In this document: one piece after another, positions 1-64,000 of the stretch
How positions within the stretch are numbered: the stretch's first letter is position 1
How the letters are laid out: each line of letters opens with the position of its first letter
Assembly: GCF_003336755.1 (NCBI RefSeq)
Contig: NZ_QMDI01000013.1
Coordinates: forward strand, 1 to 64,000
Source: Elioraea thermophila (ex Habib et al. 2022)
Lineage (GTDB): Bacteria > Pseudomonadota > Alphaproteobacteria > Acetobacterales > Acetobacteraceae
Direction of reading: 5' to 3'
DNA length: 64,000 bases
The notes under the pieces: model-generated
Seen by the model: the letters and a program-made list of their open reading frames with translations, nothing else
The model's database searches: none
What the model was told of the DNA's origin: nothing
Made by a program: the position numbers and the translations under genes

Positions 1-7
1 CGAAGCC

Positions 8-751
8 ATGCCCGACGATGAATCACGGCCAACCGCGTCGGCTCAACCCCAAGAGCCAGCCCTTTGCGCACCGAGTATGATCGCCGTTCCCCACGCACCG
101 CCGCCCAAGCGTGCCGCGGTGCTTTTCCGCGATTGGGCGGAATGGATCGCCCGCAGCCACGGCTGCGCCGCCGACCGGTCGCTTCACCTGCCGGGGCGGG
201 AGGGCGATCGACGCAACCTTCATGGCCACATCCAGCTGACGCCCCGGCGCAGCGACGGCCAATGCCTTCCTGCGAAGGCGGGCGCAATGGACGACCGGAA
301 GACCAGGGGCCGACACTTCTCGGTGTGGCGCGCGGAATGGCGCGACGGTCGCGCGAGGCAGGCGTGCATCGGGATCGCCGCCGACCTCGACCCGCGCCCC
401 TACGCCCAGCTGGCGCGGGAGACCCCTGTCTCGCCCATGCTCGGCGGCGAGCATCTCGGCCCCGCACATACCGCCCTCGTGCCGCGGGGCGTGCCGGAGG
501 CAGCGGTGCTCTGCAACGCCACTCGCCGAGCGCTCGAGGCGAAGGGCCGGGCGTGGCGCCGCGCCTTCGACGAGACGCTGACCGCCATAATCGACGAGGC
601 CGCATCCGCAGCGCCGCCGCAGCGGCACGGCCGGGCACCCCGAGGGCTGGACGCGATGACTTCAGGCGTATCACGCGGCCGTAGGCCGCGTTTCCAACGC
701 TTCGAATGGCTCGGTGTAGCCTTGTGGTACCGCGCTCTCCCTTCGCCCTGA
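8..751 (+). pseudogene. Decayed MobA/MobL-family relaxase remnant
   Basis: An open frame of 247 codons whose middle part (about residues 33-180) reads like the core of an alphaproteobacterial MobA/MobL conjugative relaxase. Visible pieces are 'HGCAAD', 'GDRRNLHGHIQLTPRR' (the family's N-x-H-x-H metal-binding stretch), 'DDRKT', 'LDPRPYAQ' and 'EHLGPAHTALVPRG'. The N-terminal part of the family, with its usual AAYR-type opening, is missing, and the end runs into unrelated low-complexity sequence. I read it as a truncated, dead relaxase left from a plasmid or integrative element. It may mark the border of the catabolic genes that follow. The true ends cannot be fixed; the family match covers only about 104-550. 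Confidence 0.6.
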
Positions 752-883
752 TCGCCGTTTCGCTTCTCGGTTCGGCAAGACCTCTTCTCCATGGCTCGGG
801 TCGGACCCCGAGCCCACCCCGCGCCGCCACCGTCGCTTGCGGCGACGATCGCCGGCCGGCCGGCGTCGCAGCGACTCGGAAGC

Positions 884-3211
884 CTACTCGGCTGCCTCCG
901 GCGCCGTACGCGGCAACACCAAGCCACGGCCGCGCGGCTTCGGCTTGGCCCGGCGGCGCAGTTCCCGGATCTCCTCCATCTCGCGGGCAAGGCTCCGCAC
1001 AAGCGCCTCACGCCCCGGGGCGTACTGAACCGGACCATCGAGAATCAGCCCATATTGGGCGGCACCGCGCAGCACGAAGGAGGGCTCGGCGAGATGCGGG
1101 CGACCGAAGGCGACGAGATCCGCCCGCCCCGCACCGAGGATGGTGTTGGCCTGATCGACGCTGGTGATGGAGCCGACGCACATTGTGGCAAGCCCCACCT
1201 CGTTGCGGATCATGTCCGCCCACGGCACCTGGAACATCCGCCCGTACTTCGGCCTTGCCTCCGGTACCGTCTGACCTGTCGAGACGTCGATCAGGTCGCA
1301 GCCCGCCTCGGCGAAGAGCCGCGCGATGGCGATCACGTCGTGATCGCTGATCCCTCCCTCGACCCAGTCGGTCGCCGAGATCCGTACGCTCATCGGCTTC
1401 TCCTCGGGCCAAACCGCGCGCATCGCCCGAAACACCTCGAGGGGAAAGCGGGCACGGTTCTCGATCGGTCCGCCATACTCGTCCCGCCGGCGATTGGTGA
1501 GCGGCGAGAGGAAGGAGGCGAGCAGGTAGCCGTGTGCGCAGTGCAGTTCGAGCAGGTCGAAGCCACACTCGATCGCCCGTCGTGTTGCGGCGACGAACTG
1601 ATCGCGAACCCGCTCCATGTCGTCGCGCGTCATCTCGCGCGGCACTTGGCTGTCCGGATAGTACGGCAAGGGTGAGGGCGCGATGATCGGCCAACCGCCC
1701 TCGGGCAGAGGCCGGTCCATGCCCTCCCACATGAGGCGAGTCGCTCCCTTGCGGCCGGCATGCCCGAGTTGCAGCGCGACCTTCGCCGTCCCGTTCGCGT
1801 GCACGAACGCGACGATGCGCCGCCACGCCGCAACCTGCGCGTCATTCCACAATCCGGTACAGCCGGGTGTGATGCGGGCGTCCGGGGCGACGCAGGTCAT
1901 CTCGGTGAACAGGAGGCCCGCCCCACCCATCCCGCGCGCGCCGTAGTGGACCAGATGCCAGTCCCCGGGCACGCCATCGACCGCCGAATATTGGCACATC
2001 GGCGACACGACCAGACGGTTGGCGAGGGTCAGCCCGCGCAGCCGGAAGGGCTGGAACGCCGGCGGAAGCGACGGGTCACCACCTGCCGCACGACCGAAAT
2101 CCTCCCGCACCCGCCGTACGAAATCCGGCGCGCGCAACTCGAGATTGTCATAGGTGATCGCCTTCGACCGCGTCATCAATCCGAACGCGAACTGGATCGG
2201 GCGGAAGCCCCAGAACCGCCGCACGTGCTCGAACCAAACGAGCGACACGTCGGCTGCGTGCTGCGTCTTCTCGACCTCCTCGCGTCGCGTCTCCTCGAAA
2301 CGGGCGAGGGCGGCGGCCACACCACCACCTGCCGCGAAGGCGCGATGCAGTGCGATCGCATCCTCCATGGCGAGCTTGGTCCCGCTGCCGATCGAGAAGT
2401 GCGCCGACGCCTTCGCGTCGCCGAGCAGGACCACATTGTCCTTCACCCAGCGCGCGCAGCGGATCATCGGAAAGCGGCGCCAGATCGAACGGTTCGTGCG
2501 CAGACGGTGACCAGCGAGTTCGAACGCGAAGACGCCCTCAAGGAATCTCGCGCTCTCGGCCTCGTCGCTCTCCGCCAGGCCGGCACGCGCGAAGGTCTCG
2601 GGGTCGGTCTCCAGCACCCAGGTGCTTGCGTTCGCCTCATACTGGTAGCAGTGGGCGATGAAGATCCCGTACTCGGTTTCGCGGAAGAAGAAGTGGAACG
2701 CATCCAAGCTGCGGGTCGACCCCATCCAGGCGAAACGATTCGGCCGCAGATCGACTTCCGGTTCGAAATGGTCCGCAAACCGGGTTCGGACGGCGCTGTT
2801 GATCCCGTCCGAGGCGACGATCAGATCGGCATCCGGGAAATCCTCGGGGCTTGCCTCCCGCCTGAACTCGAGCCGAACGCCGAGGCGCCTCGCACGCTGC
2901 TGCAGGATTTGCAGGAGGCGAACACGGGACAGGCCGCAGAAGCCGTTCCCCCCGATCCTGAACACCTCACCCTTGAAATGGATCGCGATGTCGTCCCACC
3001 AGGCGAATTCCTGGGCGATCGCGGCGAAAGTCTCAGGGTCGGCGTCCTCGATCGTCTCGAGCGTCTGATCCGAGAAGACGACACCGAATCCGAAGGTGTC
3101 GTCGGGCGCGTTGCGCTCGACGACCAGCACGTCAGCGTTCGGCCAATCGCGCTTGAACAGGATGGCGAAGTAGAGCCCCGCCGGGCCACCTCCGATGATC
3201 CTGACCCGCAT
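884..3211 (-). CDS. abmA: 2-aminobenzoyl-CoA monooxygenase/reductase (bifunctional, FAD monooxygenase fused to Old Yellow Enzyme)
   Basis: A 775-residue fusion. Residues 1-375 are a flavoprotein monooxygenase: '[13 protein letters not shown]' is the dinucleotide fold and '[18 protein letters not shown]' (about 260-277) is the second FAD motif. Residues from about 385 are an Old Yellow Enzyme reductase ('[13 protein letters not shown]', '[19 protein letters not shown]', 'RRDEYGG'). This architecture is that of 2-aminobenzoyl-CoA monooxygenase/reductase, which hydroxylates and then reduces the CoA-activated anthranilate ring without oxygenolytic cleavage; the related label is salicylyl-CoA 5-hydroxylase. 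The ATG at 3211 was chosen because GGAGAGGGAAGG lies directly upstream and the FAD motif starts at residue 4; the frame is open further up but carries no family sequence. It diverges from the CoA-pathway operon starting at 3279. Salicylyl-CoA as substrate cannot be excluded. Confidence 0.88.
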
Positions 3212-3238
3212 CCTTCCCTCTCCAGCGCCGACCGACTG

Positions 3239-3268
3239 TTGCACGGCCGGCGAGCGCTTGGCTACAGT
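3239..3268 (+). promoter_or_regulatory. Candidate sigma-70-type promoter for the anthranilyl-CoA operon
   Basis: In the 67-bp space between the divergent monooxygenase and SDR genes, TTGCAC (3239-3244) and TACAGT (3263-3268) are separated by 18 bp on the + strand. Transcription would begin about 3274-3276, a few bases before the ATG at 3279. The transcript would therefore be nearly leaderless, which agrees with the lack of a clear ribosome binding site. The match is moderate and based on sequence inspection only. Confidence 0.3.
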
Positions 3269-3278
3269 TTCCGTGAGT

Positions 3279-4016
3279 ATGGGGAGATTTTCCGGGACAC
3301 GCGCGTTGGTGACCGGTGGGGGAAGCGGCATCGGTCTGGCGTGTGCGCGGGCGCTCGCCGCCGACGGGGCGGAGGTGACGGTGCTCGGGCGTCGCGCTGA
3401 ACCGTTGCAGCGTGCGGTGGCAGAGGGCGCGGCGCATGCGTGCCTCGTCGCCGATGCGCAGGACGAGGAGACGATCGTCGCGGCAGGGCCCTTCGGCATC
3501 GTCGTGCACGCCGCCGGTGCGGCGGAGAGCGCACCCTTCGCCGCGACGGACCGCGCTCTCGTCGAGCGGATGCTGGCGGCAAACCTCCTCACCGCGTTTG
3601 CCGTGGCACGTGCGGTCCTGCCGCCGATGCTCGCCGCGCGACAGGGCCGCATCGTGTTCGTCGCCTCGACCGCTGCGCTGAAGGGCTATCCCTACGTCTC
3701 GGCTTACGTCGCAGCCAAACACGCCGTGCTCGGGCTTGCCCGCGCCTTGGCCGTCGAAGTCGCCGGAAGCGGCGTCACCGCGAACGCGATCTGCCCGGGC
3801 TTCACCGACACGCCGCTGTTGGCGGCATCGATCGAACGGATCGTCGTCGCGACGGGGAAAACGGCGGACGAGGTGCGACGAAGCTTCGTGTCGTACAATC
3901 CGCAGAAGCGTCTCGTCCGCCCCGAGGAGGTGGCGGCGGCGGTGCTCTGGCTCTGCTCCGAGGAGGCATCGGCGGTGAACGGCAAGGCCATCGCGATCGA
4001 CGGGGGAGAGACGTGA
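3279..4016 (+). CDS. Short-chain dehydrogenase/reductase, probable 3-hydroxyacyl-CoA dehydrogenase of the anthranilyl-CoA pathway
   Basis: A 245-residue classical SDR. It has the N-terminal NAD(P) motif 'VTGGGSGIG', the 'HAAG' stretch, the catalytic Ser in '[11 protein letters not shown]' and the YxxxK pair in 'YVAAKHA', and it ends in the usual '[10 protein letters not shown]'. In the pathway it would oxidise a hydroxyacyl-CoA formed after ring hydration. The ATG at 3279 puts the glycine motif in the normal place; a GTG six bases upstream is an alternative. The stop overlaps the next gene's GTG (GTGA), so the two are translationally coupled. The exact substrate is inferred from context. Confidence 0.82.
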
Positions 4017-4831
4017 TCGAAGGCGCACTCGCCGAGTATCGGGCGAGCCACTTCCGTTTCGAGGTCTCGGACGGGGTCGGCATCGTCACCCTCGATCGCG
4101 CGGAACGCAAGAATCCCCTCACCTTCGCGAGCTATCGCGAGCTCGCCCGGCTGTTCCGCCTTGCCGCGACCGACGACAGCGTCCACGCCTTCGTCATCAC
4201 CGGGGCGGGGGGAAACTTCTGCTCCGGCGGCGACGTCCACGAGATCATCGGCCCTCTCCTTCGTCGCAACAGCCGCGGCCTTCTCGATTTCACGTCGATG
4301 ACGGGGGAGCTCGTGAAGGCGATGCGGGGCTGCGGCCAGCCCATCGTCGCCGCGATCGACGGTGTGGCCGCCGGCGCGGGCGCGATCATCGCCATGGCCT
4401 CCGACCTCAGGCTCGCCACGCCGCGGGCGTCCGTCGCCTTCCTGTTCACGCGGGTCGGCCTCGCCGGCTGCGACATGGGCGCCTGCGCCATGCTGCCCAG
4501 GCTGATCGGACACGGCAGGGCAACGGAACTCCTGCTCACGGGTCGCGCCATGACCGCCGAAGAGGGACTCGCCTGGGGCTTCCACAATCGGCTCGTCGCG
4601 GCGGAGGAGCTTCTCGCGGAAGCGACGGCGCTGGCGCGCAGCCTCGCCCGCGGGCCGCGCTTCGCGCATGCGCTGACGAAGCGCATGCTCGGCATGGAGT
4701 GGGCCATGGGGGTGGAGGAGGCGGTCGAGGCGGAGGCGGTCGCGCAGGCCCTTTGCATGACGACGGGCGACTTTCGGCGCGCGTACGAGGCGTTCGTCGA
4801 GAAGCGCAAGCCCGTCTTCGAGGGCGAGTGA
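4013..4831 (+). CDS. Crotonase-family enoyl-CoA hydratase/lyase with non-canonical active site
   Basis: A 272-residue crotonase-fold protein. Visible are '[17 protein letters not shown]' at the start, the oxyanion-hole stretch '[12 protein letters not shown]' and the second loop '[18 protein letters not shown]'. The two glutamates of classical enoyl-CoA hydratase appear to be absent: 'GGGCEL' is replaced by 'GAGAII', and the 'PEILLG' segment by 'LFTRVG', so Asp of 'CDMG' or another group must act. It starts at GTG 4013, overlapping the SDR stop, with GGGGGAGAG upstream; the stop overlaps the next ATG. It probably hydrates or hydrolytically opens the alicyclic CoA intermediate. That role is inferred from the operon. 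Confidence 0.8.
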
Positions 4832-6003
4832 TGGCCGATCGCGACGTCCTCGCCTGGCCCTTTTTCGCCCCCGAGCATCGTGTCTGGGCGGCCGAGGTGG
4901 ACGCCTTCGTGCGGCAGCTTCCCGCGCACGACGAGGACGTCGATCGGGCGACCATCGAGCTCACGCGCGCCCTTGGCGAGGCGGGCCTGCTGCGGGCGGC
5001 AGTACCGGAGGACGGGCGATTGTCGGTGCGCCATCTCTGTCTCGCACGCGACATTCTCGCCCGCCACGACGGACTTGCCGACTTCGCCTTCGCCATGGCC
5101 GGTCTAGGTACGGGCGCGATCACCCTGTTCGGCACGCCGGCGCTCAAGTCGCGCTACCTGCCCGCCGTGCGCCGGGGAGAGGCGCTCGCCGCCTTCGCCC
5201 TGTCGGAACCGGAGGCGGGCTCCGATGTCGCCGCGATCACGACGGCGGCGAGCCGGGACCGCGATGGCAGCTGGCGGATCAACGGCGAGAAGACCTGGAT
5301 CAGCAATGGCGGGCTCGCCGCCGTGTACGTCGTGGTCGCGCGGACCGGCGAAGGACCCGGCACTCGCGGCCTGTCGGCCTTCGTCGTTCCCGGCTCCGCT
5401 CCCGGGATGACCGTTGCCGAGCGCATCGCCGTCGCCGCCCCCCATCCGCTGGCGCGACTGCGGTTCGAGGATGTTCGCGTGCCGGGCGATCACTGCCTCG
5501 GCGCGCCCGGCGAAGGGTTCCGGATCGCGATGACGGTGCTCGACCACTTTCGGCCCACCGTCGGTGCCGCCGCCGTCGGATTCGCGCGCCGCGCGCTTGC
5601 GCTGTCGCTGGCGCGGGCGACGTCGCGCCGACTGTTCGGCAGCACGCTCTTCGACCAGCAGATGACGCAGGACGCGGTGGCCTCGATGGCGACCGAGATC
5701 GACGCCGCAGCCCTGCTTGTCTACCGCGCCGCCTGGCTCAAGGATGGCGGCGCCGAGCGCATCTCCCGCGAGGCGAGCATGGCGAAACTCTTCGCCACAG
5801 AAGCGGCGCAGCGCGCCGCCGACCGCTGCGTGCAACTCCACGGCGGTTTGGGCGTGGTGTCAGGGAGCCCGCCCGAGGTGCTGTGGCGCGAGGTGCGCGC
5901 ATTGAGGGTGTACGAAGGCGCGAGCGAAATCCAGAAGCTGGTCATCGCGCGGGCGGAGCGCGATCGCGCGGCTGCTCCATCCGCCCGGGTTGCCGCCGCA
6001 TGA
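4831..6003 (+). CDS. Acyl-CoA dehydrogenase
   Basis: A 390-residue acyl-CoA dehydrogenase of normal length. The FAD/substrate signature '[15 protein letters not shown]' and '[10 protein letters not shown]' are present. '[17 protein letters not shown]' and the C-terminal '[15 protein letters not shown]' follow; the last carries the catalytic Glu of the medium-chain type. Start and stop both overlap neighbours (TGATG upstream, ATGA downstream). In anthranilyl-CoA degradation it would introduce a double bond into the reduced ring or the opened dicarboxylyl-CoA chain. Electrons would go to ETF, which is not encoded here. Confidence 0.88.
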
Positions 6004-7652
6004 CCGGGCTCGCCGGCCAGACGGACGAGCCGTCCGCCCATCGCGACCGCTTCGCGCGCGACAATCTGCCGCCGCGCGCCGCGTGGCCGGAGCTCCTGTT
6101 CGAACTGCCCGAGCTGGCCTACCCGGCGCGACTGAACGTCGCGCGGGCGCTTCTCGATTCGGCTCTCGTCGCCGGAAAGCGCGAGCACACGGCCATCATC
6201 ACCGACCGGGCTACGTTGAGCTACGGCGCGCTTGCCGAGCGGGTGAACCGCCTGGCATCCGTTCTCGTCCACCGTCTCGGCCTCGTTCCCGGCAACCGGG
6301 TCCTGTTGCGTGGCTACAACGACCCATGGATGGTCGCCGCATACCTCGCGGTCTGGCGTGCCGGCGGCATCGCCGTGGGGACCATGCCGCTCTTGCGGGC
6401 GACGGAGCTGGGCCAGATCCTACGCAAGGCCGAGATCAGCCACGCCCTGTGCGATTCCCGGCTGGCGGCGGAGCTTTTGGCCGCCGATGCCGCCTGTCTG
6501 CGGGAAGTGGCGATGTGGGGCGAGGGCCAACTCGAGACGCTCTGCGCCGAGGCCGACCCCGACATGCCCGCCTGCGACACGGCGGCTGAGGACGTCGCCC
6601 TCATCGCCTTCACCTCGGGCACGACCGGCGAACCGAAAGGCTGCGTGCACTTCCATCGCGACCTCGTCGCGATCTGCGACACTTATGCGCGTCACGTGCT
6701 GCGTGCGGATGCGGCGGACCGTTTCATCGGCACGCCTCCCCTCGCCTTCACCTTCGGGCTCGGCGGGCTGCTGTTGTTTCCCTTCCGCATCGGTGCCGCG
6801 GTCGTGCTGCAGGAGAGGCCCGGACCGGAAGAGCTGTTCGCCGCCATCGTCCGGCACGGCGCGAGTGTCTGCTTCACCGCCCCCACGGCCTATCGCGTGA
6901 TGGCCCGCCTCGCTGCCGAGTGTCGACCGCACACGCTCCGACGCTGCGTCTCGGCCGGCGAACCGCTGCCGGTGCCCGTGCTCGAGGCTTGGCGTGACGC
7001 CACGGGACTGTGGCTGATGGACGGGATCGGGGCGACGGAGATGCTGCACATCTTCATCGCCACGGGCGTGGACGAGGCCCGGCCGGGCCTTCTCGGCAAG
7101 GTGGTGCCGGGATATCGCGCGGCCGTGCTGGACGACGCTGGTCGTCCCCTTCCCGACGGCACGGCGGGACTGCTCGCGGTCAAGGGGCCGACGGGGTGCC
7201 GCTACCTCGCGGATGAGCGTCAGCATCGCTACGTGCGCTGGGGCTGGAACATCACCGGCGACACCTTCGAACGGACCGAGGACGGTTGGTTCCGCTTCCG
7301 CGCCCGCAGCGACGACATGATCATTTCCGCCGGGTACAACATCGCGGGGCCGGAGGTCGAAGCGGCCCTGCTCACCCACGAGGCGGTTCGCGAGTGCGGG
7401 GTGGTCGGGGCCCCCGACCCGGAGCGCGGGCAGATCGTGACGGCTTTCGTCGTGCTGCGCGAGGGCGTCGCACCCTCCGACGCGCTCGCTGAAGCCCTGC
7501 AGGACCATGTCAAGCGCACGATCGCTCCCTACAAGTATCCGAGGCGCATCGTCTTTCTCGGCGCGCTGCCGAAGACGGCTTCCGGCAAGCTGCAACGTCA
7601 TGCGCTGCGTGCGCTGGCGTCCCGGCAGGAAGCGTCCGACGCAGCCCGATGA
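6000..7652 (+). CDS. abmG: 2-aminobenzoate/benzoate-type CoA ligase
   Basis: A 550-residue ANL-superfamily enzyme. It has the P-loop-like '[11 protein letters not shown]', the adenylate motif '[14 protein letters not shown]', '[14 protein letters not shown]', the hinge '[13 protein letters not shown]' and the C-terminal lysine motif '[11 protein letters not shown]'. The 'GATEMLH' form is typical of benzoate and 2-aminobenzoate CoA ligases rather than fatty acyl ligases. It activates the aromatic acid to its CoA thioester with ATP, the entry step of the pathway. Its ATG overlaps the dehydrogenase stop, and its own stop overlaps the thioesterase ATG. The substrate is inferred from the neighbouring 2-aminobenzoyl-CoA monooxygenase/reductase. 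Confidence 0.85.
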
Positions 7653-8107
7653 GCCGGCCGCAGCCGATCCCGCCCGATGCCTTGCCGGCGGGCGCGTTCC
7701 GTCGCCCCTATCGCATCCGCTTTCACGACTGCGACCCGGCGGGGATCGTGTTCTTCGCCGCCTGGTTCGCCATCGCGCACGGCATCGTCGAGGAGTTCCT
7801 CGACCACATCGGCGTGCCGTTCGCCGCCCTCAACGGTCCGCGGCGCATCGGCACCGGCCTTGCCCACGCCGCCGCCGACTACTTCGCACCCGGCCGGTTC
7901 GGCGAGACCGTGGCGGTGACACCGCTGGTCGCGCGCGTGGGCGGCGGATCCTACCGTCTCGTCGTGCATGTGCATCGCGAGGCGAAGGAGCTCGTGCGGC
8001 TCGCCCTGGTCAGCGCAACCACGGATCTCGAGACCGGTCGTGCGATCCCCCTGCCCGACGACTTGCGTTCCGCCCTGTCCCGCTACCAGGAGGCGTGCGG
8101 CCAATGA
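7649..8107 (+). CDS. 4-hydroxybenzoyl-CoA thioesterase family protein
   Basis: A 152-residue hotdog-fold thioesterase. The hallmark 'FHDCDPAGIVFFAAWF' places the catalytic Asp at residue 29, as in 4-hydroxybenzoyl-CoA thioesterase. It overlaps the ligase by ATGA and the RidA gene by ATGA. In this operon it may release CoA from stalled or dead-end aryl-CoA intermediates, or act in a main step. The sequence does not decide between these. Confidence 0.85.
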   Translation: MSRPQPIPPDALPAGAFRRPYRIRFHDCDPAGIVFFAAWFAIAHGIVEEFLDHIGVPFAALNGPRRIGTGLAHAAADYFAPGRFGETVAVTPLVARVGGGSYRLVVHVHREAKELVRLALVSATTDLETGRAIPLPDDLRSALSRYQEACGQ

Positions 8108-8499
8108 CCCTCGAGACCATCCTGCCCGCGGGCTGGCCGCGCCCGAAGGGCTACGCGAACGGCATGGTCGGCGCCGGGCGCGTGCTGTTCGTCGGTGGCC
8201 AGGTCGGATGGGACGAGAATGGCCGTTTCGCCGACGGGTTCATCGCCCAGACGGAGCGGGCCCTGCTGAACGTCGTCACCGTCGTGCGCAGCGCGGGCGG
8301 CTCGGTCGAGGACATCGCCCGTCTCGTCTGGTACGTGGTGGACATCGATCTCTATCGGCGATCGCTGCCGGAGCTCGGCCCTGCCTACCGTCGGGTGATG
8401 GGCAAGCACTTCCCGACCATGGCCGTGGTCGGCGTGACAGCCCTCGTCGAGCCGGCGGCGCTGGTCGAGATCGAGGCGACGGCCGTGCTCGCGTCCTGA
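8104..8499 (+). CDS. RidA/YjgF family enamine/imine deaminase
   Basis: A 131-residue RidA-family protein. 'VLFVGGQVGWDENGRFAD' and 'NVVTVVRSAGGSVEDIARLVWYVVD' are typical, and 'EIEATAVL' closes the fold. It is the last gene of the overlapping operon. RidA proteins hydrolyse reactive enamines and imines to ketones. The product of 2-aminobenzoyl-CoA monooxygenase/reductase is an amino-oxo-cyclohexene carboxyl-CoA (an enamine), so this protein may remove the ring nitrogen; that is my inference. The usual catalytic Arg/Glu pair was not verified. Confidence 0.82.
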   Translation: MTLETILPAGWPRPKGYANGMVGAGRVLFVGGQVGWDENGRFADGFIAQTERALLNVVTVVRSAGGSVEDIARLVWYVVDIDLYRRSLPELGPAYRRVMGKHFPTMAVVGVTALVEPAALVEIEATAVLAS

Positions 8500-8938
8500 C
8501 GGGTCGGTTCGGCCGAGGCCGGGGGTTCGTGCGCGGCGAGGCGCCGGTTCGGCTCGTCCCCGTGGCACGAATGGTGGCCCCTGCGTGCGCCCCTGATCCT
8601 GCCCCTCCCCAGTTCGCCCGCCCCCTTCGCCGAGCGGCGAAATGCTTCGGCGCCCGGGAACGCATCGTGGTGCCCGCCGGCGTGACGCCGCCGCAGCGGG
8701 GGGTTCGGCGGAACATGCGGACAATCGCTGCGCATACCTGCAAGGGCACCGCCACGCGGGCTTGGACCGCCGCCGAGCCTGCGGGCCGTCTGACCGGAGC
8801 AGCCCGCCTTCATCACCGCGAAGACCATCGCCTGGTGGCAGGTGGCAAGGTCCAGGGCCAACGCCCAGCGGGGGATCGAGACGTCGCCGATTGTGCGATG
8901 GAGCGATCGGCGCTGGAATGGCGCGAGGGAGCAGGGGG
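8500..8938. other. Intergenic region without a supportable gene
   Basis: About 440 bases between the RidA gene and the molybdenum hydroxylase subunit. The frame of the hydroxylase stays open upstream, but the extra residues are Arg/Ala-rich and have no family character. I see no convincing terminator, promoter or RNA gene, although a promoter for the second catabolic gene block could lie here. Confidence 0.5.
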
Positions 8939-11166
8939 ATGCCGGAAGGCACCAGCAGCGCGATCCTCTTGGAAGCACGATTCGTCGGCCGCCCGCTGCG
9001 GCGGCGTGAGGACGCCGTTCTGCTCACCGGCCGCGGACGCTTCGCCGCCGATGTTCCGCCGCCGCCCGGAACCCTCTTCGCCCGCTTCCTGCGCGCCCCC
9101 GCAGGGCCGGCACGCATCCGCAGACTGGAGGTGTCGGCGGCGCGGGCCATGCCGCGGGTGGCGGCGGTGTTCACTGCCGGGGATTGTCCGCCCGCAGCGC
9201 AGCCGGCCGTGAACGCCGTCCTCGCCGGACTGCCGTCGGCGCGCTTCGCGCCGCTCGCCGGGCCGGAGGTGCCTTTTTGCGGTGCCGCGGTGGCGCTGAT
9301 CGTGGCAGAGACGGAGGCGATCGCCGACGACGCCGCGGAGGCCATCGAGCTCGATCTCGAACCGCTGCAGGAGACGGCCGCCGACCCCGCCTTCGCCTGG
9401 ACCTTCGGTGCCGAGGACGTGGCGGAAGCGACGCCGGTCGTCGTCACCGCAACGATCCGCCACGCGAGGCTCGCCCCGGCGGCGCTCGAACCGCGTGCCG
9501 TGCTCGCGGTCCCGGACGGCGGGCGGCTGCGCGTGCACCTCTCGTCGCAGACGCCGCATCGCGCCCGGACGGATCTCGCCGCGGTCCTCGGCCTCGATCC
9601 CGGCGCGATCCACGTGGCGGGCGGCGATGTCGGAGGCTCCTTCGGGGCCAAAGCCTCGATCACGCCGGAAGAGGCCGCGGTGGCGATGGCGGCGTGGCGT
9701 CTCGCGCGACCCGTCCGCTGGGTAGCGTCGCGCAGCGAGGAGTTCCTCTCCGCCCCGCGCGGGCGCGGGCTTTCCGTCTTCGGCCGCCTGGGCTTCGCCG
9801 CCGACGGCCGGGCCCGCTTCCTCTCGGCGACGATCTCCGCCCCGCTGGGGGCACGCCTCACCTCCTCGGCGGCCGTGCCGGCACGCAACGCGGCGCGCTG
9901 TCTGCCCGGCCCGTACGTCGTGCCACGCGTTGCGGCGCGCCTCGAGGGGCGTTTCACGCCGGAACCGGCGATCGGCATCTATCGCGGGGCCGGGCGGCCG
10001 GAGGCGGCGATCCTGCTCGAGCGGCTGATGGATCGCGCCGCCCGCCGCCTCGGTCTGTCCCCGGTCGAGATCCGACGCCGCAACCTGTTTCCCCCCGATG
10101 CCCTTCCGCACTCCACTCCGACCGGAGAGGTGCTGGACAGCGGCGACTATCCCGCCCTGCTCGACAGTGCCCTCAGCGTGGCGGGCGGCGCGTGGGAGGA
10201 CCTCGCCGCCGAACGCGAAGCGCGGCGGGCCCGCGGCGAGTGCGTCGGTCTCGGCGTCGGCTGCTACGTCGAACCCTGCGGCCGAGGCTGGGAATCCGCC
10301 CGCGTCGCGATCACCGCAGACGGCCGGATCCGCGTCGCGACCGGCTCGACGAGTCAGGGACAGGGCCGGGCCACGGCCGTGGCGCAGATCGTGGCCGACG
10401 CCATGCGGCTCGCGGACCCTGCCGAGGTCGAGGTCCTGCTGCACGACACCGATACGACGCCGGAAGGGATCGGCGCCCTCGCCTCCCGCTCCACCGGGCT
10501 CGGCGGCGCCGCCCTGCTGCAGGCGGTGGCGTTCCTCGAGGACGAGGCCCGTTCGGTGGCGGCCCGGCTGCTGAACGCCGCCCGCGAGGAGGTCCTGCCT
10601 GCTCCCGGCGGCTTCCGGCACGCCGTCGATGCGGAGCGCCGGATCGGTTGGGAGAGGCTGGGTCCGCTCGAGGCGGAGGCGCGCCACACGGCGACGGCGG
10701 AGTCCTGGTCGGCCGGCTGCGTCATCGCCCGCGTCGCGATCGACCGGGAGACCGGCGTCGTGACCATCGAGGAGCTCGCCTGGGCGGAGGATGCGGGTAC
10801 CATCGTCAATCCGCTGCTGGCGGAAGGCCAGATGTGGGGCGGGCTCGCGCAGGGCATCGGCGAGGTTCTCGGCGAGCGCATCGTCACCGACGGGGCGGGC
10901 ACGCTGCTGACGGGCAGTCTCCTCGACTACTTTCTGCCGAGGGCGCTCGATATGCCCGAGAGGGCGGGTTTCGCGCGCCCGAGCCAACCCTGCCGCGCGG
11001 CGAACACACCGCTCGGCGCCAAGGGTATCGGCGAAGCCGGCACCATCGGCGTGCCGGCCGCGCTGCTGAACGCCATCGCCGATGCCCTGGGCGACTTGCC
11101 GGAGGAGATCGTCCTCCCCCTGACGCCGGAGACGATCTGGCGCCTCGCACGGGAGGGACCGCGCGC

Positions 11167-11170
<4 letters not shown>
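8939..11170 (+). CDS. Xanthine dehydrogenase/CoxL-family molybdenum hydroxylase large subunit (orphan)
   Basis: A 743-residue molybdopterin-binding subunit. It opens with 'RFVGRPLRRREDAVLLTGRG', has 'GGDVGGSFGAK' and carries the active-site loop 'IYRGAGRPEA', the form II or non-CO-dehydrogenase version rather than the CoxL selenocysteine-copper loop. 'STSQGQGRATAVAQIVAD' and 'GAKGIGEAGTIG' near the end are also family marks, with the last Glu the usual catalytic base. ATG 8939 follows GAGGGAGCAGGGGG. Partner FAD and 2Fe-2S subunits are not encoded anywhere in the window. Such enzymes hydroxylate N-heteroaromatics, aldehydes or related carbons. It overlaps the next gene by ATGA, so it belongs with the lyase and dioxygenase downstream. 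Confidence 0.85.
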
Positions 11171-12701
<1,531 letters not shown>

Positions 12702-12918
12702 GGCCGACGCGCTGGGTTCGCGAGAAGCGAGCGGGTCCAAGCCGACCTGGTCGGCGGCACCGGCGCGATGGTCTCGCCGCGCGATCGCCCGGCGCCGCCG
12801 TGGCGGCGCTCCGTTCGGCCAACCAAGGCGCGGCCGGGCTTTTCACCAAGCGCCGAGGTGCGCTACGCACTATGGACGGGCCGGTGGCGAGCCCGACGGG
12901 GAGAAGGGAGACGGACCG

Positions 12919-14106
12919 ATGAGAATATCTGCCAGTCGTCGTGCGGTTCTGGCCGCAGGGCTCGCCCTGGCGGCCTCGCCCTTGCCGAAGCCGGCCATCG
13001 CGCAGGGTGCGCCGCTGCGGATTGGCGTGATCACCACCCTGTCGGGGCCGGGCGGCTATCTCGGCGCCGATGCGCGCGACGCGCTGCAACTGGCGGCGGA
13101 AATGAACGGCGGACGGCTCGGTGACGTGCCGGTGCAGTTCGTGGTCGAGGACGATGCGCTGCGACCGGCCCAGGGCAAGCAGATCGCCGAGCGCTTCCTC
13201 CGCAACGAGCGGATCCGCCTCTTCACCGGCGTGATCTTCTCGAACGTTCTGGGGGCGGTGGTGCCTGACATCCTCGATGCCGACGGCATCTATGTCTCCT
13301 GCAACGCCGGCCCCTCCAACTTCGCCGGGCGCGAGTGCCGACGCAACTACTTCGTCGTCTCCTGGCAGAACGACAACCTCCACGAGTCGGCCGGCGCGCT
13401 GGCCAACATCATGGGCTATCAGCGGGTGTTCATCCTGGCGCCGAACTACCAGGCCGGGCGCGACGCCCTCACCGGATTCAAGCGCCTGTTCCGAGGCACG
13501 ATCACCAACGAGGTGTACACGCGCCTGGATCAGACCGACTACGCCGCAGAGATGGCGCAGATTCGCGCCGCGCGACCCGATGCGGTGTACCATTTCCACC
13601 CGGGGGGCCTCGGCATCGCCTTCATCCGGCAATACGCTCAGGCCGGGCTTCTCGGCACGATCCCGCAGGTTCTGCCCGCCCCGTCGATGGACGTCGTGAC
13701 CTTGGCGGCGGTCGGTGATGCGGCGGAAGGTGTCGACGTTTCGAGCCATTGGAACAGCGACTTCGACAATGCCGAGAGCCGCCGCTTCGTCGATGCGTTC
13801 CGGCGTCGATACAATCGCATGCCGACCTACTATGCCCAGCAGGCCTACGACACGGCGCTCGCCATCGGTGCCGCCTTGCGCGGTACCGGCGGCTCCGTGA
13901 GCGACCCCGAGGCCTTTCGCACGGCCATGCTGCGAGCCGATTTCCCCTCCACGCGCGGCAATTTCCGCTTCGGCCCGAACCAGCACCCGATCCAGGACTG
14001 GTACGCGCTGAAGGTGGAGCGCGTCGGGGGCCAGCTCGCCCTCGTCACCAAGCGCAAGATCCTCGAGAACCACAGCGACGCGTACGCGGCCCAGTGCCGC
14101 ATCTGA
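12919..14106 (+). CDS. LIV/aromatic-acid type ABC transporter, periplasmic substrate-binding protein
   Basis: A 395-residue type I periplasmic binding protein. The N-terminus 'SRRAVLAAGLALAASP' with 'KPAIAQG' is a signal peptide with a twin-arginine look. The mature protein starts 'PLRIGVITTLSGPGGYLGAD' in the manner of LivJ/LivK and amide- or benzoate-binding proteins. It leads a five-gene importer operon (binding protein, two permeases, two ATPases). Its place behind anthranilate and 3-hydroxyanthranilate genes suggests an aromatic or N-heterocyclic acid as ligand; this is inferred. Confidence 0.87.
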   Translation: MRISASRRAVLAAGLALAASPLPKPAIAQGAPLRIGVITTLSGPGGYLGADARDALQLAAEMNGGRLGDVPVQFVVEDDALRPAQGKQIAERFLRNERIRLFTGVIFSNVLGAVVPDILDADGIYVSCNAGPSNFAGRECRRNYFVVSWQNDNLHESAGALANIMGYQRVFILAPNYQAGRDALTGFKRLFRGTITNEVYTRLDQTDYAAEMAQIRAARPDAVYHFHPGGLGIAFIRQYAQAGLLGTIPQVLPAPSMDVVTLAAVGDAAEGVDVSSHWNSDFDNAESRRFVDAFRRRYNRMPTYYAQQAYDTALAIGAALRGTGGSVSDPEAFRTAMLRADFPSTRGNFRFGPNQHPIQDWYALKVERVGGQLALVTKRKILENHSDAYAAQCRI

Positions 14107-14128
14107 GCCGGTTGCCGGAGGGGACGGC

Positions 14129-15043
14129 GTGGCGCTGCTGGTCGAGCAGCTGCTGAACGGCATCCAACTCGGCGTCACCCTCTTCCTTCTGGCGGCCGGG
14201 CTGACGCTCGTCTTCGGCATCATGGGCGTGATCAATCTCGCCCATGGCTCGCTGTACATGATCGGTGCCTTCGCGGCCGCGTTCGTCGCGGCCGAGACCG
14301 GCAGCGTGCTGCTCGCCCTGCTCGGCGGCCTGGTCGCAGCCGGGCTCACCGGCATGGCGATCGAGTTCGTGGTCCTGCGGCGGCTCTACGCCCGCGACCA
14401 TCTCGACCAGGTGCTGGCGACCTTCGGCCTTATCCTTTTCTTCAACCAGGGCATGGTGATCCTGTTCGGCCGTCAGCCGATCTTCGTCGCCCTGCCGCCG
14501 TTCCTCGCCGGCGCCGTCGAGATCCTCCCTGGCGTTCCCTATCCGGTGTATCGCCTGCTGATCATCGTGCTCGGGCTCCTGGTTGCGCTCGGCCTGTGGT
14601 TCCTGATCCAGAAGACGCGCATCGGCGCGCTGGTGCGGGCGGGAGCGACGCATCGTGAGATGGTGCGCGCGCTCGGGGTCGACATTCGCCTGCTGTACAC
14701 GCTCGTCTTCGGCCTCGGTGCACTGCTTGCCGGCTTCGCCGGCGTCATGGCGGGGCCGGTCTACTCCGTGAACGTCGGCATGGGCGAGCAGATCCTCATC
14801 CTCACCTTCGTCGTGGTGGTGATCGGCGGGGTGGGCTCGATCCGGGGAGCGATGTTCGGAGCGCTGCTGGTCGGCATCGTGGACACCATGCTCCGCGCTT
14901 ACGTGCCGGGCCTTTTGCGGACGATGATGGACGCCTCGCAGGCGGACATGCTCGGCGCGGGCCTCGCGTCGATGGGCGTCTATCTGCTGATGGCGCTGGT
15001 GCTGCTTCTGAAGCCGCGCGGCCTCTTCCCCGCACATGCGTGA
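14129..15043 (+). CDS. Branched-chain amino acid/aromatic ABC transporter permease (LivH type)
   Basis: A 304-residue inner-membrane permease with many hydrophobic segments. The LivH signature 'GLTLVFGIMGVINLAHGSLYMIGAF' region is present, as are 'GALLAGFAGVMAGPVYSV' and the EAA-like loop 'VIGGVGSIRGAMFGALLVG'. It begins with GTG after GGAGGGG. Its last 8 bases overlap the next permease. It forms one half of the membrane channel. Confidence 0.9.
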   Translation: MALLVEQLLNGIQLGVTLFLLAAGLTLVFGIMGVINLAHGSLYMIGAFAAAFVAAETGSVLLALLGGLVAAGLTGMAIEFVVLRRLYARDHLDQVLATFGLILFFNQGMVILFGRQPIFVALPPFLAGAVEILPGVPYPVYRLLIIVLGLLVALGLWFLIQKTRIGALVRAGATHREMVRALGVDIRLLYTLVFGLGALLAGFAGVMAGPVYSVNVGMGEQILILTFVVVVIGGVGSIRGAMFGALLVGIVDTMLRAYVPGLLRTMMDASQADMLGAGLASMGVYLLMALVLLLKPRGLFPAHA

Positions 15044-16010
15044 CCGCCTGCTCCTGCCGCTCCTGCTCGCGGTGGCAGTGGCGGTGCCCTGGGTCGCCGA
15101 GGCGTTCGGCACGCCGGCTACCGTCGGCCTTGCCACGCGCATCGCGATCTATGCGATCGCCGCCGCCTCGCTGAACCTCGTTCTCGGGTTCGGCGGTCTC
15201 GTCTCCTTCGGGCATGCCGCATATTTCGGGCTTGGCGGCTACACCGTCGGCATCCTGTGGGAGCATTTTCGCCTCGGCGAGCCCTTCCTCGGGATCATTC
15301 CGGGCAGTGCGGATCTCCTCGTCACCTTTCCCTCCGCACTCCTCGTCGGAGGGCTTGCCGCAGCCGCCATCGGCGCGCTCTCCCTGCGAACCTCCGGCGT
15401 GCAGTTCATCATGATCACGCTGGCCTTCGCACAGATGGTGTACTTCCTGTTCGTCTCGCTCGCGGTCTACGGCGGCGACGACGGGTTGATGATCCGTCGC
15501 ACCAACGCCTTCCTCGGGCTCAACCTGCGCGACCCGGCGACGATGTACTGGCTGTCGCTCGGCGTCCTGGTGGTCTGGCTCTGGCTGCTCGGGCGCATCG
15601 TCCGCTCCCGCTTCGGCAGGGTGGTCGAAGGGGTGCGACAGAGTGAACGGCGCATGGCGGCGATCGGCATCTCGACCTATCCCTACAAGCTCGCCGCCTT
15701 CACCATCTCGGGCATGGGCTGCGCCGCGGCCGGAGCGTTGTGGGCCAACTACGCGCGCTTCGTCAGCCCCGACATGATGCATTGGACGAAATCGGGCGAA
15801 CTGATGATCATGGTGATCCTCGGCGGCATGGGCACGCTCCTCGGGCCCGTGCTCGGCTCGGCCGCCCTGGTCGGGCTCGAGTACCTGCTCTCGGGCCTGA
15901 CCGAACACTGGCAGTTCGTGCTCGGGCCGATCCTGGTGCTGATCGTGCTCTTCGCACGCAAGGGGCTGATCAGCCTGCTGCCCGCCCGGGGTCGGCTCCG
16001 TCATGGCTGA
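15036..16010 (+). CDS. Branched-chain amino acid/aromatic ABC transporter permease (LivM type)
   Basis: A 324-residue membrane protein. It carries the LivM start motif 'NLVLGFGGLVSFGHAAYFGLGGY' region, 'VVEGVRQSERRMAAIGI' (cytoplasmic coupling loop) and 'ILGGMGTLLGPVLGSAAL'. It overlaps both the preceding permease and the following ATPase by 8 bases. It is the second half of the channel. Confidence 0.9.
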   Translation: MRDRLLLPLLLAVAVAVPWVAEAFGTPATVGLATRIAIYAIAAASLNLVLGFGGLVSFGHAAYFGLGGYTVGILWEHFRLGEPFLGIIPGSADLLVTFPSALLVGGLAAAAIGALSLRTSGVQFIMITLAFAQMVYFLFVSLAVYGGDDGLMIRRTNAFLGLNLRDPATMYWLSLGVLVVWLWLLGRIVRSRFGRVVEGVRQSERRMAAIGISTYPYKLAAFTISGMGCAAAGALWANYARFVSPDMMHWTKSGELMIMVILGGMGTLLGPVLGSAALVGLEYLLSGLTEHWQFVLGPILVLIVLFARKGLISLLPARGRLRHG

Positions 16011-16758
16011 GCCGGTGCTGGCACTGCAGGGGCTGCACAAGCGATTCGGCGGCGTTGTTGCCACGGACGATCTCAACCTCGAGGTGCGGCCGGGCGAAAT
16101 CCACGCCCTGATCGGCCCGAACGGTGCCGGCAAGACCACGGTGATCGGCCAGATCTGCGGCGAGATCACCCCGGATTCCGGACGGATCCTCTTCGCCGGC
16201 GCCGACATCACGGCGCTGAGCTTCGCCGAGCGCGTCCGCCGCGGCCTGGCGCGCACCTTCCAGATCGTCCAGCTCCTCGACGACGACACGACCCTGGAGA
16301 ACGTCGCGCTCGCCGTGCAGGCGGCGCAGGGGCATTCGTTCCGGTTCTGGACCGATGCGCGGCTCGACCGGCGGCGCACCGACCGGGCGCGGGCCCTGCT
16401 GGGCGAGGTCGGCTTGCCGCAGGAGCGTTGGCGCGTGCGCGCTTCCGACCTCAGCCATGGCGAGCGGAAGCAGCTGGAACTCGCGATCGCGCTCGCGCGC
16501 AACCCCAAGCTGCTGCTGCTCGACGAGCCGATGGCCGGTCTCGGCGCGGCGGAGTCCCTGCGCATGACGGAGGTGCTCCGCGGGCTGAAGGGCCGCATTC
16601 CCATGCTGCTCGTCGAACACGACATGGACGCGGTGTTCGCGCTGGCTGATCGGGTATCGGTGCTGGTGTCCGGCCGCTGCATCGCTTCGGGGCTGCCGGA
16701 GGCGATCCGCGCCGATCCCGTCGTGCGTGAGGCCTATCTGGCCGAGGAGGAGGCCTGA
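16003..16758 (+). CDS. ABC transporter ATP-binding protein (LivG type)
   Basis: A 251-residue ATPase. Walker A 'GPNGAGKTTVIGQICG', the signature 'LSHGERKQLELAIALA' and Walker B 'LLLLDEPMAG' are intact. The LivG-type insertion before the signature and the C-terminal 'VREAYLAEEEA' end are typical. It overlaps the LivM gene and shares one base with the LivF gene. Confidence 0.92.
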   Translation: MAEPVLALQGLHKRFGGVVATDDLNLEVRPGEIHALIGPNGAGKTTVIGQICGEITPDSGRILFAGADITALSFAERVRRGLARTFQIVQLLDDDTTLENVALAVQAAQGHSFRFWTDARLDRRRTDRARALLGEVGLPQERWRVRASDLSHGERKQLELAIALARNPKLLLLDEPMAGLGAAESLRMTEVLRGLKGRIPMLLVEHDMDAVFALADRVSVLVSGRCIASGLPEAIRADPVVREAYLAEEEA

Positions 16759-17459
16759 TGCTCGAGGTATCCTCGCTGCACGCGGGTTACGGGCGAAGCG
16801 AGGTGCTGTTCGACGTGAACCTCGCCGTCGCCGAGGGTGAGGTGGTCACGTTGCTTGGTCGCAACGGTATGGGCAAGACCACCACCGTCAGGGCGATCAT
16901 GGGCCTCAACCCACCGCGCGGTGGCAGGGTGCGGTTCCTCGGTCGCGATGTCGCAGGCCTCCCACCGGAAGCCATCGCACGCCTTGGCGTCGGTCTCGTT
17001 CCCGAGGGACGGCAGGTGTTTCCCACCCTGACCGTGCGGGAGAACCTCGAGGCGACCGCAGCCAATCGCTCGGGCAGCGCCCGACCGTGGCGCCTGGCCG
17101 ATGTCTTCGCGCTGTTTCCGCGCCTGCGCGAGCGCGCCGATCAGCTCGCCCGCACCCTCTCGGGAGGCGAACAGCAGATGCTCGCGATCGGTCGGGCGCT
17201 GATGACCAATCCGCGTCTCCTCATCCTCGACGAGGCGACGGAAGGTCTCGCCCCGGTCGTCCGCGCCGAGATCTGGGCGACGCTCAGGACTCTGAAGGAG
17301 CGCGGGCAGGCCATCCTGGTGATCGACAAGAATCTTCCGGCGCTGATGAAATTGGCCGACCGCCACTTCGTGCTCGAGAAGGGGCGCACGGTGTGGTCAG
17401 GCACTGCCGCAGAGCTGAAGGCGGAGTCCGAACGCGTGAAGGGCTGGATCGGCGTTTGA
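16758..17459 (+). CDS. ABC transporter ATP-binding protein (LivF type)
   Basis: A 233-residue ATPase. Walker A 'GRNGMGKTTTVRAIMG', 'GLVPEGRQVFPTLTVRENL' (a LivF hallmark), signature 'LSGGEQQMLAIGRALM' and Walker B 'LLILDEATEG' are present. It is the last gene of the importer operon. A perfect 14-bp palindrome follows at 17492-17505. Confidence 0.92.
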   Translation: MLEVSSLHAGYGRSEVLFDVNLAVAEGEVVTLLGRNGMGKTTTVRAIMGLNPPRGGRVRFLGRDVAGLPPEAIARLGVGLVPEGRQVFPTLTVRENLEATAANRSGSARPWRLADVFALFPRLRERADQLARTLSGGEQQMLAIGRALMTNPRLLILDEATEGLAPVVRAEIWATLRTLKERGQAILVIDKNLPALMKLADRHFVLEKGRTVWSGTAAELKAESERVKGWIGV

Positions 17460-18605
17460 GCCGCCGCACGCTGGCGCACCAGCCGTCTCCCCCGCGCATG
17501 CGCGGAAGCACCCCATGACCCACGTCTCCATGGCTTGCGTCGCAAGTCGAGCAAAGGAATGGTGAACCCGACGCGCAGTCCGATCAGGGCGAGCCTTGCG
17601 CGGCGCAGAGAGCTTTCGCTTCCGACCGTTTCAACCGGCGTCTCCGGCAGTGGCATCGGGTGAAGTGAGGCGAAGGGGTCTCTCGGTCGGACGGGTCTTC
17701 GGCTCTGCGCGGTCGTCCCGCTGATCCGCTGCAGGGGATGGGGTGTCGAACGATCCCGCGTCCTGACCTGCGACCGCACGCGGTGATCGAAGGGAAAATT
17801 GTCGTTCGCGAACGTTTCGGAAGCAGGAGGCCGGCCCCGCATCGGCTCGGTCGAGCCGCGCAGTCCGAAGCGGTCGAAGGGCACGTCCTCCGCTGCCGGC
17901 CCGGAGCAGCGGCGGATCATCGAATATGCGCTCCTCGCGGTGGTCTTGGAGGCCGAAATCCGTTCGGACCGTCCTGCATGTCGTTTCCGATCGGGCATGT
18001 TGTCGCAAGGCCAGGGCCCCTGTGAAGCGTTCGACGATGAGGTTGGCGAACCGGTCTCCGCGCGTGGCCCCCTCCTGTGGCCCCGTGGTCGCCGCCCTGG
18101 CCAGGAACAGGCGCCTGGTTGCGGTCCTGCCGTTGCGTACCGGGCCGCGGGCCGCGACGCCGCAGCGCAGCTTGGCGCTCCGGTTCTCAGTGGCATGGGT
18201 GGGGTGACAAGGCGCCGAGGGTCGCGCTCGGCAAGTCAGCGTCCGGGCGGATCATCATGCTCAAGGTCGATGAACAGGAGCGGTTCAAACCCAAGCCTCC
18301 TTGTCGACCTTCGACCGACGCGCGAGGTGCGGACCGCGAACCTGGCGACGCGCCCGCTCATGCCCGACGGGACGACGGCCCCGCCTGACCCCAAAGCACG
18401 GTGAGGGGTGGCCAGCCCCATCATGCAGGCGAAGAGCTTTCCTTCCGCTCATCTTCAGGAGAGGTGATTTTGCGCTGACCACTCCGGGTCGGACAGGATC
18501 GGCGAAGCGGAGACCAGCGGTTGCAAGCACACGTGTCTCGTCCCGTGCCGACAGCACTGGCAGACCGCCTCGCCGACCACCCCGTCGGTCGGGGCCGGAC
18601 TCGTT
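17460..18605. other. Long gene-poor interval between convergent operons
   Basis: About 1.15 kb between the importer ATPase and mfd, which converge on it. Open frames exist on both strands but are Arg/Ser/Pro-rich and match no family I can recognise. No tRNA or stable RNA structure was found. The palindrome CCGCGCATGCGCGG at 17492-17505 lies 33 bases after the importer stop and could be part of a terminator or a dispersed palindromic repeat, although no T-run follows. Decayed mobile DNA at the end of the catabolic island is a reasonable but unproven reading. Confidence 0.5.
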
Positions 18606-21600
18606 TCACGCTGCCTTCGCCCGCACGCCCATCGCCGCGAGCGCCCCCAGCACCTCGCGGGCAAGCCGGACCCGGGCAGAAACGTCCGTCAGGTCGCGCG
18701 CGACGAACAGCCGATGATCGGGGCGTAGCTTGGCGAGGCCGGCTTGCTTCTGGATCCAGCCGACGAGGCCCACGGGGTCGCGGAACGTGTTGCCGCGGAA
18801 CTGGATCACCAGGCCCTTCGGCCCGGCATCCAGCTTCTCAACGCCCGCCTCGCGGCAGAGGCGCTTGATGCCCATCACGGCCAGAAGGTTCTCCACTTCG
18901 ACCGGCAGCGGGCCGAAACGATCGACGAGTTCGGCCGCGAGCGCCTCGCTCTCCGCATCGGAGGCGAGCGCGCCGATGCGGCGGTAGAGCCCAAGGCGGA
19001 CGGGCAGGTCGCGCACATAGCTCTCGGGGATCAGCACCGGCAGGCCGAGGTTGATCTGCGGCGTCCAGTCGCGGTCGCTCTCGGCCGCCCTGCCCTCGCC
19101 CGACTTCAGCTCGGCCACCGCCTCCTCCAGCATCTGCTGGTAGAGCTCGATGCCGACCTCGCGGATGTGGCCCGACTGCTCCTCACCGAGCAGATTGCCC
19201 GCCCCGCGCAGGTCGAGATCATGCGAGGCGAGCGTGAAACCAGCCCCCAGCGTGTCGAGCGCCTGCATCACCTCGAGCCGCTTCTGCGCGGTGGGGGTGA
19301 GCTTGCGGTCGGCCGGGATGGTGAGATAGGCATAGCCGCGCAACTTTCCGCGCCCGACACGACCGCGCAGCTGATAGAGTTGGGCGAGGCCGAACATGTC
19401 GGCACGATGAATGACGATCGTGTTCACCGCCGGCAGATCAAGCCCCGATTCGATGATGTTGGTGGAGAGGAGCACGTCATACTGCCCGTCCTGGAACGCG
19501 GTCATGACGCGTTCGAGCTCGGAGGCCGCAAGCCGGCCGTGTGCCTCCACCACCTTCAGTTCGGGTGCCAATTCGGCGATGCGCTCGCGCACCTTCGGCA
19601 GGTCCTCGATGCGCGGCACCACCCAGAACACCTGCCCACCACGGAACCGCTCGCGCATCAAAGCCTCGCGCAGCACCACCGGGTCGAAGGGGAGGATGAA
19701 GGTGCGTACGGCAAGGCGATCGACGGGCGGGGTGGCGATCAGGCTCATCTCGCGCACGCCCGTCAGCGCGAGTTGGAGCGTGCGCGGGATCGGGGTCGCG
19801 GTGAGGGTGAGCACGTGCACCTCGGCGCGCAGCTGCTTCAGCCGCTCCTTGTGCGCCACACCGAAGTGCTGCTCCTCGTCGATGATCAACAGGCCGAGGT
19901 CGGCGAATTCGATCCCCTTGGCGAGCAGGGCGTGCGTGCCGACGACGATGTTCACCGACCCGTCCGCCAGGCCGCGCTTCACCTCCGACGCCTCCTTGGC
20001 GGAGACGAGACGCGAGAGTTGCGCGACCCGCACGGGGAAGCCGCGGAAGCGGTCGGCGAAGGTGCGGTAGTGCTGGCGCGCGAGCAGCGTGGTGGGAACG
20101 ACGACGGCGACCTGCACGCCCGACATCGCGGCGACGAAGGCGGCGCGCAGCGCGACCTCCGTCTTGCCGAAGCCGACATCGCCGCAAATCAGGCGATCCA
20201 TCGGCCGGCCGGAGGCGAAGTCCTCCAGCACGTCGGCGATGGCGCGCGCCTGGTCTTCGGTCTCGGCATACGGGAAGCGGGCGCAGAACTCGTCCCACAG
20301 CCCCTCGGGCGGAAGCAGCGTGGGTGCATCCTTCAGGCGGCGCGCGGCGGCCACTTTCAGCAGCTCCGCCGCCATGTCGCGGATGCGCGCCTTCATCCGC
20401 GCCTTGCGGTTCTGCCACGACGTGCTGCCGAGCTTGTCGAGCGCGACCCCCTCGCCCTCGCCGTAGCGCGACAGCACTTCGATGTTCTCGACGGGAACGA
20501 ACAGTTTGTCGCCGCCGTCGTAGACGATCTTCAGGCAGTCGTGCGCCGCGCCCTGCACCTCGAGCGTCACGAGGCCCTCGTAGCGACCGATGCCGTGATC
20601 GGCGTGCACGACGAGATCGCCCTCCGCGAGCTCGGTCGCTTCGGCGATGAACTGATCCGCCCGCTTGCGTCGCTTCGGCGGGCGCGAGATCCGCTCGCCG
20701 AGGATGTCCTGTTCGGCGATGACGGCGAGCCCCGGCGCGAGGAAGCCGCGTTCGAGGCCGAGCACCGCGAGCGCGATCACGCCCCGCGGCAGGGCCTGCG
20801 CCTGCGCGAACGTCTCCACCGGCTCCGCCGTCGCCGCGCCGTGTTCGGCGAGCAGGGCGCGCAGCCGCTCGCGCGACCCGGGGGTCCAGGCGGCGACGAT
20901 CACCCGGTGCCCCTGCCCGATCAGCGCATCGGCATGTTCGGCCAGCGCATCGAACACGTTCTCGCCCCGCGCCCGAACCTCCGCAAATTGGCGCCCCGGC
21001 CGGCCTCCGCCCTCCACCACCTCGGGCCCGGATCCTTCCGGCTTGGCGAAGGGCGCGAACTGCACCACCTGCGCCCTCTCCAGCATCGCCTCCCACCCGG
21101 CGCGATCGAGATAAAGACGCTCGGGCGGCAGCGGGTTGTAGGGAAGCTCCCCTTCGCTGAGGCGGCGCAGGTCGGGGTTTCGGCGCGCGGCGTAATGATC
21201 CGCGATCATCTCGAGCCGCGTCTCGAGCACCGCCTCCGCCTCGTGGTCGAGCCCGACCCGGCAATCGGGCAAATAATCGAGCAAGGTGGCAAGGTGCTCA
21301 TGAAAGATGGGCAACCAATGCTCCATGCCCTGGAAGCGCCGCCGGGCCGAGACCGCCTCGTAGAGCGGGTCGTCCGCCGCCGCACCGAACAGCTCGCGAT
21401 AGGCGGTGCGGAAGCGGGCGACCGAGGCGTCGTCGAGGAAGACTTCGGAGACGGGCTTGAGATCGACCCGGGGAAGTACGCCCGTGGAGCGTTGCGAGAG
21501 CGGGTCGAAACTGCGGATCTCCTCCACCTCGTCGCCGAAGAGGTCGATGCGAACCGGCTCCTCGCGCCCGGCGGGGAAAAGGTCGATCAGGCCGCCGCGC

Positions 21601-22067
21601 ACGGCGTATTCGCCGGGCTCGATCACGGTGTTGGCGCGGCCATAGCCGTTCGCCTCGAGGAAGGCGACGATGCGGTCGAGCGGAAGGCGCGCGCCCTTCG
21701 TCACCGTCAGCACCGCGTCGCGGAACACTTCGGGTGCCGGCACGCGCTGCACGAGCGCGTTCACCGTGGTCAGCACGATGCGCGGCGCGGCGGGTGGAAC
21801 GAGCAGCCGGGTCAGCGTATCGATCCGCCGCGCGGTGATTTCCGGGTTCGGCCCTACCCGGTCATAGGGCAGACAGTCCCAGGCCGGGAACTGCAGCACC
21901 TCCGCCTCGGGCGCGAAGAAGGCCAAGGCCTCGGCGAGCCGGCTCATCCGCGCATCGTCGCGGCACACGTGCAGCAGGCTCCCGGCGTGCTCCGCCCGTG
22001 CCCGCGCGATCAGTGCGGCGTCGAAACCATCCGGTGCGCCTGCGAGAACGATGCGTCGCTCAGCCAT
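18606..22067 (-). CDS. mfd: Transcription-repair coupling factor Mfd
   Basis: A 1153-residue superfamily 2 translocase that removes stalled RNA polymerase at lesions and recruits UvrA. It has the N-terminal UvrB-like module, then the CarD-like RNA polymerase interaction domain ('LVVHADHGIGRYEGL'). The motor follows ('CGDVGFGKTEVALRAAF', 'IIDEEQHFGV', 'TATPIPRTLQLALTG', 'LRGRVGRGKLRGYAYL'), with the TRCF domain at the end. Length is normal. Its ATG overlaps the sdhE stop by 8 bases, so the two are co-expressed. Confidence 0.97.
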   Translation of the reverse strand: MAERRIVLAGAPDGFDAALIARARAEHAGSLLHVCRDDARMSRLAEALAFFAPEAEVLQFPAWDCLPYDRVGPNPEITARRIDTLTRLLVPPAAPRIVLTTVNALVQRVPAPEVFRDAVLTVTKGARLPLDRIVAFLEANGYGRANTVIEPGEYAVRGGLIDLFPAGREEPVRIDLFGDEVEEIRSFDPLSQRSTGVLPRVDLKPVSEVFLDDASVARFRTAYRELFGAAADDPLYEAVSARRRFQGMEHWLPIFHEHLATLLDYLPDCRVGLDHEAEAVLETRLEMIADHYAARRNPDLRRLSEGELPYNPLPPERLYLDRAGWEAMLERAQVVQFAPFAKPEGSGPEVVEGGGRPGRQFAEVRARGENVFDALAEHADALIGQGHRVIVAAWTPGSRERLRALLAEHGAATAEPVETFAQAQALPRGVIALAVLGLERGFLAPGLAVIAEQDILGERISRPPKRRKRADQFIAEATELAEGDLVVHADHGIGRYEGLVTLEVQGAAHDCLKIVYDGGDKLFVPVENIEVLSRYGEGEGVALDKLGSTSWQNRKARMKARIRDMAAELLKVAAARRLKDAPTLLPPEGLWDEFCARFPYAETEDQARAIADVLEDFASGRPMDRLICGDVGFGKTEVALRAAFVAAMSGVQVAVVVPTTLLARQHYRTFADRFRGFPVRVAQLSRLVSAKEASEVKRGLADGSVNIVVGTHALLAKGIEFADLGLLIIDEEQHFGVAHKERLKQLRAEVHVLTLTATPIPRTLQLALTGVREMSLIATPPVDRLAVRTFILPFDPVVLREALMRERFRGGQVFWVVPRIEDLPKVRERIAELAPELKVVEAHGRLAASELERVMTAFQDGQYDVLLSTNIIESGLDLPAVNTIVIHRADMFGLAQLYQLRGRVGRGKLRGYAYLTIPADRKLTPTAQKRLEVMQALDTLGAGFTLASHDLDLRGAGNLLGEEQSGHIREVGIELYQQMLEEAVAELKSGEGRAAESDRDWTPQINLGLPVLIPESYVRDLPVRLGLYRRIGALASDAESEALAAELVDRFGPLPVEVENLLAVMGIKRLCREAGVEKLDAGPKGLVIQFRGNTFRDPVGLVGWIQKQAGLAKLRPDHRLFVARDLTDVSARVRLAREVLGALAAMGVRAKAA

Positions 22068-22329
22068 GCGCGCCCATCCGTCGTGCCTCCGCCCAGGCGA
22101 GCATGGCCCGCAGCACCGGGCCGTCGTGCTCGGCGGGCGGCGGGCGGCGGCCCGTCAGCCAGTCGAACAGGTCGGGGTCGGGAAGGTCGAGCACGGTCTC
22201 CAGCTCCTCGAGCGCCGCCTCGTCCATCGTCGCGATCGTCTCGGCGACGAAACCGCCGATCAGCGCATCCGTCTCGCGCGTGCCGCGGTGGCGGGCGCGA
22301 AAGAGCAGGCGTTTGCGTCTTGGATCCAT
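22060..22329 (-). CDS. sdhE: FAD assembly factor SdhE (succinate dehydrogenase assembly)
   Basis: An 89-residue SdhE/Sdh5-type protein that helps attach FAD covalently to the SdhA flavoprotein. 'DPRRKRLLFRARHRGTRE' carries the conserved RGxxE motif, and 'LDLPDPDLFDWLTGRRPPP' is the usual C-terminal half. The ATG at 22329 fits the family length; the upstream in-frame extension lacks conservation. It is head-to-head with recG and overlaps mfd, the common alphaproteobacterial arrangement. Confidence 0.9.
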   Translation of the reverse strand: MDPRRKRLLFRARHRGTRETDALIGGFVAETIATMDEAALEELETVLDLPDPDLFDWLTGRRPPPAEHDGPVLRAMLAWAEARRMGAHG

Positions 22330-22429
22330 CGGGCAAGCGCGCGGTCCGAGGCAACGACGAGCGGGGGAGCGGGCTTTCGGCCCCTCCCCTCGCGCTGTCA
22401 TATACACCGGCCGTCGGTCCTGTCAGCCC

Positions 22430-24514
22430 GTGAGCCGCCCCGACACGCTCCTGCCCCTGTTCGCCGCCCTCTCGTCCCTGCCGGGGGTCGGGGCGCGGCG
22501 CGAGACCCTGCTCGCCCGGGCGGCGGGCGGGGCGCGGGTGCTCGACCTCCTCTTCCACCTCCCCGATCGGCTGATCGACCGCCGGCTGCGCCCTCCCATC
22601 GCCGCCTGCACGCCCAGCCAAGTGGCGACCCTCGAGGTGACGGTGGAGCGGCGGCGGGAGCCGCGCAGCCCGGCCGCACCTTGGGTGATCACGGTGAGCG
22701 ACGGGACGGGGGAGCTCGACGTGCTCCTGTTCGGCAAAGGGGCCGCCAGGGCGGGGCTGCTGCCGCTCGGCGCGCGCCGGCTCCTTTCGGGCGAAATCCG
22801 GCTCGATCGCGGGCGACTCGTCATGCCGCACCCGGACTTCATCCTGCCGCCCGAGCGGGAAGCGGAGCTCCCCGAGGTCGAGCCGGTCTATCGCCTGACG
22901 GCGGGGCTGGCGCCGTGGGAGGTGCGACGCGCCGTCGCCGCCGCGCTGGCACGGGTGCCGGAGCTGCCGGAATGGGTCGACCCCGCACTTCTTTCCCGCC
23001 GCGGCTGGCCCTCCTGGCGGGAGGCGATCGCGGCGGCGCACGCCCCGGCAAACGAGGCCGACCTTGCCCCCCTCGCCGCCGCACGCCAGCGCCTCGCCTA
23101 CGACGAACTCCTCGCCCAACAGGTGGCGCTCGCCCTGTCGCGCCGGCGGTTCCGCACCCTGCGCGGCCGCCCCCTCGGCGGAGACGATGCCTTGCGCGCC
23201 AAGGCCCTGGCCGCCTTCGGCCACCCCCTCACCCCCTCCCAGGAAAAGGCGCTGGCCGAGATCGACGCCGACCTCGCCGCGCCGAACCGGATGCTCCGCC
23301 TGCTGCAGGGCGACGTCGGCGCCGGCAAGACCATCGTCGCCACGCTCGCCATGCTGCGCGCGGTGGAGGCGGGGGCGCAGGCCTGCCTGATGGCGCCGAC
23401 CGACCTGCTCGCCCGCCAACACGCGGCCACCATCGGGCGGCTCGCCGCCGCCGCCGGGGTGACGACCGTCCTGCTGACAGGCCGCGAGACCGGCAAGGCG
23501 CGACAGGCCGCCCTCGCCGCCCTCGCCTCCGGCACGGCGGGGATCGCCATCGGTACCCATGCGCTGTTCCAGGAGGACGTGCGCTTCCGCGACCTCGCGC
23601 TCGCGGTGATCGACGAGCAGCATCGCTTCGGCGTCCATCAGCGCCTCCTGCTGCAGGCCAAAGGGGGCGAGGTCGACGTGCTGGTGATGACCGCGACCCC
23701 GATCCCGCGCACCCTGCTGCTCACCGCCTGGGGCGACATGGACGTGAGCCGCCTCGCCGGTCGCCCGCCCGGCCGCCGCCCCGTCACCACGCTGGCCAAG
23801 CCCGCCTCCAAGCTGGACGAGGTGGTGGCGGCGGTCGGCCGCAAGCTCGCCGCCGGGGCGCGCGTCTATTGGGTCTGCCCCCTCGTGTCGGAGAGCGAGT
23901 CGGCCGACCTCGCCGCCGCCGAAGCCCGCGCCGCGGCGCTGGCGAAGCGGTTTCCCGGGCGGGTCGGCCTCGTCCACGGCAAGCTGGGCGCCAAGGCGCG
24001 CGACGCCGCGATGGCCGACTTCGCCGCTGGCCGCATCGGCCTCCTCGTCGCCACCACGGTGATCGAGGTCGGCGTCGACGTGCCGGAGGCGAGCGTGATC
24101 GTCATCGAGCAGGCCGAGCGCTTCGGCCTCGCCCAGCTCCATCAGTTGCGTGGCCGGGTCGGGCGCGGGCGCGAAGCCTCCTACGCCATCCTGGTCTATG
24201 ACGATGGCGCGAGCGAGATGGCGCGCCGGCGCATCGCCACACTGTGCGAGACGGACGACGGTTTCGCCATCGCCGAGGCCGACCTCGAGTTGCGCGGCGG
24301 TGGCGACCCGCTCGGTGTGCGCCAGTCGGGGCTTCCGCAATTCCGCCTGGCCGAACTCCCCGCCCATGCCGACCTGATCCCCCTCGCCCGCGACGACGCC
24401 GCGCTGCTGCTCGCGCGCGACCCCGAACTCGCCTCGCCGCGCGGGCGGGCGGTGCGGCTCCTTTTGCATCTGTTCGAACGCGAGGCGGCGATTCCCACCT
24501 TCCGCGCCGGCTGA
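22430..24514 (+). CDS. recG: ATP-dependent DNA helicase RecG
   Basis: A 694-residue branch-migration helicase that remodels Holliday junctions and stalled forks. The wedge domain with an OB fold comes first ('VITVSDGTGELDVLLFG'). The motor has 'GDVGAGKTIVATLAML', 'VIDEQHRFGVHQR', 'TATPIPRTLLLTAWGDMD' and 'LRGRVGRGREASYAIL'. The GTG at 22430 gives the expected length; the frame is open upstream but the leading residues lie opposite sdhE. No strong ribosome binding site is visible at this start, so a nearby start is possible. Confidence 0.93.
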   Translation: MSRPDTLLPLFAALSSLPGVGARRETLLARAAGGARVLDLLFHLPDRLIDRRLRPPIAACTPSQVATLEVTVERRREPRSPAAPWVITVSDGTGELDVLLFGKGAARAGLLPLGARRLLSGEIRLDRGRLVMPHPDFILPPEREAELPEVEPVYRLTAGLAPWEVRRAVAAALARVPELPEWVDPALLSRRGWPSWREAIAAAHAPANEADLAPLAAARQRLAYDELLAQQVALALSRRRFRTLRGRPLGGDDALRAKALAAFGHPLTPSQEKALAEIDADLAAPNRMLRLLQGDVGAGKTIVATLAMLRAVEAGAQACLMAPTDLLARQHAATIGRLAAAAGVTTVLLTGRETGKARQAALAALASGTAGIAIGTHALFQEDVRFRDLALAVIDEQHRFGVHQRLLLQAKGGEVDVLVMTATPIPRTLLLTAWGDMDVSRLAGRPPGRRPVTTLAKPASKLDEVVAAVGRKLAAGARVYWVCPLVSESESADLAAAEARAAALAKRFPGRVGLVHGKLGAKARDAAMADFAAGRIGLLVATTVIEVGVDVPEASVIVIEQAERFGLAQLHQLRGRVGRGREASYAILVYDDGASEMARRRIATLCETDDGFAIAEADLELRGGGDPLGVRQSGLPQFRLAELPAHADLIPLARDDAALLLARDPELASPRGRAVRLLLHLFEREAAIPTFRAG

Positions 24515-24623
24515 GCCCTGGCGCAGGCGTGAGCAGCGCGGGGCAGACCTCGCGGAAGCGATGCCTTGATCGGCGAAGCATTTCCGCTACATCCCGCGCC
24601 GCACGCGCGAGGATGGCGGGACG

Positions 24624-25577
24624 ATGGCGGCGATGATCGAGGCTCTGGGGCTCGTCAAACGCTTCGGCCCCGTCACGGCGGTGGATCAGGTGTCGCTTGC
24701 CGTCGCGCGCGGCGAGGTGCTCGGCTTCCTCGGCCCGAACGGCGCGGGCAAATCGACCACGATGAAGATGCTCGCGGGTTATCTGCTCCCCACCCGCGGC
24801 ACCGCCCGGCTCTGCGGCCACGACGTGCTGGAGGAGCCGCTCGCCGTGAAGCGCGTGCTCGGCTACCTGCCGGAGGGGGCGCCGACCTACCCCGACATGA
24901 CGGTCGCCGCCTTCCTCGACTGGATCGCCGCCGTGCGCGGCTTCGACGGGCGGGAACGGCGGGCCCGCGTCGAGCGCGCGGTGCGGCTCGCCACCCTGGG
25001 CGACGTGCTGTTCTATCCGATCGAGGCGCTCTCCAAGGGTTTCAAGCGCCGCGTCGGGCTCGCCCAGGCGCTGCTGCACGACCCCGAGGTGCTGATCCTG
25101 GATGAGCCGACCGACGGGCTCGACCCGAACCAGAAGGCCGAGGTTCGGCGGCTCATCACCACCATGGCGCCCGAGAAGGCGATCATCATCTCCACCCACA
25201 TCCTCGAGGAGGTGGAGGCGATCTGCACGCGGGCGGTGGTGATCGCGCGCGGGCGCATCGTCGCCGACGCCACACCGGCCGAACTCGCCGCCCGCAACCG
25301 CTGGCACAACGCGACCACCGTAGTGGTGCACGAGACGGAGGCCGACGCCGCCGAGGCCGCGTTGCGCGCCGTGCCGTCCGTCGCTGCGGTGGAACGCTCG
25401 GCGCGCGTCGGCACGGGGTTCGTCGCCCTCTCCGCCCTGCCGCGCGACGGGCACCCCATCGAGGGTGCCGTGCGCGACGCGCTGGCCGCGGCCGGTGTTG
25501 CACCGCGCGAGCTGTTCGTCGAGCGGGGGCGTCTCGATGAGGTGTTCCGCGATCTCACCCTGAAGGAGGCCGCCTGA
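24624..25577 (+). CDS. ABC-2 type transporter ATP-binding protein (GldA-like)
   Basis: A 317-residue ATPase. Walker A 'GPNGAGKSTTMKMLAG', signature 'LSKGFKRRVGLAQALLHD' and Walker B 'LILDEPTDGLDPNQ' are intact. A C-terminal regulatory part follows and ends 'LDEVFRDLTLKE'. It is the first gene of a four-gene set with an ABC-2 permease, a GldG-like protein and a DUF4340 protein. That set resembles GldA-GldF-GldG of Bacteroidetes, but here it occurs without other gliding genes. The substrate is unknown. Confidence 0.85.
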   Translation: MAAMIEALGLVKRFGPVTAVDQVSLAVARGEVLGFLGPNGAGKSTTMKMLAGYLLPTRGTARLCGHDVLEEPLAVKRVLGYLPEGAPTYPDMTVAAFLDWIAAVRGFDGRERRARVERAVRLATLGDVLFYPIEALSKGFKRRVGLAQALLHDPEVLILDEPTDGLDPNQKAEVRRLITTMAPEKAIIISTHILEEVEAICTRAVVIARGRIVADATPAELAARNRWHNATTVVVHETEADAAEAALRAVPSVAAVERSARVGTGFVALSALPRDGHPIEGAVRDALAAAGVAPRELFVERGRLDEVFRDLTLKEAA

Positions 25578-25580
25578 GCG

Positions 25581-26315
25581 ATGCGTACGCTCCTCGTCAT
25601 CGCCCGGCGCGAACTCGCCGCCTACTTCGCGACCCCCGTCGCCTACGTCTTCATCGTCATCTTCCTCGTCCTGCTCGGTGCCCTCACCTTCTCGGTCGGC
25701 AACTTCTTCGACCGCGGCCAGGCCGATCTCGCCCCTCTCTTCTCCTTCCTGCCCTGGTTGTTCCTGCTGCTCATTCCCGCCATCACCATGCGGCTCTGGG
25801 CGGAGGAGAGACGGTCGGGCACGATCGAACTCCTGCTCACCCTGCCCGTGGCGCTCTGGCAGGCCGTACTGGGCAAGTTCCTCGCCGCTTGGGCCTTCGC
25901 CGCCATCGCGCTCGTGCTGACCTTCCCGATGGTGATCACGGTCAACGTGCTCGGCACGCCGGACAACGGCGTCATTCTCGCGGGATACGCGGGCGCGCTC
26001 TTGCTCGCCGGGTGCTATCTCGCGATCGGGGCGGCGATGTCGGCGCTGACGCGCAACCAGGTGATCGCCTTCGTGCTCGCGGTCGCCGCGTGCTTCGTCT
26101 TCACCGTGTTCGGCAGCCCGGTGGTGGCCGGTTTCCTCGCCGAGGCGCTGCCCTCGGGCGTGCTCGAGGCGGCGCGTCGGGTGAGCCTGATCGGTCGCTA
26201 CGACGGCATCACGCGTGGCGTGGTGGCGCTGAGGGATCTCGTGTTCTTCGTCACCTTCATCGGCTTCTGGCTCTACGCCAACGCCGTCATCGTCGAGTGG
26301 AAGAAGGCCGCCTGA
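25581..26315 (+). CDS. ABC-2 type permease (GldF-like)
   Basis: A 244-residue membrane protein with about six hydrophobic segments. The start 'ARRELAAYFATPVAYVFIV' and 'TMRLWAEERRSGTIELLLTLPV' are characteristic of the ABC-2 permeases paired with GldG-like proteins. It begins 3 bases after the ATPase stop and ends 3 bases before the next gene, so the three form one translational unit. Confidence 0.85.
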   Translation: MRTLLVIARRELAAYFATPVAYVFIVIFLVLLGALTFSVGNFFDRGQADLAPLFSFLPWLFLLLIPAITMRLWAEERRSGTIELLLTLPVALWQAVLGKFLAAWAFAAIALVLTFPMVITVNVLGTPDNGVILAGYAGALLLAGCYLAIGAAMSALTRNQVIAFVLAVAACFVFTVFGSPVVAGFLAEALPSGVLEAARRVSLIGRYDGITRGVVALRDLVFFVTFIGFWLYANAVIVEWKKAA

Positions 26316-26318
26316 GCG

Positions 26319-28301
26319 ATGGAAGGATCGGCCGCCATCCTGACGCGTTCCAGCCCGCCCGCCGAACCGGCTCCCGGGCGGCGGCCGCGGCGGCGTCTTC
26401 TCTCCGCCGCCGGGCTCGCGGCCGCCCTGGTGCTCGTCGTCGGCATCAACATCCTCTCCGAAACGTTCCTTGGCCGGTATCGTCTCGACCTGACCGAGAA
26501 CCGCCTCTACACCCTCTCCGAGGGCACGAAGACCGTCCTGCGCCAGATCCCGGAGCCGATCACGCTCCGCCTGTTCTACTCGCCCAGGCTCGGGCGCGAC
26601 ATTCCGCTCTACGCCTCCTACCACACGCGGGTGCGCGAACTTTTGGCCGAGTACGCCGCACTCGCCGGCGGCAAGCTCCGGCTCGAGTTCTACGAACCCG
26701 AACCCTTCAGCGACCTCGAGGATCGTGCCATCGGCTACGGCCTGCAGGGTGTGCCCGTGGATCAGTCGGGCGAGCAGGTGTTCTTCGGGCTCGCCGCTTC
26801 CAACCTGCTCGATGAGGAGCGCGTCATCCCCTTCTTCCAGCCCGAGCGCGAGCGCTTCCTCGAGTTCGACCTCACGCGGCTGATCTACGAACTCTCCAAC
26901 CCGAAGAAGCCGGTGGTCGGGCTCATGACGGGCCTGCCGGTGAACGGCGAGATGCGGGGGCCCTTCGGCCGGCCCACCCCGCCGTGGACGGTGGTGACCC
27001 AGATGCGCCAGTTCCTCAGCGTGCGCGAAGTGCCGCTCGATGCCGCAGAAATTCCTGCCGACATCGACGTGCTGATGCTGGCGCACCCGCAGAACCTCGC
27101 CGAACGCACGCAGTACGCACTGGATCAGTTCGTGCTGCGCGGCGGCCGGCTGCTGCTGCTGCTCGATCCCCATTCCGAGGCGCAGGCCTCCCGCCCCGGC
27201 CCCGGTGGCGTGCCGCCGCGCGACACCGCCTCCGACCTGCCGCGACTGCTCGCGGCCTGGGGCATCGCCTTCGACCGCGACAAGGTGGTGGGCGACTTGC
27301 GCGGGGCGATGCGGGTGCGCGCAGGCGAACGTGACCGGGTCCAGGCGGTGGATTACGTCGCCTGGTTCACCGCCTCCGGCCCCGGCCAGATCAACCGCGC
27401 CGACCCGGCCACGGGCGAGCTCAACCAGATCGCCTTCGCCTCTGCCGGCTTCCTCACCCCGCGCGAAGGGGCGCCCGGTTCGTTCGAGCCCCTGATTACG
27501 ACCAGCCCGGAGGCCGGGGTGATCGATGCCGCGCGCGTCCGAGTCGAGCCCGATCCGACGCGGATCCTCGCCGAGTTCCGCCCCGAAGGAACCCCCCGCG
27601 TGCTCGCCGCCCGGGTCCGCGGCACCTTCGAGACCGCCTTTCCCGATGGTCCCCCGAAGGCGGAGGGCGAGGCCGAGCCCGCACGCAGCGCGCCGCATCT
27701 CGCCCGCTCGAACGGCACCTCGACCGTAGTGGTGATCGCGGATTCGGACGTGCTCGAGGACCGGTTCTGGGTGCGCGTGCAGGACTTCTTCGGCCAGCAG
27801 GTCGCCACACCTGTCGCCGACAACGGCGCGCTGATCGTCAACCTGCTCGACACGTTGTCGGGATCGGAGGCGCTGATCGGGCTGCGTTCGCGGGGCGAGA
27901 GCCGCCGGCCGTTCGAGCTCGTCGACCGCATGCGGCGGGAGGCGGAGCGCGAGTATCGCGCGCGGGAACAGGCCCTGCTCAAGCGGCTCGAGGAGCTGGA
28001 GAAGACCATCCGCGACATCCGCCGTGGTGCGGGTGAAGGGGCGCGCGCCGAGGCCATCCTGACGGCGGACCAGCGCGAGGCGATCGAGCGCGCGCGGGCC
28101 GACATTCTCGCCACGCGGCGGGAGCTGCGCGACGTGCAGCGCGACCTCCGCCGCGACATCGAGAACCTGCAGACGACGCTCCGGCTCGCCAATATCGTCG
28201 CTGTGCCGGCGGTGGTCAGTCTGGTCGCGATCGGCCTTGGGGTGTGGCGGATCAGGCGGCGCGCGCGACGCGCCGAGGAACCGCGCCAGGCGCACGCATG
28301 A
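26319..28301 (+). CDS. GldG-family ABC-type uncharacterised transport protein
   Basis: A 660-residue protein with an N-terminal membrane anchor (about residues 25-45) followed by 'NILSETFLGRYRLDLTENRLYTLS', the signature start of GldG/IFT-like extracytoplasmic domains. A large soluble domain follows. Before a last membrane segment (about 625-645, 'NIVAVPAVVSLVAIGLGVW') there is a charged helical stretch of about 100 residues likely to be coiled coil. It would work outside the membrane with the preceding permease. No substrate can be named. Confidence 0.8.
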   Translation: MEGSAAILTRSSPPAEPAPGRRPRRRLLSAAGLAAALVLVVGINILSETFLGRYRLDLTENRLYTLSEGTKTVLRQIPEPITLRLFYSPRLGRDIPLYASYHTRVRELLAEYAALAGGKLRLEFYEPEPFSDLEDRAIGYGLQGVPVDQSGEQVFFGLAASNLLDEERVIPFFQPERERFLEFDLTRLIYELSNPKKPVVGLMTGLPVNGEMRGPFGRPTPPWTVVTQMRQFLSVREVPLDAAEIPADIDVLMLAHPQNLAERTQYALDQFVLRGGRLLLLLDPHSEAQASRPGPGGVPPRDTASDLPRLLAAWGIAFDRDKVVGDLRGAMRVRAGERDRVQAVDYVAWFTASGPGQINRADPATGELNQIAFASAGFLTPREGAPGSFEPLITTSPEAGVIDAARVRVEPDPTRILAEFRPEGTPRVLAARVRGTFETAFPDGPPKAEGEAEPARSAPHLARSNGTSTVVVIADSDVLEDRFWVRVQDFFGQQVATPVADNGALIVNLLDTLSGSEALIGLRSRGESRRPFELVDRMRREAEREYRAREQALLKRLEELEKTIRDIRRGAGEGARAEAILTADQREAIERARADILATRRELRDVQRDLRRDIENLQTTLRLANIVAVPAVVSLVAIGLGVWRIRRRARRAEEPRQAHA

Positions 28302-28344
28302 CGCAGATTGCGTTGCGTTCTGCAAGGCGGATTGGAGGGAAGTG

Positions 28345-29421
28345 ATGAAGCGCGGCATCCTCGCACTGCTCGCGCTCGCGATCGTCTCCGGCGCAGGCGC
28401 CGCCCTCGTCGCGCTGCGGCAGGAGGCACCGAAGCGCGAGGCGAGCCTGCTCGACCAGCCGGTCTTCCCGGGTCTTGCCGAACGGCTGGCTGTGGCCGCC
28501 ACGGTGGAACTCCGCCGGCACGACGGGGCGGTGACGCTGAGGCGCGAGGGCGACACCTGGGTGGTGGCCGAAAAGCACGGCTTTCCCGCCGTGCCGGGCC
28601 GGGTGCGCGAGCTGTTCGTCGGGCTGGCCGAGCTGCGCCTGGTCGAGGAGCGGACGGCGAACCCCGATCTCTTCTCCCGGCTCGGCGTCGAGGATCCGGA
28701 TACGCCCGGGGCGACGAGCGTGCTCGTCACGGTGAAGGATCAGGCCGGGCGGGAGCTCGCGTCCCTCATCGTCGGGCGCCGGCGGGTGCGCACCGCTGCC
28801 AATCTGCCGGAGGCGGTGCACGTCCGCCGCCCGGGCGAAACGCGCGCTTGGCTTGCCGAGGGCACGCTGCGTCCGGACACCGACCCGCTGCTGTGGCTCG
28901 AGCGCGACCTCCTCGACATCCGCCGCGATCGGGTCGCGAGCGTGACGACACGGCGCGTGGGCGCGGATCCACTCACCCTCCGGCGCGCGGCTCCGGGAGA
29001 GGAGTTCACGCTGGTTGACGGCCCCGAGGGGTTCAACGCCGACCGGATCCGGCTGGACGACCTGCCGCGGGCGCTGGAGTTCCTCTCCTTCACCGACGTC
29101 ATGCCCGCTGCTGCGTTGGCCGACGCGCCGGCCGCGGGCGAGGCGCACGTGGCGACGTTCGACGGGCTGACGGTCACCTTGCGCCTGGTCACGCATGAGG
29201 AGCAGCGCTGGGCGACGATCGCCGTCTCCTGGTCCGCTCCCAAATCGCCGATCGCCGAGGACGCGCCCGAGCCCTTGCTCCGCCCCGAGGCGGCGAAGGC
29301 CGAGGCCGAGGCGGTCACCGCCCGCGTGCGCGGTTGGGCCTTCCGCCTGCCGGACTGGAAGGCCGACGTGCTGACCTATCGCCTTGAGGACGTCGCCGCG
29401 CGGCAGGAGAACCCCTCCTGA
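28345..29421 (+). CDS. DUF4340 domain-containing protein, partner of the GldAFG-like ABC system
   Basis: A 358-residue protein with one N-terminal hydrophobic helix ('ILALLALAIVSGAGAALVAL') acting as anchor or signal. The DUF4340 pattern 'VELRRHDGAVTLRREGDTW' and 'FSRLGVEDPD' follows. The ATG at 28345 has GGAGGGAAGTG upstream. DUF4340 proteins commonly follow GldG-like genes, as here, and are thought to be periplasmic parts of the same machinery. Its function is unknown. Confidence 0.8.
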   Translation: MKRGILALLALAIVSGAGAALVALRQEAPKREASLLDQPVFPGLAERLAVAATVELRRHDGAVTLRREGDTWVVAEKHGFPAVPGRVRELFVGLAELRLVEERTANPDLFSRLGVEDPDTPGATSVLVTVKDQAGRELASLIVGRRRVRTAANLPEAVHVRRPGETRAWLAEGTLRPDTDPLLWLERDLLDIRRDRVASVTTRRVGADPLTLRRAAPGEEFTLVDGPEGFNADRIRLDDLPRALEFLSFTDVMPAAALADAPAAGEAHVATFDGLTVTLRLVTHEEQRWATIAVSWSAPKSPIAEDAPEPLLRPEAAKAEAEAVTARVRGWAFRLPDWKADVLTYRLEDVAARQENPS

Positions 29422-29429
29422 GCGACGAC

Positions 29430-29867
29430 GTGGCGTGGACGGCGCCGCGCGTCGGCGTCGGCGTGGTGCTGTTCCGCGGAGCAAGCGTGCTGCTCGTCCG
29501 TCGCGGCAAGCCGCCGCGCGCCGGCGCGTGGTCGATCCCCGGCGGCAAACAGGAACTGGGCGAGACGGTGGCGCAGGCGGCGCGGCGGGAACTGTTCGAG
29601 GAGACGGGCCTCGCACCCGCGGGGGAGCTCGTCCTCGTCGACGTCGTCGACAGCATCGAGCGCACGCCGGAAGGGCGGGTCGTGCGGCACTACACGCTGA
29701 TCGACTTCGCCGCGCACGCCGCCGAGGGCGAGGCGCAAGCCGGTGGCGACACCGCCGAGGTGGCCTGGGTTCCGCTCGCCGACCTCCCGCAAGCGGGGAT
29801 CTGGCCGCCGACCCGCGCGGTGATCGCCAAGGCTGCAGGCGCGCTCGGGATATTCTCGGAAAGGTGA
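29430..29867 (+). CDS. Nudix hydrolase
   Basis: A 145-residue Nudix protein. The Nudix box is complete in 'GGKQELGETVAQAARREL' followed by 'FEETGL', and the fold starts with 'VGVGVVLFRGASVLLVRRG'. It resembles the ADP-ribose pyrophosphatase-like group; the substrate is not evident. It begins at GTG 8 bases after the DUF4340 stop, so it is probably read from the same transcript although functionally unrelated. Confidence 0.87.
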   Translation: MAWTAPRVGVGVVLFRGASVLLVRRGKPPRAGAWSIPGGKQELGETVAQAARRELFEETGLAPAGELVLVDVVDSIERTPEGRVVRHYTLIDFAAHAAEGEAQAGGDTAEVAWVPLADLPQAGIWPPTRAVIAKAAGALGIFSER

Positions 29868-29896
29868 GACCGCTCTCGCGCGCAACACAGGGATGC

Positions 29897-29912
29897 TAGC
29901 ACGCGATTTGCA
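29897..29912 (+). promoter_or_regulatory. Candidate sigma-54 (-24/-12) promoter of the Hpt gene
   Basis: TAGCACG-CGAT-TTGCA matches the sigma-54 consensus TGGCACG-N4-TTGC at 10 of 11 fixed positions with exact spacing. The single mismatch is at the usually conserved first G of the -24 GG. The start of transcription would fall near 29923, giving a leader of about 40 bases before the ATG at 29962. The next gene but one encodes a sigma-54 activator, which makes the site more credible. A match this good is expected about once by chance in 64 kb, so position is the main argument. Confidence 0.42.
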
Positions 29913-29961
29913 AACTCTTTCGTACGTCACCACAAAGGTTGCAATCGATCTCCCCATTCAA

Positions 29962-30318
29962 ATGCCCCGCGACACATCGCCAAATGAGGCGGCCGAGACG
30001 CCTCGCCTGTCCGGCCTCACCGAGAGCATGGGCGAGGAGGGCACCGATGCCCTGCTCGTGATGTTCCGCAACGAGCTGCATCGTCGCCTCGCCGCCATCA
30101 CCCGCGCCTCGGCGACCGGCGCCTATCAGGACCTCGCCAGCGAGGCGCATGCGCTCGCCGGTGATGCGCGCGCGATCGGTCTCGATTCGCTCGCCGAGCG
30201 TGCGCTGTCGGCCGAACAGGCGGTGAAGACGGAAGATGCGCGCATCGTCGCCGCCGCCACCGGCGCTCTGGCCGAGGCGGTGCACGAGGCGCTGTTGGCC
30301 CTGCGCCGGCGGATCTGA
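29962..30318 (+). CDS. Hpt-domain phosphotransfer protein (LuxU-like)
   Basis: A 118-residue all-alpha protein whose centre fits a histidine phosphotransfer domain: 'EAHALAGDARAIGLDSLAER', with His63 as the expected phospho-acceptor. There is no kinase or receiver domain. The ATG at 29962 was chosen because the upstream in-frame residues would lie over the candidate sigma-54 promoter. The gene converges on the LuxO-like regulator with only 14 bases between the stops, recalling the LuxU/LuxO pair. That it donates phosphate to that regulator is inferred. Confidence 0.72.
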   Translation: MPRDTSPNEAAETPRLSGLTESMGEEGTDALLVMFRNELHRRLAAITRASATGAYQDLASEAHALAGDARAIGLDSLAERALSAEQAVKTEDARIVAAATGALAEAVHEALLALRRRI

Positions 30319-30332
30319 GGCCGGAGGGACGA

Positions 30333-31745
30333 CTACTCGGCGACGTCCGGCAGCGATGGCGCCTCGCCCGTCCAGGCCGCGCGCTTGCGATAGATGGTGG
30401 AGGGGCTGACGCCGAGGTGGGCGGCTGCCTTGGCGATGTTGCCGCCGCAGAGCGCGATCGCTCGTTCGATCGCTTCCCGTTCGACTTCGGCGAGGGGCCT
30501 GATCAGGGTGGCGAGGTCTTCGCCGGCGGGGGCGCGGGGCGGCAGGGCCGTCGTTCGCGTCCGACCCGGCCGGATGACCTGCGCCGGCAGCATCGACGCC
30601 TCGAGCAGATCACCGTCATGCAACACCACGGCGGTGCGGATGGCGTTCTCGAGTTCGCGCACGTTGCCGGGCCACGGATAGGACAGCAGTGCCGCCTTCG
30701 CCTCGGCGCTGAAGCCGCGGAAGGCCTTCTTCTCCTCGGCGGCGAAGCGGGCGAGGAAGGCTTCCGCGATCAGCAGGATGTCCTCCGCACGCTCGCGCAA
30801 CGGCGGCATGGTGATGGGGATCACGTGCAGCCGGTAGTAGAGGTCTTCGCGGAAACGCCCCGCCCGCACCTCCTCGAGCGGATCCTTGTTGGTGGCGCAG
30901 ACGAAACGGACATCGACCTGCTCCGTCTTCGTCGAACCCACACGCTGGAAGGTCCCGGTCTGGATGAAGCGCAGCAGCTTGCCCTGCAGCGCGAGGTCGA
31001 GTTCGCACACCTCGTCGAGGAAGAGCGTGCCGCCGTCGGCCTGGCTCGCCGCCCCCGCCCGGTCGGCCACCGCCCCGGTGAAGGCGCCGCGCACGTGGCC
31101 GAACATCTCGGACTCCATCAGGTCGCGCGGGATCGCCGCGCAATTGATGGCGACGAAGGGCTTGTCGCGGCGTGGGCTGAGGCGGTGGATCGCCTCGGCG
31201 GCGAGCTCCTTGCCCGTGCCCGATTCGCCGGTGATGAAGACGGTGGCACGGCTCGCCGCCGCGTTCTCGATGATGCGGTAGACCGCCTGCATCGCCGGGG
31301 CGGCGCCGATGAAGCCGGCGAAGGTGGTGCGATCGGCCGCCCGCCGCAGTTCCGCGAGCTCGCGGGCGAGGCGGCGACGCTCGAGCGCATTGGCGATCGT
31401 CACCACCAGCCGTTCGCGCGGGAAGGGCTTGACCAGGAAATCGGACGCGCCGGCCTGCATGGCGGCGACGGCGGTGGCGACCGAGCCGTGCGCGGTGATG
31501 ACGATCACCTCCGGCGCAGGGCGGCGGGCGCGGAGCTCGCGCAGGACGTCAAGCCCCTGCGCATCGGGGAGCTGCAGGTCGAGCAGAACCGCCTCGACGG
31601 GCTCCCTGGCCAGAAAGGCGCGCGCTTCGGCCGCCGTGCCGACATGGACGAAGCGCCACGGCGCATCCCGCAAATAGGCGCGGTAGAGCTCGGCGAGCGA
31701 GCGGGTATCCTCGATCAGCAGGACGGTGGCCTGATCGGCCGGCAC
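30333..31745 (-). CDS. Sigma-54-dependent response regulator (LuxO/NtrC type)
   Basis: A 470-residue NtrC-class activator. The receiver domain has acidic residues E12/D13 and phospho-acceptor D56 in 'LLDLQLPDAQG'. The AAA+ domain has Walker A 'GESGTGKE' (173-180) and the sigma-54 contact loop 'GAFTGA' (220-225). A Fis-type helix-turn-helix closes the protein ('GGNIAKAAAHLGVSPSTIYR'). The GTG at 31745 has GGAGGG upstream and puts the receiver at the N-terminus. The domain order and the neighbouring Hpt gene are LuxO-like. It probably activates the Hpt promoter and other sigma-54 genes; targets are not shown by the sequence. Confidence 0.9.
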   Translation of the reverse strand: MPADQATVLLIEDTRSLAELYRAYLRDAPWRFVHVGTAAEARAFLAREPVEAVLLDLQLPDAQGLDVLRELRARRPAPEVIVITAHGSVATAVAAMQAGASDFLVKPFPRERLVVTIANALERRRLARELAELRRAADRTTFAGFIGAAPAMQAVYRIIENAAASRATVFITGESGTGKELAAEAIHRLSPRRDKPFVAINCAAIPRDLMESEMFGHVRGAFTGAVADRAGAASQADGGTLFLDEVCELDLALQGKLLRFIQTGTFQRVGSTKTEQVDVRFVCATNKDPLEEVRAGRFREDLYYRLHVIPITMPPLRERAEDILLIAEAFLARFAAEEKKAFRGFSAEAKAALLSYPWPGNVRELENAIRTAVVLHDGDLLEASMLPAQVIRPGRTRTTALPPRAPAGEDLATLIRPLAEVEREAIERAIALCGGNIAKAAAHLGVSPSTIYRKRAAWTGEAPSLPDVAE

Positions 31746-31909
31746 GAGAGCCCTCCCCTCGGTCGACGCCGCGACCGGATCGCGGCCGGGGCGTCTTGCC
31801 CGGGTCGCCCTGCGAGATGTGGCCTCACGCCGGGCGCGCGGCAAGCAGCGGTGCGGGGGCGCGCCGAGACACGCGCCGGCGGGCGTGGTGGACGGGGCGT
31901 CCCCCCGGT

Positions 31910-32896
31910 TCAGGCGAAAAGCCGTTCGTGGCGCAGCCCTTCGTAAAGGCCCGCCACCCACTCGCCGTAGCCGTTCCAGATCAGGGTCGGCCGACGCTCG
32001 TCGGTGCCCAGCATCCGTTCCGTCGCCTGGCTCCAGCGCGGGTGCGGAACGGCCGGGTTCACGTTGGCCCAGAACCCGTACTCGTGCGGTTGCAACCGCT
32101 CCCAGAACCCGACCGGCCGGCGGTCGGTGAAGGTGATGCGCACCACGCTCTTCGGCTGCTTGAAGCCGTACTTCCAGGGCGTGATCACACGGATGGGCGC
32201 ACCCAGCTGCGGCGGCAGCGGCCGGCCGTAGATGCCGACGACGATGAGGGAAAGCTCGTTCATCGCCTCGGCCAAGGTGAAACCCTCGAGATAGGGCCAG
32301 GGATACCAAGTCTGGCGGAAGCCGGGGGCGATGCGCGGGTTCTGGAAGCTTTCGAACACCACGTACCGGGCCGAGCCGAGCGGCTCGACCCAGCGGATGA
32401 GATCGGCGAGCGGGAAGCCCACCCAGGGCACGGCCATCGCCCAGCCCTCGACGCAGCGGAAGCGGTAGGTACGCTCCTCGAGCGGGAAGCGGCGGATGAG
32501 GTCGTCGATGTCGACCGTGCGCGGCGAGGGCACGAGCCCGTCGATGGTGACGGTCCAGGGGCGGGTTTCGAGGCGCTGCGCGGTGCGCCAGATGTCCTTC
32601 TGCGCGCCGAATTCGTAAAAGTTGTTGTAGGCGATGGCGTGGCGCGGTTCGGTCAGCGGCCGGTCCAGCGGGTAGGCGGACGAGCGCGGCGCGGGATAGA
32701 GGCCGCGCGTCGGGTCGGCGGCGAGCTGCGCTTCCCACCAAGCCATGGGGTCGCGCCCCTGGGCAAACGCGGACGGCGGTGCGGCGGCGAGGGCTCCGGC
32801 GAGGCCGGCGAGCAGGCGACGCCGGCCGAGCACCACCCGTTCCGGCGTCAACCGCTCGCCCGTGATCTCCCAGCCGCGACGCCTGATCGGCCGCAT
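31910..32896 (-). CDS. msrP: Protein-methionine-sulfoxide reductase catalytic subunit MsrP
   Basis: A 328-residue molybdopterin oxidoreductase of the MsrP/YedY type that repairs oxidised methionines of periplasmic proteins. The Tat signal 'LGRRRLLAGLAGALAAAP' ends at 'SAFAQ'. Cys148 in 'YRFRCVEGWAM' is the molybdenum ligand. 'NNFYEFG' and 'PWKYGFKQPKS' are further family marks. The membrane haem partner msrQ, usually adjacent, is not present here. The gene stands between the LuxO-like regulator and a lipoprotein gene on the same strand. Confidence 0.92.
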   Translation of the reverse strand: MRPIRRRGWEITGERLTPERVVLGRRRLLAGLAGALAAAPPSAFAQGRDPMAWWEAQLAADPTRGLYPAPRSSAYPLDRPLTEPRHAIAYNNFYEFGAQKDIWRTAQRLETRPWTVTIDGLVPSPRTVDIDDLIRRFPLEERTYRFRCVEGWAMAVPWVGFPLADLIRWVEPLGSARYVVFESFQNPRIAPGFRQTWYPWPYLEGFTLAEAMNELSLIVVGIYGRPLPPQLGAPIRVITPWKYGFKQPKSVVRITFTDRRPVGFWERLQPHEYGFWANVNPAVPHPRWSQATERMLGTDERRPTLIWNGYGEWVAGLYEGLRHERLFA

Positions 32897-32964
32897 CCGA
32901 AGCCTCCTTCCGCGATCCGCCGAGAACTAGGGGTGCGATAGCGTCTGACGCTCGTGCTCGGGTT

Positions 32965-33393
32965 TCACAACGGGGTGACGGGCGCAGGCCGGGACGTTTC
33001 GTCGGTGTCTCGTGCGGGTGCGGGTGGCGGGTCCGGCACGGTTTCGGGCTCGGCAGGCGGCGCAGGAAGCAGACGATAGCCTTTCGAGCGGAGACAGAAG
33101 GCCGTCAGGTCCTGGATCAGTTCCAGACGGGAGAGATCGGAAAAGGCATAGGCACGCGGGCCGAAGCCCGGCCAGAAGGGATCCCGCCGCCAGGGGAAGG
33201 CCCAAGGCCCGGGCCCGTACCAGAACATCGGCCAACGCCGGTTCGCCTCCAGCACGGCGGCGTCGCGGCACTCGGCGATCTCGGCCGCCGAGGCCAAGGC
33301 ACCCGTGTCCGGCCGCTGCCAGGCCAGCGGCGTGGGCGCGCACCCGGTCAACCCGGCAAGAACGACCATGGCCAAGCCGAGCCGTCGGCTCAT
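32965..33393 (-). CDS. Small lipoprotein of unknown function
   Basis: A 142-residue predicted lipoprotein. The signal 'RRLGLAMVVLAGLTGC' ends in a good lipobox (LTG-C). The mature part is Trp/Pro-rich in the middle ('WYGPGPWAFPWRRDPFWPGF'), contains two further cysteines (one in 'EIAECRDAA', one in 'TAFCLRSKGYRLLP') and ends in a Pro-rich tail. The ATG at 33393 follows CCGGAGA. I do not recognise a family. The Cys pair suggests a disulfide in the periplasm. Confidence 0.65.
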   Translation of the reverse strand: MSRRLGLAMVVLAGLTGCAPTPLAWQRPDTGALASAAEIAECRDAAVLEANRRWPMFWYGPGPWAFPWRRDPFWPGFGPRAYAFSDLSRLELIQDLTAFCLRSKGYRLLPAPPAEPETVPDPPPAPARDTDETSRPAPVTPL

Positions 33394-33717
33394 TCTCCGG
33401 CTCTTTCTCCTGCGCAAGCGGGTACCTTTGGCGGCCAGGTCATCATCCGTCGGGCTCGCGAGACGACGGCCGAGTGCACCGTGGAATTTGGGCACGGTTG
33501 CGGCGGCAGGGGAGTTGCCGGGTCGCTTGGCCCAGCCGAGACACGTCGCACAAGCAGACACAAGATGCATCGCATTTTGCAACGCAAATCAAAAAAAGGG
33601 GCCGAGCCCTTCGGCACGACCCCAAGTTTTGGTTGAGGAAGGCTTAGCTGCTGCGACGGCCGAACCGTCGCGAGCAGTTCTTGAGAGGCATGAACCGTGC
33701 CAGCGCTGCGGCGCCCC
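33394..33717. other. Intergenic region upstream of the lipoprotein gene
   Basis: About 320 bases without a gene. It contains the terminator of the mmcB transcript and presumably the promoter of the lipoprotein gene. The stretch 33564-33597 is noticeably AT-rich for this genome, but no clear -35/-10 pair was found. Confidence 0.5.
33590..33623 (-). terminator. Rho-independent terminator downstream of mmcB
   Basis: Read on the minus strand, GGGGTCGTGCC and GGCTCGGCCCC form a GC-rich stem (one G-T pair and one mismatch) around a short GAAG-containing loop. A run of seven T residues follows (33597-33591). It lies about 95 bases after the mmcB stop on the same strand and would separate that transcript from the lipoprotein gene. 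Confidence 0.7.
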
Positions 33718-34185
33718 TCACGCCACCCGCAAAGGCGTGGCGTGCCGGGGATCCAGCAGCGCTTCCAGCCGCGCAGCCGCCAAACGGGCGAACCGACCGA
33801 TCAGGGCCTTTCGTCGGGCCGCCGGCAGCGGCTGCAGGATCGGCGCACGCAGCAGTGCCCCGCCCTCGCGATCGACCACCGCCACCCCGACCTGGTCGGG
33901 GATCAGCGCCAGCGGAAAGTCGGCCGGAATCGCGAACACCAAGCCGTCGCAAAAGCTCCGGTACTCCGGCCATTTGCGATCACGGCGGAAGTCGGCCACG
34001 CCCGACTTCACTTCGACGATGGTCAACCGGTCGTCCGACGACAAGGCAAGCAGGTCGGCGCGTCGCCCATTCGGCAACGGCACCTCGCGCAGCACGTGCT
34101 GGCCGAGGGCCGCGAACAGCCGCGCCGCCCCTCGCGTCAGCGCCGCCGTGCTTTCATCAAACCGGATGTGGGCTTCGCTCGCCAT
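33718..34185 (-). CDS. mmcB: MmcB family DNA repair protein
   Basis: A 155-residue nuclease-fold protein. 'RADLLALSSDDRLTIVEVKSG' has the D-(x)n-E-x-K arrangement of PD-(D/E)XK enzymes, followed by 'DFRRDRKWPEYRSFCDGLVF'. It matches the alphaproteobacterial MmcB group tied to mitomycin C resistance and mutagenic repair with ImuABC-type factors, none of which are here. It lies downstream of phoB on the same strand and is followed by a terminator. Confidence 0.82.
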   Translation of the reverse strand: MASEAHIRFDESTAALTRGAARLFAALGQHVLREVPLPNGRRADLLALSSDDRLTIVEVKSGVADFRRDRKWPEYRSFCDGLVFAIPADFPLALIPDQVGVAVVDREGGALLRAPILQPLPAARRKALIGRFARLAAARLEALLDPRHATPLRVA

Positions 34186-34236
34186 CTCCCTCGCGCCGCG
34201 ACCGTAGCGCGACAGGAGGCGAGGCGCGACCCGAGC

Positions 34237-34935
34237 TCAGTTGCTGGTTTCGATGTCGAGCGCGTAGCCCGCCGCGCGCACCGTGCGGACGACATCCGCC
34301 TCGTCCGGCCCGTTCAGGCTCTTGCGCAGGCGGCGGATGTGCACGTCCACGGTCCGCGGCTCGACATGAATGTCCGGGCCCCACACCGCGTCCAGCAGCT
34401 CCTCGCGCGAGAACACGCGCCCGGGATGCTGCATGAAGAACTCAAGCAGACGGAACTCGGTGGGGCCGAGATGGACGTTGCGCCCGTTGCGCGTGACGCG
34501 GTGCGCCGCGAGGTCGAGCACGATGTCGTGGAACTTCAGCGTGCCCTTCGAGGGCGTGGCACCGGAACGGCGCAGCAGCGCCCGGATGCGCGCCACCAAG
34601 TTGTCGATGCTGAAGGGCTTGGTGATGTAGTCATCCGCACCGGTGTTGAGGGCGCGGACCGAATCCGTCTCCTCCGCCCGCGCGGTGACCATGATCACCG
34701 GCAGGTCGCGTGTGCCGGGACGGCGGCGGATCTGACGGCACACCTCGATCCCCGACATCGCCGGCAGCATCCAATCCAACAGCACCAGATCGGGCCGGGT
34801 CTCGGCGATCTTGGTGATCGCCTCCTGCCCGTCCGACGCCTCATCGACGCGGAACCCCTGCCGCTCCAGGTTGTAGCGCAGCATGGTGACGAGCGGCGCC
34901 TCGTCCTCGACGATCAGGATCAGCGGCTTCAGCAT
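34237..34935 (-). CDS. phoB: Phosphate regulon response regulator PhoB
   Basis: A 232-residue OmpR-type regulator. The receiver carries the phospho-acceptor Asp in 'PDLVLLDWMLPAMSG' and the Lys in 'YITKPFS'. The winged helix has 'VDVHIRRLRKSLNG'. It is the last gene of pstSCAB-phoU-phoB and activates promoters with Pho boxes such as the one before pstS. The sensor gene phoR is not in the window. Confidence 0.95.
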   Translation of the reverse strand: MLKPLILIVEDEAPLVTMLRYNLERQGFRVDEASDGQEAITKIAETRPDLVLLDWMLPAMSGIEVCRQIRRRPGTRDLPVIMVTARAEETDSVRALNTGADDYITKPFSIDNLVARIRALLRRSGATPSKGTLKFHDIVLDLAAHRVTRNGRNVHLGPTEFRLLEFFMQHPGRVFSREELLDAVWGPDIHVEPRTVDVHIRRLRKSLNGPDEADVVRTVRAAGYALDIETSN

Positions 34936-34959
34936 CCTCAGATGCCTCCCGGATCGCGC

Positions 34960-35676
34960 TCAAACTCCGGCGGGCGGCTCGACGATCGCGAACGGACTGT
35001 CGTCGCGCTTCGGCCGATCCTTCAGCATCTCCTCGCCGAGCTCAATGAAGCGGATCGTCTCCGCCAGGTTCGTGGCGTGATCGCCGATACGCTCCACGTT
35101 CTTGGCGATGAACAACAGATGCGCGCAGGGCGTGATGTTGCGCGGATCCTCCATCATGTAGGTGAGAAGGCTGCGGAAGACGGCGTTGTAGGCCTCGTCC
35201 ACCTGCTCATCGCGTTCCCAGACCGACTGCGCCTTCTCCACATCGTGCGCCGCGAAGGCGTCCAGCGTGTCCTTCAGCATCTCCTGCACGATCCGGCTCA
35301 TGCGCTGGATGGGGCCCACGCTGATCGCCGGCGGCAGCTGGGCAAGAACGATGGTGCGCTTGGCGATGTTGGCGGCGTAATCGCCGACTCGCTCGAGATC
35401 GAGCGCCATGCGGATCGCGCCGACCACCAGCCTGAGATCGGACGCCATCGGCTGGCGCAAGGCGAGCAGCTTGACCGCCTGGTCCTCGGCCAAACGGCAC
35501 AGCCCGTCGAGCTCGGCATCGCGCTGCACGATGTGCGCTGCCATGTCGGCGTCCCGCTTGGCCAGGGCCGCGATCGCCTCGGTCAACGCTTTTTCCGCGA
35601 TGCCGCCCAGCCTCAGCAGCGTGTCGCGAAGCCGCTCGAGCGCCTCGTCGAACGACCTCACCGTGTGGTCGGCCAT
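34960..35676 (-). CDS. phoU: Phosphate signalling protein PhoU
   Basis: A 238-residue protein made of two three-helix bundles. The metal-binding pattern appears twice ('ERVGDYAANIAKR' and 'ERIGDHATNLAE'). It links the Pst transporter to the PhoR/PhoB system and holds the regulon off when phosphate is plentiful. It lies 17 bases after pstB and 24 bases before phoB. Confidence 0.96.
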   Translation of the reverse strand: MADHTVRSFDEALERLRDTLLRLGGIAEKALTEAIAALAKRDADMAAHIVQRDAELDGLCRLAEDQAVKLLALRQPMASDLRLVVGAIRMALDLERVGDYAANIAKRTIVLAQLPPAISVGPIQRMSRIVQEMLKDTLDAFAAHDVEKAQSVWERDEQVDEAYNAVFRSLLTYMMEDPRNITPCAHLLFIAKNVERIGDHATNLAETIRFIELGEEMLKDRPKRDDSPFAIVEPPAGV

Positions 35677-35693
35677 CGTTGTTCTCCCCTCGG

Positions 35694-36518
35694 TCAGCCG
35701 AAGCGCCCGGTGATGTAGTCCTGGGTCCGCCTGTCCTGCGGACGCGTGAAGATCTGTTCCGTGGAGCCGACCTCGACGAGATCGCCGAGGTGAAAGAACG
35801 CCGTGCGCTGCGAGACGCGCGCAGCCTGCTGCATCGAGTGGGTGACGATGATGATGGTGTAGTCCTGGCGGAGCTCGTCCATCAGCTCCTCGATCTTGGC
35901 GGTGGCGATCGGATCGAGGGCGGAACAGGGCTCATCCATCAGGATGACGTCGGGGCTGACCGCGATCGCGCGCGCGATGCAAAGGCGCTGCTGCTGCCCG
36001 CCCGACAACGCCGTGCCCGGCTCGTCGAGCCGGTCCTTCACCTCGTCCCAAAGGGCAGCCCGGCGAAGGCTCTTCTCGACGATCTCGTCGAGCTCCTTCT
36101 TCGAGCGCGTCAGCCCGTGGATGCGCGGACCGTAGGCGACGTTATCGTAGATCGACTTCGGGAACGGATTGGGCTTCTGGAAGACCATGCCCACCCGTGC
36201 ACGAAGCTGAACCACGTCCAGACGCGGGTCGTAGATGTCGTCGCCATCGAGGGTGATCTTGCCGGTCACACGGCAGCCCTCGATGATGTCGTTCATCCGA
36301 TTCAGCACGCGCAGGAAGGTCGACTTGCCGCAGCCGGAGGGCCCGATGAAGGCCGTGACCTGGCGGCGATAGATGTCGATCGAGACGTTCTTGATCGCGT
36401 GCTTGTCACCGTACCAGACGTTGACGTTGCGCGCCACGATCGAAGGCGGCTCGTTGGGCAGGGGAACCGCCGGCGGCGGCGCCGTTCCGGGCTGAGCGGA
36501 AGAAAAGGGCGTTTCCAT
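35694..36518 (-). CDS. pstB: Phosphate ABC transporter ATP-binding protein PstB
   Basis: A 274-residue ATPase. Walker A '[19 protein letters not shown]', signature '[16 protein letters not shown]' and Walker B '[12 protein letters not shown]' are present, and the start '[18 protein letters not shown]' is PstB-specific. The ATG at 36518 directly follows the pstA stop; an in-frame GTG two codons upstream is an alternative. Confidence 0.96.
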
Positions 36519-36520
36519 GG

Positions 36521-37930
36521 TCACCACCGGCGTTCGAACTTCTTGCGCAGGAAGATGGCGATCGCGTTCATCGTCAGCAGGAAGGCGAGCAGCACCAGGA
36601 TGGCGGCCGAGGTCTTCTCGACGAAGCCGCGTTCCGGGTTGTCCGCCCACATGAAGATCTGCACCGGCAGCACCGTCGCGGAATCGGTCAGCCCCTTCGG
36701 AATGCCGACGATGAAGGCAACCATGCCGATCATCAGCAGCGGCGCGGTCTCGCCAAGGGCCTGCGCCATGGCGATGATCGAGCCGGTCATCATCCCCGGC
36801 AGGCCGAGCGGCAGCACGTGGTGCAGCACCACCTGCATCTTCGATGCCCCGAGCCCATAGGCGGCCTCGCGGATCGAGGGCGGCACGGCACGCAATGCGG
36901 CACGCGAAGCGATGATGATGGTGGGCAGGCTCATCAGCGCGAGCACGATGCCTCCCACCAGCGGGGCCGAGCGCGGCATGCCGAAGAAGTTGAGGAACAC
37001 CGCGAGGCCCAAGAGGCCGAAGATGATCGACGGCACCGCAGCGAGATTGTTGATGTTCACCTCGATCAGGTCGGTGAACCAGTTCTTCGGCGCGAACTCC
37101 TCGAGATAGATCGCCGCCGCCACGCCGAAGGGGAAGCAGAGCACGAGGCAGACGGAGAGCGTCAGAAAGGAGCCGACCACACCACCGAGGATGCCGACCA
37201 TTTCGGGTTCGCGCGAATCCGCGTTGGTGAAGAACCGCTTGTTGAAGCGAAGATCGAGATCTCCCGCCGCCTTTAACTGGTCGAACCAGGCGACCTGCTC
37301 CGCGTTGAGCCGTCCGCCTGCACCGCCATCGGGCTGGCGCTCGAAGAAACCCTTGCGGAGCATGTCGACATCGGTGGACGCGAGGACCCAGAAGGTCTGT
37401 TTGGTGCCGATCAGCGAGGGGTCGGCGAGCACCTTGTCGCGCACGTCGAACTCGGCCCCCGACGACAGCAGGCCGAAGAGGTTGCGCAGTCGCTCCCGAC
37501 CCACGACATCCGGGAAGCGTTCCCGCAACGCTTGGCGGATCGCGCCGCCGAAGTCTCCGGTGCGGATGGATTCCTCGGAACGATCCCCGCGCGGGTCGAC
37601 CAACGCGGGGTCGAGCGTGACCTCAAGCCGGATGTAGGTCTGCTGGAAGGCGGAGAGCCCGTTCGCGAGCAGCGTGATCAGTAGCCACAGCAGCGCGCCG
37701 ACCGCAATCGCGATGGCGGTGATCCCGTAGGCCTTGAACCGACGCTGAGCGGCGTAGCGGCGACGGAGCCGCTTCTCGGCCTCGGCCGTCGTGTGGCGCG
37801 AGGCCGAACGGTTCGCCACCACCGCCTCGTCCACCGCCTCCCGCGGCAGCGCGACCGCCGCAGCCGCCGCCCCTGCGGCGTCCTGCGGTGAGCGGAGCGG
37901 AATTCCATCCTTGGCTGGCTGGTTACTCAT
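36521..37930 (-). CDS. pstA: Phosphate ABC transporter permease PstA
   Basis: A 469-residue permease, longer than the enteric protein. A cytoplasmic N-terminal tail of about 60 residues precedes the first membrane segment ('[20 protein letters not shown]'). A periplasmic domain of roughly 150 residues is inserted before the permease core, as is usual in alphaproteobacterial PstA. The core has '[20 protein letters not shown]' and the coupling loop '[20 protein letters not shown]'. It overlaps pstC by 8 bases. Confidence 0.94.
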
Positions 37931-39299
37931 ACTGCTCCCGATACTTCTTCACCACGCGCTGCGCGATGATGTTGAGCCCCAAGGTGACGACGAACAGCAG
38001 AAGGCCCAGCGCGAAGGCGGAGAGGGTCTTTGCGCTGTCGAACTCCTGGTCGCCGACCAGCAGCATCGCAATATGCACGGTGACGGTGGTGACGGATTCC
38101 AAGGGGTTGATGGTCAGGTTGGCCGCCAGCCCGGCCGCCATGACCACGATCATCGTCTCGCCCAACGCCCGGCTGAAGGCGAGGATCACCGAGGCGACGA
38201 TGCCGGGCAGGGCGGCGGGCAACAGAACGAGGCGGATCGTCTCAGCCTGCGTCGCCCCAAGGCCGTAACTTCCCTCGCGGAGGGACTGGGGCACGGCGTT
38301 GATCACGTCGTCGGAGAGCGAGGAGACGAAGGGGATGATCATGATCCCCATCACGACGCCGGCGGCGAGCGCCGATTGCGAGGCGACGTTGAGCCCAAGC
38401 GACATGCCGATCGATTGCACCAACGGCGCCACAGTGAGTGCGGCGAAGAAGCCGTAGACGACGGTCGGAATACCGGCGAGGATCTCGAGGATCGGCTTCA
38501 CTACGGCACGGATGCGCCCCGGCATGAACTCGCTCATGTACACCGCCGCCATCAGTCCGACCGGCACCGCGACCAGCATGGCGATGACGCTGATCACGAG
38601 CGTGCCGACGATCAGCGGCACCGCACCGAACGCACCCGAAGCGCCCACCTGTTCGGCGCGGATCGCCGTCTGCGGGCTCCAGGTCAGGCCGAACAGGAAC
38701 TCGGTGACGGGGACGCGGGCGAAGAAACGCAACGCCTCGAACACGAGTGAGAGCACGATGCCGATCGTGGTCAGCACGGCAAGAGACGAGCTGATGATCA
38801 GCACCACGTTCAGGATGCGCTCGACGGCGTTGCGGGCGCGGAACTCGGGCGCGATCATCCGACGCGCGAGCACAAAGCCTGCGATCGCCACCGCCAGGAT
38901 CACCAGCCAGGACAGCACCTTCGAGAGGCCGCGCAGGCGGTTATAGTGTTCGACCGCGGAGACGATGTGCGGGCGCGACGTGTCCAGAGGCACCGCGCCG
39001 TAGGCCATGTTGCGCACATCCGTCATCAGAAGAGCGAGCTCGCCGTCCGGCAACTGCTTGAACTCGTCCGGCAGGCCGGCGATGACGAACTGCCGAATCA
39101 TCCACCCTTCCGCCGAGATCCAGGCCAGAAGCAGCAAGGCGGCGGGGAGCCCGCAGACAAGCGCGACATAGGTGCCGTGGTAGCTCGGCAGGCTGTGCAG
39201 CCTCGCCCCACCGTTGCGCAAGGAGACGGCATGCTGGCGCCCGACCCAGAAACTGGCGACGGTCAGTCCCAGCAGGACGAAGAAGAGGGTGAGGCTCAT
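37923..39299 (-). CDS. pstC: Phosphate ABC transporter permease PstC
   Basis: A 458-residue permease, also with an enlarged N-terminal half compared with E. coli. The core has 'GTLVISVIAMLVAVPVGLM', 'EILAGIPTVVYGFFA' and the coupling loop 'EGSYGLGATQAETIRLVLLP'. It pairs with PstA as the inner-membrane channel. It is separated from pstS by a strong hairpin. Confidence 0.94.
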   Translation of the reverse strand: MSLTLFFVLLGLTVASFWVGRQHAVSLRNGGARLHSLPSYHGTYVALVCGLPAALLLLAWISAEGWMIRQFVIAGLPDEFKQLPDGELALLMTDVRNMAYGAVPLDTSRPHIVSAVEHYNRLRGLSKVLSWLVILAVAIAGFVLARRMIAPEFRARNAVERILNVVLIISSSLAVLTTIGIVLSLVFEALRFFARVPVTEFLFGLTWSPQTAIRAEQVGASGAFGAVPLIVGTLVISVIAMLVAVPVGLMAAVYMSEFMPGRIRAVVKPILEILAGIPTVVYGFFAALTVAPLVQSIGMSLGLNVASQSALAAGVVMGIMIIPFVSSLSDDVINAVPQSLREGSYGLGATQAETIRLVLLPAALPGIVASVILAFSRALGETMIVVMAAGLAANLTINPLESVTTVTVHIAMLLVGDQEFDSAKTLSAFALGLLLFVVTLGLNIIAQRVVKKYREQYE

Positions 39300-39382
39300 T
39301 CTCGCAAGCGCTCCGCGCCGGACGCGCCTCGGCTGGCAGGGCTACCGGCGATCATGACAGCCTTCTCGGCCTGAGAGGGTAT

Positions 39383-39416
39383 GCGGCGGGCGCTGCCGCA
39401 AGGCCACGCCCGCCGC
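39383..39416 (-). other. Intercistronic hairpin between pstS and pstC
   Basis: GCGGCGGGCG at 39383-39392 and its exact complement CGCCCGCCGC at 39407-39416 form a 10-bp perfect stem with a 14-base loop, beginning 7 bases after the pstS stop. No T-run follows on the minus strand. Such a structure can protect the pstS part of the message or partly stop transcription, giving more binding protein than permease. Confidence 0.6.
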
Positions 39417-39422
39417 CGCGTT

Positions 39423-40472
39423 TCAGGACGGGCGCTGCATCAGAGTCAGGTTCATCGTCCGCTCGCGGATCTCCTGACGGCGCTGCGGCGGATGCGTGAT
39501 GAGACCCTTCGCCGGCAGATACCCGGTGTCACCCATGGCACGCTCGCTCGTGTACTCAGCCATGAATTCGCGCAGGCCCGGGATGACGTCGACATGGGCC
39601 CGCTTGACGTAGATGTACATCGACCGCGCCACCGGATACTTGCCGGTGGCGATGTTCTCGTAGGTGGGCGGCACGCCCTCGATCACCTTGCCCTCGATCT
39701 TGTCCAGGTTCTGGTCGAGGAAGCTGTAGCCGAAGACGCCGATCAGGGCGCCCGTGCGGTCGGCAGCGACGCGCTGCACGATCAGGTTGTCGTTCTCGCC
39801 GCCCTCGACGAACTTGCCGTCCTCACGGATGGCCTGGCAGGCCTGCTGGCGGGCCCGCGCATCCTGCATCGCGCGGATTTCGGGCACGTTGCGGCAACCA
39901 GCCTCCATCACCAGCTCGACGAAGCTGTCACGCGTGCCGGAGGTGGGCGGCGGGCCGATCACCTCGATCGCCAAGTTGGGCAGGCGCGGGTCGATTTCGT
40001 TCCAGCGCTGGTAGGGGTTGTTCACCAGCTGGCCGTTCACCGGCACCTGGCGGGCGAGCGCCTTCCAGATCTGCTCGCGCGTCACCTCGAAATTCGGCGC
40101 ACCCTTGCGCACCGCGAGCACGATGCCGTCGAAGCCGATCGGGATCTCGATAATGTCGGTCACCCCGTTGCGCTGGCAGGTGTCGAACTCCGCCGCCGTC
40201 ATCCGGCGAGAGGCGTTCGTCACGTCCGGATGGGCGGGCCCGATGCCGGCGCAAAAGATGCGCATCCCACCTCCGGTGCCGGTCGACTCGACGACGGGCG
40301 TCTTGAAGCGGCCGGCACGCCCGAACTGCTCGGCCACCGCGGTGGTGAAGGGGAAGACGGTGGACGAGCCGACGATGCGGATCTGGTCGCGGGCCTGCGC
40401 GTTGGCCTGCGTCGGCGTCAACGCGACAGTGATGGCGACCGCGGCCGCGGTCGCGAAAAGCACGTGCTTCAC
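39423..40472 (-). CDS. pstS: Phosphate ABC transporter periplasmic binding protein PstS
   Basis: A 349-residue periplasmic protein. The signal peptide 'KHVLFATAAAVAITVALTPT' ends at 'QANAQ'. The mature protein has 'IRIVGSSTVFPFTTAVAEQF' (phosphate-binding Ser/Thr) and 'ESTGTGGGMRIFCAG', and later 'SGTRDSFVELV'. The GTG at 40472 was chosen over upstream ATGs because GAGGGAG precedes it and the signal peptide begins there. It is the first gene of the Pho operon. Confidence 0.94.
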   Translation of the reverse strand: MKHVLFATAAAVAITVALTPTQANAQARDQIRIVGSSTVFPFTTAVAEQFGRAGRFKTPVVESTGTGGGMRIFCAGIGPAHPDVTNASRRMTAAEFDTCQRNGVTDIIEIPIGFDGIVLAVRKGAPNFEVTREQIWKALARQVPVNGQLVNNPYQRWNEIDPRLPNLAIEVIGPPPTSGTRDSFVELVMEAGCRNVPEIRAMQDARARQQACQAIREDGKFVEGGENDNLIVQRVAADRTGALIGVFGYSFLDQNLDKIEGKVIEGVPPTYENIATGKYPVARSMYIYVKRAHVDVIPGLREFMAEYTSERAMGDTGYLPAKGLITHPPQRRQEIRERTMNLTLMQRPS

Positions 40473-40583
40473 AGCAACTCCCTCCTGACACATTGAGCCC
40501 GGCAAGAGCGCCCGATGCAGACCATCGCGCGCCAATGCGCACCGCACCCTAGGCGGACACGAAGAAACCCAGATTTCAGAAAA

Positions 40584-40601
40584 ATGAAGGTTCTATGACA
40601 A
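40584..40601 (-). promoter_or_regulatory. Pho box upstream of pstS
   Basis: On the minus strand the sequence is TTGTCAT-AGAA-CCTTCAT, two 7-base half-sites in the 11-base period of the PhoB site CTGTCAT-N4-CTGTCAT. The first half-site differs from consensus at one base, the second at two. It lies about 110 bases before the pstS start and is followed by the AT-rich stretch TTTTTCTGAAATC, where the -10 region would fall. It would make the operon, including phoB itself, PhoB-activated. Confidence 0.72.
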
Positions 40602-40717
40602 CAATCGCTGTCGGCGAGCCGATGACGCCCACGAGAGTTTCGGACACCGACGCCGGGCAGGACGACCCATGTCGGGCCTCCACTGCCGGCATGAAGCGGG
40701 AACGGCGATGGAGCGAC

Positions 40718-40794
40718 TGGTCGGAGCGGCGGGATTTGAACCCACGACCCCCAGTCCCCCAGACTGATGCGCTACCAGGCTGCGCTACGCTCCG
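40718..40794 (-). tRNA. tRNA-Pro (anticodon GGG)
   Basis: A complete 77-base cloverleaf on the minus strand including an encoded CCA. The acceptor stem is CGGAGCG/CGCTCCG, with a C1-G72 pair as in bacterial proline tRNAs and discriminator A. The D arm contains AGCCTGGTAGCGC. The anticodon stem is TCAGT/ACTGG with loop CTGGGGG, giving anticodon GGG. The T arm is GTGGG-TTCAAAT-CCCGC. It lies between merR and the Pho box of pstS. Confidence 0.96.
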
Positions 40795-40828
40795 ACCTCC
40801 CCCCTCTTGGCGCGGCAGCCTCGCCAAG

Positions 40829-41425
40829 TCAATCGCGTGCCCGGACGCGCCCTCGCTCGGCCGCCTCGCCCAACAGGGCTCGGATCGCCCGCAATTCGCT
40901 GACCGCCTCGCTCAGCGCGGCGCGGAGCGCAGCCAGCCGATCCCCGCTGCCGCCGGCGGTGACAGAAGACGCCGGCGGGCCGGCGGGTGACGGGCGCGCC
41001 GCCTCGGCGCGCACCCGCACCACCGGTTTGACGGCCGGCACGGCCGTTTCGACCGGCGGCTGCGGCAACCCGGGCAACGGCAATTGCGGGCGCGGCCCCT
41101 CATTCTCCGCCCGTTCGGTCGCCGCCGGTTCCCCCTCGCCGGCCGTGCCGTCGCGCAACAGTCGCTGCACGCCTTTGATCGTATAGCCTTGAATGTAAAG
41201 CAGATCGCTGATCCGGCGCAGAAGCTCGACGTCTTCGGGACGGTAGTAGCGTCGACCACCGCCGCGCTTGAGGGGGGCGAGCTGCGGGAACTTGGTCTCC
41301 CAGAACCGCAGCACGTGCTGGGGAATGTGCAGCTCGTCGGCCACCTCGCTGATGGTGCGAAACGCGGTGGGGGCCTTGCGCGCGCGGCGGCGCTCCGGCG
41401 TCTCGTCCTCGTTCGGCCCGCTCAT
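40829..41425 (-). CDS. MerR family transcriptional regulator
   Basis: A 198-residue regulator. The N-terminal winged helix '[20 protein letters not shown]' continues with '[21 protein letters not shown]', the typical MerR DNA-binding region. The rest is Pro/Ala-rich with a C-terminal helical stretch and no metal-binding cysteines. Start and ihfA stop overlap (ATGA). This MerR gene regularly follows ihfA in alphaproteobacteria; its targets are not known to me. Confidence 0.87.
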
Positions 41426-41739
41426 GCCTCATCACCGACGGCGGCGGCAGGTTCACCGTTGATCCGCGCCTTCAGCACCTGGCTCGGCCGGAACACCAGC
41501 ACCTTGCGCGGCAGGATGGGCACTTCCACCCCGGTCTTCGGGTTGCGCCCCACGCGACGCCCCTTCTGGCGCACGGCAAAGGTACCGAAAGCACCGATTT
41601 TCACCGATTCGCCACGCTCCAGCGCCTCCACCATCAAATCGAGCACGCTCTCCACCAGAGCGGCGGATTCGTTGCGAGACAGTCCGACCTGGCGATACAC
41701 CGCTTCGGCAAGGTCAGCCCGCGTTAGCGTTCGTCCCAA
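41422..41739 (-). CDS. ihfA: Integration host factor subunit alpha
   Basis: A 105-residue HU/IHF-family DNA-bending protein. '[17 protein letters not shown]' and '[17 protein letters not shown]' lead to the beta-arm '[20 protein letters not shown]', which carries the intercalating Pro. The alpha subunit is identified by this arm and by its place between fabH and merR. IHF also assists sigma-54 promoters, which is relevant to the candidate site near 29.9 kb. Confidence 0.92.
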
Positions 41740-41869
41740 GCTCCGCCCCCCTCACGACCTGTTCCCGACCGTAACAGCCGCCTGCTTGGCGCGTCAACGA
41801 ATGGCTCAAAGTCAACCGGTTACGAGGCGTATCCCGAATCGCGATCAAGCGAGGCCCGCAGGGAAGGCC

Positions 41870-42838
41870 TCAAAGACGAAGCAGCGCCGCCCCCCAGGTC
41901 AAGCCGCCGCCGATCGCCTCCATCAGCACGAGCTGGCCGGGCTTGAGCCGGCCATCGGCCTTGGCCTCGGCGAGCGCGAGCGGGATCGAGGCCCCGGAGG
42001 TGTTGGCATGGCGATCGACCGTGACCACCACGCGCTCCATCGGCAGCCGAAGCTTCTTCGCCACCGCCTCGATGATGCGGAGATTGGCCTGGTGCGGCAC
42101 CAGCCAGTCGACCGCCGCGTGATCGAGCCCGTTGGCGGCGAGCGCCTCGTCCACCACGGCGGAGAGCTTGGCCACCGCGTGGCGGAACACCTCGCGGCCG
42201 TTCATGCGCACATGGCCCGACGTGCCTGATACGCCCGGTCCACCGTCGACATAGAGAAGGTCGGCGTAACTGCCGTCGGCATGGAGATGGGTGGAGAGCA
42301 GTCCAGGCCCGCTCCCCCCGGGGCCCGCCTCCCCCGCCCGCAGCACCACCGCACCGGCACCGTCGCCGAACAGCACGCAGGTGGCGCGATCGGTCCAGTC
42401 GAGGATACGGCTGTTGACCTCCGCCCCCACCACCAGCACGGTCGAGCCGTGGCCGGTGCGGATCATCGCGTCCGCCACCGCCAGCGCGTAGATGAAGCCC
42501 GTGCACACGGCGGCGACGTCGAAGGCGAAGCCCCGCCGAATGCCGAGCTTCGCTTGGATGCGGACGGCGGTCGCCGGGTAGGTCTGATCCGGGGTGGAGG
42601 TCGCGAGCACGATCCCGTCCACCGCCTCCGGCCCAAGCCCGGCATCGGCCAGCGCGGCGCGGGCGGCCTCCGCGCCGAGGTCGGAGGCGAGCACGCCCTC
42701 GGCGGCGATCCGCCGCTCGCGGATCCCCGTCCGCTCCACGATCCATGCGTCGGAAGTGTCGAGCCGGGCGGCGAGGTCGTCGTTGGTCACCACGGCAGGC
42801 GGCAAATAGCCACCGACGCCGGCGAGCACGGAGCGCAC
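41870..42838 (-). CDS. fabH: 3-oxoacyl-[acyl-carrier-protein] synthase III
   Basis: A 322-residue initiating condensing enzyme of type II fatty acid synthesis. The Cys nucleophile is in 'AFDVAAVCTGFIYAL', the His in 'WLVPHQANLRII' and the Asn in 'DRHANTSGASIPLAL'. The GTG at 42838 is preferred: it follows GGGGGGAGGG and gives 'RSVLAGVGGYLPPAVVTN' at the N-terminus with normal length. Upstream in-frame ATGs (42856, 42907) would add residues from a palindromic repeat-like sequence. It follows plsX. Confidence 0.94.
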   Translation of the reverse strand: MRSVLAGVGGYLPPAVVTNDDLAARLDTSDAWIVERTGIRERRIAAEGVLASDLGAEAARAALADAGLGPEAVDGIVLATSTPDQTYPATAVRIQAKLGIRRGFAFDVAAVCTGFIYALAVADAMIRTGHGSTVLVVGAEVNSRILDWTDRATCVLFGDGAGAVVLRAGEAGPGGSGPGLLSTHLHADGSYADLLYVDGGPGVSGTSGHVRMNGREVFRHAVAKLSAVVDEALAANGLDHAAVDWLVPHQANLRIIEAVAKKLRLPMERVVVTVDRHANTSGASIPLALAEAKADGRLKPGQLVLMEAIGGGLTWGAALLRL

Positions 42839-42881
42839 CGCACCCTCCCCCCTCATGCGCGGCAACGGGACAGCGGCCGGT

Positions 42882-43934
42882 TCAACCGGCGACAGCGGCA
42901 GGTGCAAGGACGGCTCCTTCGCCGGGGCGGATGCGCAACAACTCGTCGCGGATCCGGTCGTTGAAGCGGTGGCTCACCATGTCCACCGCGAGATCCATGG
43001 CGTGCGCGAAACCGAGCCCGTCCGTGCCGCCGTGGCTCTTCACCACCACGCCGTTGAGGCCGACGAGGACGGCGCCGTTGTAGCGGCGCGGGTCCAGCCA
43101 TTCGCGCAGCCGCTCGAGCGCGGGGCGGGCCAGGATGTAGCCGATCTTCGCCGCGATCGAGGAGGTGAACACCTCCCGCAGAAGGTCGCGCACGAGCTTC
43201 AGCGTGCCCTCGCCCGTCTTGAGCGCGACGTTGCCGGTGAAGCCGTCCGTCACCACCACGTCGGTGGTGCCGGCGGCAATGTCGTGCCCCTCGACGAAGC
43301 CATGAAAGAGCGGCGCGAGATGGCTCGCCCGCAACACCTCGGCCGCCTCGCGCACCCGATCGTCGCCCTTGAGTTCCTCGGACCCCACGTTGAGGAGTCC
43401 GATCGAGGGCTGGTTGAGACCAAGCACGGTGCGGGCGAACACCTCGCCCATCACCGCGAAGTCGACGAGGTTGCGGGCGTCGCACTGCACGTTGGCGCCG
43501 AGATCGAGCATGACGAAATCGCCACGGGCCGAGGGTCCGATGCCGGCCATCGCCGGGCGATCGATCCCGGGGAGGGTCTTCAGCACGATCTTGGCGAGCG
43601 CCATCAGCGCACCGGTGTTGCCGGCGGAAACGACGCCCGCCGCCTCGCCCGCCGCCACGCAATCGATCGCGAGCCGCATCGAGGAGTTGCGCAGCCTCAA
43701 CGCCGCCGTCGGCTTCATCTCGTTCGGCACCGCTTCCGGCGCGTGCCGCAGGCTCGCCACCTGGGCGAGACGCTTCGCCCGCTTCAGCAGAGGCGCCACC
43801 CGCCCCTCGTCGCCGAACAGGATGAACCGCGCCTGCGGATGGCGTTCGGCGGAGATTTCGAGCCCGCGCACCACGATGTCGGGGGCGCGATCCCCGCCCA
43901 TCGCATCGATGGCGAGCACGGCTTCGGCGTTCAC
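42882..43934 (-). CDS. plsX: Phosphate acyltransferase PlsX
   Basis: A 350-residue enzyme converting acyl-ACP to acyl-phosphate for phospholipid synthesis. Family marks are 'LAIDAMGGDRAPDIVVRG', 'VVSAGNTGALMALAKIVLK', 'NVGSEELKGDD' and 'VKSHGGTDGLGFAHAM'. It lies between rpmF and fabH, the conserved order. Confidence 0.96.
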   Translation of the reverse strand: MNAEAVLAIDAMGGDRAPDIVVRGLEISAERHPQARFILFGDEGRVAPLLKRAKRLAQVASLRHAPEAVPNEMKPTAALRLRNSSMRLAIDCVAAGEAAGVVSAGNTGALMALAKIVLKTLPGIDRPAMAGIGPSARGDFVMLDLGANVQCDARNLVDFAVMGEVFARTVLGLNQPSIGLLNVGSEELKGDDRVREAAEVLRASHLAPLFHGFVEGHDIAAGTTDVVVTDGFTGNVALKTGEGTLKLVRDLLREVFTSSIAAKIGYILARPALERLREWLDPRRYNGAVLVGLNGVVVKSHGGTDGLGFAHAMDLAVDMVSHRFNDRIRDELLRIRPGEGAVLAPAAVAG

Positions 43935-43986
43935 GGCTCCTCGCGCGAACTCTCGGCGGACGGCGGGTTGCCGGGAACGACAGCCC

Positions 43987-44190
43987 TCAGGTGCGGACGA
44001 CCACCTTCAGGCGCTTGCCGGCCGGCGCAACCTCGCGTCCGTCATAGTAGCCGCAGGAGGGGCAGACGTGGTGCGGGCGCTTGAGTTCCCCGCAGTTGGG
44101 GCACTCGGCGTGAGCTTCCGCGCGCAAGGCCTCGTGCGAGCGGCGCATGTTGCGCCGGGACGGAGACACTTTCTTCTTCGGGACCGCCAT
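43987..44190 (-). CDS. rpmF: 50S ribosomal protein L32
   Basis: A 67-residue ribosomal protein. '[20 protein letters not shown]' is the invariant start, and the zinc ribbon is complete ('[20 protein letters not shown]'), so this is the zinc-binding form. It is 52 bases upstream of plsX, as in most bacteria. Confidence 0.97.
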
Positions 44191-44319
44191 GGTACGGGCC
44201 TCGCCTTGTCACAGTTTCGAAACACGCTGGGCCGGCGGTGACTAGCAAAGGGGCGCGAGGCCGTAAAGTTACAAGTCTGACGCGATCGGGCAGTGCAGCC
44301 GCGCGAGCGGCTCAACGCA

Positions 44320-44850
44320 TTACGGTTCGCCCGCAGGGTCGCGCCGCCGCTTCAGCACGGCGAACGGGTTCTGCCGCTCATCCTGTTCCCCGTCCTGCTC
44401 CGACCACGTGAAGGTCGCCCCCGGTCGCCGCGGCCAGGGGTCGAGGGCAAGCGCGAGCGTCTCCACCACCGCCTCGCCGAGATCGATGTCCGGCCCGGCG
44501 TAGAGCACCTCGTCCTCCGCCTCGGGATCGAGCTCCACCTCCGCGGCCTCCTCGCCGGGTTGGACGGGACGGAAGACGAGGCGGACGGGAGCGGTCAGCG
44601 TGGCGGCGAACGGTTCGAGCGTGATGACGCAGACCTGCCGCACCTCGGCCCGCAGCGATCCCCGCGCCGCGACGAGCCCCGCACCGAGCGGCTGCAGGGT
44701 GAGCTCGGCGGAGAGGCGATCGAGCCCCTCAAGCCCGAGCCGGGCCCGCACCGCCTCCCGCTCTGCCGGCCCGGCCTCGATCGCGATCGCATCCCCCTCC
44801 GGCTTCAGGCGGGCGACGCTGATGGGGCGGGGGAACTCCGGCCCGCTCAT
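44320..44850 (-). CDS. yceD: YceD/DUF177 family protein (23S rRNA accumulation protein)
   Basis: A 176-residue DUF177 protein. 'SLRAEVRQVCVITLEPFAAT', the acidic stretch 'AAEVELDPEAEDEVLYAGPD' and the C-terminal 'NPFAVLKRRR' are family marks. YceD proteins are linked to large ribosomal subunit assembly and typically stand before rpmF, as here. The second Cys of the usual CxxC pair seems replaced. The start overlaps the preceding gene by 4 bases. Confidence 0.88.
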   Translation of the reverse strand: MSGPEFPRPISVARLKPEGDAIAIEAGPAEREAVRARLGLEGLDRLSAELTLQPLGAGLVAARGSLRAEVRQVCVITLEPFAATLTAPVRLVFRPVQPGEEAAEVELDPEAEDEVLYAGPDIDLGEAVVETLALALDPWPRRPGATFTWSEQDGEQDERQNPFAVLKRRRDPAGEP

Positions 44851-45392
44851 GCCAGCGCCTCCTCGGCCGCAAGGAGCGTGACCTCACCACGGCGGAGCGC
44901 GTCGAACCCTTGCGCGCCGAGGTGGGCACGCGCGCGACGCACGGCGACGGCGAGCGGCTTCGCCCCCTCGACCATGCTCTCGCTCCGCCACACATTGCGC
45001 GACAGCGCCTCAGCCAGCGGCTCGTCATCGGCCGAAGCGAGGGCCCGCGCATAGGCGGCCGACCGGCCATGGAAGGCCTCGTAGAGGCGGCGCACGCGAC
45101 GCGCGAGCCCGGTGTCCGCCGCCCCCATCTGACGCAGGGTCTGGTCGAGATCGGCGAACATCGCGTCCGTCACGGCTTGGGCGAGACGCCGCGGCTCCTC
45201 CCCAGGCTCCTCCGTCATCCGATCGAGCACGAGGAAGGTGAACAGGCAGACCATGTCGAACCGCCCCTCGAGCGTGTCGGGCACGGCGAGGCGCGTGTAC
45301 CAGAGGGGATCGCGTGCGGCAGCGACGGCGGCACCGTACAGCAGGTAGCCCTCGCGCTCGAAGGCGCGCGGAGCGAAGAGGCGGCGGAGCAT
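44847..45392 (-). CDS. Ubiquinol-cytochrome c chaperone (CBP3-like)
   Basis: A 181-residue protein of the CBP3/Ubiq_cyt_C_chap family that assists assembly of the cytochrome bc1 complex. 'YLLYGAAVAAARDPLWYTRL', 'DTLEGRFDMVCLFTFLVLDR' and 'MFADLDQTLRQMGAAD' are typical. The ATG at 45392 fits the family length. It is divergent from the BamE gene and overlaps yceD. Confidence 0.85.
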   Translation of the reverse strand: MLRRLFAPRAFEREGYLLYGAAVAAARDPLWYTRLAVPDTLEGRFDMVCLFTFLVLDRMTEEPGEEPRRLAQAVTDAMFADLDQTLRQMGAADTGLARRVRRLYEAFHGRSAAYARALASADDEPLAEALSRNVWRSESMVEGAKPLAVAVRRARAHLGAQGFDALRRGEVTLLAAEEALA

Positions 45393-45447
45393 GGCCGTGG
45401 CAGGTCCGTTGACAGGATCGTTCGCGATGTGACAGCGAGGAGATGGC

Positions 45448-45972
45448 ATGTCGAACGCGCCATTCAAATCGCAAAACCCGGAGGCGGCTCCGCTCCGTCC
45501 TGCCGGTTCGGGCCGTATTGCGGCCGTGCTCGCCGTGCTGCCGGCGCTCGTCGGCTGCGGCATCGCGGAACCGACGCGGGACATCCGCGGCGCCCGGCTC
45601 GACCCGCAGCAGGTCGCCGAGATCGTGCCCGGGGTGCAAACCCGCTCGGACGTCGCCGCCCTGCTCGGCACGCCCTCCGCCACCGCGCCGTTCGGAGACG
45701 ACGCTTGGTTCTACGTCTCCTCGGTGACGCGCAACCGGGTCGGTCGCGTGCCGTCGGTCGAGCAACAGACCGTGGTCGCGGTGCGCTTCGACGAGCGGGG
45801 CGTGGTGCGCGAGGTCAAGACTTTGGGGCTCGAAGATGCGGCCGAGATCGACCCCGTCGATCGCGTCACGCCGACCCCTGGGACGGAACGCAGCTTCCTC
45901 CAGCTCCTGCTCGGCAACATCGGCCGCTTCGGCGGCGGCGCGCCGACCCGCATGCCGGGCTCCGGCTTCTGA
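45448..45972 (+). CDS. bamE: Outer membrane assembly lipoprotein BamE (SmpA/OmlA)
   Basis: A 174-residue lipoprotein. The signal 'IAAVLAVLPALVGC' ends in a lipobox. The mature part has 'IVPGVQTRSDVAALLGTPSA' and 'WFYVSSVTRNR', the SmpA/OmlA fold that supports the BAM complex. The ATG follows GAGGAG. A Gly/Pro-rich tail of about 30 residues extends beyond the enteric protein. Confidence 0.9.
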   Translation: MSNAPFKSQNPEAAPLRPAGSGRIAAVLAVLPALVGCGIAEPTRDIRGARLDPQQVAEIVPGVQTRSDVAALLGTPSATAPFGDDAWFYVSSVTRNRVGRVPSVEQQTVVAVRFDERGVVREVKTLGLEDAAEIDPVDRVTPTPGTERSFLQLLLGNIGRFGGGAPTRMPGSGF

Positions 45973-46043
45973 CGCGGGCCCGCCGCCTTCATCCCCGCCG
46001 ATCCCCTTGAGCCGGCCCCCGACCGACTGAGCGCGACGGCCGC

Positions 46044-46802
46044 ATGCCGCCCGACGTGCTGAGCCCGAAGCTGCTGCTGTTCGTCGCGGTCGGCTTCCTC
46101 GCCCAACTGATCGACGGCGCGGCCGGCATGGCCTATGGCGTTTCCGCCACCACCGTGCTGCTGAGTTTCGGGGTTGCCCCGGCCACGGCTTCGGCGGCCG
46201 TGCATGCGGCGGAGGTGTTCACCACCGGCGCCTCCGGCCTCTCCCACCTCTTGGTCGGCAATGTGCGGCGCCACCTCGTGGTCCGCCTCGCCATCCCCGG
46301 CATGATCGGCGGCGCCGCCGGCGCGCTCGTCCTGACGGCGTTTCCGGCGGAGACGATCCGTCCCTGGGTCAGTCTGTATCTCTGCGCGATGGGAGGCGTG
46401 ATCCTGTGGAAGGCGTTCCGGCCGAGCCCGCCCGTCGTCGACAACCCGCCCTTCGTGCCGGTGCTCGGCCTCGTCGGCGGGTTCCTCGATGCGGCAGGGG
46501 GTGGGGGTTGGGGGCCGATCGTCGCCTCCACGCTGATCGGCGGCGGCACGGTGCCGCGCTATGCCATCGGCTCGGTCAATCTCGCCGAGTTCTTCGTCAC
46601 CTCCGTCGTCACCGCGACCTTTCTTGCGACAATCGGCCTCGAACTCTGGCCCGTCATCGTCGGCCTCATTATCGGCGGCGTCATCGCCGCGCCGATCGCC
46701 GCGTTCGTCGCCAAGCGCGTCCCCGCGCGACCGCTGATGGGCATCGTCGGCACGCTGGTCATCCTGCTCAGCGTGAAGAGCGTTCTGGTCAGCCTGCAGT
46801 GA
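46044..46802 (+). CDS. TauE/SafE (TSUP) family permease
   Basis: A 252-residue membrane protein with seven to eight hydrophobic helices. The two family repeats are marked by 'AQLIDGAAGMAYGVSATTVL' and 'GGFLDAAGGGGWGPIVASTL'. TSUP proteins move sulfite, sulfonates, sulfate or other organic anions; no substrate is indicated by the neighbours. It converges with hppA. Confidence 0.88.
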   Translation: MPPDVLSPKLLLFVAVGFLAQLIDGAAGMAYGVSATTVLLSFGVAPATASAAVHAAEVFTTGASGLSHLLVGNVRRHLVVRLAIPGMIGGAAGALVLTAFPAETIRPWVSLYLCAMGGVILWKAFRPSPPVVDNPPFVPVLGLVGGFLDAAGGGGWGPIVASTLIGGGTVPRYAIGSVNLAEFFVTSVVTATFLATIGLELWPVIVGLIIGGVIAAPIAAFVAKRVPARPLMGIVGTLVILLSVKSVLVSLQ

Positions 46803-46883
46803 TGCCCTTCATGCGCCATCCCGCCCAAGCGCTCGGTCGCCGTGGCCGCATGCCGAGGGTGGCCGCGCCGCCGCGCGGCGGGT

Positions 46884-48980
46884 TCAGGCCTCGAGCAGCT
46901 TGGCGAGGATGGCGAGCAGCAACAGGGCGACGATGTTGATGATCTTGATCATCGGGTTCACCGCCGGCCCCGCCGTGTCCTTGTAGGGGTCGCCCACCGT
47001 ATCGCCCGTCACCGCAGCCTTGTGCGCGTCCGACCCCTTGCCGCCGTACAGCCCCGTTTCGATCAGCTTCTTCGCGTTGTCCCAGGCCCCGCCACCGGCG
47101 GTCATCGAGATCGCGACGAAGATGCCGGTGACGATGGTGCCGAGCAGCATCGCCCCGAGGCTGGTGAAGGCCGCCGCCGTGCCGGCGACGAAATAGATCA
47201 CCACCCACAGCACGATGGGGGCGAGCACGGGCAGCAGAGAGGGCACGATCATCTCGCGGATGGCAGCCCGGGTGAGCATGTCCACCGCCTTGCCGTAGTC
47301 GGGCTTCGCCGTGCCCTCCATGATTCCCGGGATCTCCTTGAACTGGCGGCGCACCTCGATCACCACCGACCCCGCGGCGCGGCCGACCGCCGTCATCGAC
47401 AGCCCGCCGAACAGGTAGGGCAGCAGCCCACCGGCGAAGAGACCGACGACCACGAACGGGTCGGCGAGCGAGAAATCCACCGTCACGTTCGGGAAGTAGT
47501 GCGAAAGATCCTGGATGTAGGCGGCGAACAGCACCACCGCCGCGAGACCTGCCGAGCCGATGGCATAGCCCTTGGTGACCGCCTTGGTGGTGTTGCCCAC
47601 GGCATCGAGCGCATCCGTGATGGTGCGCACGTCCTTCGGCAGATCGGCCATCTCGGCAATGCCGCCGGCGTTGTCCGTCACCGGGCCGTAAGCGTCGAGC
47701 GCGACCACGATGCCGGCGAGCGCGAGCATGGTGGTGACCGAGATCGAAATGCCGTACACGCCGGCGACCAGGTAGCTCGCCAGGATGCCGAGGCAGATGA
47801 CGAGCACCGGGGCGGCCGTCGCCTCCATGCTGACGGCGAGCCCCTGGATCACGTTCGTGCCGTGGCCTGTGGTGGAGGCGGCGGCGATCGACTTCACGGG
47901 GCGGAACTGCGTGCCGGTGTAATATTCCGTCAGCCACACGATGGCCGCGGTGACGAGAAGCCCGACGAGGGCGCAGACGAAGAGCCCCACACCGGTGAAG
48001 GAGGGGCCGGAGGTCGGCGTGTAGGTGGTGGTCAGGCCGACGGTGGGCAAAAGGACGAGGAAGATCAGGCCCGCCGCGATCACGCCCGTGGCGATGAAGC
48101 CCTTGTAGAGGGCGCGCATGATGTCGTTCGAGCCGTCGAGCTTGACGAAGTAGGTCCCCCCCACCGAGGCGGCGATGCAGGCCGCACCGATGACGAGGGG
48201 CAGCAGCATCAGCGTGGTCGCCGCTTCGCCCTCGAAGAAGATCGCGCCCAAGAGCATGGTGGCGACCATCGCCACCACGTAGGTCTCGAACAGGTCGGCG
48301 GCCATGCCCGCGCAGTCACCGACGTTGTCGCCCACATTGTCGGCGATCACCGCCGGGTTGCGCGGATCGTCCTCGGGGATCCCGGCCTCGACCTTGCCGA
48401 CGAGATCCGCCCCCACATCCGCACCCTTGGTGAAGATTCCGCCGCCGAGACGAGCGAAGATGGAGATCAGCGACCCGCCGAAGGAGAGCGCGATCAGCGC
48501 CTCGAGCACGGTGCGCTGATCCACCCCGGCGGATTGCAGCGCGAGCCAGTAGACCGCGATGCCGAGGAGCCCCAGGCCAACCACGAGAAGCCCGGTGATG
48601 GCGCCGGCGCGGAACGAGAGATCGAGTGCCGGCTGCAGCCCCTGCCGGGCGGCTTCCGCCGTGCGCACGTTGGCCCGCACCGAGACGTTCATGCCGATGA
48701 AGCCGGCCGCACCGGAGAGTGTCGCGCCGATCACGAAGCCGATCGCCGCCCAGGGCGAGAGCAGGAACCATAGCGCGGCGGCGACGATCACGCCGACGAG
48801 CGCGATGGTGGTGTACTGGCGGAACAGGTAGGCGCTCGCACCCTTCTGCACGGCGGCGGCGATCTCCTGCATGCGCGCCGTGCCCGCCGGAGCCGCAAGC
48901 ACCACGCGCGTCGCGTAGGCGCCGAAGCCGACGGCGAGGGCGCCGCAGAGCAGGACGAGCACGTATTGCAGCGTGATCAT
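46884..48980 (-). CDS. hppA: K+-insensitive proton-translocating pyrophosphatase
   Basis: A 698-residue integral membrane pump with about 16 hydrophobic helices that couples pyrophosphate hydrolysis to proton export. The pyrophosphate site is seen as '[20 protein letters not shown]' followed by '[20 protein letters not shown]'. '[20 protein letters not shown]' has Lys where K+-dependent forms have Ala, indicating the K+-insensitive, proton-pumping class. It is monocistronic. Confidence 0.95.
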
Positions 48981-49126
48981 GGTCGCTTCCGGTCCGTTTC
49001 GACGTCGACTGGCGCGGGCGGCGCGTCCGCCACGGCCCGCGGGAGCTCACGCGTCCGCGAGGCCCCTCGGGTATGCCAAACCCCCCGCCGAGGCGCAATC
49101 GGGCGAGGGCGCATCGCGCGCGAGGT

Positions 49127-50323
49127 TCAGGCCGCGCGCGGCACCGGTGCCGCCTCGATGCGGGCGAGGCGAACGAGACCGACCACGGCCACCACCAGGG
49201 CGGGAAAGACCAGCAGGTTCAGCGCCTGCCAGCCGAGCCAGTGGTGCAGCGCCCCCGACAGCACCGAGGTGACGGCCACCGAGCCAAAGACGATCACGTC
49301 GTTCGCGGCCTGGGCCTTCGAGCGCTCCTCCGGCCGGTAGGAGGAAGTGAGCAGCGCCGTGCCGCCGACGAACATGAAGTTCCAGCCCACCCCGAGGGCG
49401 ACGAGGGCGACCCAGAAATGCGCGAAGCTCTGGCCCGACAGCGCCACCGCCGCGCAGGCCGCCGTCAGTGCCGCCCCGGCGGCGATGACGCGCAGCACGC
49501 CGAAGCGCGCGATCAGATGGCCGGTGACGAAGGAGGGCGCGAACATCGCCGCCGCGTGCCACTGAATCACGGTCGAGGAGTCGCTCACCGAGAAGCCGCA
49601 CAGCATCATCTCGAGCGGGGTGGCCGCCATCAGGATGTTCATCGTGTCCCACCCCACCACGGCGGACAGCACGGCGACGATGAAGCGCGGCCGGCGCAGG
49701 ATCGGGCCCAAGGGCACCTTGGCCGTGCCGCGCGGGTCGGGTGGCGGCGGCAGACGCATGGCGGACACGAGGGCGGCGGTGGCGAACGGCAGGGCGGCAA
49801 AGGCGAGGTAGGAGCCCGCGAACAGGACCGGGGTGAACCAGTCCTTCGTCACCTTCACCACCGCCGGGCCGAGGAAGGCGCCGATGACACCGCCCGCCAT
49901 CACGGTGCTGATCGCCTTCGGCCGATAAGCAGCATCCGCCACCTCGGCGGCGGCGAAGCGATAGTACTGCGCGATGCCGAAGGCCGCACCCGAGAACACG
50001 CAGCCTACCAGGAACAGGCGGAACGAGCCGATCCAGAGGGCGGCGAAGAAGATCGCCGTCGCCACCAGGTACGACGCCGCCCCCATCAGGAAGCCGGCAT
50101 GGCGGCCAAGCCGGGCGAAGATCACCGCGCCAGGGATCGACACCGCCATGGTGGCCAGCATCTGCACCGCGAGCGGCAGGGTGGCGAGCACCTTGGCCTC
50201 GGCGAGCGCATAGCCGATCAGCGCCGCCATCGCGACCTGCCCGCTCTGCGCCGCCTGGGCGAGCGCCTGGGCGCAGAAGAGCAAGGCGACGGTGCGTTTC
50301 GGCTCGCGCGCGAGCGACGTCAT
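49127..50323 (-). CDS. MFS transporter of unknown substrate
   Basis: A 398-residue major facilitator protein with about 12 hydrophobic segments ('MAALIGYALAEAKVLATLPL', 'IIARFGVLRVIAAGAALTA'-like second half) and a loop in the middle ('RGTAKVPLGPILRRPRF'). The ATG at 50323 overlaps the thiL stop as ATGA and has GGAGCC upstream; an ATG 15 bases earlier is possible. It ends the large rib/nus/thi operon. Whether it carries a vitamin precursor is not shown by the sequence. Confidence 0.8.
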   Translation of the reverse strand: MTSLAREPKRTVALLFCAQALAQAAQSGQVAMAALIGYALAEAKVLATLPLAVQMLATMAVSIPGAVIFARLGRHAGFLMGAASYLVATAIFFAALWIGSFRLFLVGCVFSGAAFGIAQYYRFAAAEVADAAYRPKAISTVMAGGVIGAFLGPAVVKVTKDWFTPVLFAGSYLAFAALPFATAALVSAMRLPPPPDPRGTAKVPLGPILRRPRFIVAVLSAVVGWDTMNILMAATPLEMMLCGFSVSDSSTVIQWHAAAMFAPSFVTGHLIARFGVLRVIAAGAALTAACAAVALSGQSFAHFWVALVALGVGWNFMFVGGTALLTSSYRPEERSKAQAANDVIVFGSVAVTSVLSGALHHWLGWQALNLLVFPALVVAVVGLVRLARIEAAPVPRAA

Positions 50324-51303
50324 GCGAAATGGCTCCACCCTGCACGCTCGAGCGGGATCACGCCCCCGTCCGGCGCGAGAACGCGCACCCCCTCACCCGC
50401 GACCAGTCGCCCGATCCGCGTCACCGGCACGCCCGCGATCAAGCCGGCCTTCTCCACCCGCTCGGCCGCGTCCGCCGGGGCGGAGAAGACGAGCTCGTAG
50501 TCGTCCCCGCCGGCGAGGCAGGTGGCGAGCAGGGCCGGGTCGCGCGCGAGTACGGCCGCGGCGGAGGAGGAGAGCGGCAGGGCGGCGGCCTCGATCTCGG
50601 CCGCACAGCCGGAGGCGCGCGCGAGATGGCCGAGGTCCTGCACCAGCCCGTCCGAGACGTCGAGGCAAGCGGTGGCGATCCCGGCGAGCCTCTGGCCGAG
50701 GATCACCCGCGGCCGCGGCAGTCGGTAGCGTTCGGCGAGGAATTCGCGGTCGGCCTCGGCGAGGTCGGGCAGGCGACCGCTGAGGGCGAGCAGGCCGAGC
50801 GCGCCGTCGCCGATGGTGCCGCTGACCCAAACCTCGTCGCCGACGCGCCCGCCCGCCCGCGTCAGCGCCCGGCTTGGGCCGACCGAGCCGAGGATGGTGA
50901 GGGAGAGGGTGAGTGGGCCCGGTGTCGCGACCGTATCGCCGCCGAACAGCCCGCACTCGAACACCTTCTGGTCGGCGGCGAGGCCGCGCGCGAAGGCCGC
51001 AAGCCAGGCCTCGTCGACCGACTGCGGCAGGGCGGTGGTGAGCAGGTAGCCGAGCGGGGCCGCGCCCATCGCGGCGAGGTCGGAAAGGTTCACGCGCAGG
51101 AGCTTGCGCCCGATCGTCTCCGGCGGGTCGTCGGGCAGGAAGTGCACGCCCTCCACCATGGCGTCGGCGGCAAGCACGAGGGTGCGGCCCTCCGGCGGAT
51201 CGAGCAGGGCGGCGTCGTCGGTGAGCGAGAGCGCCCCCGGCACGGCGGCGGCGAGCGGGCGGAAGTGCCGGGCGATCAGCGCAAACTCGCGGGCGAGGCT
51301 CAT
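50320..51303 (-). CDS. thiL: Thiamine-monophosphate kinase
   Basis: A 327-residue kinase that makes thiamine diphosphate. 'LTDDAALLDPPEGRTLVLAA', 'DAMVEGVHFLPDD', 'NLSDLAAMGAAPLGYLLTTA' and 'CLDVSDGLVQDLGHLARASG' are the AIR-synthase-type motifs. It overlaps nusB and the MFS gene by ATGA. Confidence 0.95.
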   Translation of the reverse strand: MSLAREFALIARHFRPLAAAVPGALSLTDDAALLDPPEGRTLVLAADAMVEGVHFLPDDPPETIGRKLLRVNLSDLAAMGAAPLGYLLTTALPQSVDEAWLAAFARGLAADQKVFECGLFGGDTVATPGPLTLSLTILGSVGPSRALTRAGGRVGDEVWVSGTIGDGALGLLALSGRLPDLAEADREFLAERYRLPRPRVILGQRLAGIATACLDVSDGLVQDLGHLARASGCAAEIEAAALPLSSSAAAVLARDPALLATCLAGGDDYELVFSAPADAAERVEKAGLIAGVPVTRIGRLVAGEGVRVLAPDGGVIPLERAGWSHFA

Positions 51304-51821
51304 TGCGAGGCGGGGGCGGCGGCGAATTCGGCCGCCCGCAAGGTGCGGGCGAGGCGATCGAGCACGCCGTTGGCGAAGCGCGGCTCATCGCCGGAGAAGA
51401 AACCGTGCGCGATGTCGAGATACTCGTTGATGATCACCTTGGCGGGCGCGCCGGTGGCGTCGAACAACTCGCCGGCCGCCGCGCGCAGCACGGCGCGCAA
51501 CACGGGGTCGAGCCGCTCCATCGGCCAGTCCTCCGCGAGCGTGGCGGCGATGGCGCGATCGAGCACCTCGGCGTTGCGCGCCCACCCACGCACGATGGCG
51601 GCGAGCAATGGCACGTCGGCGCCCGGGATCCGCCCTTCCTCCAGTGCGGCTTCGGCGAAATCGGCCGGGCCGTCGGCGACGACGCGGTGGCGGACGAATT
51701 CGTCGAGCACCGTCTCCGGGCTCACTCCGGCCTGCTCGGCCTGGTAGAGGGCCTGCACGGCGGCGAGACGGGCGGCGGTGCGCGGCCGGCCGCGCCCGCC
51801 CTGGCTGCGCGGCCTCGCCAT
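51300..51821 (-). CDS. nusB: Transcription antitermination factor NusB
   Basis: A 173-residue all-alpha RNA-binding protein for rRNA antitermination. 'TAARLAAVQALYQAEQAG' and 'LDPVLRAVLRAAAGELFDAT' then 'KVIINEYLDIAHGFFSGDEP' are NusB marks. The ATG at 51821 overlaps the ribH stop (TGATG). The neighbour ribH before it is the standard arrangement. Confidence 0.95.
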   Translation of the reverse strand: MARPRSQGGRGRPRTAARLAAVQALYQAEQAGVSPETVLDEFVRHRVVADGPADFAEAALEEGRIPGADVPLLAAIVRGWARNAEVLDRAIAATLAEDWPMERLDPVLRAVLRAAAGELFDATGAPAKVIINEYLDIAHGFFSGDEPRFANGVLDRLARTLRAAEFAAAPASQ

Positions 51822-52300
51822 CAGAGCCCCCAACGCCGCGCGAGCGCAATCTGCGCGAGCAAAGCCCGCGCCGCTTCCGCTCCCTTGTTCGTCTCATCGT
51901 CGCGCGCGCGGGCGAGCGCCTGCGCCTCGTCGTGCACGGTGAGCACGCCGAAGGCGACCGGAACGCCGAACTGCACGGAGAGGTCCATCAGTCCGCGCGC
52001 CGCCTCGCGGGCGATGTGGTCGTAATGGTCGGTCTCGCCGCGCACCACGCAGCCGAGCGCCAGAAACCCGTCCCAATGCGGCCCGCCCGCCCTCGCCATG
52101 GCGCGGATCGCCATCCGGATCGCCCCGGGGAGTTCGAAGGCACCGGCGACCTGCACGAGCTCGTGCGTCGCCCCCGCATCGTCGAGAATGCGCCGGGCGC
52201 CGGCGAGCAGCCCCGCCGCCACCTCGGCGTAGTAGGGCGCCTCGACGATCAGCACATGCGGCGGTTTCGCCGCCGGTGCATCCCCCTCTCCTGCCGTCAT
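51821..52300 (-). CDS. ribH: 6,7-dimethyl-8-ribityllumazine synthase
   Basis: A 159-residue lumazine synthase. 'VQVAGAFELPGAIRMA' and 'ALGCVVRGETDHYDHIAREA' hold the catalytic region, and 'NKGAEAARALL' closes the protein. It condenses the RibB product with the aminopyrimidine from RibD. It overlaps ribB by ATGA. Confidence 0.95.
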   Translation of the reverse strand: MTAGEGDAPAAKPPHVLIVEAPYYAEVAAGLLAGARRILDDAGATHELVQVAGAFELPGAIRMAIRAMARAGGPHWDGFLALGCVVRGETDHYDHIAREAARGLMDLSVQFGVPVAFGVLTVHDEAQALARARDDETNKGAEAARALLAQIALARRWGL

Positions 52301-53427
52301 CGCGCTCCGTCCTCCGCGCGGGGAATGGGCCGATGCGCGACCACGGTCAAGCCATGCCCCTCGAGACCGATGATGGGACGCGGATTGTTGGTGAGCAGGA
52401 TCATTTCGCGCACGCCGAGATCGCGCAGGATCTGCGCACCGACGCCGTAGTCGCGCAGCTGCGGCTTGCGCCCCGAGGCGGCACCGAGGATGCGTTCGGA
52501 GAGGGCAGTGGCGCGCGGTTCGCGGATCAGCACCACCACGCCGCGGCCCTCGCGCGCGATCAGCCGCATGGCGGGCGCGAGATCGGACCCGCCGCGATCG
52601 CCCAGCACGTCGGTCAACACATTGAGCGCGTGCATGCGCACGAGCACGGGCCCCGCAGCGGAGAGGTCGCCCTTCACCAGCGCGACATGCTCGGCGTATT
52701 CGACCGTGTTGACGTAGACGATGGCGCGGAACGCACCGCCATGGATGCTGTCGATCATCGTCTCGGCGCGGCGTTCGACGAGCTTCTCCGTGCGGCGGCG
52801 ATAGGCGATCAGGTCGGCGATGGTGCCGATCTTCAGCCCATGCCGTTGCGCGAAGGCGACGAGGTCGGGCAGGCGCGCCATCGTGCCGTCGTCGTTCATG
52901 ATCTCGCAGATCACGCCGGCCGGGGTGAGCCCGGCGAGGCGGGCGATGTCCACCGCCGCCTCGGTGTGGCCCGCGCGCACGAGCACACCACCCTCGCGCG
53001 CCATCAGCGGAAAGACGTGGCCAGGCGTGCAGATGTCGGCCGGGCCCTTGGTCGGATCGATCGCGACCGCGATCGTGCGCGCGCGGTCCGCCGCCGAGAT
53101 GCCGGTGGTGATGCCCTCGCGCGCCTCGATCGAGACGGTGAAGGCCGTCTGGTGTCGCGAGGCGTTCGACTGCGCCATCAAGGGCAGGCCCAGACGTTCG
53201 ACGCGCTCGCGGGTGAGTGCGAGGCAGATCAGGCCGCGGCCGTACTTCGCCATGAAATTGATCGCGGATGCGTCGGCGAACTGGGCGGGAATGACGAGAT
53301 CGCCCTCGTTCTCGCGATCCTCGTCGTCGACAAGCACGACCATCCGCCCGGCCTTCGCCTCGGCGATGATCTCCTCCGCGCTGGCAAGCGCCGAGGTAAG
53401 GCCGACATCGCGCGCCGGCGCGCTCAT
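52297..53427 (-). CDS. ribB: 3,4-dihydroxy-2-butanone 4-phosphate synthase with degenerate GTP cyclohydrolase II domain
   Basis: A 376-residue RibBA-type fusion. The N-terminal DHBP synthase domain is intact ('VVLVDDEDRENEGDLVIPAQ', 'RHQTAFTVSIEAREGITTGI', 'TPGHVFPLMAREGGVLVRAG', 'GHTEAAVDIARLAG'). The C-terminal half keeps the GTP cyclohydrolase II fold, but the zinc site that normally reads Ser-Glu-Cys and Cys-x-Cys is replaced by 'RMHALNVLTDVLGDRGGSD' with no cysteines. The second activity is therefore almost surely lost. Such RibBX-like proteins are known in proteobacteria; a separate RibA must exist elsewhere. Confidence 0.92.
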   Translation of the reverse strand: MSAPARDVGLTSALASAEEIIAEAKAGRMVVLVDDEDRENEGDLVIPAQFADASAINFMAKYGRGLICLALTRERVERLGLPLMAQSNASRHQTAFTVSIEAREGITTGISAADRARTIAVAIDPTKGPADICTPGHVFPLMAREGGVLVRAGHTEAAVDIARLAGLTPAGVICEIMNDDGTMARLPDLVAFAQRHGLKIGTIADLIAYRRRTEKLVERRAETMIDSIHGGAFRAIVYVNTVEYAEHVALVKGDLSAAGPVLVRMHALNVLTDVLGDRGGSDLAPAMRLIAREGRGVVVLIREPRATALSERILGAASGRKPQLRDYGVGAQILRDLGVREMILLTNNPRPIIGLEGHGLTVVAHRPIPRAEDGAR

Positions 53428-54026
53428 CGCCCCCTCGCTTCAAGGAGGCGCGCGAGGTAACGCGCGACGAGATCGACCTCGATGTTCACGGGATCTCCGG
53501 GCTTGAGCCGGCCGAGGGTGGTGACCTCGGCGGTGTGCGGGATGATGTTGACCCCGAAGGCATCGGCGTCAACGTCGTTCACCGTGAGGCTGACCCCATC
53601 CACGGCGACCGATCCCTTCGGCGCGAGATAAGGCATCAGGTGCGGGGGTGGGCGAATGGTGAGGCGAAGGCTTCCGCCCTCGGGGCTGGCGGCGGCGACG
53701 CGCCCCACCCCGTCGATGTGGCCGGTGACGAGATGGCCGCCCAACTCGTCGCCCACCCTGAGCGCACGCTCCAGGTTCACGGGAGTGCCCGGCCGCCAGC
53801 GCCCGATGGTGGTCTTGTCCAGCGTCTCGGCCGAGGCGGTGAAGGCGAGCGTGCCCGGCCCCTTCTCCACCACCGTCAGGCAGCAGCCGTTGCAGGCGAC
53901 GGAGGCACCGAGGGGGATTTTGTCCGTGTTCCAGCCGGTGGCGATGACGAGCTTGAGGTCCCGCGCTTCGCCCGCCGGTTCGATCGCCCGCACCTCGCCG
54001 AGATCGGTCACGATGCCGGTGAACAT
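53424..54026 (-). CDS. ribE: Riboflavin synthase alpha chain
   Basis: A 200-residue enzyme built of two lumazine-binding repeats. 'MFTGIVTDLGEVRAIE' is the signature start, and 'GHLVTGHIDGVGRVAA' and 'APKGSVAVDGVSLTVNDVDA' mark the two halves. It starts directly after the ribD stop and overlaps ribB by 4 bases. Confidence 0.96.
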   Translation of the reverse strand: MFTGIVTDLGEVRAIEPAGEARDLKLVIATGWNTDKIPLGASVACNGCCLTVVEKGPGTLAFTASAETLDKTTIGRWRPGTPVNLERALRVGDELGGHLVTGHIDGVGRVAAASPEGGSLRLTIRPPPHLMPYLAPKGSVAVDGVSLTVNDVDADAFGVNIIPHTAEVTTLGRLKPGDPVNIEVDLVARYLARLLEARGR

Positions 54027-55163
54027 CTAAGCCTCCGTACCGAGGACGAGCAGCCGATCCGGGCCCACCCGCTCCTCCTCCACCACCCGCCATGTCGGCA
54101 TGGCGGACAGATGCGGAAGGGAGAGCGCGCCGATGGCAGGGGTCGCATCGCCCCCCAGCACGGAGGGGGCATGGAACCAGGCGAGGCGATCGACGAGGCC
54201 TGCACGCAGGAGCGAGGCGGCGAGCCGGGACCCACCCTCGACCAGCACGCGGGTGATGCCGCGCTGGGCGAGAGCGCGCAAGGCGGCGAGCGGCTCCGGC
54301 TGCCCGTTCGGATCGGGCGGAACGGCGATCACCGTCACCCCGCAATCGGCCAGGGCGGCGACCCGGTGCCGATCCGCCCCCGGCGTGGTCAGCACCCAGG
54401 TGGGGACGGCGCGGGCGGTGGCGACCAGGCGGGCGGTGAGCGGCAGCCTCGCCCGTCCGTCGGCGACGATGCGCACGGGCCCAGGGTGGCCGCGCGGCAC
54501 CAGGCCCGGGACGCGGACGGTGAGCTCGGGGTCGTCGGCGAGCGCGGTGCCGGAGCCGATCAGGATCGCGTCATGCCGCGCCCGCAGGCCGTGCGCGAGC
54601 CGCCGCGCCGCCTCGCCGGTGATCCAGCGGCTTTCTCCGCCGGCGGTGGCGATTCGCCCATCGAGGGTGGTGGCGAGCTTCAGGGTGACGAGCGGGCGGC
54701 CGGCGCGGACGCGCAGGATGAACCCGGCGTTGAGCGCGGCCGCCTCGGCCTCGAGCACGCCCTCCGTCACCGCGATCCCGGCGTCGCGCAGCCGAGCGAT
54801 GCCCTCCCCGTTCACCCGCGGGTCCGGGTCGCGGGCGGCGATCACGGCACGGGCCAATCCGGCGGCGATCATCGCGTCCGTGCAGGGCGGCGTCCTGCCC
54901 CAATGGCAGCAGGGCTCGAGGGTGACGTAAGCGGTCGCCCCGCGCGCGGCTTCCCCGGCGCGCCGCAGCGCCTCCGTCTCCGCATGCGGACGCCCTCCAG
55001 GCTGGGTCCAGCCGCGGCCGACGATGCGACGATCGCGCACGATGAGGCAGCCCACCGCCGGGTTGGGCGCGACGTTGCCCAACCCCCGCCGGGCGAGGGC
55101 AAGGGCCGCGCGCATGAAGGCGAGGTCGTCCGCCCCCGCCGCCGGTGCGGCGTCAGCTTCCAC
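54027..55163 (-). CDS. ribD: Riboflavin biosynthesis deaminase/reductase RibD
   Basis: A 378-residue bifunctional enzyme. The zinc deaminase has '[14 protein letters not shown]' and '[19 protein letters not shown]'. The reductase has '[20 protein letters not shown]' and '[14 protein letters not shown]'. Its start overlaps the nrdR stop by 11 bases and its TAG is followed at once by the ribE ATG. Confidence 0.95.
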
Positions 55164-55614
55164 GCCCGTTGCCGAGCGTGCCGACGAAGCGCTCGAAGTC
55201 CTTCGCCTCGCGGAAGTCGCGGTAGACGGAGGCGAAGCGCACGTAGCCCACCGGGTCGAGGTCCTTCAGCACCTCCATCACCATCTCGCCGATCATCTTG
55301 GAGGGAATCTCGCTCTCGCCGGAGGTCTCGAGCTGGCGCTGGATGCCGTTGACGATGCGCTCGATCTGCTCGTCGGTGACGGGGCGCTTGCGCAGCGCGA
55401 TGCGGATGGAACGGGCGAGCTTTTCGCGATCGAACGGCACCCGCCGCCCGTCCGACTTGATCACGGTGAGTTCGCGCAGGACGGTGCGCTCGACCGTGGT
55501 GAAGCGCTGGCCGCAGGAGGGGCAGAAGCGGCGACGGCGGATCGCTGCCCCGTCCTCGGTGGGGCGGCTGTCCTTCACCTGGGTGTCCTCGTGTCCGCAG
55601 AACGGACAGCGCAT
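55153..55614 (-). CDS. nrdR: Transcriptional repressor NrdR
   Basis: A 153-residue repressor of ribonucleotide reductase genes. The zinc ribbon is Cys3/Cys6 ('[20 protein letters not shown]') and Cys31/Cys34 ('[15 protein letters not shown]'). The ATP-cone follows ('[20 protein letters not shown]'). The glyA-nrdR-ribD order is conserved in alphaproteobacteria. Confidence 0.96.
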
Positions 55615-55624
55615 CAGGCCTCCC

Positions 55625-56926
55625 TCAGGCGCGATAGACGGGGAAGCGGGCGCAGAGCGCCTTCACCCGCTCGGCCACGCGGCGCTCGGCTGCTTCGTTC
55701 GTGCCGTCGTTGGAGCGCGCGAGCCCCTCCAGCACCTCGCCGATCATGCGCGCGACCTCGCGGAACTCCTCCACTCCGAAACCGCGCGTGGTGGCGGCCG
55801 GAGAGCCGAGGCGGATGCCCGAGGTGACCATCGGCTTCTGCGGGTCGAACGGGATCGCGTTCTTGTTGCAGGTGATGTGGGCGCGCTCGAGCGAGGCCTC
55901 GGCCGCCTTGCCGGTCAGGTTCTTGGGCCGGAGATCGACCAGCACGAGGTGGCAGTCGGTGCCGCCCGCGACGAGCCCGAAGCCCTGGGCGAGGAGTTCC
56001 TCCGCCATCGCGCGCGCGTTGTCGATCACCCGCTTCTGGTAGGCGCGGAACTCGGGGGTCAGCGCCTCGCCGAACGCCACCGCCTTGGCGGCGATGACGT
56101 GCATCAGCGGCCCCCCCTGCAGGCCGGGGAAGACGGCGGAGTTGATCCGTTTGCCGAGCTCGGCGTCGTTCGAGAGGATCATGCCGCCGCGGGGCCCGCG
56201 CAGCGTCTTGTGCGTGGTCGTGGTGACCACGTGGGCGTGCGGAAAGGGCGAAGGGTAGAGCCCGGCCGCGATCAGCCCGGCGAAGTGGGCGACGTCGGCC
56301 ATGAGCCAGGCGCCGACCTCGTCGGCGATCTCCCGGAAGGCCTTGAAATCGAGCGCGCGCGGGATGGCGCTGCCGCCGGCGATGATCATCTTCGGCCGGT
56401 GCTGGCGGGCGAGGTCGCGCACCTCGTCCATGTCCACACGATGATCATCCCGCCGCACGCCGTAGGTGACGGCCTTGAACCACTTGCCGGAAAGATTGAC
56501 CGGGGCACCGTGCGTGAGGTGCCCGCCCGCGGCAAGGTCCTGGCCGAGGATGACGTCGCCGGGTTGCAGCAGGGCGAGCATCACCGCCTGGTTCGCCTGC
56601 GCCCCCGAGTGCGGCTGGACGTTGGCGAAGGCGCAGCCGAACAGCGCCTTGGCGCGGTCGATGGCGAGCGCCTCGACCTTGTCCACCTCTCCGCAGCCGC
56701 CGTAGTAGCGCCGGCCCGGGTAGCCTTCGGCATACTTGTTGGTCATCACCGAGCCTTGTGCCTCGAGCACGGCGCGGGAGACGAGGTTCTCGGAGGCGAT
56801 GAGCTCGATCCCGTCCTGCTGGCGGGCGAGTTCGCCCGCGATCGCCGCCGCGACCGCCGGGTCGACCTCGGCCAAGGGGGCGGTGAAGAAGCGGGCGGGG
56901 CTGAGGGCAGCGGCGGCGACGTTCAT
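55625..56926 (-). CDS. glyA: Serine hydroxymethyltransferase
   Basis: A 433-residue PLP enzyme linking serine, glycine and one-carbon folate metabolism. '[20 protein letters not shown]', '[20 protein letters not shown]', and the PLP lysine in '[18 protein letters not shown]' are present. The ATG at 56926 overlaps the rpiB stop as ATGA. Confidence 0.97.
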
Positions 56927-57390
56927 CGCACGGGGTCTCCGGTCAGTTCGATCTTGGCGACACGACGCTCGTGCCGCCCACCCTCGAAGGGCGTGGCAAG
57001 GAAGGTCTTCAGCGCATCCAGCGCCGGCTCGACCCCCGTGGTGCGGGCGCCGAAGGCGATGACGTTGGCGTCGTTGTGGGCGCGGGTGAGGCGTGCCCCC
57101 GTGACGTCGTGGATCAGGGCGCAGCGGATGCCCGGATGGCGGTTCGCCGTCATCGACATTCCGATGCCCGTGCCGCAGACGAGCACGCCGAAGCGCGCCC
57201 TGCCCTCGAGCACGGCGCGGCAGACGGCATGCGCGAAATCCGGATAGTCGACGGAGGCGGTGCCGTCGGTGCCGCAGTCGATCACCGGGTGGCCCCACTC
57301 GGCCAGCGCCGCGGCGAGGGTCGCCTTCAGGGGGTAACCCGCGTGGTCTGCGCCGATGGCGACGGCGGATTTGGCTTCGGTGTCCGTCAT
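56923..57390 (-). CDS. rpiB: Ribose-5-phosphate isomerase B
   Basis: A 155-residue RpiB/LacAB-type isomerase. '[19 protein letters not shown]', the Cys/Gly loop '[20 protein letters not shown]' and '[14 protein letters not shown]' are typical. It supplies ribulose 5-phosphate, the substrate of RibB further down the operon. It is the first gene of the ten-gene minus-strand unit and divergent from arsR. Confidence 0.94.
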
Positions 57391-57497
57391 TCGGGTGTCC
57401 TTGCGCCGCGTCAGTGGAGCGCCGGCTGTCTGTTACCACGGGCGGGGCAGGGTCGAAACCGTCGCCACAAGGGGTGGCAGGGGTGTGTCGCTTCGAC

Positions 57498-57513
57498 AAA
57501 ACCAGAAAACCAG
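57498..57513 (+). repeat. Tandem AAAACCAG repeat in the arsR upstream region
   Basis: Two exact, directly adjacent copies of AAAACCAG (57498-57505 and 57506-57513), followed by TTGTTTGG, lie about 40-50 bases before the arsR start. This is the most AT-rich spot of the rpiB/arsR intergenic space. The position suits an operator for the ArsR-type regulator or an upstream promoter element. Function is inferred from position only. Confidence 0.4.
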
Positions 57514-57548
57514 TTGTTTGGCCGCAGGCGCGCGGCTAAGCTGAAGAC

Positions 57549-57875
57549 ATGACGCTCGACGAGGCGGCCGCGGTGCTCGCCCAACTCGGCAACCGCTCGC
57601 GGCTCGAGATCCTGCGGCTGCTGGTCCGTGCCGCGCCGGAAGGGCTGACCGTCGGCGAGATCGGCGAGCGGCTCGCCCTGCCGCCGTCCACGCTTGCCTT
57701 CCACCTGCGCGGTCTCGTTTCGGTCGGCCTCATTGCGCAGACGCGGGAAGGGCGCACGGTGCTCTGCCGCCCCTGTTTCGCCGCTCTCGACCAGGTGGCC
57801 GCGTTCCTGAAGGCGGAATGCCGCTGCGACGGCGCGGCGTCAGCCACGGATGCCTCCACCCGCGATGCCGCCTGA
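57549..57875 (+). CDS. ArsR family metalloregulator
   Basis: A 108-residue helix-turn-helix repressor. 'AVLAQLGNRSRLEILRLLVR' and 'LPPSTLAFHLRGLVSVGLIA' are the dimer and DNA-recognition parts. Cysteines are available for metal(loid) sensing in 'LCRPCF' and in the C-terminal 'ECRCDG'; the usual ELCVCDL motif of the recognition helix is missing. It lies 36 bases upstream of an ArsP-like permease and presumably represses it. Confidence 0.87.
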   Translation: MTLDEAAAVLAQLGNRSRLEILRLLVRAAPEGLTVGEIGERLALPPSTLAFHLRGLVSVGLIAQTREGRTVLCRPCFAALDQVAAFLKAECRCDGAASATDASTRDAA

Positions 57876-57911
57876 GCCCTCCCCGCGCTTCCCCAGCTGC
57901 GGAGGCGCGCG

Positions 57912-59066
57912 ATGATCACCGAGGCCCTGACCCCGGGTGCCCCCTCCCCTCGCGCGCCCTGGCGCCACGTCTTCACCACGAGGCTTGGCCGCGCAGACCG
58001 CGTGGTGGCCGCAATCGGGGCGATCCTCCTCGCCCTTCTCATCGTCGATCCCACCCAGGCTTGGGCGAGCTTCATGTTCGCCGTGTGCGCCCTGGCCGCG
58101 ATTGCGCCGTTCCTCGCCCTGTCCGTTCTGCTCGCCGCGGGGGCAAAAGCGACGGGAGCCGACCAGCAGGTCTCGCGCGTGCTGCAGGGACGGGAATCGG
58201 TCGCGATCCTCGCTGCTGCGATGTTCGGCGCCCTGTCGCCTTTCTGTTCCTGTGGCGTGGTGCCGCTGATCGCGGGCCTTCTCGGCGCAGGCGTGCCGCT
58301 TGCGCCGGTGATGGCGTTTTGGCTTGCGAGCCCGTTGATGGACCCGAACCAGTTTTTCCTCTTGGTCGGGGCCATTGGTGCCGACTTCACGATCGCCAAG
58401 ACGCTGGCTGCCATCGGCATCGGCCTTCTGGGCGGCTTCGGAACGCTTGCGATCGCCTGCGCCGGTGGCTTCACCGAAGTACTCCGCCCGTCCATCGCCC
58501 GGCCGACCTGTTGCGCGAAGAAGCGCGCACTGAACCCGCTGCCGCCGGTCTGGCGCTTTTGGCAGGAGCCGGAGCGAGGCGGGCGTGAGGCGTGGTTCCT
58601 CGTCCGCATCCTCGCCCTCGCACTCCTGCTCGAAAGCCTGATGCTGACCTTCCTGCCGGCCGATGCCGTGGCGCGCCACCTCGGGGAGGGCAATACCTTC
58701 GCCATCCCGCTTGCCGTGGCGCTCGGCGTTCCCGCCTGATTGAACGGTTTAGCCGCCATCCCCCTCGTCAGCGGTCTGATCGAGCTCGGCATGAGCCCTG
58801 CCGTCGGCCTCGCCTTCCTGCTGGCGGGCGGCGCGACGTCGCTGCCGGCGGCCGTCGCGGTGTGGGCTCTCGTTCGCCCGCGCGTCTTCGCCGCCTACCT
58901 CGCCTTCGCCGGCCTCGGCTCGACCCTCGCCGCCCACGCCTTCGCTGCGGTGCTCTGCTGCGGGGGTTGCCTCGGCCGAATCGTGAGGTGGTGGGCTTGC
59001 CGGCTCCGCCCTGAAAACGCGTGCTCGTACCCGACGCCCCTACGCTCGCCCCCACCCGGCCCTTAG
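57912..59066 (+). pseudogene. ArsP/DUF318-type permease interrupted by an in-frame TGA
   Basis: The first 275 codons encode an ArsP/UPF0718-type membrane permease ('LSPFCSCGVVPLIAGLLGAG', 'WLASPLMDPNQFFLL') and start after GGAGG. At 58737-58739 the frame meets TGA within 'ALGVPA-stop-LNGLAAIPL'. The same frame then continues through normal family sequence ('SGLIELGMSPAVGLAFLLAG', 'TSLPAAVAVWALVRP') to 59066. Related permeases read through this point with a residue such as Tyr. A nonsense mutation, a split gene restarting at TTG 58740, or stop-codon recoding are all possible; mutation is the simplest. ArsP proteins export trivalent organoarsenicals. Confidence 0.65.
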
Positions 59067-59079
59067 CCCGCTCACGGTG

Positions 59080-59283
59080 TCAGTCTCGCCTCAATCGCCG
59101 CGCGAGTTTCGCTGCCGCCAAACGCTCCACCATCGCCGGCGAATCCGCCGGACCCGTCGCCACCGCCTCCTCGCCGGTGCAGGGGTCGACCGCCGCCACG
59201 CGCAACCAGGCACCGAGGCGACGATGCTCGAACAGCACCTCGCCGCCGGTCCCCCACGGCCGCCCGCACGCCCCGTCTGGCAC
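59080..59283 (-). CDS. DUF6898-like small protein
   Basis: A 67-residue product. '[20 protein letters not shown]' with '[20 protein letters not shown]' resembles the alphaproteobacterial DUF6898 pattern (a short beta-rich start, then a helix; '[12 protein letters not shown]' at the end). The frame stays open upstream, but the GTG at 59283 is the last start before the conserved part that does not invade metY; no clear ribosome binding site was seen. The function is unknown. Confidence 0.55.
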
Positions 59284-59348
59284 GCGGGACGGGGCTCGCC
59301 TATCGTCGCCGCCGGTCACACCGAATATCCACCGGGGAGGCGCCGCCG

Positions 59349-61680
<2,332 letters not shown>

Positions 61681-61731
61681 GGGCGTTCCCACTTCCGCTC
61701 GAACGGTTCGGTTGAGGAGGGATCGGTTCGC

Positions 61732-62925
61732 ATGGCGATCGCAGCTGGTGCTGAGAAGCAGGTCGGCAAACTCGTCATCCGCAACCTCGGTCTGGTCGTC
61801 TCCGGCGACCTCGACCAACCCTTGCTGGACGCCGACACCATCGTCGCCGAAGGCGGCCGGATCGTCGCCATCGGGCGGCAGGCCGACTGCGACACGGACG
61901 GCGCGCGCGTGGTGATCGACGCCAAGGGCTGCGCGGCCATTCCGGGCTTGATCGACAACCACGTGCACACCGTGTTCGGCGACTGGACGCCGCGGCAGAA
62001 CCAGCTGGGCTGGATCGAGTCCTGCCTGCATGGCGGCGTGACCAGCATGATCTCCGCCGGCGAAGTGCACCTGCCGGGCCGGCCGCGCGACCCCGTCGGC
62101 GCGAAGGCCTTGGCCATCGTCGCCCGCAAGTCCTTCGGCGACATCATGCCGAACGGCGTACGCGTGCTCGCGGGCGCGGTGATCCCCGAACGCGGCCTCA
62201 CCGAGCCTGATTTCGCCGAGATGGCGGCGGCAGGGGTGAAACTGATGGGCGAGATCGGCCTCGGCTCGGTCACGCAGGCCGAGGAGGCGCGCGAGATGGT
62301 GGCGATGGCGCGACGGCACGGGCTTTCCACCGTCACCCATGTCGGCGGGCCGTCCGTGCCGGGCTCCTCCTACATCGGCGCCGACGTGGTGCTGGCGGCC
62401 GATTCGGATGTCTGTTCGCACATCAACGGCGGCCCCACCGCGCTCGATCAGCGCCAGATCCGGCGCATCTGCGAGGAAACCACACGCGCGGTGGAGATCA
62501 TCCACAACGGCAACCCGCGCGTCGCCCTGTTCGCCATGCGCACCATGCTCGAACTGGGCAAGGAGGCGCAGCTCACCTTGGGCACCGATGCGCCGGCCGG
62601 CTCGGGCGTCCAACCCCTGGGCATGCTGCGCACCATCTCGCTGCTCTGTTCGGTCGGGGGTGCGGCGCCGGAACGCGCGATCTGCTGGGCAACCGGCAAC
62701 GTCGCGCGCGTGCGTAGGCTTGAGCAGGGCGTGCTCGCCGTCGGCCGCCCTGCCGACCTCGTGCTCTGCGACCGTCCGCAGGGCTCGGACAGCACCAATG
62801 TGCTCGAGGCGCTCTCGGTCGGCGACCTGCCGGGGATCGGCATGGTCATCACGGACGGCGTGATCCGGGTGACGCGAAGCCGCAACACCCCACCGGCGGA
62901 ACGGATGCCCGAGCGCGTGGTGTGA
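61732..62925 (+). CDS. Enamidase-like amidohydrolase
   Basis: A 397-residue metal-dependent amidohydrolase. 'PGLIDNHVHTVFGDWTPRQN' carries the HxH pair, 'LHGGVTSMISAGEVHLPGRP' follows, then 'HINGGPTALD', the catalytic Asp in 'LGTDAPAGSGVQPLGMLRTI' and the ending 'RVTRSRNTPPAERMPERVV'. This pattern closely follows enamidase of Eubacterium barkeri nicotinate fermentation, which deaminates 6-oxo-tetrahydronicotinate. No other nicotinate genes are adjacent, so the substrate here may be another enamide. It overlaps the GNAT gene by four bases (GTGTGA context). Confidence 0.78.
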   Translation: MAIAAGAEKQVGKLVIRNLGLVVSGDLDQPLLDADTIVAEGGRIVAIGRQADCDTDGARVVIDAKGCAAIPGLIDNHVHTVFGDWTPRQNQLGWIESCLHGGVTSMISAGEVHLPGRPRDPVGAKALAIVARKSFGDIMPNGVRVLAGAVIPERGLTEPDFAEMAAAGVKLMGEIGLGSVTQAEEAREMVAMARRHGLSTVTHVGGPSVPGSSYIGADVVLAADSDVCSHINGGPTALDQRQIRRICEETTRAVEIIHNGNPRVALFAMRTMLELGKEAQLTLGTDAPAGSGVQPLGMLRTISLLCSVGGAAPERAICWATGNVARVRRLEQGVLAVGRPADLVLCDRPQGSDSTNVLEALSVGDLPGIGMVITDGVIRVTRSRNTPPAERMPERVV

Positions 62926-63617
62926 CCGCGCTTCCCCTCGGCCCCGCGGTCGACGACACGCCGCGGCCATTGCCCGCCCGCATCGCGCACGCGGGACGCA
63001 GCGTGCGCCTCGAGCCGCTCGGGCCGAGCCATGCCGCCGACCTCTGGCTGGCGGCGGCGGGAGCCGAGGCGAGCTGGACATACCTCTCCTACGGCCCTTT
63101 CGAGAGCGAGACCGCCCTGCGCAGGCACCTCGCCCGCCTCGCCGCCCGGCACGATCCCCTGTTCTTCGCCGTCCTGCCCACGGCGAGGGGCGGTGCCGCG
63201 GGCTGGATCTCCTTCATGGAGATGCGGCCCGACGATGCCGACATCGAGATCGGCCACATCTGGTTTCCGCCTGTCCTCGCCCGCAGCCGTGCGGCGACGG
63301 AGGCGATCGCCATCCTGATGCGCCACGCGCTGGATGACCTCGGCTACCGCCGCCTGACCTGGAAGTGCGACGCGCTGAATGCCGCCTCGCGCCGCGCCGC
63401 CGAACGCCTCGGCTTCACCTTCGAGGGCATCCACCGCAACCACCGCATCGTGAAGGGACGATCGCGCGACACGGCGTGGTATTCGATCATCGATGCCGAA
63501 TGGCTGCTGGTGCGCGATGCCCTCGCCGCCTGGCTCGATGACGCCAATTTCGACGAGGACGGGCAGCGGAAGCGGTCACTGGCCGCCATCAGGGCGGAGC
63601 TCGCCCGCGCGCGATGA
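62922..63617 (+). CDS. GNAT family N-acetyltransferase (RimJ/RimL-like)
   Basis: A 231-residue acetyltransferase. 'GRSVRLEPLGPSHAADLW', 'EIGHIWFPPVLARSRAATEA' and 'LTWKCDALNAASRRAAERLG' then 'FTFEGIHRNHRIVKGR' follow the RimJ/RimL-type fold. The target is unknown. It begins with GTG inside the end of the amidohydrolase gene, and its stop overlaps the rlmJ start (ATGA). Confidence 0.85.
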   Translation: MTALPLGPAVDDTPRPLPARIAHAGRSVRLEPLGPSHAADLWLAAAGAEASWTYLSYGPFESETALRRHLARLAARHDPLFFAVLPTARGGAAGWISFMEMRPDDADIEIGHIWFPPVLARSRAATEAIAILMRHALDDLGYRRLTWKCDALNAASRRAAERLGFTFEGIHRNHRIVKGRSRDTAWYSIIDAEWLLVRDALAAWLDDANFDEDGQRKRSLAAIRAELARAR

Positions 63618-64000
63618 ACTATCGCCACGCCTTCCACGCCGGCAACCACGGCGACTGCCTCAAGCACGCCCTCCTCGTCGCCTTGCTCGATCGGCTCCTG
63701 CGCAAGGACGCGCCGCTCGCGGTGGTCGATCTGCACGCGGGTCGCGGCCGCTACGACCTCGGCGGCCCGGAGGCGAGCCGCACCGGCGAGTGGCGCGACG
63801 GAATCGGCCGCCTGCTCGACCAGCCGCCCGCACCGCTCGCCCGCTATGTCGGGCTCGTGCAGGCACTCGGCCTCTATCCCGGCAGCCCCGCCCTTGCGCA
63901 GGCTCTTCTTCGCCCGACCGATCGCCTCGTGCTGAACGAGAAGCAACCCGAGGAGTTCGCCGCCCTGCGCGCCTGGGCGGAGGGAGATGCCCGCATCGTG
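63614..64000 (+). CDS. rlmJ: 23S rRNA (adenine(2030)-N6)-methyltransferase RlmJ, 5' part
   Basis: The first 129 codons of a gene cut by the window edge. 'MNYRHAFHAGNHGDCLKHAL' is the characteristic start of RlmJ, and 'AVVDLHAGRGRYDL' is its SAM-binding motif. The start was chosen from the ATGA overlap with the acetyltransferase. Confidence 0.9.
   Translation, partial: MNYRHAFHAGNHGDCLKHALLVALLDRLLRKDAPLAVVDLHAGRGRYDLGGPEASRTGEWRDGIGRLLDQPPAPLARYVGLVQALGLYPGSPALAQALLRPTDRLVLNEKQPEEFAALRAWAEGDARIV

Follow-up and report, generated by a model that had tools for sequence, protein, structure and literature searches.

Two neighbouring aminobenzoate-degradation modules in Elioraea thermophila and a possible undescribed exit from 3-hydroxyanthranilate

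Judged by its gene content, the window, which is the whole stretch of 64,000 nucleotides of Elioraea thermophila DNA analysed here, holds two independent aminobenzoate-degradation modules side by side and not a single composite pathway. By its gene families, block 1 (884-8499) is the known CoA-dependent aerobic anthranilate pathway, a 2-aminobenzoyl-CoA (abm) cluster in which the customary partners are present, and block 2 (8939-17459) represents a module that is apparently widespread and undescribed. We see even chances for this two-module explanation overall, in which block 2 would import 3-hydroxyanthranilate (3HAA) and degrade it by a route other than the canonical one, in which the decarboxylase ACMSD is followed by the semialdehyde dehydrogenase AMSDH and the deaminase AmnD/RidA. 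Domain and family profiles confirmed all the genes named in the original prediction. Its placing of them on the same strand holds for block 2 and for 3279-8499, but abmA is a minus-strand gene, divergent from the others. The features are as follows.

884-3214, minus strand: abmA-type fused FAD monooxygenase / old yellow enzyme reductase, block 1 (NF006101, 1110.8 bits, cut-off 1078; PF01494 and PF00724)
3279-4016, plus strand: SDR-family dehydrogenase, block 1 (PF13561/PF00106)
4013-4831, plus strand: enoyl-CoA hydratase, block 1 (NF006107 over cut-off; PF00378)
4831-6003, plus strand: acyl-CoA dehydrogenase, block 1 (PF00441, PF02770)
6000-7652, plus strand: aryl-CoA ligase, probably 2-aminobenzoate-CoA ligase, block 1 (PF00501; TIGR02262, 339 bits, below the cut-off of 375)
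7649-8107, plus strand: 4HBT-family thioesterase, block 1 (PF13279; adjoins abmA genes in L126 and L132 too)
8104-8499, plus strand: RidA-family protein, block 1 (PF01042; with abmA in 6 of 12 abm loci)
8500-8938, no strand: gap between the modules, poorly conserved; no LysR gene recognised there
8939-11170, plus strand: Mo-hydroxylase large subunit (CoxL form II type), proposed aldehyde oxidase, block 2 (PF01315, PF02738, PF20256)
11167-12153, plus strand: DapA-fold Schiff-base lyase, proposed substrate ACMS or oxidised ACMS, block 2 (PF00701; structure model and fold search; HAO co-occurrence)
12150-12701, plus strand: 3-hydroxyanthranilate 3,4-dioxygenase (HAO), block 2 (NF009763 and TIGR03037 over cut-off; 1yfu, E 5.8e-71)
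12919-14106, plus strand: periplasmic binding protein of the LIV-type importer, block 2 (PF13458; nearest to HAO-linked binding proteins)
14129-15043, plus strand: LivH-type permease (PF02653)
15036-16010, plus strand: LivM-type permease (PF02653)
16003-16758, plus strand: LivG-type ATPase (PF00005)
16758-17459, plus strand: LivF-type ATPase (PF00005)

The original prediction had also held that both sets lack partners needed for a complete pathway in the window. This fails for block 1, whose identical series of monooxygenase/reductase, SDR, hydratase, acyl-CoA dehydrogenase, ligase, thioesterase and RidA occurs in another locus (L126). The SDR, hydratase, acyl-CoA dehydrogenase and ligase genes adjoin abmA in 7 of the 12 abm loci, which are chosen regions, 11 of them from genomes with the lyase. 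Block 1 is like the aerobic 2-aminobenzoyl-CoA pathway of Azoarcus evansii, for which the available text of PMC4539516 gives a fused monooxygenase/reductase, a CoA ligase and beta-oxidation-type genes; the two do not differ in the tested features, and here the cluster adjoins an unrelated module. TIGR02262 is a benzoate-CoA ligase model, and the score below its cut-off leaves the ligase substrate not fixed. NF006101 is named salicylyl-CoA 5-hydroxylase in NCBIfam, but TDO and KynU genes within the abm cluster of L125 favour anthranilate rather than salicylate as the substrate of block 1.

The relation of the two blocks was compared in 385 genomes of the window's class and in named loci, the best 80 of 555 (56 with the lyase and 24 other), a choice that biases them towards HAO close to the window's. 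After removal of OYE-only matches (G113, G196, G210 and G378), 71 of 75 genomes were kept as having abmA, partial genes in G007, G064, G290 and G294 included. Among the 385 genomes, abmA is present in 18 of 23 lyase genomes versus 53 of 362 others (p=1.4e-10; here and below, p-values overstate because related sequences are not independent, and co-occurrence statistics are raw counts uncorrected for genome size and relatedness). The expected co-occurrence of the blocks is thus found in genomes, but not side by side: by the printed coordinates of the sample, in which several genomes are fragmented drafts, the blocks are neighbours only in the window's own genome, and among the best 80 of 555 loci (up to 10 kb either side) they come together only in the Elioraea locus L002. 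The spacer from RidA to the Mo-hydroxylase start at 8939, which was chosen in a frame open from 8642, has 439 bp and aligns poorly with the relative L002, so the blocks are probably separate transcription units; a promoter and terminator scan gave nothing exceeding shuffles. These observations bear on the original reading of one composite route, in which an N-heteroaromatic, after hydroxylation by the Mo enzyme and cleavage, would in part feed into anthranilyl-CoA. The family of the Mo subunit includes quinoline 2-oxidoreductase and the blocks co-occur above expectation, but adjacency is confined to Elioraea among the loci and coordinates examined and the Mo enzyme is interchangeable with an aldehyde dehydrogenase (below). 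We consider this route extremely improbable, and the N-heteroaromatic idea finds no support.

Block 2 itself is found again far beyond the genus, in both Alpha- and Gammaproteobacteria and also on plasmids, so its arrangement is more than chance. HAO was accepted in 36 genomes (14 of 50 PF06052 genomes with E>1e-30 were dropped) and the lyase in 23 of 24 (G102, E 4.9e-63, was dropped). On these counts HAO is present in 22 of the 23 lyase genomes and in 14 of the 362 others (p=2.3e-25), and in 16 of the 22 both genes lie on one contig at most 12.8 kb apart. On plasmids, counted by eye, 46 of 47 lyase records are among the 60 listed (of 77) HAO records. Exceptions are a genome with the lyase but no HAO (G224) and a locus with Mo-hydroxylase and HAO but no lyase (L052). 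Moreover, the LIV-type importer at 12919-17459 is complete, with a binding protein, two permeases and two ATPases, and the binding protein groups most closely with HAO-linked ones. The earlier view that lyase, dioxygenase and Mo-hydroxylase form a coupled set for catabolism, served by an importer of its own, is borne out by this conservation and grouping.

The catabolism of 3HAA is commonly drawn via ACMSD and AMSDH (available text of PMC5817917 and PMC10143591). Block 2 shares the first enzyme, 3HAA 3,4-dioxygenase, with the canonical meta-cleavage route (for example OnbC-D-E-F-GHIJ; PMC5817917), which starts with it, but has a DapA-fold lyase and a Mo-hydroxylase, or a different ALDH, instead of ACMSD, AMSDH and canonical RidA. 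Among the best 80 of 555 loci, none of the 56 lyase loci contains ACMSD, AMSDH or canonical RidA, as against 11, 11 and 12, respectively, of the 24 others. At E<1e-150, which kept 5 of 17 ACMSD-profile genomes and dropped 12 weaker ones including three with the lyase, ACMSD is found in 0 of 23 lyase genomes versus 5 of 14 other HAO genomes (p=0.005); the weaker matches in the lyase genomes G060, G287 and G366 (E 1e-44 to 1e-48) are amidohydrolases. The window's own genome (98.7% complete) has no match at E<=1e-40 to ACMSD or to TIGR03217, the 4-hydroxy-2-oxovalerate aldolase of the lower pathway. It is conceivable that the replacement is step for step: the lyase would be a new decarboxylase for ACMS, AMSDH would be substituted by the Mo-hydroxylase or ALDH, and 2-aminomuconate and the lower meta pathway would still follow. 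Among the best 80 of 555 loci, lyase and ACMSD, and likewise ALDH or Mo-hydroxylase and AMSDH, exclude each other per locus, as expected of same-step substitutes. However, the RidA/AmnD deaminase that this would need is the one missing from all 56 lyase loci, the aldolase is missing from the own genome and from 19 of 23 lyase genomes (4/23 have it versus 6/14 lyase-less HAO genomes; p=0.13, a depletion that is not significant), and the aspartate dehydrogenase described below is left unexplained. We therefore regard such a replacement as unlikely.

The module is tied to 3HAA by three loci (L044, L069 and L079) that join TDO-KMO-KynU-HAO with ALDH and lyase and lack ACMSD. Within 14 kb, plasmid pP97_b of Phaeobacter porticola carries HAO, ALDH, kynU, aspartate dehydrogenase (AspDH) and lyase. 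Across genomes the enrichment is not significant, with TDO in 13 of 23 lyase genomes versus 5 of 14 lyase-less HAO genomes (p=0.31) and kynureninase in 15 versus 5 (p=0.10), and the own genome has no match to TDO, kynureninase or AspDH at the limits used. AspDH, which exceeds NadX-type cut-offs, is present in 19 of 56 lyase loci versus 0 of 11 ACMSD loci (p=0.026) and absent from 37 of the 56 (best 80 of 555). Such scores would fit HAO serving NAD biosynthesis, where ACMS cyclises to quinolinate, spontaneously according to the available text of PMC10143591, and NadX feeds the same product. This is very improbable, since the importer, LysR regulator, Mo-hydroxylase or ALDH and plasmid location suit catabolism, the lyase would have no role, and the window's genome is without AspDH.

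The lyase model is a TIM barrel (Foldseek and fold search; 4ime, Z 34.2, rmsd 2.2, 290 residues aligned). With the DHDPS/NAL superfamily, which includes hydratase-aldolases, it shares the fold, the Schiff-base lysine and a GXXGE motif, at 17-27% identity to the solved members listed, and it scores under every NCBIfam cut-off listed. In all 32 aligned rows K181 stands opposite K161 of E. coli DapA, and unlike in aldolase and synthase members, the catalytic tyrosine and two threonines are replaced: W153 is opposite catalytic Y133, and T44, T45 and Y107 correspond to invariant K61, Q62 and F127 (32/32 for each). Thus, classic aldolase chemistry cannot be assumed. The replaced residues would suit a role in which the lyase, like other non-aldolase members of its superfamily, deaminates or dehydrates ACMS or oxidised ACMS through a Schiff base and leaves C-C cleavage to other enzymes; the dehydratase KdaD likewise lacks the catalytic tyrosine in the available text of PMC13398020, and lyase loci lack RidA, the deaminating enzyme of the canonical route. 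Nevertheless, no conserved further cleavage enzyme was recognised among the annotated neighbours in lyase loci, and we judge this reading quite unlikely.

The Mo-hydroxylase is found in 20 and an SSADH-like ALDH in 17 of the 56 lyase loci, never together (p=1.4e-4; best 80 of 555); in the same sample 19 of the 56 have neither, many but not all of these on short contigs. On a tree of the 46 of 47 lyases that passed the length filter, the two enzymes require 7 changes, at least 5 of them forced by supported branches, and none of 500 shuffles was as low. Orthologues were called at >=880 bits for the Mo-hydroxylase (ordinary CoxL of other genomes reach 709 bits) and >800 bits for ALDH; G339 (708 bits) was counted because its gene adjoins the lyase. 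Accordingly, 17 of 23 lyase genomes have the Mo orthologue, 3 the ALDH, none both and 3 neither, and at those scores neither occurs in the 14 lyase-less HAO genomes, one of which (G080) has a weaker 649-bit ALDH match. Mo orthologues adjoin lyase or HAO and, except in G339, outscore the other CoxL-type proteins of their genomes. As the two enzymes replace each other, aldehyde oxidation rather than ring hydroxylation is the most likely activity of the Mo enzyme.

Beside what comparison has established, namely the conservation of the module, its avoidance of ACMSD, the Mo/ALDH interchange and the link to kynurenine genes, the enzymatic reactions are predicted as follows. The LIV transporter would take up 3HAA, and HAO, of known family, would convert it to 2-amino-3-carboxymuconate semialdehyde (ACMS). 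Lys181 of the DapA-fold protein may then form a Schiff base at C2, expelling the amino group, and the same protein, after hydration, may split C3-C4. The products would be a C4 unit, C1-C2-C3-C7 (oxaloacetate or iminosuccinate, an aspartate skeleton), and a C3 unit, C4-C5-C6. The replacement pattern suggests that the aldehyde is oxidised by the Mo-hydroxylase or, in other genomes, by the NAD-dependent SSADH-like ALDH, either on ACMS before the split, with malonate semialdehyde as the C3 product, or on freed malondialdehyde. In some genomes, the window's not among them, L-aspartate dehydrogenase would interconvert iminosuccinate and aspartate. We propose tentatively, at somewhat less than even confidence, that this is an undescribed 3HAA exit. 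Its DapA-fold enzyme, with the active site rebuilt, would cleave ACMS, oxidised or not, to yield malondialdehyde or malonate semialdehyde together with a C4 unit of the aspartate/oxaloacetate type. AspDH genomes would recover the nitrogen as aspartate, and ACMSD, 2-aminomuconate and the lower meta pathway would be bypassed across a wide range of Alpha- and Gammaproteobacteria. Our literature search, with most subscription papers outside its reach, found no described HAO-lyase route for 3HAA. In the window's class, 22 of 36 strong-HAO genomes have a different downstream gene, and the module would correct predictions of tryptophan/kynurenine use for marine and soil bacteria. It also offers an opportunity to test repeated swaps of a molybdenum enzyme with an NAD-dependent one.

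The Mo subunit shares its molybdopterin-subunit domains with CoxL form II and xanthine oxidase-family Mo-hydroxylases, but unlike in CoxL form II complexes the large subunit stands alone in the window, with no small or medium partner nearby. All four Fer2_2 matches of the own genome are on contig C2, so there is no 2Fe-2S small subunit in the operon. CoxS at C2:380 kb was rejected as the small subunit, since its neighbour is the large subunit of a different Mo enzyme. Subunits could come from a CoxS-CoxL-CoxM-like set at C2:444-456 kb (L110). Putative CoxG, CoxS and CoxM genes lie near Mo orthologues in L108 and L074. The module suggests a probable role for the lyase family and the CoxL-type subfamily, both so far without an assigned role. 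In the four annotated plasmid loci examined, the lyase is designated only as 'dihydrodipicolinate synthase family protein' and the Mo subunit, where present, as 'xanthine dehydrogenase family protein'.

Two modules for aminobenzoates of tryptophan or kynurenine origin lie side by side here, an arrangement of Elioraea, and the second of them, block 2 (8939-17459), is a widespread variant of 3-hydroxyanthranilate (3HAA) catabolism. A search of the papers available to us for this variant found no description. All the genes claimed by the original prediction were found in the window by gene calling and domain or profile searches, as follows.

884-3214 (block 1, 884-8499), minus strand: fused monooxygenase/reductase (abmA), above the NF006101 cut-off
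4013-4831, plus strand: enoyl-CoA hydratase (ECH), above the NF006107 cut-off
3279-8499, plus strand: SDR, acyl-CoA dehydrogenase (ACAD), aryl-CoA ligase, thioesterase and RidA protein
8939-17459 (block 2), plus strand: Mo-hydroxylase large subunit, DapA-fold lyase, 3HAA 3,4-dioxygenase (HAO) and LIV importer

The predicted common strand holds from SDR to LivF, where stops and starts overlap in most cases, but not for abmA itself. We read the blocks as putatively separate transcription units, because the DNA between the RidA end (8499) and the chosen Mo-hydroxylase start (8939) aligns poorly with L002, a locus of an uncultured Elioraea. L002 is the closest named relative among the fetched loci (best 80 of 555), sharing 15 genes in identical order at 81-96% identity, with its abmA truncated at the contig edge. 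A LysR gene divergent from the Mo-hydroxylase, present at that place in many other fetched loci, was looked for at 8500-8938 and none was recognised. At the left contig end, 8-748 (+) gives a weak MobA/MobL match below cut-off (E 0.0027).

Block 1 is an ordinary, complete and already known cluster; a 2-aminobenzoyl-CoA route is described for Azoarcus evansii in PMC4539516. Among 12 abm regions chosen by hand, abmA stands with SDR, ECH, ACAD and ligase in seven, and the entire block 1 series recurs in one (L126), so that the supposed lack of a complete partner list does not apply to this block. Another of the 12, L125 (G252:C16:40000-58000), runs abmA-SDR-ECH-ACAD-ligase, then TDO, kynureninase and RidA, and could lead from tryptophan via anthranilate to anthraniloyl-CoA. 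Anthranilate is assigned as the block 1 substrate from gene context, since NF006101 carries a salicylyl-CoA name.

A single composite pathway, as originally proposed, gives way to two separate modules. In a sample of 385 alphaproteobacterial genomes, abmA is indeed present in 18 of the 23 lyase genomes versus 53 of the 362 others (p=1.4e-10), perhaps partly through a shared preference for large aerobic genomes, but by coordinates the blocks lie side by side only in the window's own genome (3.03 Mb, 98.7% complete), several genomes being fragmented. Both blocks are missing from four other sampled genomes belonging to the window's family, and among the 80 named loci surrounding the closest HAO relatives (best 80 of 555) abmA occurs only in L002.

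Within these best 80 of 555, the DapA-fold lyase is found in 56 loci, Mo-hydroxylase in 21 (20 with lyase), an SSADH-like aldehyde dehydrogenase (ALDH) in 17, aspartate dehydrogenase in 21 (19 with lyase), LIV permease in 24, TRAP transporter in 12 and ACMSD in 11. No locus holds both lyase and ACMSD (p=2.4e-7), and the lyase likewise never accompanies AMSDH (11 loci) or canonical RidA (12 loci). Among the 56 lyase loci of this set, Mo-hydroxylase (20) and ALDH (17) are never together (p=1.4e-4), nor are LIV (21) and TRAP (12; p=0.002). Thirteen of the 80 lack both lyase and ACMSD, and 19 of the 56 lack both Mo-hydroxylase and ALDH, many of these being short contigs. Aspartate dehydrogenase scores above NCBIfam cut-offs; ALDH falls under every one shown and is distinct from AMSDH, which exceeds TIGR03216. 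On the HAO tree (80 rows from the best 80 of 555, 67 labelled), the lyase/ACMSD label needs five changes, at least two of them forced. One exception to the module is L052, where Mo-hydroxylase (7770-9962) is directly followed by HAO (10001-10561) with no lyase between. L041 (CP051228.1), a record under the title Mesoflavibacter (Bacteroidota), has a cluster closely resembling the one in G379, a genome of the window's class, with LysR 95% identical and sister lyases; its title may be mislabelled.

The 385 genomes agree: strong HAO is present in 36 (50 before weak cupins were dropped), lyase in 23 (24 before one weak match was dropped) and both in 22 (p=2.3e-25), on one contig and at most 12.8 kb apart in 16 of the 22. 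ACMSD (E<1e-150) is found in 5 of the 14 HAO genomes lacking lyase and in none of the 23 with it (p=0.005), three of these 23 giving weaker profile matches. Mo-hydroxylase orthologues are present in 17 of the 23 (p=6e-6; that of G339 counted by position), ALDH in three others, all of family f23, and neither in three; the 14 lyase-less HAO genomes have neither at those scores, with a weaker ALDH match in G080. Fourteen control genomes gave no HAO or abmA matches. Neither TDO (13/23 vs 5/14 lyase-less HAO genomes) nor kynureninase (15/23 vs 5/14) is significantly enriched with the lyase. Among plasmids, 47 records carry the lyase, 46 of them among the HAO records listed (60 of 77); the 47th, from Phaeobacter, may belong to the 17 others, because the lyase and HAO tallies both count 23 Phaeobacter. 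Chelatococcus pCO-6 holds all of block 2 as in the window, together with three further genes, in the order LysR, Mo-hydroxylase, lyase, HAO, binding protein, two permeases, two ATPases, hydrolase, aspartate dehydrogenase.

In the tree of lyases, built from 46 of 47 rows, the Mo-hydroxylase/ALDH label needs seven changes, at least five forced by well-supported branches, and none of 500 shuffles was as low. Two unrelated oxidoreductases swapping repeatedly beside the same genes most probably perform the same step, and the Mo-hydroxylase is thus probably an aldehyde oxidase, its counterpart being an aldehyde dehydrogenase. The module, this replacement and the proposed oxidase role are well supported by sequence comparison. 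The window has no CoxG, CoxS or CoxM partner genes beside the Mo-hydroxylase; putative ones adjoin the lyase in L108. The Mo-hydroxylase/lyase/HAO/LIV/aspartate dehydrogenase cluster of L074 ends with a putative CoxG-CoxS fusion (18229-19176, both domains in one frame) and then a CoxM-like gene (CoxG and CoxM named by eye in both loci).

The lyase family has 74% mean column identity (32 members). Its AlphaFold2 model (pLDDT 91.7, pTM 0.90) is predicted to be a DHDPS/NAL barrel, matching 4ime with Z 34.2 and rmsd 2.2 over 290 residues. Compared with E. coli DapA, the Schiff-base lysine (K161, here K181) and GXXGE (as GKQGE) are kept, whereas T44, T45, Y107 and Y133 are replaced by K61, Q62, F127 and W153, all these positions being invariant in the 32 rows. 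PMC5380162 and PMC13398020 name roles for the lysine, tyrosine and GXXGE, and count among the superfamily members hydratase-aldolases as well as a dehydratase without the Tyr. With lysine and GXXGE kept but threonines and tyrosines replaced, the lyase most probably acts via a Schiff base, and its reaction is not readable from known members.

We offer a hypothetical scheme, all of it inference. From ACMS, C1OOH-C2(NH2)=C3(C7OOH)-C4H=C5H-C6HO, the lyase would form a Schiff base at C2, hydrate C4 and cleave C3-C4 by retro-aldol reaction, as in hydratase-aldolases. The C4 product (C1-C2-C3-C7) would be oxaloacetate, or iminosuccinate with ammonia; the C3 product (C4-C5-C6) would be malondialdehyde, or malonate semialdehyde if C6 were oxidised first. 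Aldehyde oxidation could precede or follow cleavage. Such a scheme would account for the aldehyde-oxidising partners, the repeated presence of aspartate dehydrogenase (19/56 lyase loci vs 0/11 ACMSD loci in the best 80 of 555, p=0.026), and how the own genome manages without ACMSD and TIGR03217 aldolase, both searched for there and not found. TIGR03217 by itself is weak evidence (4/23 lyase genomes vs 6/14 lyase-less HAO genomes, p=0.13).

The window's HAO scores above both dioxygenase cut-offs and aligns with 1yfu over residues 8-174 of its 183 (E 5.8e-71), with H53, E59, H97, R49, R101 and E112 opposite H51, E57, H95, R47, R99 and E110, the iron ligands and substrate contacts of 1yfu. In L044, L069 and L079 (Gammaproteobacteria by title), HAO, KynU, KMO and TDO stand together with ALDH and lyase, and ACMSD is absent. 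In six other loci of the best 80 of 555 these kynurenine genes are accompanied by ACMSD. In Phaeobacter porticola a 14-kb stretch contains HAO, ALDH, kynU, aspartate dehydrogenase and lyase. Since searches of the own genome found neither TDO nor kynureninase, 3HAA is probably imported there. The LIV importer would fit this uptake: a tree of 29 binding proteins places the window's protein closest to those of L002, L006 and L010, which are HAO-linked; the two abm-linked proteins form a separate pair (100/99) beside HAO-linked L017 and L024. Downstream of LivF in L055, a hydrolase (15428-16558) with an alpha/beta-hydrolase domain, also present in L004, L016, L051, L054, L057, L065, L066, L067, L076 and L080, resembles RidA in its N-terminal stretch (hhalign probability 87, E 3.7e-6; unreported by Pfam in two members scanned) and appears to be a RidA-hydrolase fusion.
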